Origin: Pirellulales bacterium
Lineage (GTDB): Bacteria > Planctomycetota > Planctomycetia > Pirellulales > DATAWG01
Direction of reading: 5' to 3'
Assembly (NCBI GenBank): GCA_035939775.1
Contig: DASZFO010000165.1
Span: 1-35,043 of the forward strand
Length of the DNA stretch: 35,043 nucleotides
The notes below the pieces were generated by a model. The model made no database searches. It was not told the origin of the DNA and saw only the letters and a program-made list of their open reading frames with translations. Position numbers and translations under genes: made by a program. Below, piece after piece: positions 1-35,043 of the stretch. Each line of letters opens with the position of its first letter. Positions within the stretch are counted from its first letter, which is position 1.

Positions 1-162
1 GGCGTTTCCTATCCGACCATCCGCTCGCGCCTGGACAAGGTGATCGAGGCCCTGCGCGCCGAGATCGGCAAGACCCAGCGCGTGCGCGGCAACGTGCTCG
101 ACGCCGTCGAGCCGAGCAAAACGAGCGCCGCAGCGGCGGCGCGAATGATCAAGCAAATCTGA
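1..162 (+). CDS. DUF2089-family protein, C-terminal end (partial)
   Basis: The frame is open from the first base of the window and stops at TGA 160-162, leaving 53 residues. It begins GVSYPTIRSRLDKVIEAL, which matches the end of the helix-turn-helix-like segment of DUF2089 proteins (usual form: GISYPTVRNRLD followed by a short helix). DUF2089 proteins are small, with a zinc-ribbon-like N-terminus and a sigma-factor-like HTH; their role is not established, though DNA binding is assumed. The last residues are an Ala-rich tail. The TPR gene starts 15 bases downstream, so the two are probably co-transcribed. The start and the zinc ribbon lie outside the window. The family call rests on a short motif and is fairly, not fully, secure. 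Confidence 0.65.
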   Translation, partial: GVSYPTIRSRLDKVIEALRAEIGKTQRVRGNVLDAVEPSKTSAAAAARMIKQI

Positions 163-177
163 TCTGTGGAGAATGCC

Positions 178-552
178 ATGTCCACCCGCGATTTCTTGAC
201 GAATCGACCTTCCGGCCCGGCGCCATCCGCGAAGCCGGACGAACAATCACGCCTCGAGGACGCGATGCGCCGAGCGGATGAGCTGCTCGTCACATCGCTT
301 AAGGTTGACGAGCGCCGGCGAAACCGGCGCCGAATAATCCTGTTTTCACTGGGAGGATTGGCCATGATTGGAATCGTTTGTGCGCTGTTGATGGCGTTCA
401 GTGCCGAGTCGGAAAAGGGCGGGCAACTCTCCGCCGAGGGTTGGAAACTTTGGCAAGCCCAACAATTCAACGAGGCCCTCGGCAAATTCGAAGAAGCGGT
501 CAAGCTCGACCCCAAAAACGTGAATGCTTACAACGGCCTCGGCTGGTCGTAA
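178..552 (+). CDS. Membrane-anchored TPR protein, N-terminal fragment (ends at an in-frame TAA)
   Basis: ATG 178 is preferred over GTG 166 because GGAG at 168-171 sits six bases before it. The 124-residue product has a charged, Pro-rich cytoplasmic N-terminus, an Arg-rich stretch (about residues 45-52), one membrane segment (about 53-74) and then the first TPR unit (about 84-121). It stops at TAA 550-552 in the middle of the TPR signature, after GLGWS. The same reading frame continues directly after this stop with FNTGKYDDAEKSFKKTLEL, exactly what the second half of that TPR should look like. This is therefore the front half of one gene of about 395 codons that ends at 1365. A single C-to-T change (CAA to TAA) would explain the break. 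The intact protein would be a single-pass protein exposing TPRs outside the cytoplasm for protein-protein contacts. Confidence 0.8.
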   Translation: MSTRDFLTNRPSGPAPSAKPDEQSRLEDAMRRADELLVTSLKVDERRRNRRRIILFSLGGLAMIGIVCALLMAFSAESEKGGQLSAEGWKLWQAQQFNEALGKFEEAVKLDPKNVNAYNGLGWS

Positions 553-606
553 TTCAACACCGGCAAGTATGACGACGCTGAGAAATCGTTCAAGAAGACG
601 CTCGAA

Positions 607-1365
607 TTGGCGCCGAAGTTTCCGGCAGCGCTGAATGGGTTGGGACAACTCTATTTCCTCCAGCGGAAGTATGACCAGGCGCGGAAATACTTGCTTCAAG
701 CAGCGCCGCAATCGTCGGCGGCGTGGTATGGATTGGCGAAACTCTATCTCTTGGAAGGCAAGTTTGACGACGGGGCCAAGTGGGCCAGGAAGGTTGTCGC
801 TTCACCCGACGTGGACGACTTGGCCAAGCAAATGCTCCAGGCCGCCAAAGACAAAAAACTGAGCGACGATTTGCGGAGCCAAATCGAGCCGCCCGAGTTG
901 AACGCCGGCTCGAACCAGCTCGCACAAGCCTGGCAATTGATGAACCAAGGTCGCCGCGATGAGGCCAAGGCTATCTTCGACGCGCTCTTGGCCAAAGCAC
1001 CTGGGGACGCCTCGGCCTTGAACGGCATGGGCTGGTTTCACCTGATCGGCGGCGATGTGGATCAGGCCAAGCCGCTATTCGAAAAGGCGATCGCCGCCGA
1101 TCCGCAAGCCGCCGGCGCGATCAACGGCCTCGCCCGCGTGCTCAAGGCCCAGGGCGACGACGCCGGGGCAATCAAGCTCTGGCAGCAAATGCTGGAAGAA
1201 TTCCCCGGCCCCAACGCCGCCACCTCCGGCCTGGCCGATGCCTATCTGGAAAAGGGCGAGTTCAGAAAAGCCGTTCCGCTTCTGGAGCAGTTGCTCAAAG
1301 CGACTCCGGACGATCAGGAGATCAAAGACAAGCTCGAGCAGGCGCGCAAGGGGAGCGACAAGTAA
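607..1365 (+). CDS. TPR-repeat protein, C-terminal fragment of the split gene
   Basis: The reading frame is open from 553 to TAA 1363-1365, in the same phase as the gene starting at 178. From TTG 607 it gives 252 residues. Several TPR units can be seen with the W/G/Y-A-P pattern: the ends LAPKFPAALNGLGQLYF, ADPQAAGAINGLARVLK and PGPNAATSGLADAYLEKGEF. A less regular linker lies around residues 70-110 (DKKLSDDLRSQIEPPEL). The piece has no membrane segment or signal peptide of its own, and TTG 607 has no clear ribosome-binding site, so independent translation is doubtful. It could be made only by readthrough of TAA 550-552 or by weak internal starts. It may be a recent pseudogene half or the result of a sequencing error. 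A perfect inverted repeat follows nine bases after the stop. Confidence 0.8.
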   Translation: MAPKFPAALNGLGQLYFLQRKYDQARKYLLQAAPQSSAAWYGLAKLYLLEGKFDDGAKWARKVVASPDVDDLAKQMLQAAKDKKLSDDLRSQIEPPELNAGSNQLAQAWQLMNQGRRDEAKAIFDALLAKAPGDASALNGMGWFHLIGGDVDQAKPLFEKAIAADPQAAGAINGLARVLKAQGDDAGAIKLWQQMLEEFPGPNAATSGLADAYLEKGEFRKAVPLLEQLLKATPDDQEIKDKLEQARKGSDK

Positions 1366-1373
1366 ACGGATAC

Positions 1374-1449
1374 ATCCGCAGATTTCGCAGATGGACTCAG
1401 ATTTGGAGAATCGTATTTCCATCCGTGAAAATCTGCGAAATCTGCGGAT
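1374..1449. repeat. Long inverted repeat, 19-bp perfect arms
   Basis: The arm at 1374-1392 (ATCCGCAGATTTCGCAGAT) is an exact inverted copy of 1431-1449, with 38 bases between. The arms contain a short direct repeat (CGCAGAT twice). It lies nine bases after the TPR stop and 30 bases before the end of the opposing SRPBCC gene, so it could end transcription from both sides, although no T-run follows the stem. The arms look like a dispersed repeat unit rather than a normal intrinsic terminator. Confidence 0.75.
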
Positions 1450-1478
1450 AATCTCCCGATGTGCCGTCCGCACGTTCG

Positions 1479-1934
1479 TTATTTCCCCATGAGGCGTTGG
1501 ACGACGCGCCGCCAGCGGCGCTGCCTGTGCCGGTAGAAGACTTGAGCGAAGAGCCAGACCGGCAGCGTGAGCACGCCGGCTTGGATTTCGATCTCGTCCG
1601 AGTACCGGGTTCGGCCGTCCTCCGTCTCGCGGACCGAAATCAGGTGGTCCCATCGACGAATCCAACGGTCTCTTTCGCGGCTCTGGATCTCGCGCTGCTG
1701 GGAGTCTACCCGTTCGACAAAAATCGAGTGCAATCCGAACGGGAGAAAGCTCAACACGTACGTCCGAGCAGAAATCGTTTGGCCGACTTTCACAATCGCG
1801 GGAAACTGGGTCCCACGCGGCGGCACGAACCGCAACAGCGGCCGGATCACTTCCAACAGCAGCCGCGGCGTTTGCACTTCTGCCCACGCCATTTCAGGCG
1901 GGCAATCGAAGATCGATTCGACGTGAACTTTCAT
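1479..1934 (-). CDS. SRPBCC (START/polyketide-cyclase-like) family protein
   Basis: 151 residues; ATG at 1934, with AAGGAG about eight bases upstream (in the CTCCTTT at 1943-1949 read in reverse). The start MKVHVESIFDCPPEMAWAEV is the typical first strand and helix of SRPBCC proteins, in which a hydrophobic cavity binds a lipid-like or aromatic ligand. The middle shows alternating strands (SARTYVLSFLPFGLHSIFVERV; RWDHLISVRETEDGRTRYSD), and the last part is a long helix ending in an Arg-rich tail (YRHRQRRWRRVVQRL). The length is normal for the fold. No signal peptide is seen, so it is probably cytoplasmic. The ligand cannot be inferred. The gene converges with the TPR gene and diverges from the secreted protein at 2193. 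A longer open frame on the same strand (1075-1887) overlaps it but is antisense to the TPR gene. Confidence 0.75.
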   Translation of the reverse strand: MKVHVESIFDCPPEMAWAEVQTPRLLLEVIRPLLRFVPPRGTQFPAIVKVGQTISARTYVLSFLPFGLHSIFVERVDSQQREIQSRERDRWIRRWDHLISVRETEDGRTRYSDEIEIQAGVLTLPVWLFAQVFYRHRQRRWRRVVQRLMGK

Positions 1935-2192
1935 GGCAATTCTCCTTTCAACGGAAACCCCAATCTAATGGAAACCCCTCCTTTCTAAGCGCCGATTCCG
2001 ACGGATTGTTACACGGGTTCGCGCAACTGGAATGTGGCTTCGGTTCGATGTATGCTGACCGAGCCCGACCGACATTCAGGAACCGCGACAAACTGGATAT
2101 TGGAACCACGCGCTGACGGCCAGTCGAGGTGTTCTCCTGCAGTGGTTGATCCGAAGGGACGTGGAACGGAATAGGCAGTGGGAGGCAGTACC

Positions 2193-3380
2193 ATGAAATC
2201 CACCAGCGGGCTCGCAATCGCTTTCATATTCCTCCTCAGCTCTGCCGCATGGGCGGATGTGGGCGTCTTCACCGGCACCGGGCAGAGCGTCAAGCAGATT
2301 TCCAATGAGTCGGTGCAGCTCGTCTCCATCGACGTCACAATCCTGTTGGAGCGTGGCCGCTTCCTGTTTGACGGAGGGGTGCCGGGCTTGGACGAAGTGG
2401 AATATGATTGCCGGTTTGCATTGCGGAACCTGACGGATAAAGCGTGCAGCGTCCAAGTCGGATTTCCGATCGATTCCCAGTTTGCAAAGCTGCCGAACGA
2501 TCCAAAGCGCGCGGGTAAAGACTGGGTCTCGGAGTACAGTTTCAACGCGAGAGACGTTAAAAACACGTACCACGTCGATTGCCAGTTCAGCGATCCCCAA
2601 AAAACCAATTATGCCTACTCGGCAATTTTTACCTGGATGATAAACCTCCAGGCCAAAGAGACCAGGGCGCTAATCGTGCAATATCGGATTCCCATGTCGG
2701 TGACGCTCGCGTCCACGAGCAAGCGCGGACTCGGCGAATCGTCGAAAGGGATCCAGGAGCACCGGTGGATGCAGCTTTTGGACAGCAGCACGTTGGAAAT
2801 CGCCGGATACACCACCGAAACTGGGTCGTCATGGGCAGGCAGCGTCGAGAAAGCCACATTTAAAGTGGTTACCGCGCCCTTCGAGAAATACTTGGAACAT
2901 CGGGGACTTCTGGAGAGGAAGTTGGACGACCTGCCCGCCGATGAGCGGGAGATCATGAAGATGAACTATCCGGTTCATTACGTCTGGTCGTTTCGCGATG
3001 TTCAGCCAACTGGATGGCAACCTGTGGAGGGGGGCGTTAAGTGGGAGTACAAGGATTACAAGCCCAAGGACGCGATTACGATTCGCTATTTTCTAATGCA
3101 GTTTCCGCGACAGCATAGCGAAGTCGATCCTTGGGTCGACGCGATTCTCCGAAACATCCCCGACCCGCATCAACAGGCGGGCGAATTGGCGGTTGCCAAA
3201 CAAATCCTTATGGCGACATATGGCCAGGAGCCAACCGACGAGGCCGCCCGGGCGTTTGCCGAGGACCAGATCTGGTACGCTCGTAGGAAGGATTTTGCAA
3301 TCTCCAAGCTGAGCAAAGAGCAACAAGCAGTTCTGGCGGCAGTGGATCGCCGCCTGGAAACCATTAACAAACGGAATTGA
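2193..3380 (+). CDS. Secreted protein of unknown function
   Basis: ATG 2193 is chosen over GTG 2178 because GGGAGG lies at 2180-2185 and a normal signal peptide starts here (MKSTSGLAIAFIFLLSSAAWA, likely cut before DVGVF). The precursor has 395 residues. The first two thirds look like beta-rich secreted domains: VQLVSIDVTILLERG, then CRFALRNLTDKACSVQVGFP and later a segment ETRALIVQYRIPMS. This arrangement recalls DUF4424-type exported proteins (adhesion-like beta domains with an NxTDK turn), but the match is too weak to assign. The C-terminal 90 residues are mostly helical and charged (DEAARAFAEDQIWYARRKDF). There are no catalytic motifs I recognise. The oligogalacturonate lyase gene follows 72 bases later on the same strand; a functional link is possible but not shown. 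Confidence 0.75.
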   Translation: MKSTSGLAIAFIFLLSSAAWADVGVFTGTGQSVKQISNESVQLVSIDVTILLERGRFLFDGGVPGLDEVEYDCRFALRNLTDKACSVQVGFPIDSQFAKLPNDPKRAGKDWVSEYSFNARDVKNTYHVDCQFSDPQKTNYAYSAIFTWMINLQAKETRALIVQYRIPMSVTLASTSKRGLGESSKGIQEHRWMQLLDSSTLEIAGYTTETGSSWAGSVEKATFKVVTAPFEKYLEHRGLLERKLDDLPADEREIMKMNYPVHYVWSFRDVQPTGWQPVEGGVKWEYKDYKPKDAITIRYFLMQFPRQHSEVDPWVDAILRNIPDPHQQAGELAVAKQILMATYGQEPTDEAARAFAEDQIWYARRKDFAISKLSKEQQAVLAAVDRRLETINKRN

Positions 3381-3452
3381 ATACTGGGTGGCGATCGGTC
3401 TTTTCAGGCACTTTTCCGATCCAACTATGGATTCTCCGAGGGGGTTGCGGTC

Positions 3453-4943
3453 ATGCATCTACCGACGCAATTTCGTTGCGATATTTTGTTCGGCGTCATC
3501 GTTTGCGGCTTGGTCGGGTGCATGGGATCAACAGTGCTAGCCGCCGATGAGCCGCGCGCCGGCTCAAGCGATTCGAAGGCAGGCTCGCAATCGGCGAGCC
3601 CAACTCGCGCCTCGAGCGACATATCGACTGTCCAAGCGCCCGCGCCGGCCAACGAGCCTCCGACCGATTGGATCGATCCAGCCACGGGGCATCGCATCCT
3701 GCGGCTATCTCGCGAGCCGGGCACGTCGACGCTCTACTTTCATCAAAATGCTTACACGCCTCGCGGCGATAAGCTGTTCGTGACCATGACGCCGCCGCGA
3801 TCCGGCCGCGTCGCGCAACCCGGCGGCGGCGAGGCTCCGCCGGCGCGGGGCTTCGTGCCCTTTAGCTCGACGATGGCCACCATTGATCTTTCGGCGCTGG
3901 GCGTCGCGCCCGCCAAGATCGATAAGGTCGGCGACGGGGTTGTACGCGGCGCGGTGGTCGGCAGGAAGTCGCCCACCGTCTATTACATTCGCAGCGAGTT
4001 CGCTGACGAAGGGCGTGTCGACAAAGTCCTGGCCACGAATCTCGACACCCACGAGACCCGCGAGATCGGCAAATTGCCGTTTCGCATGGGATCGGGACTG
4101 GCGGTCAATGCAGACGACACACTTCTGGGGGGCAGTTTTGAGGAGTCACGACCACAACCGCCACAAAACGCCCGCGCCGCCCCCGGGCGGCGGCGCGATC
4201 TGGGGGCCCGCTTGGCGGCGCGGATTCCCATGCGCTTGTTCACATTCGACATCAAGACCGGCGAGGTGAATACTTTCAATCCCAGCACCGATTGGCTTAA
4301 CCACGTGCAGTTCTCTCCTACCGATCCGACGCTGATGATGTTTTGCCACGAGGGACCGTGGGAAAAAGTCGATCGGGTTTGGACGATCCGGACCGATGGG
4401 ACCAGCGCCAAGTTGATGCACCCGCGGACCATGCCCAATGAAATCGCAGGACACGAGTTTTTCGGCTACGATGGCCGCACGATCTGGTACGATCTGCAAA
4501 CGCCGCGCTCAGACAAGTTCTGGCTGGCCGGTGTGAGCATTGAAACCGGTGAGCGCCTGCGTTATCCCCTCGAGCGCTCGCAATGGTCGGTCCATTACAA
4601 CCGGTCGCACGATGGCAAGCTGTTCGCCGGCGACGGCGGCGGACCGGCGAGCGTGGCCAATCGCACACCGCTGCCGGAGAATCGGCCGCTCGACCCGCCG
4701 GGAAACGGGATGTGGCTCTATCTATTCACGCCGCAGCCCGGCGAGCAGGAGCCGATGAAAGTCGGCGGCGAGACGGTGAAAGTCGGCAAGTTCGCGGTGG
4801 AAAAACTCGTCGATTTGTCGAAGCACAACTACTCGTTGGAGCCGAATCTAACATTCTCTCCCGACAACAAGTGGATTATCTTCCGCTCCAACATGCACGG
4901 GCCAACGCACGTCTACGCCGTCGAGGTGGCGAAGGCGCCGTAG
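3453..4943 (+). CDS. ogl: Oligogalacturonate lyase (PL22 family), exported
   Basis: 496 residues; ATG 3453, with GAGGGG at 3439-3444 as ribosome-binding site. The family is clear from DWIDPATGHRILRLSREPG (72-90), LYFHQNAYTPRGDKL (94-108), HVQFSPTDPTLMMFCHEGPW (284-303), DRVWTIRTDG (307-316) and GHEFFGYDG (333-341): a seven-bladed beta-propeller. PL22 enzymes split unsaturated digalacturonate and short oligogalacturonides by beta-elimination, the last step of pectin breakdown before 5-keto-4-deoxyuronate metabolism, using a Mn2+ bound by histidines. His residues at 284, 299, 334, 381 and 386 are candidates. Unusually, it carries an export signal: residues 10-23 are hydrophobic and end in LVGC, a lipobox-like site, so it may be a lipoprotein; cleavage after VLA (30) is the alternative. 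There are two low-complexity inserts (115-132 and 231-258). The stop TAG lies inside the following REP. Confidence 0.88.
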   Translation: MHLPTQFRCDILFGVIVCGLVGCMGSTVLAADEPRAGSSDSKAGSQSASPTRASSDISTVQAPAPANEPPTDWIDPATGHRILRLSREPGTSTLYFHQNAYTPRGDKLFVTMTPPRSGRVAQPGGGEAPPARGFVPFSSTMATIDLSALGVAPAKIDKVGDGVVRGAVVGRKSPTVYYIRSEFADEGRVDKVLATNLDTHETREIGKLPFRMGSGLAVNADDTLLGGSFEESRPQPPQNARAAPGRRRDLGARLAARIPMRLFTFDIKTGEVNTFNPSTDWLNHVQFSPTDPTLMMFCHEGPWEKVDRVWTIRTDGTSAKLMHPRTMPNEIAGHEFFGYDGRTIWYDLQTPRSDKFWLAGVSIETGERLRYPLERSQWSVHYNRSHDGKLFAGDGGGPASVANRTPLPENRPLDPPGNGMWLYLFTPQPGEQEPMKVGGETVKVGKFAVEKLVDLSKHNYSLEPNLTFSPDNKWIIFRSNMHGPTHVYAVEVAKAP

Positions 4944-4962
4944 GTCAGGCCTCTGGCCTGAC
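4940..4962 (+). repeat. REP palindrome, left copy (GTAG + hairpin)
   Basis: GTAG (4940-4943) is followed by a perfect hairpin: GTCAGGCC, loop TCT, GGCCTGAC (4944-4962). The GTAG tetranucleotide at the foot of the stem is the hallmark of REPs recognised by RAYT transposases. The TAG of this motif is also the stop codon of the lyase gene, so the repeat begins inside the coding sequence. It may limit transcript decay or end transcription, as REPs do elsewhere. Confidence 0.88.
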
Positions 4963-4989
4963 AATCCGCGACTTCACCTCGGCATTGCG

Positions 4990-5559
4990 ATGCGGCAATA
5001 TTTCCACATATCCGATTATCGCCGCTATTTCGTCCCTGGGGGAACGTACTTCTTCACGCTCGTCGCCGAGCGGCGTGAGCCGCTGTTCGCCAAGAACTGG
5101 ACGCGGCGCACCCTGGGAACCGTCATCCGCCGCTGTTTCTCGAAAAACCCAGTCGCGGTCGTCGCCATGGTCTTGCTGCCCGACCATCTACACGCGTTGT
5201 GGGCTTTTCCGCCCGGCGACGACCGCTACTCGATGCGTTGGAATTGGATCAAGGGGGAATTCACCAAGGCGTTTCTCGCCAACGGCGGCCGCGAACAGCG
5301 GCGCAAGCCGTCGCGCATTCGTGAACGGCGCCGCAGCGTTTGGCAACGTCGCTTTTGGGAACATACGATTCGCGACGAGGAAGACTTGGAAAGCCATTTT
5401 GATTACATTCATTACAACCCCGTCAAACACGGATACGCCCAGCGGCCGCGCGATTGGCCGTGGTCCAGCTTTCATCGCTGGGTCGAGCGCGGCCATTACG
5501 ATGTCGATTGGGGCGCGGGTTACGTTCAACCGAAGATGCCTGGCGACGCGGGAGAGTGA
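4990..5559 (+). CDS. rayT: REP-associated tyrosine transposase (RAYT, Y1/HUH family)
   Basis: 189 residues, matching the Transposase_17/Y1 family. The start YFVPGGTYFFTLV is the usual first strand. The HUH metal site is LPDHLHALW (H66, H68), and YIHYNPVKHGY (139-149) carries the catalytic tyrosine, probably Y139, with the conserved NPVKHG. WPWSSFHRWV is the usual C-terminal signature. RAYTs nick and rejoin single-stranded REP DNA and are thought to spread REPs; most are single-copy, vertically kept genes. The basic insert at 100-118 is longer than in enteric members. The ATG at 4990 has no obvious ribosome-binding site, and the left REP hairpin lies 27 bases before it, so translation may be kept low. 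It appears intact. Confidence 0.92.
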   Translation: MRQYFHISDYRRYFVPGGTYFFTLVAERREPLFAKNWTRRTLGTVIRRCFSKNPVAVVAMVLLPDHLHALWAFPPGDDRYSMRWNWIKGEFTKAFLANGGREQRRKPSRIRERRRSVWQRRFWEHTIRDEEDLESHFDYIHYNPVKHGYAQRPRDWPWSSFHRWVERGHYDVDWGAGYVQPKMPGDAGE

Positions 5560-5575
5560 GGCCGTCTCGCACGTC

Positions 5576-5598
5576 GTCAGGCCAGAGGCCTGACCTAC
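5576..5598 (-). repeat. REP palindrome, right copy (inverted)
   Basis: GTCAGGCC, loop AGA, GGCCTGAC (5576-5594), then CTAC (5595-5598). Read on the minus strand this is GTAG plus the same hairpin as the left copy, with no mismatches. It ends 32 bases before the next gene and 17 bases after the transposase stop. Confidence 0.88.
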
Positions 5599-5630
5599 AA
5601 CTACTGCGAATCAATTCTTGAGGGCCTGTC

Positions 5631-6044
5631 ATGAGCAGCGCGGGTGCAGCGGCCGCGGCAGCCGGAGCGGCGGCGGCCGCTGAGCGGATGCGGCAAGAGG
5701 AGGAAGAAATGACCAAGTACGCCGACGCCGATCTGAAAGACGATTGGGAATTCAAGATCGTCCGCTCGAATACAGCCAGCTTCAAGAATCCCGAAACGCT
5801 GCGGCGAGTGTGCGAAGAAGAGGCCCAGGCCGGCTGGATCCTATTGGAAAAGTTCGACAATCAACGGTTGAGGTTCAAACGCCCCGCCAGCGCGCGAGCC
5901 GGTGATGCGGCGCTCATCGGTTACGATCCTTATCGCTCGAACTACGGAATCTCGGCACTGGCAATCGTCATGATTGTACTGTTCTGCACATTGTTGGGCG
6001 TTGCCGCGATCATCGGGATCGTTGCGCTCTTCGTGAAACACTGA
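5631..6044 (+). CDS. Small membrane protein of unknown function, Ala-rich N-terminus
   Basis: 137 residues; ATG 5631 with GAGGG about eight bases upstream. Residues 1-17 are nearly all Ala/Gly, followed by an acidic helix (RMRQEEEEMTKYADADL). The central block DDWEFKIVRSNTASFKNP ... AGWILLEKFDNQRLRFKRP (37-84) is a compact alpha/beta module of the DUF4177-like kind (WE-x-K-V at the start, GW-x-L at the end of a helix). A hydrophobic segment covers about 106-133 (SALAIVMIVLFCTLLGVAAI), so the C-terminus is anchored in the membrane with the module in the cytoplasm. There is no catalytic motif. The stop TGA (6042-6044) touches the remnant repeat that follows. The function is unknown; similar proteins are, from general knowledge, common in planctomycetes and some cyanobacteria. 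Confidence 0.78.
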   Translation: MSSAGAAAAAAGAAAAAERMRQEEEEMTKYADADLKDDWEFKIVRSNTASFKNPETLRRVCEEEAQAGWILLEKFDNQRLRFKRPASARAGDAALIGYDPYRSNYGISALAIVMIVLFCTLLGVAAIIGIVALFVKH

Positions 6045-6093
6045 AATCCGGTGGAGACTTTCCCCTTCGCCCAGCCGGATTTGTTAAGCGCTC
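6044..6093. repeat. Degenerate type-B repeat element / hairpin after stop codon
   Basis: AAATCCGG (6044-6051) pairs with CCGGATTT (6075-6082). The right side continues as CCGGATTTGTTAAGCGCTC, which matches the right end of the element at 17571-17663 apart from one base. Between the arms is a decayed core (GGAGACTTTCCCC instead of GGGGACNGTCCCC). It starts on the last base of the preceding stop codon and may act as a terminator. Confidence 0.6.
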
Positions 6094-6211
6094 TTTTAAC
6101 ATTTGTTGCATTTGCGTGGCATTCGTTGCAAGACGATGGTATGATCTCACCATTGCGCACACGGAATGACCGACGCCAATGCAGTGTTTCTCATCGAGAG
6201 GAGACCGGATC

Positions 6212-8230
6212 ATGAAGTTTTGTCGTCTCATTGCATCCGTTGGCGTCGCAGTCTGTCTCCTTGCAGGTCATTCCGAGGTCAGTCGTTCGGCGCCGCTGCT
6301 GTTTCCGCAACTTGACGGCAACGGCAACGAGATTACCTCGCCCGTGACAACGAGTTTTCCCAGTGTTTATTACCCCGCTGGCATCGGCTTCAAGCCTGCG
6401 AAAACCGGCGACCCGATTTCGCCATACATCCCGGGCACCACCGCGGACCCGACCGCGCTCACCGTGACCGACGGCGGCAACATCCCCGTCCTTGACGTGA
6501 TCGTCGCCAATGCCAGCACCCTTAGCATCAACGGCACGGGTCAGGTCGGCGGAAACGTCGAGGTCCACGATACCAGCACCGTAAACATGAGCGGGAACAG
6601 CATGCTGGGTTTCCATCCGGGGATTGCCGCACTGTTTGGCTTCGACCAAAGCAAGTTGAATATCAGCGGCGGCACTATCGCCGGCGGACTGGAGGCCGAT
6701 GACCAAAGCGTTGCCACTCTCAGCGGTGGACAGGTTAACCTCGTAAACGGCTTTGGCGGAACGGTCAACGTAACTGGCGGCACCGTCGTCAACGGTGCTC
6801 AAGCGAACGCCGGTGGCACGGTTAACATCTCCACTCCTGAAGATTTTGGCGCCGGACTCGCCGCTTTCCAGGGTTCTCACATCACCATGAGCGCGGGCGG
6901 TCGTATCACCTTGCTTCAGGCCAGCGACAACTCCGACATCACGCTCAGTGGCGTTACCCTGCTTGGCAATGTTAACGCCGATAACAGCATTGTGAATTAC
7001 GATGGCGGGACGATTGTCGGCAATATCTTCTCCCAGAACGGCGCGGTCGTTTTCACCAGCGGCAATACGATGGTCACCGGCACCGTGACTGCCAACGGCG
7101 GTTCCGTGCACGTGAGAAGTGGCACTCTCACTTCCTTCCAGTCATCAGGTACGGGCGGTATTACGATGGACGACGGCGTCGTGGGTTCCACGGTTGTGGC
7201 CACCGACACGGGAGTGATCCAAGTGCATGGAGGCACGATCAATGGGACCGTGTCTGCTCAGGGGACCAGCGTCATCACTCTCGACGGTCCAACTGTGGCC
7301 GTGAATTCCGACGTTAACTCCTATGACACCAGCAAAGTCAATCTCTTCGGTACTCAAGTTACCGGCACCGTAAGCGCGACCGACACCAGTCTCATCAGCC
7401 TGTACGCCGCCAGCGTCACCGGTGATCTCGGGACGTTCAAATCTGGCTTGGCGGTCATAAACGGCGGCACCACCATCAGTGGTAATGTCGTTGCCTCTAA
7501 CTCCAGCCACGTTCAGTTGGTTGGCGGAAACGTCGGCTCGGTGACCACGTACAATTCCGCGAGTGCACAGTTGGACGGCAGCCAAGTTAAGGGGGACGTT
7601 TCCGCCCTGAATTCAAGTTCCATCATGCTTGATAACATGTTCGTCACGGGCAATATTACGGCACAGCAACAAAGCATTATCACGATCAGCGAGAGCATTA
7701 CCTACGGCGGACAAATCGAAGCGTTCGGCACCAGCCGCATTGTCCTGCTTGGTCATTTGCTACCGAACAACCAGCCACATGCGCTGAGTTTCGACGGCAT
7801 CGAGGGTAGCGGACCAAGCTTTCTCACACCCGATGGCGAACCCGCATTCGCCTCGATCTTCCTCCATGACAGCAGCTCGCTCGAGTTCGATGGTCACAGC
7901 TTGTCCGCCGCCCTCATCGATCCCATGAACGGCGGCGGCGCGTACAGCGAGTATGCAATCTCGGGTCTCTTTGCCGACGGCACCCCAATCCCGTCGGGTC
8001 TGGATCTGTTTGTCGCCAACGGTTCGGCCGCCTCCTTCCAACTCGTCGAAGCCGTCCCGGAACCGGCCTCCGCTTCATTGATGGCCGTCGCCGCGCTGGC
8101 TCTGCTTGCCCGCCGAAGACACACTGAGAGCCTATCCGAGAACCGCCTGGGCAAAGGGGACAGTCCCCGTTTTGCTCCGCGGACTGCGCAAAAGGGGGAC
8201 AGTCCCCGGCGGTTCTCGGATAGGCTCTAA
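6212..8230 (+). CDS. PEP-CTERM protein with repetitive, probably beta-helical body
   Basis: ATG 6212 is chosen over ATG 6179 because AGGAG (6199-6203) precedes it and the signal peptide begins there (MKFCRLIASVGVAVCLLAG). The product has 672 residues. The body is a long series of short units rich in S, T, N and G with alternating V/I (DTSTVNMSGNSMLG, QSKLNISGGTIAGG, SSHVQLVGGNVGSV), as expected for a parallel beta-helix. Residues 615-640 are a PEP-CTERM sorting signal: VPEP, a hydrophobic stretch, then ARRRH. Such proteins are exported and handled by an exosortase-type system. Oddly, after the Arg cluster the frame runs a further 34 codons through a repeat element (8127-8228), adding ENRLGKGDSPRFAPRTAQKG and more; the TAA lies at the element's edge. 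PEP-CTERM proteins normally end just after the Arg cluster, so this tail is acquired. Confidence 0.82.
   Translation: MKFCRLIASVGVAVCLLAGHSEVSRSAPLLFPQLDGNGNEITSPVTTSFPSVYYPAGIGFKPAKTGDPISPYIPGTTADPTALTVTDGGNIPVLDVIVANASTLSINGTGQVGGNVEVHDTSTVNMSGNSMLGFHPGIAALFGFDQSKLNISGGTIAGGLEADDQSVATLSGGQVNLVNGFGGTVNVTGGTVVNGAQANAGGTVNISTPEDFGAGLAAFQGSHITMSAGGRITLLQASDNSDITLSGVTLLGNVNADNSIVNYDGGTIVGNIFSQNGAVVFTSGNTMVTGTVTANGGSVHVRSGTLTSFQSSGTGGITMDDGVVGSTVVATDTGVIQVHGGTINGTVSAQGTSVITLDGPTVAVNSDVNSYDTSKVNLFGTQVTGTVSATDTSLISLYAASVTGDLGTFKSGLAVINGGTTISGNVVASNSSHVQLVGGNVGSVTTYNSASAQLDGSQVKGDVSALNSSSIMLDNMFVTGNITAQQQSIITISESITYGGQIEAFGTSRIVLLGHLLPNNQPHALSFDGIEGSGPSFLTPDGEPAFASIFLHDSSSLEFDGHSLSAALIDPMNGGGAYSEYAISGLFADGTPIPSGLDLFVANGSAASFQLVEAVPEPASASLMAVAALALLARRRHTESLSENRLGKGDSPRFAPRTAQKGDSPRRFSDRL
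8127..8228. repeat. Type-A palindromic element, 21-bp terminal inverted repeats, two GGGGACAGTCCCC cores
   Basis: The ends 8127-8147 (AGAGCCTATCCG...) and 8208-8228 are perfect 21-bp inverted repeats. Inside are two identical cores, GGGGACAGTCCCC at 8156-8168 and 8195-8207, both in the same orientation. The element is 102 bases long (34 codons), without stops in the gene's frame. Its last base is the T of the PEP-CTERM gene's TAA. A second copy of the same type lies at 32145-32264. Confidence 0.88.
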
Positions 8231-8236
8231 GCCGCG

Positions 8237-9745
8237 TTAGTGGGGTGCGATAAAGAAAGTGGCCGGCGTTGCACGAGGCAATGCCAACTCCAGGCTATAG
8301 TCGCCGTCATGCTCGGAGTGCGCCTCCACATGGTCGAGCGCCGGGCCGCCGAGTTTGTTGACTTTGCCGCCGTTGAAGAATCCGCCGCGATGGGATTGAA
8401 CATTGATCGAACGGATCCGCCAATCGGCGTGCTCACTCTGCAATACCGCGGCGAACGAGGGCCAAAGTGCGCTCAATGGATTGTCGGCCGCGGAATGGTT
8501 GGCGATGCGAGCGTGTAGATTACCGCAGATCGCCAGGACCTTGGCGCGGGGCGCGAGTTGTTGCCGCTGTTTCGCAAGACTGGCCGCCATCGAAGCATCC
8601 CTTCGCAGGCTCATCGCAATGACTTCGGGCTGCAATGCGAAATCAGGAGATTCCTGCGAGTCCTTAGGAGCCTTGTACTTCTTCAACAACTCCTCACCCT
8701 CCCGCTGCTCGGCGGCTTCGGTCTCGTCGAAACAGATTACCTGCCATCGCAATGGCGGCAACAGAGCCGCACGTACGAGCGCGAGCAGTTGGAGATTGCC
8801 TCGCCCGTCTCCATTCGGTTTGGCAAAGAAGCTCGGCAGGATGGGAGTTTTTCCGGTGGCCCAATCAATCAACGGCCCCCGCTGGTCTGAAGGGACTTCG
8901 AGGGCGAGGGCGCTGTATCCCAGCTTCGACAGCGGCGCGAGCAGCGCTGCACCTACCGCCGGCACCTCTTGCGTTCCGTGTGTTTCACCGAGGATCAGCA
9001 CGTCGCTCCGGGCGGCGAGATCCGTGATCGAGCGCTCCGCGCTCGCCGGCAGCGAATACGGCTCGAGCGCCGGCAAAGATAAGAGGATTGGACCGCCGCC
9101 ATACATTTCCTTCATCGTTTTGGCATAATCCGCCAACGGTTCCAGGCCAACCTCAGCCCGGCGTTTGTCCACGTTGGTTTCATCCTCGAGCGAGCTCGGT
9201 TGAAATTTGCCGTCGTCGTTTGTGAACTGAGTGCCGTATCTCTGTTTCTTGCCTTCGGCGAGCAGGACCCGGTCGGTCAGGTAGGCGAGATTGGATTGCG
9301 ACACTTCGCCCTTGGGGAGCTTGGCCATCAGATCGAGGCACTTCCGCTGGAACTTCCTGTTATGATCCGCGTGCTGCACGAGCAGCCAGGCCGCGTTCGC
9401 TCCGTCTTTCCCCACCATCGCGATCGTCGGCCAGCCGCGTTCGTCAATGACCTGCATCAGCCATTTTGTATTCTCGCCGTCGACTTTCTCGCACTCGGCA
9501 GTGATCTTTTCGAATATGGTCCTTTCCTCCGCGCTGAGTTTATCCTTGGACAACGCTTCGACGTTCGCCCCATGCTCGCTCGCCCAATTGATCTCACGAT
9601 TGCGAACTTCCTGGTCCGTCTTGAATCGCTCCAGCAGCTCGCGTCGCAACTCCGGCTCCGTGACATTGTCAGGCTGGGAACGATCCTCCGCTTGGGCCGC
9701 CGGCGCGCCCAAGCACAGCAAGAGTATTGCCGTCAGCTTCTTCAT
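8237..9745 (-). CDS. DUF6624 domain fused to an erythromycin-esterase/ChaN-like domain, secreted
   Basis: 502 residues; signal peptide MKKLTAILLLCLGAPAAQA (cut before EDRSQ). Residues about 30-212 form a DUF6624 domain: NTKWLMQVIDERGWPTIAMV (92-111), GANAAWLLVQHADHNRKFQ (115-133), AYLTDRVLLAEGKKQRYGTQ (154-173) and NVDKRRAEVGL (191-201). DUF6624 has no settled function; the His-rich GANAAWLLVQHAD motif is its signature. From about 235 a second domain begins: DVLILGETHGTQEVPAVG (248-265), ALEVPSDQRGPL and, near the C-terminus, VLAICGNLHAR. The ETHG and GNLHA pair is the layout of erythromycin-esterase-like, ChaN and TraB/Tiki-type hydrolases, where Glu and His form the active site. The combination suggests an exported hydrolase; its substrate is unknown. 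ATG 9745 has only a weak GGAAAG ribosome-binding site. The 3' end lies six bases from the type-A repeat of the converging PEP-CTERM gene. Confidence 0.75.
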   Translation of the reverse strand: MKKLTAILLLCLGAPAAQAEDRSQPDNVTEPELRRELLERFKTDQEVRNREINWASEHGANVEALSKDKLSAEERTIFEKITAECEKVDGENTKWLMQVIDERGWPTIAMVGKDGANAAWLLVQHADHNRKFQRKCLDLMAKLPKGEVSQSNLAYLTDRVLLAEGKKQRYGTQFTNDDGKFQPSSLEDETNVDKRRAEVGLEPLADYAKTMKEMYGGGPILLSLPALEPYSLPASAERSITDLAARSDVLILGETHGTQEVPAVGAALLAPLSKLGYSALALEVPSDQRGPLIDWATGKTPILPSFFAKPNGDGRGNLQLLALVRAALLPPLRWQVICFDETEAAEQREGEELLKKYKAPKDSQESPDFALQPEVIAMSLRRDASMAASLAKQRQQLAPRAKVLAICGNLHARIANHSAADNPLSALWPSFAAVLQSEHADWRIRSINVQSHRGGFFNGGKVNKLGGPALDHVEAHSEHDGDYSLELALPRATPATFFIAPH

Positions 9746-9803
9746 AAAGTCGCTTTCCGTAACGAGTCTCGCGACACCCTTTCACTCCGGCCGCGAGAGA
9801 CAA

Positions 9804-10940
9804 TCACTTGATCTTCATGTTGTCGATTTGCTCTCCACTATCGCGCGTGATTAGTGCGAGATACGTGGCGGGATCGCAGGCGTCGGTGATGCCGAGCGAA
9901 TGGCCGTCCACGAACTGGTGATAGACGATTCCGCCGGCATGATCGCTCGACGGTCCCCACCAGACGTCGTTTTGCGGTTTGTTGCTCGACTTGTCCTTTT
10001 TCAGATACGGGACGGAGTTCGTGTCCTTCGGGTCGAATCCCTTATTGAGCGCCAGGGCGGCGTTCGTCCATGGAGGCTTGTCGTCCGCCCCCGGCGCCGG
10101 TTGGTTGGGATCGTTGCCGACGAGCCAGTTCAACGTGCCGTCGTACCAGGAAGCATAGCCGCATTCCTTCGATTCGGCGAGAAGAATCGTATTGGAAGTG
10201 CCATCGCCGAAGTCGCGCATTCTCAATCCTTGCCCGCTGGCGAGAGCCATCCCACCGTTCTCTATCGGCATTCCCTTAACCATGTGGGTTCCGACCATAG
10301 GCTTGTAGCAGGTCGCACCGACCCGCCCTTTAAACGATTCATCGCCATTCCCAGCCGTGGCCGCGTCGACCGCCGCATACTCGGGCGCTCCTTGGTCGGC
10401 GGGTTCGTCCGGATTGGCCGCGCGCCCAGCGTCGATCGTCAGTTTGTTGCGCGTATACGCATTGCCGGCCCAATCGGGACAGATTGCGGTCAACAACGGC
10501 ACGCAGGAAACGTGTTGCGTGGCGCAGGTGCGCGTCACGAGGCTAGGATCGAACGGGCCGTTCTGAACCGTAAACCGGTTGGACTTATCAGAGAGATTTC
10601 GATAGAAAGTCGCCTCGTCAATATAAGGAAGGATCTGAACGAGCCAGCTATAGCTGGCCGTCGATTTGTCGCCGCTCGCGTTCGCCGGACGGCAATCCTC
10701 TGGCGATGCGACGACCGCCGACGCGTTAAACAGGACTGTTGGGAATCGCCTTTTCACAGTTTGAAAATTCAAAACGGCCAATCCGAGCCGTCGCAGATTG
10801 TTTTCGCACGCGGTACGATTCGACTGAGCACCAGACGCCGCCAGAGCCGGCAACAACAGCGCGACGATCATCCCGACGATGATTATCACGGCCGCAAGCT
10901 CGACAAGCGTGAACCCATGTTTTCTACAGTGTGCAGACAT
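9804..10940 (-). CDS. DUF1559 domain protein with prepilin-type N-terminus
   Basis: ATG 10940 is set by a perfect AGGAGG six bases upstream (10947-10952 in reverse); the longer frame to 10973 lacks this support. The product has 378 residues. The N-terminus HGFTLVELAAVIIIVGMIVALLLPAL is a type IV prepilin signal (cut after G, with the +5 Glu), followed by QSNRTACENNLRRLGLAVLNF, the diagnostic linker of DUF1559 proteins. The C-terminal part has SDHAGGIVYHQFVDGHSLGI and CDPATYLALITRDSGEQI, corresponding to the usual HPGG...FADGSV and DP-x-T-W-x-AL-x-TR motifs. DUF1559 is hugely expanded in planctomycetes; the proteins are thought to be pseudopilin-like, but their role is unknown. A stop-to-start gap of 58 bases separates it from the downstream DUF6624 gene, so the two could share a transcript. 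Confidence 0.92.
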   Translation of the reverse strand: MSAHCRKHGFTLVELAAVIIIVGMIVALLLPALAASGAQSNRTACENNLRRLGLAVLNFQTVKRRFPTVLFNASAVVASPEDCRPANASGDKSTASYSWLVQILPYIDEATFYRNLSDKSNRFTVQNGPFDPSLVTRTCATQHVSCVPLLTAICPDWAGNAYTRNKLTIDAGRAANPDEPADQGAPEYAAVDAATAGNGDESFKGRVGATCYKPMVGTHMVKGMPIENGGMALASGQGLRMRDFGDGTSNTILLAESKECGYASWYDGTLNWLVGNDPNQPAPGADDKPPWTNAALALNKGFDPKDTNSVPYLKKDKSSNKPQNDVWWGPSSDHAGGIVYHQFVDGHSLGITDACDPATYLALITRDSGEQIDNMKIK

Positions 10941-11041
10941 GATCCGCCTCCTGATGAACGGGGCCACGGTCAAGAGTGGAGCGAGTCAAGGATACTATAA
11001 CGGTTTCCGTAGGGATTCGACCATAAGTCATGTCGGCGCCG

Positions 11042-11479
11042 TCAAGCTGGAACCTTCTCGGCACCCTCCACCACGCTCCGAATTTCAACTCTCAGAGCCT
11101 CCAGGATCCGATTCGCGCGCTCTACTGTGACCCCGTGGTACTCGTTTCGCTCATCCCGCGAAACCTGTGATTCGTGGACGCCGAGGCGTTCGGCAAGTTC
11201 TCGCTGGGAAACGCCTTTGGCGATGCGTAGCGCGATGAGCAGCCGGCCGGCTCCCTCGAAGTTGTGAAGCTCCTCGAACTCGCCTCGCATGAGCCGCTCG
11301 TAGCTCTCGATTTCCTCTTTGAGTTGCTCGTGGAATGACCGCATTGGGTCCAACGCTCGTTTGATGTCTTCCTTCGACAGGCCCTTTTCCTGAAGCTTTG
11401 CCCGCTCTTCTTTAATTCGGGCAGTCTCTTCGGCAACACGCTCGACTGCCTCCCTATATTCTGTTTCATTACGAATCAT
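11042..11479 (-). CDS. XRE-type HTH regulator, probable antitoxin of a two-gene module
   Basis: 145 residues; ATG 11479 with GGAGGAG close upstream. The start overlaps the stop of the NTase-like gene by four bases (ATGA), so the two are translationally coupled. The N-terminal 70 residues are highly charged helices, likely a coiled coil (EETARIKEERAKLQEKG; HEQLKEEIESYERL), which could dimerise or bind the partner. Residues 78-132 are a Cro/CI-type HTH: LLIALRIAKGVSQRELAERL, then GVHESQVSRDERNEYHG. The gene order (catalytic gene first, XRE second) is seen in several toxin-antitoxin families. The protein probably binds the palindrome in the promoter ahead of the pair and neutralises the partner. 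An ordinary XRE regulator is the alternative. Confidence 0.8.
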   Translation of the reverse strand: MIRNETEYREAVERVAEETARIKEERAKLQEKGLSKEDIKRALDPMRSFHEQLKEEIESYERLMRGEFEELHNFEGAGRLLIALRIAKGVSQRELAERLGVHESQVSRDERNEYHGVTVERANRILEALRVEIRSVVEGAEKVPA

Positions 11480-12045
11480 CGCTCTCCTCCGATCTTCAAG
11501 ATGCCACGAGGTTTGCCGTCCCGCCGCGATCGACGAAAGGCCGAGGGGAATTCAAGCTCGTGGCCATATTGGTCTCGAATGCCGCAAAGTTGCCCGTAGT
11601 GAGGATACAACTCCACGCGGTAGACGTGCCACATCGGCAATTGCTTCTTCGGATAACTCCGAAACGCGCGCCGACTCGCCGGATCCCAGGTCCAAACCTT
11701 GTGCGGATCGAGGAGGTTGAGGCCGCGTTCCAACTCCCCACTGGCGAGATGCGAAAGTTCGCACTTAAAGTATCCGTCAATGTCGTTAGGCCGGTCCTTG
11801 TCCTCCGCAAATGACCCATCGATGAAGATTTCCGAAATGCCGACCTGCCAAAGCTGTCGCACCAATATGCTAAGGTTCTCAACTAACCGTCCTCGCCACG
11901 CCGAATCCCAATTGGGGTATTTCTCTCGGTCTCCGGGACCGACCACGAGTCGAGAACTCGCAAGCTCTTCAAGCGTCAGCTCGTAGTCGCCGGGAGGCAG
12001 CAACCCATCGTCCGTGAAACCTGGAATTCCTCCAGCATCCGTCAT
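11476..12045 (-). CDS. Nucleotidyltransferase-like protein (DUF6932-like), probable toxin
   Basis: 189 residues from ATG 12045. Residues 70-93 carry IFIDGSFAEDKDRPNDIDGY: a GS followed ten residues later by D-x-D (G77-S78, D88, D90), the signature of the polymerase-beta-like nucleotidyltransferase fold. VYRVELYPHYG (141-151) supplies the third acidic residue (E145). This resembles DUF6932-type proteins, which pair with small partner genes and transfer nucleotides to RNA or protein targets by analogy with MenA/AbiEii-like toxins; no target can be deduced here. The N-terminus TDDGLLPPGDYELTLEEL matches the common opening LPPGxHxxTLEE of that family. The length is normal. The start has no ribosome-binding site but lies six bases after a -10-like box, suggesting a leaderless message. 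AT content just upstream is higher than in the surroundings. Confidence 0.72.
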   Translation of the reverse strand: MTDAGGIPGFTDDGLLPPGDYELTLEELASSRLVVGPGDREKYPNWDSAWRGRLVENLSILVRQLWQVGISEIFIDGSFAEDKDRPNDIDGYFKCELSHLASGELERGLNLLDPHKVWTWDPASRRAFRSYPKKQLPMWHVYRVELYPHYGQLCGIRDQYGHELEFPSAFRRSRRDGKPRGILKIGGER

Positions 12046-12051
12046 GACTCA

Positions 12052-12080
12052 AATCTATGATAGCTTAACATAATTGTCAA
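12052..12080 (-). promoter_or_regulatory. Promoter and operator-like palindrome of the NTase/XRE pair
   Basis: On the minus strand TTGACA (12075-12080) is followed after 17 bases by TAGATT (12052-12057), six bases before ATG 12045; transcription would begin at or next to the start codon. Between the boxes, TATGTTA-AGC-TATCATA (12056-12072) is an imperfect palindrome with seven-base arms and one mismatch that overlaps the -10. This is a fitting site for autorepression by the XRE protein. Confidence 0.6.
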
Positions 12081-12162
12081 GGTGATTTGTCTGGCTGCGA
12101 TTTTGTCCAGCAGCTACGTCGATTTGATGCGTCCCGCCATCGCGCTTCCGTGTGAGCAATCC

Positions 12163-13635
12163 TTACAAATACGGCGAGAGCAGTCGGGCGACACCGTCGC
12201 GCAGGCGGATCGGCAGGCTGCGGCCGTCGACGTCGGCGAGCGTGATTTGCCGCGCCGCGGCCAGCTTGCGCTCGACGATCCGGCCGAGCGCGGCGGCGAG
12301 GCCGCGGTCGTAGCATTCCACGTTGAACTCGAAATTCAGCCGCAGGCTGCGCGGGTCCCAATTGCCCGAGCCGACGAGACTCCACAGCCCATCGACGAGC
12401 ATCAGCTTGGTGTGGTCGAATGGCGGCGGCGAAAGCCAGACGCGGCAACCCCGTTCGAGCACCTGCCAAAGCGTGCCGGCGCAGGCCCATTGCACGGTGA
12501 TCAAGTTGTTCTTTTCCGGCAGAATGATATCGACTTCGACGCCGCGCATGGCCGCCACGTTGAGCGCGGAGATGAGCGCGTCGTCGGGCAAGAAATAAGG
12601 CGTGACGATCGCCACGCGCGAATGGGCGCAGGACAACGCGCCGGTGAGCGCAAGCTGGATTTCGCCCAAGTCCTCGTCAGGTCCGCAGCGGATGCCGCGG
12701 GCGAGCATCTCGCCGGCCGGCTCGAGCGGTGGATACCACAATTCGCCTTCGAGAATCTCTTTCGTCGCGAAGGCCCAATCTTCGGTGAACACCTCTTGGA
12801 GTTGCAGCACGATCGGGCCGGTGAGGCGAAAGTGTAGGTCTTGAATCTGGTGCTTCGATCCGAGCTTGAGAAACTCCCCTTCGCGGATGTTCATCCCGCC
12901 GGTGAAGGCGCTCCGGCCATCGACGACCAGAATCTTGCGATGGTTGCGCAAGTTGGAATAGGAAAAATAGCCCGGCACGAAAGTGCGGAGAAACCGTTCG
13001 ACGCGGACACCAGCCTTCGCGAGCGCACCGATAATCGAGGGAAAGGTGTAGCGCGAGCCGACGTCGTCGATCAGAACCCGCACGGCGACGCCGCGCTCGA
13101 CGGCCCGGCGTAGGGCTTCGACAAACATCTTGCCGACTCGGTCGTTATCGAAGATATAGGTCATCAGCGCGATCGAGCGGCTCGCGCCGTCGATGGCCGC
13201 CAGCATGGCGGGAAACGCAACGTCGCCGCCGTCGAGCGGCTCGATCTGGTTGCCGCGGAGCAGCGGCCGCTCGGTTAGCCGGCCGACCAGCTCGACGAGC
13301 GTCGCCATGTGGCGGTCCTGGTGGCCGAGCATCTTTTCGAGCAATTCGGGGGAGCCGATATGGGCCGAAGCCGGCGGCTCGGAGCGCAATTGTCCGCTCC
13401 GCAGGAGCACCGCTCGGCGCTGGATCCGGTTCACGCCGAACATGACGTACAGGGCCACGCCAATGACCGGAGAAAACCAGATCAGGCCAACCCAACCGAT
13501 CGTCGCCCGCGTGTCGCGCTTGTGCAGCACGGCATGGGCGGTCGCCAGCGCCGAAGCGACGATGTGCGCGACGGCGAATAGCCGCGGCCAAAAGTCGACG
13601 AACACCTGATAGACGTCGTGTATGAACTGGTCCAT
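12163..13635 (-). CDS. cls: Cardiolipin synthase (phospholipase D superfamily)
   Basis: ATG 13635 gives 490 residues, the usual length for the family; the open frame extends to 13848 but the added Arg-rich 71 residues look untranslated. Two N-terminal membrane helices (about 16-37 and 44-67, ending in the typical ALYVMFGVNRI) anchor the enzyme. Two HKD motifs are intact: NHRKILVVDGRSAFTGGMNI (H232, K234, D239) and FDHTKLMLVDG (H408, K410, D415) followed by SGNWD. The enzyme joins two phosphatidylglycerols (or PG and another donor) into cardiolipin in the inner membrane. A GGAG lies 11 bases ahead of the start, a little far. The gene is divergent from cysK, with 231 bases between. Other PLD-type transferases are possible, but the N-terminal helices favour Cls. 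Confidence 0.93.
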   Translation of the reverse strand: MDQFIHDVYQVFVDFWPRLFAVAHIVASALATAHAVLHKRDTRATIGWVGLIWFSPVIGVALYVMFGVNRIQRRAVLLRSGQLRSEPPASAHIGSPELLEKMLGHQDRHMATLVELVGRLTERPLLRGNQIEPLDGGDVAFPAMLAAIDGASRSIALMTYIFDNDRVGKMFVEALRRAVERGVAVRVLIDDVGSRYTFPSIIGALAKAGVRVERFLRTFVPGYFSYSNLRNHRKILVVDGRSAFTGGMNIREGEFLKLGSKHQIQDLHFRLTGPIVLQLQEVFTEDWAFATKEILEGELWYPPLEPAGEMLARGIRCGPDEDLGEIQLALTGALSCAHSRVAIVTPYFLPDDALISALNVAAMRGVEVDIILPEKNNLITVQWACAGTLWQVLERGCRVWLSPPPFDHTKLMLVDGLWSLVGSGNWDPRSLRLNFEFNVECYDRGLAAALGRIVERKLAAARQITLADVDGRSLPIRLRDGVARLLSPYL

Positions 13636-13792
13636 CCGCCGAAGCTCCGATCGAGTCCGCGTCTGCCGCGTGCAATCCCTAACACTAATCCGCGGCGCTC
13701 GGATAGTGCAACCTGCGGGCGGGCAAAACCGCAAGCGGATTCGTCGCGAATTGCGCCGCGGCCACCGGCGGGACACACGGGTGACGCCGCGA

Positions 13793-13822
13793 TTGACGGG
13801 TTTTCGCCGAGAGTTGTATAAT
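13793..13822 (+). promoter_or_regulatory. Sigma-70-like promoter of cysK
   Basis: TTGACG (13793-13798), an 18-base spacer and a perfect TATAAT (13817-13822). Start of transcription is expected near 13829, giving a leader of about 38 bases before ATG 13867. This is one of the best matches to the consensus in the window. Confidence 0.7.
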
Positions 13823-13866
13823 CCGTCCATCATTTCCGCGCTCCCCAACTACTCGCGAGGATCATC

Positions 13867-14829
13867 ATGGCCACCATCGCCGCACCGACCGGAGTTCACG
13901 ACGACGTCACCCAGTGCATCGGCCATACCCCGCTCGTGAAGCTGCGCCGAGTGACGCAAGGGTGCGCGGCCACCGTGGTAGCGAAGCTCGAAAGCCTCAA
14001 TCCACTGTGGAGTGTCAAGGACCGGATCGCCGGGGCGATGATCGACGCCGCCGAGCGCGACGGCAAGATCAAGAGTGACACGGTCATCATCGAACCGACG
14101 AGCGGCAACACGGGGATCGGGCTAGCCTTCGTCTGCGCGGCGCGCGGTTATAAGCTGGTCGTCTCGATGCCGGAGAGCATGAGTCTGGAACGCCGGCGGA
14201 TGCTCAAGGCCCTCGGTGCCGAGTTGATTCTCACTCCCGCCGCCGACGGCATGCCGGGCGCGATTCGCAAGGCCGACGAACTCGTGGCGGCCAACAAGAA
14301 CTACTTCATGCCGCAGCAATTCAAGAACCCCGCGAATCCCGAAATCCATCGCAAAACGACGGCCGAGGAAATCTGGCGCGACACCGACGGTCAGGTCGAT
14401 ATCGTCGTCAGCGGCGTCGGTACCGGCGGGACGATCACGGGAGTCGGCGAGGTGCTCAAATCGCGCAAGCCGTCGGTCAAGATGATCGCGGTCGAGCCGG
14501 TCAACAGCCCGGTGATCACGCAGCGCCGCAAAGGGGAGCCGCTCAAGCCGGGTCGCCACACGATCCAAGGGCTCGGCGCCGGATTCATCCCCGATATCTT
14601 GAACGTCGATATCATCGACGACGTGGTGCTCGTGCAGGATGAGGACGCCGCGGAGACGACCCGGCGGATGGCGAAGCTCGAAGGCCTGATGTGCGGCATT
14701 AGCAGCGGCGCCGCGGCCTGGGCGGCGATCGAGGTGGCCAAACGCCACGAAAACCGCGGCAAACTCATCGTCGCCGTATTGCCCGACCTTGGCGAACGCT
14801 ATTTGTCGACGAAGTTGTTTCCGGAGTAA
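13867..14829 (+). CDS. cysK: Cysteine synthase A (O-acetylserine sulfhydrylase)
   Basis: 320 residues; ATG 13867 with GAGGA about seven bases upstream. A PLP enzyme of fold type II. K51 in [14 protein letters not shown] is the Schiff-base lysine; PTSGNTG (77-83) is the substrate loop; GVGTGGT (183-189) binds the cofactor phosphate; SSGAAAWAA near the C-terminus holds the serine that contacts the pyridine ring. It makes cysteine from O-acetylserine and sulfide in the cytoplasm. The length and motifs are complete. NPLWSVKDR replaces the more common NPAGSVKDR, a change away from the lysine. There are no regulatory CBS domains, so it is not a cystathionine beta-synthase with an extension. It has its own promoter and is followed by hairpins, so it is probably a single-gene unit. 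Confidence 0.94.
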
Positions 14830-14848
14830 AAAGCCGTCTTCGGGCTTT
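14830..14848 (+). terminator. Hairpin directly after cysK
   Basis: AAAGCC (14830-14835) pairs with GGCTTT (14843-14848) across a seven-base loop, starting on the base after the TAA. There is no T-run after it, so it is a weak intrinsic terminator at best. A second, stronger hairpin follows at 14875. Confidence 0.4.
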
Positions 14849-14874
14849 CGGAATTCAATCTGGCCCTATCGTTC

Positions 14875-14892
14875 CCCGATCTTACGATCGGG
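14875..14892. terminator. Perfect 7-bp hairpin between converging genes
   Basis: CCCGATC (14875-14881), loop TTAC, GATCGGG (14886-14892). It sits between the ends of cysK and the ABM gene and could serve both directions; no T-run is present. Confidence 0.35.
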
Positions 14893-14946
14893 ACTATTGC
14901 CATTCGGCCCGCTGGGCCAGCCGAGACGACGCGACGCGAATCGACA

Positions 14947-15231
14947 TTAATGCTTGTAGATTTTATGGCGCGGGCGGTCGGAGAGGATTTGTTCCTTGCC
15001 CCAGTTGGTCACGTCGCGGAAGGCCTGGCTGCGGATAAAATCCTGAAAGGCCTGCTCGTCCGACCATTCGCTGATAATCAGATACGAGCCATCGTCCGCG
15101 ACGTCGCGGTAGAGGCGGGAATCGGTGTGCCCCGCCGCGCCGCGCAGCGCTCCCAGCACGGCGCTGAATTTCTCTTCGAATTCGCGCTGTTTGCCCTGGA
15201 TGACGTGATAATCCATGCCGACGGTGATCAT
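14947..15231 (-). CDS. ABM-domain protein (antibiotic biosynthesis monooxygenase-like)
   Basis: ATG 15231 is chosen because AGGAG lies nine bases upstream and the fold begins there; the open frame to 15375 adds 48 residues without family character. The product has 94 residues, a typical single ABM (dimeric alpha/beta barrel) domain: MITVGMDYHVIQGKQREFEE at the start, then a helix to GALRGAAGHTDSRLYRDV, SYLIISEWSDEQAFQDFIRS and a last strand. SEWSDEQAFQDF is the classic ABM pattern. Members include quinol monooxygenases and heme-degrading enzymes. The heme-binding Asn/Trp/His set is not evident, so the reaction cannot be given. Probably cytoplasmic. It diverges from the CocE hydrolase. Confidence 0.82.
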   Translation of the reverse strand: MITVGMDYHVIQGKQREFEEKFSAVLGALRGAAGHTDSRLYRDVADDGSYLIISEWSDEQAFQDFIRSQAFRDVTNWGKEQILSDRPRHKIYKH

Positions 15232-15392
15232 CGTTCGCGGCTCCTGATTTGCGAGGGGGTTGGAGCCATTGAGAATACTCCTGGGCAGGGAGTCGCGAAA
15301 GGGGTCGCCTTTCCAGCCAAGTTGCTTGCTCCGCGGGGTTGGGCTAATGATAATGCGAGGCAACCTGTTCAACATCTGGAAACGTGAGACTT

Positions 15393-17405
15393 ATGGCATT
15401 GACGATGAGCATCATAGAAGACCAATGGCGGTTCCCCTCACCCCGGCCCGCTCCCAGAGGGAGAGGGAGAAAGAATTGCCTTCGGCTATTTGAGTCGATT
15501 CTGCGCGCGATCGCGATTGCGGCGGTCTTGCTGATTCAAGTTATCTGCTCGACCGCCGTCATTGCGCAGGCGAATCCGCCGTCGAAGCCGACGGCGGAGG
15601 CCGTCTATCTTCGCGAGAATTACACGAAATACGAGTACAAGATTCCGATGCGCGACGGAGTGAAGCTGTTCACGTCGGTCTATGCGCCCAAAGACGACTC
15701 GCAGCCGTACCCGATTCTGTTGACGCGCACCCCGTACAGCGTCAAGCCCTACGGCGTCGACGTCTATCCCAACGATCCCGGCGGGCCGCTCGCGCATTAC
15801 GCCAAGGAGCGATTCATCTTCGTCCTCGAAGACGTGCGCGGGCGGTATGGCTCCGAGGGGACGTTCGTCCAAATGCGGCCGCAGCTTTCCGTCAAATCCG
15901 GACCGCACGACATCGACGAGAGCACCGACGCCTACGACACGGTCGACTGGCTCGTGCGCAACATCCCCAACAACAACGGCCGGGTGGGCATGATGGGGAT
16001 TTCTTATCCCGGATTCTACACGGCGGCGGGGATGATCGATTCCCATCCGGCTCTCAAGTGCGCCTCGCCGCAGGCGCCGATCACCGATTGGTTCGTCGGC
16101 GACGATTTCCATCACAACGGCGCGTTTTACTTGCCGCACGCGTTTCGCTGGCTCTCCCGATTCGGGCAGAAACTCGAGGAGCCGACGCGCGAGGAACCCA
16201 AGCCATTCGACTACAAGACGCCCGACGGCTATGAGTTTTATCTCAATCTCGGCCCGCTCGGCAACATCGATAAGTCGCTGTTCAAGGGGAAAATTGAATT
16301 CTGGGACGAGCTGATGAGCCACGCCAATTACGATGAATTCTGGCAGTCCCGCGATCTTCGCCCGCATTTGAAGAACGTCAAATCGGCCGTGATGACGGTC
16401 GGGGGTTGGTACGACGCGGAGGACCTGTTCGGCCCATTGTCCGTTTTTCACGAGGTCGAGCGGAACAATCCGGAAACGACGAACCTGCTCGTGGTCGGGC
16501 CGTGGGCGCACGGCGGTTGGTCGTCGAGCGACGGCGATCACCTGGGCAACGTCCGGTTTTTCGCCAAGACGTCCGAGTTTTTTCGCAACGAGATCGAGCT
16601 GCCGTTCTTGAAGCACTTTCTGAAGGATGACAAGAAATACGATCTGCCGAAAGCCTATGTCTTCGAGACCGGCACGGCGCAATGGCGGCGGTTTGACGCC
16701 TGGCCGCCGAAGAATACGCGCGAGAAGACGCTCTATTTCCGCGCAGGCGGACGGCTGTCGTTCGACCCGCCGGACGAGAAGGAAGGCGAATTCGACGAAT
16801 ACGTGAGCGATCCCAATCATCCCGTCCCCTACATTCCCAATATCGCGATCAGCATGACGCGCGAGCACATGCTCGACGACCAGCGCTTCGCCTCCTCGCG
16901 CCCCGACGTGGCGGTCTATCAGACCGACGTGCTGGAAGACGACGTGACGATCGCCGGACCGATCACGGCGCGGCTCAACGTCTCGACCACGGGGACCGAT
17001 TCGGATTGGGTCGTCAAGCTGGTCGACGTTTACTCCGGCGATTACCCAAACCCGGAGCCAAACCCCGCGGGCGTTCAAATGGGCGGCTATCAACAGCTCG
17101 TTCGCGGAGAAGTCATGCGGGGAAAGTTCCGCAATAGCTTCGAGAAGCCCGAGCCATTCGAGCCGGGCAAGAAAGCGAAAGTAGAATGGGTCATGCCCGA
17201 CGCCTATCACACCTTCCGCCGCGGGCATCGGATCATGGTGCAAGTGCAAAGCACGTGGTTCCCGCTGGTCGATCGCAATCCGCAGAAGTTCTGCGATATT
17301 TACCGCGCCCAAGCGGACGATTTTCAAAAGGCGACCGAGCGGATCTATCACTCGCCGCGAGCAACCTCGGCGATTCAAGTGCTGCAGTTCGCGCCGCCGA
17401 AATAA
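15393..17405 (+). CDS. CocE/NonD family hydrolase (X-Pro dipeptidyl-peptidase S15-like), exported
   Basis: About 670 residues from ATG 15393; GTG 15384 and ATG 15405 are in frame and equally possible, as none has a good ribosome-binding site. Residues 40-62 resemble a signal-peptide core (AIAIAAVLLIQVICSTAVIA) ending near AQA. The alpha/beta-hydrolase domain follows: YKIPMRDGVKLFTSVYAPKD, then VLEDVRGRYGSEG. The nucleophile is S204 in GISYPG, the acid D341 in GGWYDAEDL and the base H373 in GPWAHGGW. The last 200 residues are the jelly-roll domain of X-Pro peptidases (PDVAVYQTDVLEDDVTIAGP; AYHTFRRGHRIMVQVQS). The family covers glutaryl-7-ACA acylases, cocaine esterase and X-Pro peptidases; the substrate is undetermined. 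Unusually, a dispersed 40-base repeat (15430-15469) lies in frame between the start codon and the signal-peptide core. Confidence 0.88.
   Translation: MALTMSIIEDQWRFPSPRPAPRGRGRKNCLRLFESILRAIAIAAVLLIQVICSTAVIAQANPPSKPTAEAVYLRENYTKYEYKIPMRDGVKLFTSVYAPKDDSQPYPILLTRTPYSVKPYGVDVYPNDPGGPLAHYAKERFIFVLEDVRGRYGSEGTFVQMRPQLSVKSGPHDIDESTDAYDTVDWLVRNIPNNNGRVGMMGISYPGFYTAAGMIDSHPALKCASPQAPITDWFVGDDFHHNGAFYLPHAFRWLSRFGQKLEEPTREEPKPFDYKTPDGYEFYLNLGPLGNIDKSLFKGKIEFWDELMSHANYDEFWQSRDLRPHLKNVKSAVMTVGGWYDAEDLFGPLSVFHEVERNNPETTNLLVVGPWAHGGWSSSDGDHLGNVRFFAKTSEFFRNEIELPFLKHFLKDDKKYDLPKAYVFETGTAQWRRFDAWPPKNTREKTLYFRAGGRLSFDPPDEKEGEFDEYVSDPNHPVPYIPNIAISMTREHMLDDQRFASSRPDVAVYQTDVLEDDVTIAGPITARLNVSTTGTDSDWVVKLVDVYSGDYPNPEPNPAGVQMGGYQQLVRGEVMRGKFRNSFEKPEPFEPGKKAKVEWVMPDAYHTFRRGHRIMVQVQSTWFPLVDRNPQKFCDIYRAQADDFQKATERIYHSPRATSAIQVLQFAPPK
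15430..15469 (-). repeat. Dispersed 40-bp repeat (PHPGPLPEGEG type), copy 1
   Basis: The reverse complement of this segment matches 29363-29402 at 39 of 40 positions (start CTCCCTCTCCCTCTGGGAG, end GTGAGGGGAACC). It contains a CCCTCT/AGAGGG palindrome. Here it is read in another frame as FPSPRPAPRGRGRK in the leader of the CocE hydrolase. Sequences of this kind are known to recur in many unrelated high-GC genomes. Confidence 0.85.
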
Positions 17406-17406
17406 G

Positions 17407-17423
17407 AGCCTGTGATCCAGGCT
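17407..17423 (+). terminator. Small hairpin after the CocE hydrolase stop
   Basis: AGCCTG (17407-17412) pairs with CAGGCT (17418-17423), loop TGATC, one base after TAA 17403-17405. There is no T-run. Its strength as a terminator is doubtful; the REP pair lies just behind it. Confidence 0.3.
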
Positions 17424-17447
17424 GCTAGCGGCGGCGGGGCAAGAGTC

Positions 17448-17511
17448 GGTCAGGCGTCTTCGCCTGACCAAAGCGAATCGTGCTGCTGTCAGGCGAGAAC
17501 GCCTGACCTAC
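17448..17511. repeat. Inverted REP pair (BIME-like), variant of the RAYT-linked REP
   Basis: First hairpin: GGTCAGGCG, loop TCTT, CGCCTGACC (17448-17469). Second: GTCAGGCG, loop AGAA, CGCCTGAC (17488-17507), then CTAC (17508-17511), i.e. GTAG plus hairpin on the minus strand. They are separated by 18 bases. Compared with the REPs around the transposase, the innermost stem pair is changed from C-G to G-C, so pairing is kept. The left copy has GTCG instead of GTAG. Confidence 0.82.
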
Positions 17512-17570
17512 GGCCTGCGATTCACGTATTGACGCTACTTCAATGGCGATCTAGACTTTCGCTCCCCTTA

Positions 17571-17663
17571 GAGCGTCTAACAAATCCGGCGGGGACTGTC
17601 CCCCTTTTGCGAACAGCAAAACGGGGACTGTCCCCTTCTTCCAGCCGGATTTGTTAGGCGCTC
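17571..17663. repeat. Type-B palindromic element with two GGGGACTGTCCCC cores
   Basis: Ends GAGCGTCTAACAAATCCGGC (17571-17590) and 17644-17663 are inverted repeats matching at 19 of 20 positions. Cores GGGGACTGTCCCC lie at 17591-17603 and 17623-17635 in the same orientation. The element is 93 bases long. It is the only complete type-B copy in the window; partial copies lie at 6044-6093 and 27601-27643. It ends 35 bases before the start of the glycosyltransferase gene. Confidence 0.87.
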
Positions 17664-17698
17664 GTGATCGCCCACATTCAAGGCATGGAAGCTGGCGG

Positions 17699-19636
17699 AT
17701 GCGATCGGTAGCGTCAGAACAATTGCGGCATCAGCTTTTGATTCTGCTGACGGCCGGGGCGGTCTTCTTCATCTCGTTGGGGAGCGCGCGGCTTTGGGAT
17801 GAAGATGAGACCGAGTATTCGCGCTGCGCCCGCGAGATGATGGCCCGCGGCGACTGGGTGGTGCCCACCTTCAACCACCATCCGTGGCTGGAAAAGCCGG
17901 TCCTCGTTTATTGGCTGATGATCGGCTCGTTTCGCGTTTTCGGGCCGACGGAGTTCGCCGCGCGGTTCCCCTCGGCCATCTGCGCCTTGGGGACGGCGCT
18001 GGTCGCCTATCAACTCGGACGGCGGCTGTTTCGGCCGCAAGTCGGACTTTGGGCCGGATTGATTCTCGCGACGAGCTTGATGTTCGTGGTGGTCGGCCGG
18101 GCGGCGACGCACGACTCGACGATGATCTTCTTCACGACGCTATCGCTCCTGGCCTATGTCGTCGGGATGGGACCGGCGTTTTGGAAAACGGGGACAGTCC
18201 CCTTTTCTTCCGCCGAAGCGATTGCGCCCGCGATGGACGAGGAGGCCAAAAAAGGGGACAGTCCCCGCCGCATGACGCGGTTTCGCGCGGTGCTCCCGAA
18301 ATCGTGGTGGAGCTTCGTTGCGATGTATGTTCCGCTGGGATTGGCCGTGATGGCGAAAGGCCCGCTCGGCGTGCTGCTGCCGATCGCGGCGCTCGGCATG
18401 TTTGTTTGGATCAGCGGATCGGCCGCGAATCCGGATTTGGACAGCCCGCTCGCGGAACCGGACGAAAACCAAACTCGCTTCCAGCGAACGTTGAGAAACA
18501 GTTGGCGGCGGCTGATTGTGATGGCGGCCGACTTTCCCGCGGCGACCTGGGCGATGCGGCCTTTGACCCTCGCCGCGATCGTGCTGGCGATCGCGGCCCC
18601 CTGGTATGTGCTGGCCGGCATTCGCACGCACGGCGAGTTCTGGCGGGTGTTTATCTGGGAGCACAACGTTCAATACATCCTGCATTCGAAACAGGGTCAT
18701 GCCGGCTCGGCCTTATATTTCTACCCACTCGCGCTGGTCGTCGGCTTCTTTCCCTGGACGATCGCGCTGGGCCTGGGGGCGGTCTATGCGGCCCGCCATA
18801 TTCGCCGCCGCGCCCCCCACTTTCGCGCCTGCGCCTTGGCCGCCGCTTGGTGCCTGACCTGGTTCGTCGTCATGTCGCTGGTCGGCACCAAGCTCCCGCA
18901 CTACATCGTCCCCGCCTACCCGATGCTCGCGGTGATCGCCGGGCTTTGGATCGCGGATTGGATCGCCGGATTGCAGTCGAAAGCCGCCGAACGCTGGATC
19001 GCGGCCGGGTTCGTGGCGCTCGGCGTGCTGGGGATCGTTTTCGTGATCGGGCTGCCGCCGGCGATCCGGCATTGGGCGCCCGGACAGCCGAGCTTCAACT
19101 GGCTCGGGCTCGTTCCAGTGATCGGCGCGATGTTCGGCTGGACTTTTCAACGGCGGCGGCAAACGGCTCTCTCGGCAGCGACGATTCTCGTCACCGGAGG
19201 GGCGCTGTTCTTGGGGATCTTCGGCTTTGCCGCTCCCCGAATCAGCACTCAGCAGTCGAGCGTGCGCATGAACGACGCCGTGCGCCAGTTCGGAACCGAA
19301 TCGACGGCGGTCGGCGTCTACAGGGCCTATTTGCCTGGGCTGATTTATTATGCCGATCGGCCCCAGCCGATCGTCGAGCTGTACCGGCGCGGCGACGTGC
19401 GACAACTACTCGACAAGAGCGACGACTTTCTCGTGATCACCGATCTGCCGGGATTGATCGAGCTGCGGCCGCAACTTCCCGTCGGCGCGGTGGTGCTCGA
19501 ACAGCAGCCGCGATTCTTGAAGGGAGGCGAACTGCTCGTTGTCGGGCGCCTCCCCGCGGCCATCTCTCCGCCCGGCGGTGATCCGCATTCCACGGCAGCC
19601 GGCGCTACCCGCCCCCTCGGCGGACTCACGCGGTGA
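17699..19636 (+). CDS. GT-C family glycosyltransferase (ArnT/PMT-like, GT39/GT83 type)
   Basis: ATG 17699 gives 645 residues; the upstream TTG 17651 would place the start inside a repeat. The N-terminal membrane helix (12-29) is followed by SARLWDEDETEYSRCAREMM (29-48), the acidic loop typical of ArnT-like enzymes, which transfer sugars from polyprenyl phosphates to lipid A or proteins on the outer face of the inner membrane. HHPWLEKPVLVYWLM (60-74) and AARFPSAICAL (87-97) are conserved in the family. About ten more hydrophobic segments follow, and a soluble C-terminal domain (about 530-620). The donor and acceptor cannot be specified. Odd: residues 163-190 (KTGTVPF ... KKGDSPR) come from two GGGGACAGTCCCC cores and lie between two membrane helices, just before VAMYVPLGLAVMAKGPLGV. 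The frame is intact. Confidence 0.88.
   Translation: MRSVASEQLRHQLLILLTAGAVFFISLGSARLWDEDETEYSRCAREMMARGDWVVPTFNHHPWLEKPVLVYWLMIGSFRVFGPTEFAARFPSAICALGTALVAYQLGRRLFRPQVGLWAGLILATSLMFVVVGRAATHDSTMIFFTTLSLLAYVVGMGPAFWKTGTVPFSSAEAIAPAMDEEAKKGDSPRRMTRFRAVLPKSWWSFVAMYVPLGLAVMAKGPLGVLLPIAALGMFVWISGSAANPDLDSPLAEPDENQTRFQRTLRNSWRRLIVMAADFPAATWAMRPLTLAAIVLAIAAPWYVLAGIRTHGEFWRVFIWEHNVQYILHSKQGHAGSALYFYPLALVVGFFPWTIALGLGAVYAARHIRRRAPHFRACALAAAWCLTWFVVMSLVGTKLPHYIVPAYPMLAVIAGLWIADWIAGLQSKAAERWIAAGFVALGVLGIVFVIGLPPAIRHWAPGQPSFNWLGLVPVIGAMFGWTFQRRRQTALSAATILVTGGALFLGIFGFAAPRISTQQSSVRMNDAVRQFGTESTAVGVYRAYLPGLIYYADRPQPIVELYRRGDVRQLLDKSDDFLVITDLPGLIELRPQLPVGAVVLEQQPRFLKGGELLVVGRLPAAISPPGGDPHSTAAGATRPLGGLTR
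18190..18266 (+). repeat. Pair of GGGGACAGTCCCC cores inside the glycosyltransferase gene
   Basis: Identical cores lie at 18190-18202 and 18254-18266, same orientation, 64 bases apart start to start. They lack the terminal arms of types A and B. Their translation (TGTVPF and KGDSPR) keeps the gene's frame. Confidence 0.85.
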
Positions 19637-19689
19637 CGAGATTCGATCGGTGACGCTAAGCGTGGCGGGTCGGCTGGTTCGTGCCGGGC

Positions 19690-19839
19690 GGGTGGCACTG
19701 GCCAGCGCAATCGGCCAGTGCCGGACATCGCCCCCAAGCACCGACCCAAGGGATCGTCGCACCTCGGCACGTCCAGGGCGAGGCCAACGTTGCATGGTGA
19801 TTCAACACTGGCCGACGTCGCTGGCCAGTGCCACCCTAC
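19690..19839. repeat. Second GTAG-type palindrome family, inverted pair
   Basis: GGGTGGCACTGGCCAGCG (19690-19707) is exactly inverted at 19819-19836. Each copy is also the foot of a hairpin: GGCACTGGCC (19694-19703) pairs with GGCCAGTGCC (19713-19722), and ACTGGCC (19807-19813) pairs with GGCCAGT (19823-19829). The right copy ends in CTAC, i.e. GTAG on the minus strand; the left copy has lost this. The pair fills most of the 217 bases between the converging glycosyltransferase and giant PEP-CTERM genes. Confidence 0.8.
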
Positions 19840-19853
19840 AGCGCGACCGCGGG

Positions 19854-22800
19854 TTATCGGCTCCTCAACATCTTGCCACGGCGCAAGGCCGGTAACAGGC
19901 AGGCGAGGCTGCCGAGAACGATCAGCACGATGCTCGACGGCTCTGGCACGGACGATAGGCTGCTGCCGGCGCCCACACCCCCAACGGAACCACCAAGCGA
20001 ACTCCCAGGTGAGGAGCTGCCGGGGGCGAGCGGAGTCGAAGACCCTAGCCCAGCGCCGAACGGCGCGTCGCCCGTCAGCGAGCCAGCCAAAGTCAGGCCG
20101 CTCGCCATCGGACCGCCGGTCGAAGTCGACGCGGCGATTGTCACCGAGGCGGTGTGCGTCGCATCGCCGCCGATGATCAGCGCGCTTTGAACGATGTGGT
20201 CGGCGGTCAGATCGCTACCGCCGTTGACCGTCGTGACGCCCGTGGCGCTGGCGGCCTGATCGATCCCGCCCGTCTGCTGATGCGTGCCGCTGACCACCAG
20301 GTTCCCGTTGTTGACCACGTGAACGCGGCTTGCCGCCGACGCGGTTGAGGACAAATCCGAGACCGAGCCGGCCAACACCAAATTCGCGCCGGGGGCGACT
20401 GTGATGGAAACTCCGCTATTGACCGTCGCCGCGCCGGTCGTGTTATTGAATCCGAGCGTGCCGGAGTTCACCGTGATCGCCACGCCAGTTGCGAATGTCG
20501 AAACACCGGAGACCGTAACGGTCCCGGGGTCGCCAGAGGAGCTGCCGAGGGCATTATTGATCGCGAGATTGCCGTTAAAGACGCCTCCGGTAAAGTTCAC
20601 GCCGTAACCGCCAACCAGGACTTGCCCGGTGGTATTCGTCAGGTTCAAGGTCGTGCCCGCGCCGCTGCCCACGGTCAGGCTGCCCATGGTCACGGTGGCG
20701 CCCGCCGCGGTTTGCCCCACGTCGATCGTGGCACTGCTGCCACCGGGCAGGACTACGTTATTGGCATAAACGCTGGCAATACCGGGACCGATGCTGAAGT
20801 TGCTGATGAGCTGCGTCGAATTCGAACCGCCCGTGGCGCCGCTAAACCCGAAAAAGGCAGTGGGTCCGCCCAATAGAGTAACCAGATCGGAGGGAAGCGC
20901 ATGGGTATTCGCAAACGTGTTGCCTGTCACGGTGTCGGTGAGGACTTCGGTGAGTGTTTGGGCCGTTGCGTTGTACACCAAGGCGACATTGATGGGGTCG
21001 CCGCTCCCCTGGTTGATCGAGCCAGTCGCGCTGAACGGGCCAATATTGCCGTTGACGTTGACACCGCTACCGACCGTGTTGGGGGGATAGACGTTGATTT
21101 CGTAAGCGGCACTCGGTGTGATGCCGCTGTACGCTAAGCCGCCCCCGCCGCCTCCCAAGGCCGTCAAGCCGCGCGGGTCGTTCTGGAAAATAACCGCGGT
21201 GCCGTCGGCCAAAGTGCCCGAGCCGGTCGCAGTGTACGTGAATCCAATGGCGAAATTGCCGGCGACCGATTGTTTCGTGCCAAAGAAGGCCGAACGTTGT
21301 TCACCGTTCACGCCGTCGGTCAAGGTCAGTACATTGCTGTTGATCGGGTTGCTGGCGATTCCCGCGTTGTTCACCGTCCACGGAGTCCCCGCGCCGGTGA
21401 CACTCGTGCTCGTGCCGCCAAACCCGCTGAGGGTGGGGTTGGTGACGATGGGGCTAGTAGACACGACGCGCAGTGTCGTCGCGTTATTGAGCGTCACTGG
21501 GCCGGTGCCAAGTGATCCAGGATTGTTGCCAATGACCAAGCCGGTCGATGCGGCGAGGATCGTGCCACCCGAATAGGTTCCGTTGCCGCTCAAGGAAAGC
21601 ACGCCAGGGCCCGTCTTGGTGAGGCTAAAGGCCCCACCGACCGTTGTCAGATTGACTTGGCCCGCGCCGGCGCTCGCGCTATTGGCGACGTTGATCGTCG
21701 CATTGCCGGTGAGCGTCGTCGGACCAGCGAACGTGAGGCTATAGGCCGTGTTGGTCGTATCGGGGCTGGCGACATTCAGCGTTGCGGCGCCAATGCTCAG
21801 TCCGCCCAGCGTGGCGGTTAGCGAATTGACGATGTTGACCGTCGAAGTCGCCGTCACGACCAGGTTGTTCGCGTACGTCTGAAACGCGCCAAGGGCCAAG
21901 GGACCGGTTGTCGGCGCCAGGACCGTGTTGGGAATGGCCACCGTGCTGCCTCCGGTGTCGGGGCCACTGTATTGCACTAACAACCCCTCGCCGCCGCCCC
22001 CTTGATAATAGCCGATGTCGAGTTTGTGCAAGCCGGAAGTGAGGGTGACGGTTCCGGTATGCGTCGTTGAACCTTGAAAGGCGTTGTTCGCCACCACTGC
22101 CGTATCCGCGGGGCTGCCCGCGGGGCCGCTGCCATCGACGAACAGGTCGCTGCCGTCGTCACTTGTGGTGCTGAAGGTGTAGCTGCCGGCGGCTCCGATA
22201 TTGATGTATCCAGTGAAGTAGGTTTCGAAATTTGTCGTGCTCGAAAAACCGTAGAGGGCGTTCGTGGGACCGGCCGTGTTGAACATGGCGTTGGGCCCAC
22301 CGTAGTTATTGTTGCTGAAATTAAGGTTCGCCTTGCCGCCGGTGGACGTCAAGGTGCTGACGGCGAGGGTTCCGGCAATGTTGCTGAAATGGGTCGTCAT
22401 CGCGGTATAGCTCTCGGTGACCGGCGGGCCCGCGTTCTGATAGTCAAGATCGGGGCCATTTTGATTTCCGTTATTAGGCGAATTGTTGTAGAGGTTGACA
22501 GTTAGTCCCGGCATCAACTGGCCTTGCAGGTTGAGTGTGGCACCCTGGAGCGTTACCGAGCCGGTACCGAGCGGCGAGCCGGGCGAGGGCCCGGCGATCA
22601 GCGTGGCGCCACTGCCAACCGTCGTTCCGCCGCTGAAGGTATTATTGCCGGTAAGCGTGAGCGTGCCCGCGCCGGCGGTCTTCGTTACCGCCCCGGTCCC
22701 ACTGATGGTTCCGCTATAGGTCTGAGGATTGGGGTTGGCAAAAGCAAGCACGGCGTTATTAATGATCCCCGGACTGGCGACCGAACCATTGTGCGTGCTG

Positions 22801-25800
22801 CCGTCTCCCAACTGCAATGTTCCGCCGGTGATGGTGGTCGTGCCCGTATAGAGATTCGCGTTGGTCAGCGTGAGCGTGCCGGCGCCGATTTTGTTCAGCG
22901 ATCCGGGTCCGCTCAATACGCCCGAATAAGTGGTGCTGCCGCCATTATTGCCGACGCTCACGGCGACGGCTGCCGCTCCGGTGTCCTGCAGCGCCAGGTT
23001 GGCCGAGCCTTTAAGTCCGCCGAGCGTGAACGCGCCGACGCTCGGGGCGAATAGAACATTGTTGGCGACGGTCATGTTGAGCGTGCTGTCTTGCAAGGCA
23101 TTGGTTGAGCCAAGCGTCAGTGTCGCAGCGCCGATGACATTCGTGTCGCCGGTGAACGTGTTGTTGCCGGAGAGGGTCAAGCCGGCGTCGCTCACGATGA
23201 GGCTCAGAGCGCCCCCGCCGGCGCCGTCGGCCAAAACGCCGGCGTAAGAACTGGCGGCGAGCGTGTTGACCGTCAAGGTCGCGGGGGTCGCGTTGGCGTT
23301 GACGACTTGGGCCGTGGCGCTGGTGCTGTTCAAGCCGCTGATCGTGATGCTATTGCCGTTCAAGGCCAGCGTGCCGGTGCTGACCGGACCGAACGTGACC
23401 GCGCTGGGAGTTGTCGAGTTGAGTGCGCCAGCGTTGCCGACTCGCAACGTGCCTTGCTCGACATCCACGCCTCCCGTGAAGGTGTTGCTGCCGCCGAGAA
23501 CCCAGACGCCGGCGCCGGTCTTGGCCAGCCCGAGCGTTCCGCCAGCCGATCCATTCCCGATGACGCCGTTGACGGCGTTCGCCCCGTTGTTGGTTCCTGT
23601 CAGATTCAGCACGGTGTTGTTGGTTGCAGTGCTCACGCCGGTGACGCCGCCGCCGATAATCAGGACGTTGGCGGTATTGGCGGCGTTGCTGGAAAACGTG
23701 TAGCTTCCACTGACTCCTTCCAAGACCAGGGGAGCGTTGATTGTCTCCGTGTTGGCGACCCGCACCGTGGTCTGAATCTTGCCCCCCGTGGTCAGCAGCA
23801 GGGCGTTGCCGCCGGTCGTGCCGATCACATAGGCCCCCGTGCCGGCCAGGTCGAACGTGATGTTCTGCAGATTGCGATTCAAGTCGGGCATCGGGGTCAA
23901 GATGGTGCTGGCGTTAGTGAAGGCGGCCAGATCCGTGTTGGTGGTGGTTCCATCGTGGACGCCGGGGACCAAGCCAGCCACCCAGTTCGCCGGGTTGGCC
24001 CAGTTCGTATCGGTGGGGGTGGCAGACCAAGTCGGGGCCGGAGTGACCACCAGATCGATTTCCGTTCCCGCAGGATTTTTCACGAAGCCCTCTTGGAAGC
24101 CGGAGATGCCGACGGCGATGCTGAACGTCGTATTCGTGAAGTTGCTGGTGCTCGACTCGGTGATGATTTTGTAGGTGCCTGTGCCAAACCCGCCGGTGTC
24201 GGTGAGATTCACGAGGACGCTGCCCGTTCCCGCGCCCGGCAACGTCAGCGCGCCGACGCTGGCGATCAGGTCCGAAGTGCCCGGAGCGCCGAACTTGTAA
24301 TTCAGGATCGAACCGCCGTTGAGCGTCAGCGAGCCGACGTTCAAGGTGCCGATCGAGGCGCCGCCGGGGGCCACGATTCCGGCAGCGCCAGTCCCTCCCG
24401 ATCCGTTGACGATCAATCCGTTGGTGATCGTGGCGCTGCCGCTAATCGTGGGGTTGCTGCCGGGGGTCGCCGCGGCCCCGCCGACCGTTACGCCGCTGGA
24501 AGCCAGCGAGATGCCCGTGGACAACATCAACGTGCCGCCGCTGACGATCGTCGGACCGGTGTAGGTCTGCGAGGTCGAGAGGGTCATCGCACCGGTGCCG
24601 GCCTTCGTGAAGCCGCCGCCGCCGCTCAATACGCCGGAATACGCCGTCGTCGAGTTATTCCCGCCGGCGGTCAGGTTGACGGCGGCGGGGGTGGGAGTAG
24701 CAATGTCGGCCAGCGCTAGGTTCCCAGAACCGGCGAGAGCGCCGAATGTGGCCGATCCCAGCCCGCTGGTAAACAGCACGCTATTCGATTTCGTAATGTT
24801 GACAGTGCTATTCTGAAGCGCTAATGGGTTTCCGACAAACAGCGTGGGACCCCCGGCTGGATTCGCCGTGATGTTCGTGGGGCCATTGAAGGTGTCGGCG
24901 CCGGTGAGGGTCAAACTACTGCCGCCCCCAACGCTGCTATCCAAGAGCGTCAGACCGCCATCCGTCCCCGTCCCGCCATGGAGCAAGGGCTGGGAAATGG
25001 TGATGCCGAAACTGTTGAGATCAATGATAGCGCCCCCCGCCATGACGTTGGAGGCGGTCAGGGCCTCGATGTGAGTGTGAACCGCAGGCCCGGGAGGCGT
25101 TGCCAGCGTTGGGTTATTATTGACGATGTCGGGATTGCCGGCGCCCATGAAGATGGGGAGCGCGGTCGTGGGGGCACCGTTGACGCGCAGCGTGCCGCCG
25201 TTGAAGTTGAACGTGCCGGTCCCGCCGTCATTGACCTTGAAGATGGCCGCCACATTGAGCACGCCACCCGACAGATTGTAAACCCCAGCGCCCGAGGCGG
25301 TGTTGTTGCCGTTGAATCCAATGCCAGATATCACTGTTCCCTGTACGATGTTAGGGTCTGGCGCGGTGATCGGCGTATTCAAGGCATTGACGGTGCCACC
25401 CGTCTGATTGAAGGTCCCGGGGCCGCTCCAACCCATCTGGATGACCTCATTGCCCGTGGCGGTGCCCCCGTGCATGGCGTTGCCCCCTTCACTATAGGGC
25501 GACGTCAAACCCGCGTTCAAGGTGCCAGCGCTGAGGTTGTAGACACCGAGGCCCGTGTCGCCGATGCTGACGTCGTTGTCCACGTTGACGGTCGTGTTGG
25601 CGGTGGTCTGATTGTAGGTTCCGTTTCCGTTGCCGGCGGTGCCGGCCATGATTCGCGCCGCGTTGAGCACCGACGGAGATGCCACGGTGCCGGAGATGTT
25701 GTATTGGGCGATGCCGCCGCCGTTGCCGTTGCGGACCCAGTTCGCGTTGACCGTGCCGCCGGTCTGGTTGAAGGTGCCGGAGGCCAGAGGAGCGGAACCA

Positions 25801-27002
25801 TTGCCGTCGTTGATGTCCATGCTCTGCAATTGGCTTTTCATGGTGACGGCGGAGTATACCGTGCCGCTGAGGTCGTCGAGCACGCCACCGCTAATGTTGT
25901 ACGTGCCCTGGCCGTTGTCGAAGCCGACGCGGAAATTCCCGTTGTCGTTAGCACCTCCCGCGTAGAGAGGTCCGACATTGACCGTGCCGCCGGTCTGGTT
26001 GACGACGCCGGTCGAATGGTCCTGGCCGATCCAGAAGGAGCGCGTGGCGACGGTTCCCGTGCCGCTGATGTTGAACGTGCCGCTGGTGGTGATGCTTCCC
26101 CGGCCGACCATCAGCCAGTTCTGGGAAGTCACCGTGCCCCCGCTCAAGTTGTAGACGCCAGTGCCGCCGTCTCGACCGATGGCAGTCCAGTTGTTGTTGT
26201 CCGTTTGGAAGTTTATCGTGCCGCCGTCTTGATTCACCGTGCCATGGCCCCCCTGGCCGATATTGGCGTCGCCATTGGGATTGTTGATGGTGCCGCCGTG
26301 AATATTCATGACGCCGACGCCATTACTGCCGTCGGCGACGTGCAAGTCATGAATATTGGCCACGGCATTGCCGCTAATGGTAAACGTGCCGTGACCGTTG
26401 TCTGCAACAACCAACCCACCCGCTGGCCCGGAATTCAACACGGAGTTGCCGGTCATGGTCATGATGCCCGTGCCGTTTTCGCCGACGCGAATGGTGTCGT
26501 TGGGACTTTCCAGATCGGCCGTCCCCGACATGTTATAAGTGCCCGTATCGCCCGAATTTCCCACGGATTGGCCGAGCCGAAACCAGCCGTTGCCGCCGCC
26601 TGCCCCCGTGCTCAATGTTCCGGCCGTTTGATTGAGCGTGCCGCTGCCCGTCGAGGCCGTACCGGGAGGATTACGATTCTGTCCATCCGGACCAATGTAG
26701 ATTCGATTCATCAGCGGGTTGGTAAGCGTTCCCGTGATCGTGGCGGTCAGACCGTTGTCGACGTCGGCTGTGTCGCCGGTCCCAGGCAGAGTGCCGGTTG
26801 TCATCGTGTTGAGGTCGGTCCAATTGTTCGGGTCGTTCCAGTCGGTACTCGTGCCAACAGGCGTGAACTCAAACGTGTCGGCCAAAACCGTGCCGGCCGA
26901 GGCCAGGCAGAGCGCGGCAACGGCAATCGCGATTGGACCGCAGGTGCAGAATCGCCGAACAGAAACACTAAGGCAACGACGAGTGGTCGAGGAAGATAAC
27001 AT
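19854..27002 (-). CDS. Giant PEP-CTERM adhesin-like protein with beta-strand repeats, PA14 and L-type-lectin-like domains
   Basis: ATG 27002 gives 2,382 residues; ATG 27038 is a less likely start. The signal peptide ends ALCLASAGTVLA-DTFEF. Residues about 60-640 are T5SS/PEP-CTERM-associated repeats, each with GTYNISGG or GTFNQTGGTVN. From about 690 to 1840 come autotransporter-associated beta-strand repeats: TKAGTGAMTLSTSQTYTGPT, AKTGAGVWVLGGSNTFTGGV, NKIGAGTLTLTNANLYTGTT, TKTGPGVLSLSGNGTYSGGT. Residues about 1560-1685 form a PA14 domain (YFTGYINIGAAGSYTFSTTS, then DDGSDLFVDG). About 1857-2075 looks like an L-type lectin domain (RSAFFGTKQSVAGNFAIGF; DGTAVIFQNDP; TAFFGFSGATGG). The C-terminus is VPEP, a hydrophobic stretch and RRGKMLRSR, the exosortase sorting signal. 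The protein is presumably surface-exposed and binds glycans. It is Gly/Thr/Asn-rich, with almost no Cys, and the frame is intact throughout. Confidence 0.9.
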   Translation of the reverse strand: MLSSSTTRRCLSVSVRRFCTCGPIAIAVAALCLASAGTVLADTFEFTPVGTSTDWNDPNNWTDLNTMTTGTLPGTGDTADVDNGLTATITGTLTNPLMNRIYIGPDGQNRNPPGTASTGSGTLNQTAGTLSTGAGGGNGWFRLGQSVGNSGDTGTYNMSGTADLESPNDTIRVGENGTGIMTMTGNSVLNSGPAGGLVVADNGHGTFTISGNAVANIHDLHVADGSNGVGVMNIHGGTINNPNGDANIGQGGHGTVNQDGGTINFQTDNNNWTAIGRDGGTGVYNLSGGTVTSQNWLMVGRGSITTSGTFNISGTGTVATRSFWIGQDHSTGVVNQTGGTVNVGPLYAGGANDNGNFRVGFDNGQGTYNISGGVLDDLSGTVYSAVTMKSQLQSMDINDGNGSAPLASGTFNQTGGTVNANWVRNGNGGGIAQYNISGTVASPSVLNAARIMAGTAGNGNGTYNQTTANTTVNVDNDVSIGDTGLGVYNLSAGTLNAGLTSPYSEGGNAMHGGTATGNEVIQMGWSGPGTFNQTGGTVNALNTPITAPDPNIVQGTVISGIGFNGNNTASGAGVYNLSGGVLNVAAIFKVNDGGTGTFNFNGGTLRVNGAPTTALPIFMGAGNPDIVNNNPTLATPPGPAVHTHIEALTASNVMAGGAIIDLNSFGITISQPLLHGGTGTDGGLTLLDSSVGGGSSLTLTGADTFNGPTNITANPAGGPTLFVGNPLALQNSTVNITKSNSVLFTSGLGSATFGALAGSGNLALADIATPTPAAVNLTAGGNNSTTAYSGVLSGGGGFTKAGTGAMTLSTSQTYTGPTIVSGGTLMLSTGISLASSGVTVGGAAATPGSNPTISGSATITNGLIVNGSGGTGAAGIVAPGGASIGTLNVGSLTLNGGSILNYKFGAPGTSDLIASVGALTLPGAGTGSVLVNLTDTGGFGTGTYKIITESSTSNFTNTTFSIAVGISGFQEGFVKNPAGTEIDLVVTPAPTWSATPTDTNWANPANWVAGLVPGVHDGTTTNTDLAAFTNASTILTPMPDLNRNLQNITFDLAGTGAYVIGTTGGNALLLTTGGKIQTTVRVANTETINAPLVLEGVSGSYTFSSNAANTANVLIIGGGVTGVSTATNNTVLNLTGTNNGANAVNGVIGNGSAGGTLGLAKTGAGVWVLGGSNTFTGGVDVEQGTLRVGNAGALNSTTPSAVTFGPVSTGTLALNGNSITISGLNSTSATAQVVNANATPATLTVNTLAASSYAGVLADGAGGGALSLIVSDAGLTLSGNNTFTGDTNVIGAATLTLGSTNALQDSTLNMTVANNVLFAPSVGAFTLGGLKGSANLALQDTGAAAVAVSVGNNGGSTTYSGVLSGPGSLNKIGAGTLTLTNANLYTGTTTITGGTLQLGDGSTHNGSVASPGIINNAVLAFANPNPQTYSGTISGTGAVTKTAGAGTLTLTGNNTFSGGTTVGSGATLIAGPSPGSPLGTGSVTLQGATLNLQGQLMPGLTVNLYNNSPNNGNQNGPDLDYQNAGPPVTESYTAMTTHFSNIAGTLAVSTLTSTGGKANLNFSNNNYGGPNAMFNTAGPTNALYGFSSTTNFETYFTGYINIGAAGSYTFSTTSDDGSDLFVDGSGPAGSPADTAVVANNAFQGSTTHTGTVTLTSGLHKLDIGYYQGGGGEGLLVQYSGPDTGGSTVAIPNTVLAPTTGPLALGAFQTYANNLVVTATSTVNIVNSLTATLGGLSIGAATLNVASPDTTNTAYSLTFAGPTTLTGNATINVANSASAGAGQVNLTTVGGAFSLTKTGPGVLSLSGNGTYSGGTILAASTGLVIGNNPGSLGTGPVTLNNATTLRVVSTSPIVTNPTLSGFGGTSTSVTGAGTPWTVNNAGIASNPINSNVLTLTDGVNGEQRSAFFGTKQSVAGNFAIGFTYTATGSGTLADGTAVIFQNDPRGLTALGGGGGGLAYSGITPSAAYEINVYPPNTVGSGVNVNGNIGPFSATGSINQGSGDPINVALVYNATAQTLTEVLTDTVTGNTFANTHALPSDLVTLLGGPTAFFGFSGATGGSNSTQLISNFSIGPGIASVYANNVVLPGGSSATIDVGQTAAGATVTMGSLTVGSGAGTTLNLTNTTGQVLVGGYGVNFTGGVFNGNLAINNALGSSSGDPGTVTVSGVSTFATGVAITVNSGTLGFNNTTGAATVNSGVSITVAPGANLVLAGSVSDLSSTASAASRVHVVNNGNLVVSGTHQQTGGIDQAASATGVTTVNGGSDLTADHIVQSALIIGGDATHTASVTIAASTSTGGPMASGLTLAGSLTGDAPFGAGLGSSTPLAPGSSSPGSSLGGSVGGVGAGSSLSSVPEPSSIVLIVLGSLACLLPALRRGKMLRSR

Positions 27003-27055
27003 GGACACTCTCTCTCGGGCTTGGGACGGTGAATGCAATGTGCTTAAGAGGACTA

Positions 27056-27084
27056 TCTATAGGAAATAGTGGAACCAATTCCAA
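27056..27084 (-). promoter_or_regulatory. Possible promoter of the giant PEP-CTERM gene
   Basis: On the minus strand TTGGAA (27079-27084), a 17-base spacer and TATAGA (27056-27061). The ATG is 53 bases downstream. The ribosome-binding site is a GAGAGAGAG run rather than AGGAGG. Moderate match, no further support. Confidence 0.4.
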
Positions 27085-27600
27085 ACGATGCTGAGACCAT
27101 TCCAAGGGCCCGCATCACAAGCGCGAGAAGGCGCGCCTGCCGCCTATAGGTCTCCCAGCGAGACGCATCTTCGCTGAGCCGACCCCAAAAAACCAACTCT
27201 CCGCAACCGATGGATTATCGATTGCCGCTTCCCGAAAATCACGCCCCGCTTGTTGTAAAACTTAAGGCGCGAGCGCAAATCCTCAAGTCGCTATCACAAG
27301 AATGTAACCAGCGGCTACAAATACTGCAAGGAAATTGTTAGTGGAATATTCGCCGGCGGATCGCCCTCCTTCCGCAGCGGGGAGCGGATTCGAGGAATCC
27401 CCAGCGCACCAGGGAACGAGGCTTTGATTCGGTTTCCAGCACAGGAGATACGACAACCGATCGCCGGTCGTCTCCGTCGGAAGTTCAAGGATTTCCGCTG
27501 GCGCGGCCGGCCGGCAAAATCGCCCCCGCCGATGACGAAAATCGACAGTTTAATTGCGTGAAGTTCGACTCGGAGCCAATCCAAAACGGCGTGCGGCGTG
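27085..27600. other. Noncoding stretch upstream of the giant gene
   Basis: About 516 bases without a convincing gene. A frame of 89 codons on the minus strand (27315-27584) has no ribosome-binding site, no family features and an unusual composition. I see no RNA gene. The stretch is less GC-rich at 27180-27350 than the rest of the window. It separates the giant gene from the end of the TMTC-like gene on the same strand. Confidence 0.4.
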
Positions 27601-27643
27601 GGGGATTGTCCCCTTCTCGCCGCCGGATTTGTTAGGCACGCTC
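27601..27643 (-). repeat. Half type-B element at the end of the TMTC-like gene
   Basis: On the minus strand: GAGCGTGCCTAACAAATCCGG (27643-27623; one base longer than the full element's end), then a spacer and GGGGACAATCCCC (27613-27601), a core with one change. Its first two bases are the GA of the gene's TGA stop. The other half is missing. Confidence 0.7.
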
Positions 27644-30203
27644 AAGGTCGCCGGGGTTGGTGATAGGGGAAGCCGGTTTCATAGAAGTGCTTGATTTGGT
27701 CGCGTAACGCCGTTGCCAACTCGTCTCGGTTCGATTGGCCGACTGCCAAATCGAGCGCCCGCTCGGCAATTTCGACGGCCTTGGGGTATCGGCCCACCTC
27801 GGCTTCGGCGGCGGCCAGCGTCGCGAGGGTTTCCGGATTCTGCCCGCCGGTGAGCTGCACGGCTCGTTGGGCCAATTCAACTGCCTCCACGCCGTCCCGG
27901 AGCGAATCGTCGGGGTCGGTCGCAAGCGTCCAGGCCAATTGGTCGAGAATCGCCGGATAGTTCGGCTGCAAGCGAACGGCCTGACGCCAATGGTCGATCG
28001 CCTCGCGAGTCTTTCCTTGGCTGTCGAGCAAGCGCCCCAGATGGATGTGGACCTCGGCGGAATTCGGCTCGATGGCCAATGCCCGTTGGTAATGGGCGAT
28101 CGCGTCTTCGGTCGTCCCCTCGAGCGCGAGAATCCCCGCCAGCTTGCTGTGGGCATCGGGCGACCGCGGATCGATCTCGAGGGCTCGGCGAGCCTGCACT
28201 TCGGCGGCGGCGAGCTTCCCCTGGCGGGCCAATAAGCCGGCGAGGTTCGCGTGGGCGGGCGCGTGGTCGGGCTTGAGCAGGATGGCCGCGTTGATTTCGG
28301 CCATCGCTTCGACGAGCTTCCCTTGCCAGCCCAGGAGTTCGCCCAAGGCGTTATGGGCCTCGGCATAGTCGGGCTTGAGGCGCAGGGCATCACGGTATTG
28401 GCCGATCGCCGTATCCGCCTGGCCGCGTTTTGCCAACGCCAGGCCGAGATTGAAATGGGCCTCGGCATAGTCGGGCCGCGCCCGAATTGCCTGCTTGAAC
28501 AGCCCGATGGCCTCGTCCAGACTGCCGCGCAGCGCCAATTCGCTTCCTAAGTTCTGATAGGATTCCGCGGCGCTCAGGTCGTTTGGATCGATTTCCAGCG
28601 CACGCCGGTATTGAGCGATCGCCTCGTCGCTCCTTTTCTTATGAGAAAGGGCACAGCCGAAATTGCAGTGAGCCCGAGGATTGTTGGGCCGTTTGTTCAC
28701 TGTGTCTTGCCACATTGCAAGCTCCGAGCGGTAATCGTGATTGCGAACGACCGTCGTCCAGGCCAACGCGACAATCGCCGCGAAAACGACGGCCGCCGGC
28801 GCCAATCGCATCGCCAATCCAGTCGCCCGAAGCCGAGACCACAAGCGATACGCTCCCAGGACTACAAGCGCCGCGAGCGGCGCGAGCGGCAAATACATGC
28901 GATGCTCGAAGGCCGCGTCGAGAATCGGAACGAAGCTCGACGTGGGGGCCAGAATCAGAAAAAACGCCGCGGCGCAGAACCCCAGAGCCGGCCGCTTGGC
29001 CAGCGCCCATCCGGTCAGACCGAGCAGCGTGAGGATTATCAGCGCCGGCGGTACGATCTGCCCGAGCGTGCGTGCCGGGGGAAGATCGTAGGCGAAGCAC
29101 AGCGAGTCAGGCCAAAACGCCAACTGCAAATACATGACGATCACTTGCGGCTCGGTGATCAGATACGTCCAGGGAGTGAACCGCCGAGTGTGCAGGCCGG
29201 TCGTGGCGTCGTGGAAATTCGTCCAGAGGAGCACCCAGACCACGACGCCCCACGTCGCGAAGATAGCGGCATACAGTCCCCACCGCTCCGCGAAGGCCCG
29301 CCGCAACAAGCGACTCCAATTCTTTGAGTGGCCAACGCCCGCCGCCGAAGCCCACGACGAGCCTCCCTCTCCCTCTGGGAGAGGGCCGGGGTGAGGGGAA
29401 CCCGCATTCGACCCGACAACCGCGCTCAAGAAAATAACGTCATAGAGCAGTATCAGAACTGGCGCGGTAAACATCACTTCCTTGGTCGCCATGCCGAGCA
29501 AACAGTTGGCCACGGCGGCGACGTACCACAGCGTCCGCCGCTGCGGCGAGCGATCGTCGCTCGTCGCGCCGCGAATCACGCAGTAAAGCGTTAGCAGATA
29601 AAACAGGCCAACGAGCGATTCGGCCCGCTGAATGACGTAAGTGACCGCTTCCGTCTGGAGCGGGTGGACGACCCAGATGAGCGCCACGGCCGCGGCCAAG
29701 GGTGTCGCGACGGCGCCGAATTGATCCTTCAACCGCGGCAGGATCAACGTCCGCCGCACGATTCCGAACAGAACCAGTGCGGCTGCCAGGTGAATCGCCA
29801 GATTGACGGCGTGATAGCCCCAAACGTTGACTCCGCCCAGCGCGTAGTTCAACGCCAGCGACAAGCTGACGATCGGCCGGCCGCCGACGCGCGCGGCATC
29901 CACCGGAAAGAGCACGTCGCTAATCGGCCATAAATGGCGAATCGTCGTGTTTTCGACAATCCATCCCTGATCGTCGAACACGAACGCCCCCTCGAAGCTG
30001 TTGGCATAAGCGGCCAGCGCCGCCAGCGAAATCGCACCGACGGCCAGCAGCGTCGCTCGGCGAGACCAGGGAGGTCTTTCGCCTAGAGGTCGAGAAATAA
30101 CGGATGGTTCAACAGCCGTCAGCGGGCCGTTCGACGAAGGCAATTCGTCTATTTGGCCACGCTCCGGCGAAATGGTCAGGTTGGACCCGTCTGTTCCTCC
30201 CAT
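27642..30203 (-). CDS. TMTC-like membrane glycosyltransferase with C-terminal TPRs
   Basis: 853 residues; ATG 30203 with GGAAG a few bases upstream. The N-terminal 50 residues are cytoplasmic, then about ten membrane helices up to 500. The first luminal loop has FVFDDQGWIVENTTIRHLW (D77, D78), the acidic pair typical of GT-C enzymes, and later RAESLVGLFYLLTLY (193-207) and FEHRMYLPLAPL. This layout, helices then TPRs, is that of the TMTC/DUF1736 family, whose animal members are O-mannosyltransferases; bacterial function is unproven. Residues 517-840 are about nine TPRs (YRRALEIDP, YRDALRLKPDYAEAHNALGE, RALEIDPRSPDAHSKLAGIL). Odd: PHPGPLPEGEG (270-280), in a loop after a membrane helix, is the translation of a dispersed repeat. 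The last codon touches a half type-B element. It is preceded by the hybrid kinase with a gap of 47 bases. Confidence 0.85.
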   Translation of the reverse strand: MGGTDGSNLTISPERGQIDELPSSNGPLTAVEPSVISRPLGERPPWSRRATLLAVGAISLAALAAYANSFEGAFVFDDQGWIVENTTIRHLWPISDVLFPVDAARVGGRPIVSLSLALNYALGGVNVWGYHAVNLAIHLAAALVLFGIVRRTLILPRLKDQFGAVATPLAAAVALIWVVHPLQTEAVTYVIQRAESLVGLFYLLTLYCVIRGATSDDRSPQRRTLWYVAAVANCLLGMATKEVMFTAPVLILLYDVIFLSAVVGSNAGSPHPGPLPEGEGGSSWASAAGVGHSKNWSRLLRRAFAERWGLYAAIFATWGVVVWVLLWTNFHDATTGLHTRRFTPWTYLITEPQVIVMYLQLAFWPDSLCFAYDLPPARTLGQIVPPALIILTLLGLTGWALAKRPALGFCAAAFFLILAPTSSFVPILDAAFEHRMYLPLAPLAALVVLGAYRLWSRLRATGLAMRLAPAAVVFAAIVALAWTTVVRNHDYRSELAMWQDTVNKRPNNPRAHCNFGCALSHKKRSDEAIAQYRRALEIDPNDLSAAESYQNLGSELALRGSLDEAIGLFKQAIRARPDYAEAHFNLGLALAKRGQADTAIGQYRDALRLKPDYAEAHNALGELLGWQGKLVEAMAEINAAILLKPDHAPAHANLAGLLARQGKLAAAEVQARRALEIDPRSPDAHSKLAGILALEGTTEDAIAHYQRALAIEPNSAEVHIHLGRLLDSQGKTREAIDHWRQAVRLQPNYPAILDQLAWTLATDPDDSLRDGVEAVELAQRAVQLTGGQNPETLATLAAAEAEVGRYPKAVEIAERALDLAVGQSNRDELATALRDQIKHFYETGFPYHQPRRP
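29363..29402 (+). repeat. Dispersed 40-bp repeat (PHPGPLPEGEG type), copy 2
   Basis: Matches the reverse complement of 15430-15469 at 39 of 40 positions. On the gene's strand it is read as PHPGPLPEGEG, a peptide well known from many unrelated bacterial proteins because the same repeat enters genes in this frame. Confidence 0.88.
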
Positions 30204-30250
30204 ACTTCCAAGTTAGCATGGCGGATGGAACGAGCCAAATACGTACAGGC

Positions 30251-31489
30251 TCAACTCGACGTTCGAGCCAGTTTCGGTTGGTCCGCGGCGGCCGCAGTAT
30301 ATTTGGCCGCCTCGGCCACCAGTTGCTCGAGTTCAGCGAAGCTCACCGGCTTCGTCATGTGGCGATTGAAACCGAGTTCCAGTGCGCGGGTCTTGTCCTC
30401 GGGCTGTCCCCAGCCGGTCAGCGCGACGAGATAAATCGATCGGCCCCAGGCCTGTTTGCGAATTCTCTGGGCGATCTCGTAACCGCTCATCTCCGGCAGG
30501 CCGATGTCCAATAGCGCCAACTCGGGCTGCAGCATCTCGCTGGCCTCGATGGCGGCCCGGCCGTTGTAGGCAATGTGAACGTCGTGCCCCATCCGCCGCA
30601 GGAGCAGCGCCAAGCTGTCCGCCAAATCCTTGATGTCATCCACGACGAGCACCCGGCACGGCCTCGCCATCGGCTTGGACGCCGCATCGTTGTGTTCAAC
30701 CCGCGCCGGCGCCGGAGGCGCCGCGAGCAGCGGCAAGCGCACGGCAAACTCACTCCCGCGGCCGGTGCCGTCGCTACGAACATCAACCCGGCCGCCGTGC
30801 AATTCGACCAGCCGTTTGACGAGCGCCAGACCAACGCCAAGCCCGCTTCCGCTTCGCCCCGGCGACCGTTCGACCTGCGTAAACAATTCGAAGACATGCG
30901 GCAACATCGGGCCGGGAATACCGATCCCCGTATCGCGAATCGAAATCACCACGTCGCTCCCCTGGCGCGCCGCCTCGAGCCGGATGCTGCCGCGGGCGGG
31001 CGTGAATTTCGCCGCGTTGTTCAGCAAGTTCAGAAACACTTGCGTCAATCGGACAGGATCCGCTTCGATAGGGAGCGGCTCCGGCGGCAGGACAACCGTC
31101 AACCGCTGATTCTTTTGGTCGATGAGCGGCCGGCTGGAATCCACGGCGTTGGCGACGATCGGCGCCAAATGGGTGCGCTCCTTATGGAGCGCGATCTTGC
31201 CGCGGGTGATGCGCGAAACATCCAGCAGATCGTCCATGAGCCGCGTCATCTGTTGGACCTGCCGCTCGATTACATCGTGCGCCGCGGCCACGTCGGGATC
31301 GGGCGATCCTTTTATGCGAAGTAGATCGACGGCCGTGCAAATCGGCGCCAATGGATTGCGCAGCTCATGGGCCAAAACGGCGATGAACTCATCGAAGCGA
31401 TGCTTCAATTCAGCCATCTCCGTCGCGGGGCGGGTCGCGGACGTGTCCGGCTCGGCCGGCGTCGGATCGTCGAAATCAAGAGCGCTCAT
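30251..31489 (-). CDS. Hybrid histidine kinase without sensor domain (HisKA-HATPase-REC)
   Basis: ATG 31489 gives 412 residues (TTG 31495 is the alternative). Residues numbered from the ATG: H41 in AHELRNPLAPI is the phosphorylated histidine, N158 in NLLNNAAKF the N box, DTGIGIPG the G1 box and GSGLGVGLALVK the G2 box. After an Ala/Pro linker (257-272) there is a receiver domain with VLVVDDIKD, D328 in LLDIGLPEMSG and K380 in TKPVS. There is no membrane helix, PAS or GAF domain; the first 25 residues are acidic and low-complexity, so the signal must come from a partner. Phosphate could pass to its own REC and on to another protein. The BON gene lies 72 bases upstream and the TMTC-like gene 47 bases downstream on the same strand, suggesting one transcript. 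Residues 1-30 could mediate partner binding. Confidence 0.9.
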   Translation of the reverse strand: MSALDFDDPTPAEPDTSATRPATEMAELKHRFDEFIAVLAHELRNPLAPICTAVDLLRIKGSPDPDVAAAHDVIERQVQQMTRLMDDLLDVSRITRGKIALHKERTHLAPIVANAVDSSRPLIDQKNQRLTVVLPPEPLPIEADPVRLTQVFLNLLNNAAKFTPARGSIRLEAARQGSDVVISIRDTGIGIPGPMLPHVFELFTQVERSPGRSGSGLGVGLALVKRLVELHGGRVDVRSDGTGRGSEFAVRLPLLAAPPAPARVEHNDAASKPMARPCRVLVVDDIKDLADSLALLLRRMGHDVHIAYNGRAAIEASEMLQPELALLDIGLPEMSGYEIAQRIRKQAWGRSIYLVALTGWGQPEDKTRALELGFNRHMTKPVSFAELEQLVAEAAKYTAAAADQPKLARTSS

Positions 31490-31561
31490 GGCCAATTATG
31501 CGAACTCGGCATAAAAGGGGGACTTGTCGCCGGGAGGCGAGCATCGCGGATAAAGACCTTG

Positions 31562-31915
31562 CTATGCGGTTCGCCGGCGCGGGCGAGCATGTTCGGCAAC
31601 CTGAGTGCAGTCGTCGACTCGCCGCACGCCTTCGATGTTCCGCAATAATGCATGCATCACTTGCTTGGTGTAAAACGTGGGGAGCCGTCCGCGGAGGATC
31701 AGCACGCCCGCATGGCATTCGCAACTGACGTGGCGCAGAGCCAAATACGGAGACTGCCGAAGAAGTTCGATCGCTTTCTCGGTTGTCGAACTGAACGCTC
31801 GGTTTCTTCCAAGTCCCCTCAGTGTGTCGTGCAGCGCATCGCGCAGCACCGGCGAAAACCGCTCCGCCGAAGTTGATAGATTTGATTGGTGTCGAATCGC
31901 CCCCAGCAATTCCAT
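31562..31915 (-). CDS. Small BON-domain protein
   Basis: ATG 31915 is chosen for GGGAGG seven bases upstream; the frame to 31933 would read through that site. The product has 117 residues. Residues 46-108 form a BON domain: KAIELLRQSPYLALRHVSCE, then HAGVLILRGRLPTFYTKQVM and EGVRRVDDCTQV, with the conserved glycines (G70, G76) and the final strand. BON domains bind phospholipids or peptidoglycan and are found in OsmY-type stress proteins. Here there is no signal peptide, unlike OsmY. The first 40 residues are Ser/Arg-rich. The position ahead of the hybrid kinase suggests that the two are expressed together. Cytoplasmic or membrane-surface action is likely but unproven. Confidence 0.75.
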   Translation of the reverse strand: MELLGAIRHQSNLSTSAERFSPVLRDALHDTLRGLGRNRAFSSTTEKAIELLRQSPYLALRHVSCECHAGVLILRGRLPTFYTKQVMHALLRNIEGVRRVDDCTQVAEHARPRRRTA

Positions 31916-32144
31916 GATCCGCCCTCCCGGCAAAGTAATTGTGCTTGGTGTTCAAGAAATGAGACCGGATTCCCACGTCGAACCGGGAGCGGGCCGAATT
32001 GGACCAAGCTGCAATCATTCTTGAATCGCGCAATCCAGGCGAGAGCACAGCGCCACCGTCTGCCTAGCATGTTACAGGCGGAAGGGTTGCTCGCAAGTCG
32101 GGAGAACCGCCCATTTGACGTGCTGGAATTCGCTACACGGCGTT
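31916..32144. other. Noncoding region between the BON gene and the type-A repeat
   Basis: It probably holds the promoter of the BON-kinase-TMTC-like genes. I find no good pair of promoter boxes. The minus-strand frame 31476-32048 is a shadow of the BON gene region. Confidence 0.35.
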
Positions 32145-32264
32145 AGAGCCTATCCGAGAACCGCCGGGGACTGTCCCCTTTTGTGAAGCGGGCACCATCG
32201 TCCGATGGTCGGGAACAAAAGGGGACTGTCCCCCTCGTCTTCGTGCGGTTCTCGGATAGGCTCT
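32145..32264. repeat. Type-A palindromic element, second copy
   Basis: Ends 32145-32164 (AGAGCCTATCCGAGAACCGC) and 32245-32264 are perfect 20-bp inverted repeats, the same as at 8127-8228. Cores GGGGACTGTCCCC lie at 32166-32178 and 32221-32233. The middle adds its own hairpin (ACCATCG/CGATGGT around 32194-32209). Length 120 bases. It is intergenic, 96 bases before the kinase start. Confidence 0.88.
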
Positions 32265-32359
32265 TAGTGCAATTCGCCGCCGTGCTGTAGGATGGTCGAA
32301 GGCGGAAGTCCGCGGTTGGTTCGGATTTCGGCTTCAGCCGGTTTTGGGGGCCGCGAACG

Positions 32360-33496
32360 ATGGCTAAGAAAAAGAGCCGGTCGCCGATCGGGGAGCGCAA
32401 GAGAGCAAAGCAGTCGCTCGAAACGCCCCCAAGTGAGCAACGCCCCGTCGCGCCGGCCGCGATCAAGAAAGCCGAGCAGGCCGCCGATCGCCCGGCCGCT
32501 GTCGTCGGAGTCGGTGCATCGGCCGGCGGATTGGACGCCTTCCGGCAATGGTTTGCCGCCATGCCGTCCGACACCGGCATGGCCTTTGTACTAATCCAGC
32601 ATTTGGATCCCAACCATCCGAGCCTGACTGCCGAATTGCTGAGCAAGCAAACGAAGATGCCCGTCGTTCAAGTGACGGATGGAATGCACATTCTGCCGAA
32701 CCACGTATTTGTCATCCCGCCCAAGACCTATTTGACGATCCGCGGCGAGACGCTGCACCTCACCGAGCCGCTCGAGCGCCGCGGGCTACGGGTGCCCATC
32801 GAGATCAATCAACCGCCGATGGCGATGGAAACGATTCGCGACATTAGCAACCGGAAACGCCTCGAGCAGCAAATTGCCGAAATTGCCGAGCAAGAGCGGC
32901 AGACTTTGGGCCGAGAATTGCACGACACGATCGGTCAGCAGCTCAGCGGCCTGAGCATGATGGTTGCGACCCTCAAGGAGCAAGTCGGCGACGGTTCGGT
33001 CCACGCCACGGCCATCGACATGTTGTCAGCCATCGTCGAGCAAACCAAGCAACAACTCCGCGGTCTTGCCAGGGGGTTGGTCGCGATTCCGATCGACGCG
33101 AAGGGGCTGCCGGCGGCCCTGCGCGACTTGGCCATCGAGGTCACCCAGTTGTATAAGATCAAGTGCCAATTTGATTGCCTCGACGACGTCGCACTCGACG
33201 ACGACTTTGCGGCGACGCAGTTGTTCCTGATCGCGCGCGAGGCGGCGAACAATGCCGCGAGGCACAGCCATGCCCGACAAATCGTCATTGAACTCGATGA
33301 CCATGACGGCCTGCGGACCTCAGTGCGCGACGATGGTCGGGGAATGCCGGCGAAAACCAGCGGTGCGTCAGGAATGGGCTTGCGAATCATGGAGCATCGC
33401 TGCGGCCTGGTTGGCGGAACATTGAAGATCGAGGCGGCGCCCGGTGGTGGGACGGTTGTGAGTTGCCGCTTGAATCGTGAGCGCGAACGCGCATGA
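32360..33496 (+). CDS. Truncated CheB methylesterase domain fused to a NarL-type histidine kinase
   Basis: 378 residues from ATG 32360. Residues 46-147 are the front of a CheB methylesterase: VVGVGASAGGLDAFRQWF (nucleophile S54), LIQHLDPNHPSLTAELL (H81), MHILPNHVFVIPP and finally ERRGLRVPI. In full proteins this continues into FFRSL and the GTGxDG stretch with the catalytic Asp, then CheR and PAS domains. All of that is missing here; at about 148-158 the sequence jumps to METIRDISNRKRLEQQI, the end of a PAS domain. Next come a HisKA_3 domain (GRELHDTIGQQLSGL, H188) and a HATPase domain (REAANNAARH, VRDDGRGMP, GMGLRIMEH). The methylesterase should be dead; the kinase looks complete. The next gene, its response regulator, overlaps by four bases. 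It probably arose by an in-frame deletion. Confidence 0.87.
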   Translation: MAKKKSRSPIGERKRAKQSLETPPSEQRPVAPAAIKKAEQAADRPAAVVGVGASAGGLDAFRQWFAAMPSDTGMAFVLIQHLDPNHPSLTAELLSKQTKMPVVQVTDGMHILPNHVFVIPPKTYLTIRGETLHLTEPLERRGLRVPIEINQPPMAMETIRDISNRKRLEQQIAEIAEQERQTLGRELHDTIGQQLSGLSMMVATLKEQVGDGSVHATAIDMLSAIVEQTKQQLRGLARGLVAIPIDAKGLPAALRDLAIEVTQLYKIKCQFDCLDDVALDDDFAATQLFLIAREAANNAARHSHARQIVIELDDHDGLRTSVRDDGRGMPAKTSGASGMGLRIMEHRCGLVGGTLKIEAAPGGGTVVSCRLNRERERA

Positions 33497-34188
33497 CGAG
33501 ACCTAAAAACCGCGCCGCCGAATCCAAGCAGCCGCTCGCCCCCAAGGCCCGCGTGTTGATCGTCGACGACCATGAATTGGTTCGGCAGGGTCTGCGCGCC
33601 CTGATTTCGAGTGACCCCGGTTTGGAGGTCTGCGGCGAAGCGCCGGATCTGGCGAACGCCATGCAATTGGCCCGCAAATGGAATCCCAACATCGTGGTCG
33701 TGGACGTTTCGCTAGGCGATACCAATGGACTCGACCTTGTCCGATTGCTTCGAAAACATTGCCCGGACTCGAAGACGATCGTCTCCACGATGCACGAAGA
33801 GAAGGTCTACGGCGAGCGCGCCTTGCGAGCGGGGGCACATGGTTACGTATGCAAGCAAGACCCGGCGGGGACGGTCTTGAAGGCCATTCGTCAGGTGCTC
33901 GACGGCAGGCTCGCCTTCGGCGAGGAGTTGACGAATCGCGTATTGCAGCGCGCGATGAACGAACATGGGCAAGTCGAAGAATCTCCCATATCAACCCTTT
34001 CCGACCGCGAGTTGGAGGTGTTTCGATTGATCGGACAGGGTTTAAAGGCTCACGAGATCGCCAAGCGGCTTCATGTCAGCCCGAGCACACTCGATACCTA
34101 TCGCAGCCGCTTGAAGACCAAGCTGAACGCCGGAAGCGGCGCCGAACTCACCCGCCAGGCCGTGCAATGGGTGCTGGAGAATCCCTGA
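33493..34188 (+). CDS. NarL/FixJ-family response regulator (REC + LuxR HTH)
   Basis: 231 residues. ATG 33493 overlaps the kinase stop as ATGA, showing coupled translation. The receiver domain has VLIVDDHELVRQGLRALI (D25, D26), D71 in VVVDVSLGDTNGLDL as phosphate acceptor, and K121 in HGYVCKQDP. The DNA-binding domain, about 165-225, is a LuxR type: LSDRELEVFRLIGQGLKAHE, then LHVSPSTLDTYRSRLKTKLN. It acts as a transcription factor phosphorylated by the neighbouring kinase. The N-terminal 16 residues (MTRPKNRAAESKQPLA) are an added basic tail. Target genes are not known; the following 100 bases before the rRNA promoter hold no candidate gene. This kinase-regulator pair is read in the same direction as the rRNA. 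Confidence 0.93.
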   Translation: MTRPKNRAAESKQPLAPKARVLIVDDHELVRQGLRALISSDPGLEVCGEAPDLANAMQLARKWNPNIVVVDVSLGDTNGLDLVRLLRKHCPDSKTIVSTMHEEKVYGERALRAGAHGYVCKQDPAGTVLKAIRQVLDGRLAFGEELTNRVLQRAMNEHGQVEESPISTLSDRELEVFRLIGQGLKAHEIAKRLHVSPSTLDTYRSRLKTKLNAGSGAELTRQAVQWVLENP

Positions 34189-34290
34189 TTTCGTTGGGCT
34201 TGTTAAATGGCGAAAGCCTCGAAGACTGGTGAATCTCGCTATTTGGCAGCCCGTTTCGAGCCATAATCTGGAAAATTCTTTGTCGGGCTG
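34189..34290 (+). other. Spacer between the response regulator and the rRNA promoter
   Basis: No gene. CTCGAA and TTCGAG (about 34218-34255) could pair across a long loop, a weak terminator at best. Nothing else is evident. Confidence 0.3.
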
Positions 34291-34318
34291 TTGACATGGG
34301 GCAGCCGATGATTACAAT
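34291..34318 (+). promoter_or_regulatory. Ribosomal RNA promoter
   Basis: TTGACA (34291-34296), a 16-base spacer and TACAAT (34313-34318). The 16S gene begins 338 bases later, a normal leader length. A second TTGACA (34472-34477) is part of the boxA instead. Confidence 0.7.
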
Positions 34319-34466
34319 CTCGTATCCCTGGAGGAAGCAGCCGGTTCTGCTAGCTGCATCCATCGTCCGGGGATTTTTATTCGACTCCACTGTAAAGCTT
34401 CAAGTGGGTGGAGTTCTAGGAAGTCGCGGCTGAGTGATTCTATTCAGCCCATCCTCTTCCAAGTGC

Positions 34467-34480
34467 GATCTTTGACAATT
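34467..34480 (+). promoter_or_regulatory. boxA antitermination element of the rRNA leader
   Basis: GATCTTTGACAATT closely follows the boxA form GCTCTTTAACAATT, differing at two positions, and lies 176 bases ahead of the 16S gene. boxA in the nascent RNA recruits the NusB/NusE complex to stop Rho-dependent termination. Confidence 0.65.
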
Positions 34481-34540
34481 CGGTAGTTGACTTCTTTAAG
34501 TTTTAGCCAGCACAAGAACTGTGATCTGGCGATTCTCGCG

Positions 34541-34560
34541 GCTATTCCTTCGGGAATGGC
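34541..34560 (+). other. UUCG-loop hairpin in the rRNA leader
   Basis: GCTATTCC, loop TTCG, GGAATGGC with one G-U pair. It is followed by GGCTGG repeats. Likely part of the folded pre-16S leader used in RNase III processing; the partner strand after the 16S gene is outside the window. Confidence 0.5.
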
Positions 34561-34656
34561 TGGCTGGGGTCGCCTTCCATGTCAGACCTGTTTTAGGTTT
34601 GTTCGGCTATTAACCCGTGCGGTCGGCGCAAGTTGGCCGTGCGGAAAAGCGTAAAC

Positions 34657-35043
<387 letters not shown>

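Follow-up and report, generated by a model that had tools for sequence, protein, structure and literature searches.

A REPIN with a complementary change at the top stem pair of its hairpins in a Pirellulales genome

Introduction

The systems closest to the locus analyzed here are described in sections of the reports cited below, on which all our comparisons with the literature draw. Among 24 families of REPs that carry a GTAG tag, most are split into sub-families with alternative complementary residues in the stem, and GTAG repeats have also been reported in the PVC superphylum (PMC3733652). The paired state was found to be preserved in modified REPs, an observation taken in 2010 to suggest that complementary mutations are selected (PMC2817692), and two slightly different REPs beside one gene for a RAYT (REP-associated tyrosine transposase) were noted in 2013 (PMC3686654). 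REPINs were defined in PMC3686654, following their first description in PMC3116915. For the TnpAREP of S. maltophilia, swapping blocks of the stem for their complements had no drastic effect, a mid-stem mismatch reduced or nearly abolished cleavage, and changes in the third or fourth base of GTAG (GTTG being the change at the third) or in the first loop base, which is an essential G in that system, abolished it (PMC8266576). The y and z REPs of E. coli, in turn, carry a required bulge (PMC8266576).

The locus described here resembles the GTAG families in its tag, a stem within their range of 6-13 bp, a short loop and the arrangement in dimers, but its copy number is low (the arm pattern has 27 exact copies in 6.39 Mb), the families being compared by their description in part of that report (PMC3733652). 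As in Stenotrophomonas, a RAYT gene lies between two inverted REPs, and we count as a further likeness the hybrid units with REPs of two RAYTs described in the pertinent sections of those reports; the host here, however, is a planctomycete, and the stem sequence is its own (PMC2817692, PMC3686654). The resident RAYT passes the NCBIfam family cut-off and aligns with E. coli TnpAREP (4er8) over residues 8-176, whereas the stems, unlike the bulged REPs of E. coli, pair throughout, like those of the S. maltophilia model (PMC8266576). Compared with known REPINs, those of this genome fall into three classes by their top stem pair and are few. Pseudomonas genomes hold many more REPINs. As the cited sections attest, REP sub-families with complementary stem changes are already known, and the unit that we describe is a further example, in a planctomycete. 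What is added is a top pair that covaries, and the caution that pairing is kept between sub-families, not within resident copies.

Results

The window, i.e. the whole analyzed stretch of 35,043 nucleotides, is contig C165 of a 6.39 Mb genome that is 96% complete and divided into 384 contigs. The unit under study and its neighbours are the following.

15384 to 17405, forward strand: upstream neighbour, a hydrolase of the CocE/NonD or S15 peptidase type
17445 to 17511, no strand assigned: 67-base REPIN made up of two inverted hairpins of the G-C sub-family, beginning 39 bases past the stop of the upstream gene
17445 to 17468, forward strand: left REP hairpin, GTCG-GTCAGGCG-tctt-CGCCTGAC, tag GTCG replacing GTAG
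17488 to 17511, reverse strand (read from 17511 to 17488): right REP hairpin, GTAG-GTCAGGCG-ttct-CGCCTGAC, tag intact
17651 to 19636, forward strand: downstream neighbour ORF, a PMT-type glycosyltransferase (Pfam PMT_2, 61.8 bits, cut-off 26.1), start codon position tentative

The stretch from 17445 to 17511 is a single REPIN, formed by two GTAG-type REP hairpins. The tags of the forward hairpin at 17445 and of the reverse hairpin at 17511 face outward, and the two hairpins, closely spaced and inverted, are mirrored halves of a single unit. On the right, GTAG is followed by 8 bp; on the left, 8 bp follow GTCG, which is one tag base off and fits decay after insertion. The initial annotation recognized the unit but started it at 17448, cutting off the first tag, and it held GTAG to be conserved in the pair, which is the case in one of the two hairpins.

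The pattern TCAGGC-N6-GCCTGA occurs twice in the window, compared to 0.00 expected from shuffles of the window, and in the whole genome TCAGGC-N2-14-GCCTGA is found at 41 sites, compared to 3 for the reversed pattern. Folded singly as single-stranded DNA, both hairpins reach -10 kcal/mol (z -5.3 and -7.0). The minimum-energy fold of the 77-base stretch 17440-17516 (-24.7, z -5.2) is one long hairpin in which the REPs pair to each other and not each to itself. Neither REP hairpin is followed by a T run, as an intrinsic terminator would be, and the two terminator-like sites within 17380-17760 are structures other than the REP hairpins. The NCBIfam matches of the downstream ORF are below their cut-offs.

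The RAYT gene of the window and the REPs linked to it lie upstream.

4940 to 4962, forward strand: RAYT-linked REP of the C-G sub-family, GTAG-GTCAGGCC-tct-GGCCTGAC
4990 to 5559, forward strand: RAYT (Pfam PF01797, 33.2 bits, cut-off 23)
5576 to 5598, reverse strand: the other RAYT-linked C-G REP, mirroring that at 4940

The product scores 187 bits with NCBIfam NF047646.1 (REP_Tyr_transpos; cut-off 80), which places it in the family, and its alignment to PDB 4er8 has an E value of 4e-38. The translation contains the stretches HLH and YIHYNPVKHG, which we take to be the catalytic motifs. The gene is enclosed by two inverted REPs (4940 forward and 5598 reverse), and C-G is the sole REP form that flanks it. 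Comparison of the hairpins agrees with the claim that the pair at 17445-17511 differs from the RAYT-linked REPs at one stem pair with both sides changed: pair 8 is G-C instead of C-G. The loops had been said to differ as well; their letters do, and so does their length, four versus three bases.

For a genome-wide view of the top pair, we used an arm pattern in which the tag and the seven lower pairs are fixed whereas pair 8 and the loop are free. The window genome contains 27 exact copies, with a Watson-Crick pair at position 8 in 26 and G-T in one, and 11 further matches with one mismatch (among these 11, one hairpin is counted on both strands), which marks the hairpin as a dispersed repeat. 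At up to 3 mismatches, the reversed controls gave 8 and 13 matches versus 21 and 23, and 8 and 6 versus 16 and 18; because these controls are not small, weak matches of the arm pattern need caution.

When the stretches were fetched and one tag mismatch and loops of 2-5 bases were allowed with an intact lower stem, the set comprised 32 copies of the window genome. Pair 8 is C-G in 10 of these, G-C in 9 and T-A in 11, the remaining two being G-T and G-G, and these three classes bear out the proposal of a REP sub-family. The initial annotation had also suggested a covariation check over the REPs of the genome. In this check, pair 8 was Watson-Crick in 30 of the 32 copies as opposed to a mean of 10.3 with shuffled partners, and the value of 30 was never reached in 10,000 shuffles, although this contrast is inflated because the shuffles assume independent copies and the copies are related. 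T is the first loop base in 24 of the 30 Watson-Crick copies, across the three classes, and is likely to be a point of contact. The number of loop types is 6 among the 9 G-C copies and 6 among the 10 C-G copies, and on these counts we dropped the idea that the G-C class is older by virtue of greater loop variety.

The 11 REPINs of the window genome include seven with arms of a single class, two mixed ones and two with a degraded partner. The mixed REPIN on contig C104 combines a C-G with a T-A hairpin, implying that the classes of the top pair were handled together at least once. Two near-identical 60-base T-A REPINs lie on contig C356 (14387-14446 and 14979-15038), their starts 592 bases apart, among ORFs that, by our reading of the ORF list, include ABC-transporter-like and GntR-like frames. 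The REPs at C127:3408-3431 and C365:3574-3597 share an additional T in the left arm (GTCAGTGCC ... GGCCTGAC) and are possibly a further small, bulged sub-family.

The arm pattern is present in 23 of 396 genomes of the order, and there were 0 control matches for the exact pattern over these genomes among the rows listed. At 139 listed places (at most 10 per genome), pair 8 is Watson-Crick in 128, T-G in three and unpaired in eight; the Watson-Crick places among the matches listed are T-A in 92 cases, C-G in 20, A-T in 12 and G-C in 4. Counting each combination of genome and loop once among the listed places, 49 of 60 are Watson-Crick compared to a shuffled mean of 23.2. Each of the four Watson-Crick types is represented in the order, and in more than one family.

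The lower stem behaves differently from the top pair. Among 46 rows of the window genome, 14 are altered in pairs 1-7, which, minus two second readings, corresponds to 12 hairpins with one (6 hairpins), two (4) or three mismatches (2); some of those with two and three may be chance matches. A compensated change in pairs 1-7 was found in none of these 12, nor, as read from the listings, in any of 7 three-mismatch matches outside the 46-row scan, one of them on contig C198. Thus, the folded form is not maintained by selection in individual resident copies. Variants in which pairing is broken, which had been named as the evidence that would speak against selection for the folded form, do exist in the shape of these 12 hairpins, and that proposal survives in part: the covariation of pair 8 in the genome (30/32) and in the order (49/60) supports it, whereas the uncompensated lower-stem changes do not. 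The sub-families differ from one another in a paired manner while the resident copies decay.

A second RAYT gene matching the variant, which the initial annotation had envisaged, did not turn up. None of the 6 Y1_Tnp places of the window genome is flanked by the G-C form, and beside the five further Y1_Tnp places (on C309, C88, C100, C83 and C89) there is no GTCAGG hairpin in the stretches scanned. Exact matches to the G-C hairpin pattern were found in 48 stretches from public genomes, most of them belonging to Brocadiaceae and other Planctomycetota; TCCT is a frequent loop among them and also the commonest G-C loop in the window genome (3 of 9). Two of the 48 contain a match to a RAYT profile, at distances of 1.7 and 2.4 kb from the hairpin; across the 48, the hairpin often lies near the edge of its stretch, with one side unseen. 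In 13 other genomes with a G-C hairpin, 72 of the 80 Y1_Tnp places were inspected as far as the contigs reach, and none of these 72 is flanked by the G-C form. In most of the Brocadiaceae stretches, the G-C hairpin is one arm of an unequal unit, the other arm being GACAAGCG/CGCTTGTC or similar. This unequal REPIN (GTCAGGCG/CGCCTGAC plus GACAAGCG/CGCTTGTC) is dispersed in genomes of Brocadiaceae and others (loci L240-L283), with no RAYT directly beside it in the stretches scanned. By exact matching, a symmetric G-C REPIN whose arms are both perfect turned up in one of 392 sampled genomes of the phylum, namely that of the window, at C41:1502-1568 and at 17445-17511; as far as the sample shows, the G-C REPIN thus forms a sub-family specific to this lineage.

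Relatives of the resident RAYT at an E value of 1e-30 or better are present in 65 of the 396 genomes of the order. We scanned the surroundings of 82 sequences from such searches (L074-L091 and L094-L157) and of the window for GTAG hairpins, leaving out G207:C178 and G360:C1. In 43 of the 83 sequences, a stem of at least 7 pairs directly follows the tag, and 35 of the 43 have a RAYT stretch of at least 150 residues and entered a Mantel test. Under a constant tag, the stems beside RAYTs are highly diverse (GTCAGGC, GGTGCGT, GGTCCGC, GTCATGC, GGCCGGT and others), with 17 different commonest lower stems among the 35 loci. RAYT distance and stem distance are correlated across these loci (Mantel r 0.38, with 0 of 5000 permutations as high). 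Because the scan required perfect pairing, pairing itself is not among its results. The five nearest RAYTs with a readable hairpin (L094, L095, L096, L118 and L077; 58-65% identity) all have the GTCAGGC arm, topped by A-T, by C-G, or by an open position with the loop tgt. Two others outside these five, L074 and L075, 61-62% identical to the resident RAYT, have no perfect GTAG hairpin; their flanks start with GTAGGTCAGGCA, and the matching end is distant. At other RAYT loci, the loop can open with a base other than T (as in gaa, ccc, acc and others).

A scan tolerant of mismatches covered 54 RAYT or Y1_Tnp sequences with at least two GTAG copies; L316 is the same locus as L218 of genome G148, and neither adds a change. 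Where both sides of a stem position were altered, 23 of 29 cells are Watson-Crick versus one third expected at random, these being cells and not independent events. In a further 36 cells a single side is altered, which gives G-T in 10; beside RAYT genes, unpaired changes are therefore as common as paired ones. At L353 and L359, a T-A and an A-T hairpin occur within the same REPIN beside one Y1_Tnp gene.

Similar hairpins can also belong to another RAYT, as indicated by locus L218 of genome G148, where T-A hairpins enclose a distant RAYT-like gene. This gene aligns with the resident RAYT in one 49-residue stretch with 35% identity; with 30.2 bits it exceeds the Pfam cut-off for Y1_Tnp, and with 56.6 bits it falls below that of NF047646.1 (cut-off 80). 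At the same locus (1281-2030, reverse strand), the downstream REPs are read into the RAYT-like frame, adding a tail with the peptide VGQAFQPD. Genome G001, of the same family as the window genome, carries 43 REPs with the arm pattern, T-A or T-G among the matches listed (10), and has no close relative of the resident RAYT, only remote ones. Genome G386 carries 24, T-A among the matches listed (10), and has no Y1_Tnp match at E 0.001. Taken together, L218, G001 and G386 indicate that sub-families can outlive RAYTs or belong to others.

Discussion

The reading that we favour, with modest confidence, is that the unit at 17445-17511 is a REPIN of a variant sub-family, copied by a RAYT of the resident type that needs pair 8 to be paired but does not need any particular pair. 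Under this model, the enzyme would act on the folded single strand and would recognize GTAG together with the seven lower pairs, GTCAGGC/GCCTGAC, and probably also the base that opens the loop, a role that we infer for this base from the bias to T; at the eighth position, pairing would be required and the identity of the pair would be irrelevant, so that this pair would be read by its shape only. A new sub-family would be founded when a source whose top pair differs, yet still pairs, is copied onward. Selection would act at the time of copying, when only foldable hairpins become sources, and the sub-families would consequently differ by paired changes, whereas an inserted copy would no longer be maintained, its tag and stem mutating without compensation. 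The arms at the nearest RAYTs, the mixed units at L353, L359 and C104, and the paired state of 23 of 29 doubly altered cells make one RAYT that accepts any paired top plausible. On sequence comparison, mobilisation of the G-C sub-family by the resident RAYT is plausible, and we infer this RAYT, and not a lost relative, to have copied it. Some observations count against the favoured reading: the RAYT flanks are C-G only, 7 of the 11 REPINs are of a single class, as separate cognate systems would also give, one-sided stem changes beside RAYT genes are as frequent as paired ones, the T-A class borders the distant gene at L218, G001 has many REPs of the arm pattern without a close relative of the resident RAYT, loops at other RAYT loci do not all begin with T, and the single relative found for the resident RAYT in the PDB is that of E. 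coli, where a bulge in the REPs is required.

An alternative source is a different RAYT, now lost or located in an unassembled part of the genome, with GTCAGGCG/CGCCTGAC as its cognate hairpin and the G-C REPINs as its relics. We regard this as a real but less probable possibility. Across the order, the flanking stem varies along with the RAYT; in G148 a distant RAYT-like gene is bordered by T-A hairpins, REPs can occur without a RAYT, as the 24 copies of G386 demonstrate, and a genome that is 96% complete in 384 contigs might hide a gene. Nevertheless, the lower arm of the G-C form is the same as at the nearest relatives of the resident RAYT, mixed REPINs occur, the variety of loops is no sign of a greater age of the G-C class, and none of the 72 Y1_Tnp places inspected, out of 80 in 13 genomes, is flanked by a G-C hairpin, with RAYT profile matches in two of the 48 G-C stretches, 1.7 and 2.4 kb off, even if the hairpin is often near an edge. 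Acquisition of the G-C REPINs from other planctomycetes with the same 24-base hairpin appears improbable: the exact hairpin is indeed found in the 48 public stretches, often with the loop TCCT that is commonest here, but most of the Brocadiaceae stretches have a different partner arm, which makes their whole unit another element and transfer unlikely, and the symmetric G-C REPIN was found, by exact matches, in the window genome only, one of 392 in the phylum.

It is less probable still that the host keeps the hairpins as a transcription terminator or an mRNA stabiliser between the hydrolase and the glycosyltransferase genes. In favour of such a role, the unit is located 39 bases past a stop codon and folds well, but the absence of a T run behind either hairpin leads us to reject the terminator reading, the terminator-like sites nearby being other structures; moreover, this genome shows no compensation of changes in pairs 1-7, and the unit is one among many dispersed copies. 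Chance palindromes in G+C-rich DNA can be practically discounted. A few unrelated palindromes, such as those on C71 and C336, are present in the genome list, and the reversed controls at up to 3 mismatches are not small, but this explanation is refuted by the shuffles of the window (2 found, 0.00 expected), by the genome-wide reversed control (41 versus 3 sites) and by the control over 396 genomes, with 0 matches to the exact arm pattern among the rows listed.

The favoured reading can be extended to a more general conjecture, which we consider rather doubtful as a whole. In this order of planctomycetes, RAYT specificity would depend on the tag, on pairs 1-7 and on the base at which the loop starts, with the top pair recognized by shape alone, so that one transposase could serve several 'isoshape' sub-families at once; in addition, the distantly related lineages of the resident RAYT and of L218 would have come to share the near-identical hairpin GTAG-GTCAGGC-N-loop-N'-GCCTGAC through convergence or REP capture. 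REP hairpins offer a simple example of folded single-stranded DNA that is read by a protein, and the planctomycete RAYT loci, with 17 different commonest lower stems at 35 loci, lend themselves to mapping the hairpin positions that a RAYT reads.

Two additional features of the window were noted. The contig stops within a 16S rRNA gene (34657-35043; Rfam RF00177), a common assembly break point, and this is the sole Rfam match in the window at the gathering threshold. A second set of inverted repeats, with GGGGACTGTCCCC cores and arms such as CCGGATTTGTTAG or GAGCCTATCCGAGAACCGCC, is found at 6030-6094, 8122-8231, 17567-17663, 18182-18273, 27601-27647 and 32143-32269, one copy beginning 56 bases beyond the REPIN at 17445-17511, and looks like another small mobile repeat.

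Follow-up and report, generated by a model that had tools for sequence, protein, structure and literature searches.

A sensor kinase gene of the Pirellulales genome G000 was probably shortened by a lineage-specific in-frame internal deletion of the orthologous gene (~985 codons or ~2.95 kb on the closest relative), leaving a compact soluble kinase that is still paired with a downstream LuxR-type regulator. The gene (32360-33496, forward strand) encodes 378 residues and is located on contig C165, which as a whole is the window analysed here (35,043 bases of a 6.39 Mb genome). Pfam matched CheB_methylest at residues 49-147 (E 1.5e-23) with profile positions 1-96 of 174 only, HisKA_3 at 179-240 and HATPase_c at 286-373; CheR and PAS were not matched in the protein. 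This agrees with the original prediction of an ORF carrying half of a CheB methylesterase and a compact kinase, from which CheR and most of PAS had gone; the kinase is otherwise intact, and of PAS nearly all sequence is missing. The most probable reading is that the sensing front end of the kinase was lost, with the half of CheB left behind as a remnant. The deletion ends, the broken CheB triad, the intact kinase motifs, the operon and the synteny can be read directly from the DNA and its comparison with relatives (Table 1).

Table 1. Features of the short kinase gene and its direct neighbours, in window coordinates.
Feature	Position	Strand	Basis or remark
Small BON-domain protein	31562..31933	-	Divergent, upstream of the kinase; G001 has this gene at the equivalent position
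N-terminal low-complexity tail, residues 1-46	32360..32497	+	Start MAKKK; full-length relative MAKKR
CheB methylesterase N-terminal half, residues 47-147	32498..32800	+	Pfam, alignment to 1a2o/1chd, half-model
Catalytic Ser codon S54	32519-32521	+	CheB half
Catalytic His codon H81	32600-32602	+	CheB half
Last-PAS remnant: last beta-hairpin and DIT-type linker (EINQPPMAMETIRDISNRK)	32801..32857	+	PAS-kinase linker alignment
HisKA_3 dimerization/phosphoacceptor domain	32894..33079	+	Pfam; DesK superposition 155-376
Phosphoacceptor His188 in ELHDTIGQQ	32921-32923	+	HisKA_3
HATPase_c catalytic domain with N, D and G boxes	33215..33478	+	Pfam; VraS Z 17.3, DesK Z 16
NarL/LuxR-type response regulator (REC + GerE), cognate	33493..34188	+	Pfam; 4-base overlap with the kinase stop

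Full-length counterparts have the layout CheB-CheR-PAS-PAS-PAS-HisKA_3-HATPase, are mostly 1,240-1,760 aa long and are followed by the same regulator gene in many genomes across the phylum. CheB and CheR domains were complete in the six relatives examined. One of the full-length proteins, L037 (contig C337 of G089), has 1,404 residues with complete CheB, CheR_N and CheR, three PAS regions, HisKA_3 and HATPase_c. For the CheB half it was the top match (65% identity over residues 47-149), and for the kinase half it ranked first among complete genes (50% over 159-376); a partial gene in the related genome G046 reached 51% to the kinase half. In the kinase tree, the short protein and L037 were grouped at 100/100. 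Because both halves find their best match in L037, the short gene corresponds to an L037-type gene minus ~985 residues. Alignment with CheB-CheR-PAS-kinase proteins, which had been suggested along with the original prediction, placed the ends of this missing stretch at approx. residues 192 and 1176 of L037.

The neighbouring genes tell the same descent. The regulator is 56% identical to the one behind the full-length kinase in G089, and the same regulator follows full-length genes in G001, G005, G074, G366, G412, G491 and others; the BON gene is common to the source genome and G001, which belongs to the same family. Tree, LuxR regulator operon and BON synteny thus support descent from a CheB-CheR-PAS histidine kinase. 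With kinases of this type (L037, L040 on contig C73 of G001 and L041 on contig C21 of G005), the short protein has in common the N-terminal tail, the first half of CheB, the PAS end with its linker, HisKA_3, HATPase_c and the downstream REC-GerE regulator, and with G001 also the BON gene, whereas the C-terminal half of CheB, CheR_N, CheR and the whole PAS domains (~985 residues) are missing. A best match of both halves in the same protein together with the same neighbour genes is, judged by sequence comparison, far beyond chance. An origin by gene fusion was rejected, as both halves best match one full-length protein and both neighbours are shared.

Two further arrangements were observed around such genes. 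On contig C187 of G046, a full-length CheB-CheR-PAS kinase (L039) is split into two overlapping frames (3-3476 and 3025-3951), and a near-identical kinase end is found on another G046 contig (L038); these are frameshift or assembly variants of one gene type. In the window, a hybrid kinase (HisKA, HATPase_c, REC) is divergently placed at 30251-31495 on the reverse strand, and in G089, too, the full-length gene has a divergent neighbour upstream, a receiver-domain protein.

The short form was searched for in the order (196 genomes), the class (397), the phylum (392) and another class of the phylum (397), which gave ~1,180 genomes after removal of overlaps. No match spanning the CheB half and the kinase was found in these ~1,180 genomes of the phylum, and ORFs matched by both halves carried the two matches ~3 kb apart. 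These ~1,180 genomes thus gave no support for a stable family of short forms, which the original prediction had considered. Among plasmid records, no place covered 80% of the query. Several candidates were inspected and dismissed: an Opitutaceae protein (L036) and a viral-contig protein (L109) seemed at first to span both halves, but L036 proved to be a kinase of the membrane type, with an early match to something other than CheB, and L109 has complete CheB-CheR and lacks this kinase; L057 is a CheB ORF of 322 aa next to which the kinase has an ORF of its own, L056 is a CheB-CheR ORF of 490 aa, and neither is a short form. The literature searched held nothing specific on the CheB-CheR-PAS-kinase family or on a kinase with half a CheB.

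The join lies between codons 147 and 148 (32800/32801), in frame and after RGLRVPI, just where the original prediction had set it. The full-length protein reads RGLRMPIDFF at this position. After the join, EINQPPMAMETIRDISNRKRLEQ aligns with the ends of PAS domains in other kinases from the same order (e.g. QIDNPPLFTGIIRDISALKELQ), and EINQPPMAMETIRDISNRK with PAS C-terminal ends such as QIDNPPLFTGIIRDISALK. According to this alignment, the PAS remnant is the last beta-hairpin with the DIT-type linker that leads into the coiled coil of the kinase and not the last helix of the domain, as had been supposed. The join region (residues 139-152) had low confidence in the model and was predicted to be disordered; the first long helix of the kinase model starts at residue 153, immediately after it. 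GC3 was 0.752 and 0.748 on the two sides of the join, and GC was likewise unchanged. The P-I-D/E codons were possibly common to both sources and may have offered a short homology at the join.

The join is known from one assembly of 384 contigs that is 96.05% complete and 2.72% contaminated. The true gene could be of full length and the assembler could have joined two parts of it, e.g. where coverage was low or where both carried the same short word, such as the P-I-D/E codons. This is considered unlikely: the fragmented state of the assembly, the lack of the short form in any other genome searched and the break of the contig itself in a 16S rRNA gene would all suit such an artefact, but the join preserves the frame exactly, for which chance gives 1 in 3, and falls between domain elements, the overlap with the downstream regulator is intact, and no other piece of the assembly contains the missing 2.95 kb. 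The missing block was not found elsewhere in the genome, where the best other CheR was 30% identical and located beside a CheB on contig C264. Altogether, the kinase-regulator operon is ordinary apart from what looks like a single in-frame deletion event or a join made in assembly. The short form is so far a single allele from a single assembly, in which nothing points to a new function having been kept. If real, it would be a clean example of the shrinkage of a multi-domain sensor kinase by one in-frame deletion that removed two enzyme domains and the sensors and left kinase and regulator joined, and a system for asking what signal output persists without input domains.

The catalytic triad of CheB consists of Ser, His and Asp. 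In alignments to solved CheB structures (1a2o), S54 in GASAGG corresponds to Ser164 and H81 in QHLDP to His190 of Salmonella CheB. The equivalent of Asp286 is present in full-length L037, ~25 residues beyond the end of CheB similarity in the short protein; the C-terminal half of CheB with the catalytic Asp region is absent from the latter, as originally proposed. Since the catalytic Asp is missing, the CheB half is not expected to have methylesterase activity. It resembles CheB methylesterases (1CHD, 1A2O, 3SFT) in the fold of residues ~151-257 and in the catalytic Ser and His, and differs from them in lacking the Asp, the C-terminal half of the domain and the receiver domain.

In a model of the whole protein, the kinase filled the best structure matches and CheB was not listed, so the CheB half was modelled alone. 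The half-model had a mean pLDDT of 78.8 (mostly 70-92) and matched CheB catalytic domains (residues ~151-257) with Z scores of 8.6-10.5, namely, 10.5 for 3SFT (97 aligned residues, 2.3 Å) and 9.2 for 1CHD (98 aligned residues, 3.0 Å), compared to values of up to 4.5 for unrelated chains. The CheB half is thus predicted to retain the CheB half-fold, in the sense of compatibility with this fold and not of stability, as the alignment feeding the model contained CheB relatives. The tail in front of it is unstructured, with a pLDDT of ~40-48 for residues 1-40 of the predicted model.

No decay is visible in the CheB half, and this speaks against its being a passive remnant of an old event. It contains no stop codons, shows no loss of codon bias and keeps 24 of 27 strongly conserved CheB columns, compared to 20-26 of 26-29 in full-length proteins. 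In 13 three-way rate tests, 6-13 changes were unique to the short protein and 2-9 to L037 (12 and 5 in one example). The lean, suggestive of a mildly faster rate in the CheB half, had the same direction in all 13 tests, though the outgroups were not independent, and none was significant, the largest chi-square being 2.88. No such lean was seen for the kinase half, which changes no faster than in L037. The pattern fits equally well with an event that was fairly recent and with constraint that persists to some degree; given that the CheB half has no significant rate change and its half-fold is predicted to be kept, the deletion may be recent.

A CheB half that still works as an input module, i.e. 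as a ligand- or protein-binding half-domain or as a surface for dimerization or for interaction with chemotaxis proteins that drives the kinase through the coiled coil, would mean that a new sensor kinase can arise from a 1,400-residue hybrid by nothing more than deletion. The conserved columns, the predicted half-fold and the intact reading frame and codon usage speak for such a role; nevertheless, it is highly improbable, as the short form is conserved in no relative, the CheB half, unlike the kinase half, collected somewhat more unique changes than its full-length sister against the 13 outgroups (none significantly), and the join region is predicted to be disordered. The role as a new sensor or scaffold that had been put forward for it is not supported. 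Under the preferred reading of a deletion in an orthologous kinase gene, the CheB half would sit as a passive remnant in front of the signalling coiled coil, devoid of methylesterase activity.

The kinase half contains the phosphoacceptor His of HisKA_3 and the boxes of HATPase_c and matches the invariant columns of the alignment. Its model superposes on DesK residues 155-369 (e.g. 5IUK). In this superposition, in the HisKA_3 and HATPase_c layout and in its NarL/LuxR partner, the protein resembles NarL-type kinases of the DesK-VraS-NarX/NarQ group (HPK7), but it has neither a membrane domain nor a canonical sensory input domain and carries half a CheB instead. The short kinase would be expected to retain autophosphorylation and phosphotransfer, and kinase and regulator would remain a working pair. 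With the loss of CheR and the whole PAS domains, the normal sensory input would be lost and the output would be set at a default or different level.

There is little chance that the gene is in decay and that the short kinase is a step towards loss without selected function. The one-off occurrence, the missing input domains and a dispersed repeat element inserted ~95 bp upstream of the start could point in this direction, yet the kinase motifs, the ORF and its start are intact, as are the regulator and the 4-base overlap, and the kinase half keeps pace with its full-length sister.

The repeat element is an imperfect palindrome of ~120 bp at 32145-32264 with the arms AGAGCCTATCCGAGAACCGC and the inner part GGGGACTGTCCCCTTTTGT, which ends 95 bp before the kinase start. 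Its RNA fold had -83.3 kcal/mol (z -9.3). It is found in at least 40 places of the genome at 83-100% identity (40 of 296 candidates were scored). A promoter scan found no sigma-70-type promoter before the kinase gene. A strong promoter-like site, TTGACA-16-TACAAT (11/12), was observed at 34291-34318, where it precedes the 5' part of an apparent 16S rRNA gene (~34660-35043) within which the contig ends. Elsewhere in the window, a 683-residue ORF (6179-8230, forward strand) without a Pfam match adjoins a protein of 502 residues that contains DUF6624 and a weak ChaN/Tiki-like stretch (8237-9745, reverse strand). A protein of 2,394 residues (19854-27038, reverse strand) combines autotransporter-type PATR repeats with a PA14 domain and a legume-lectin-like stretch.
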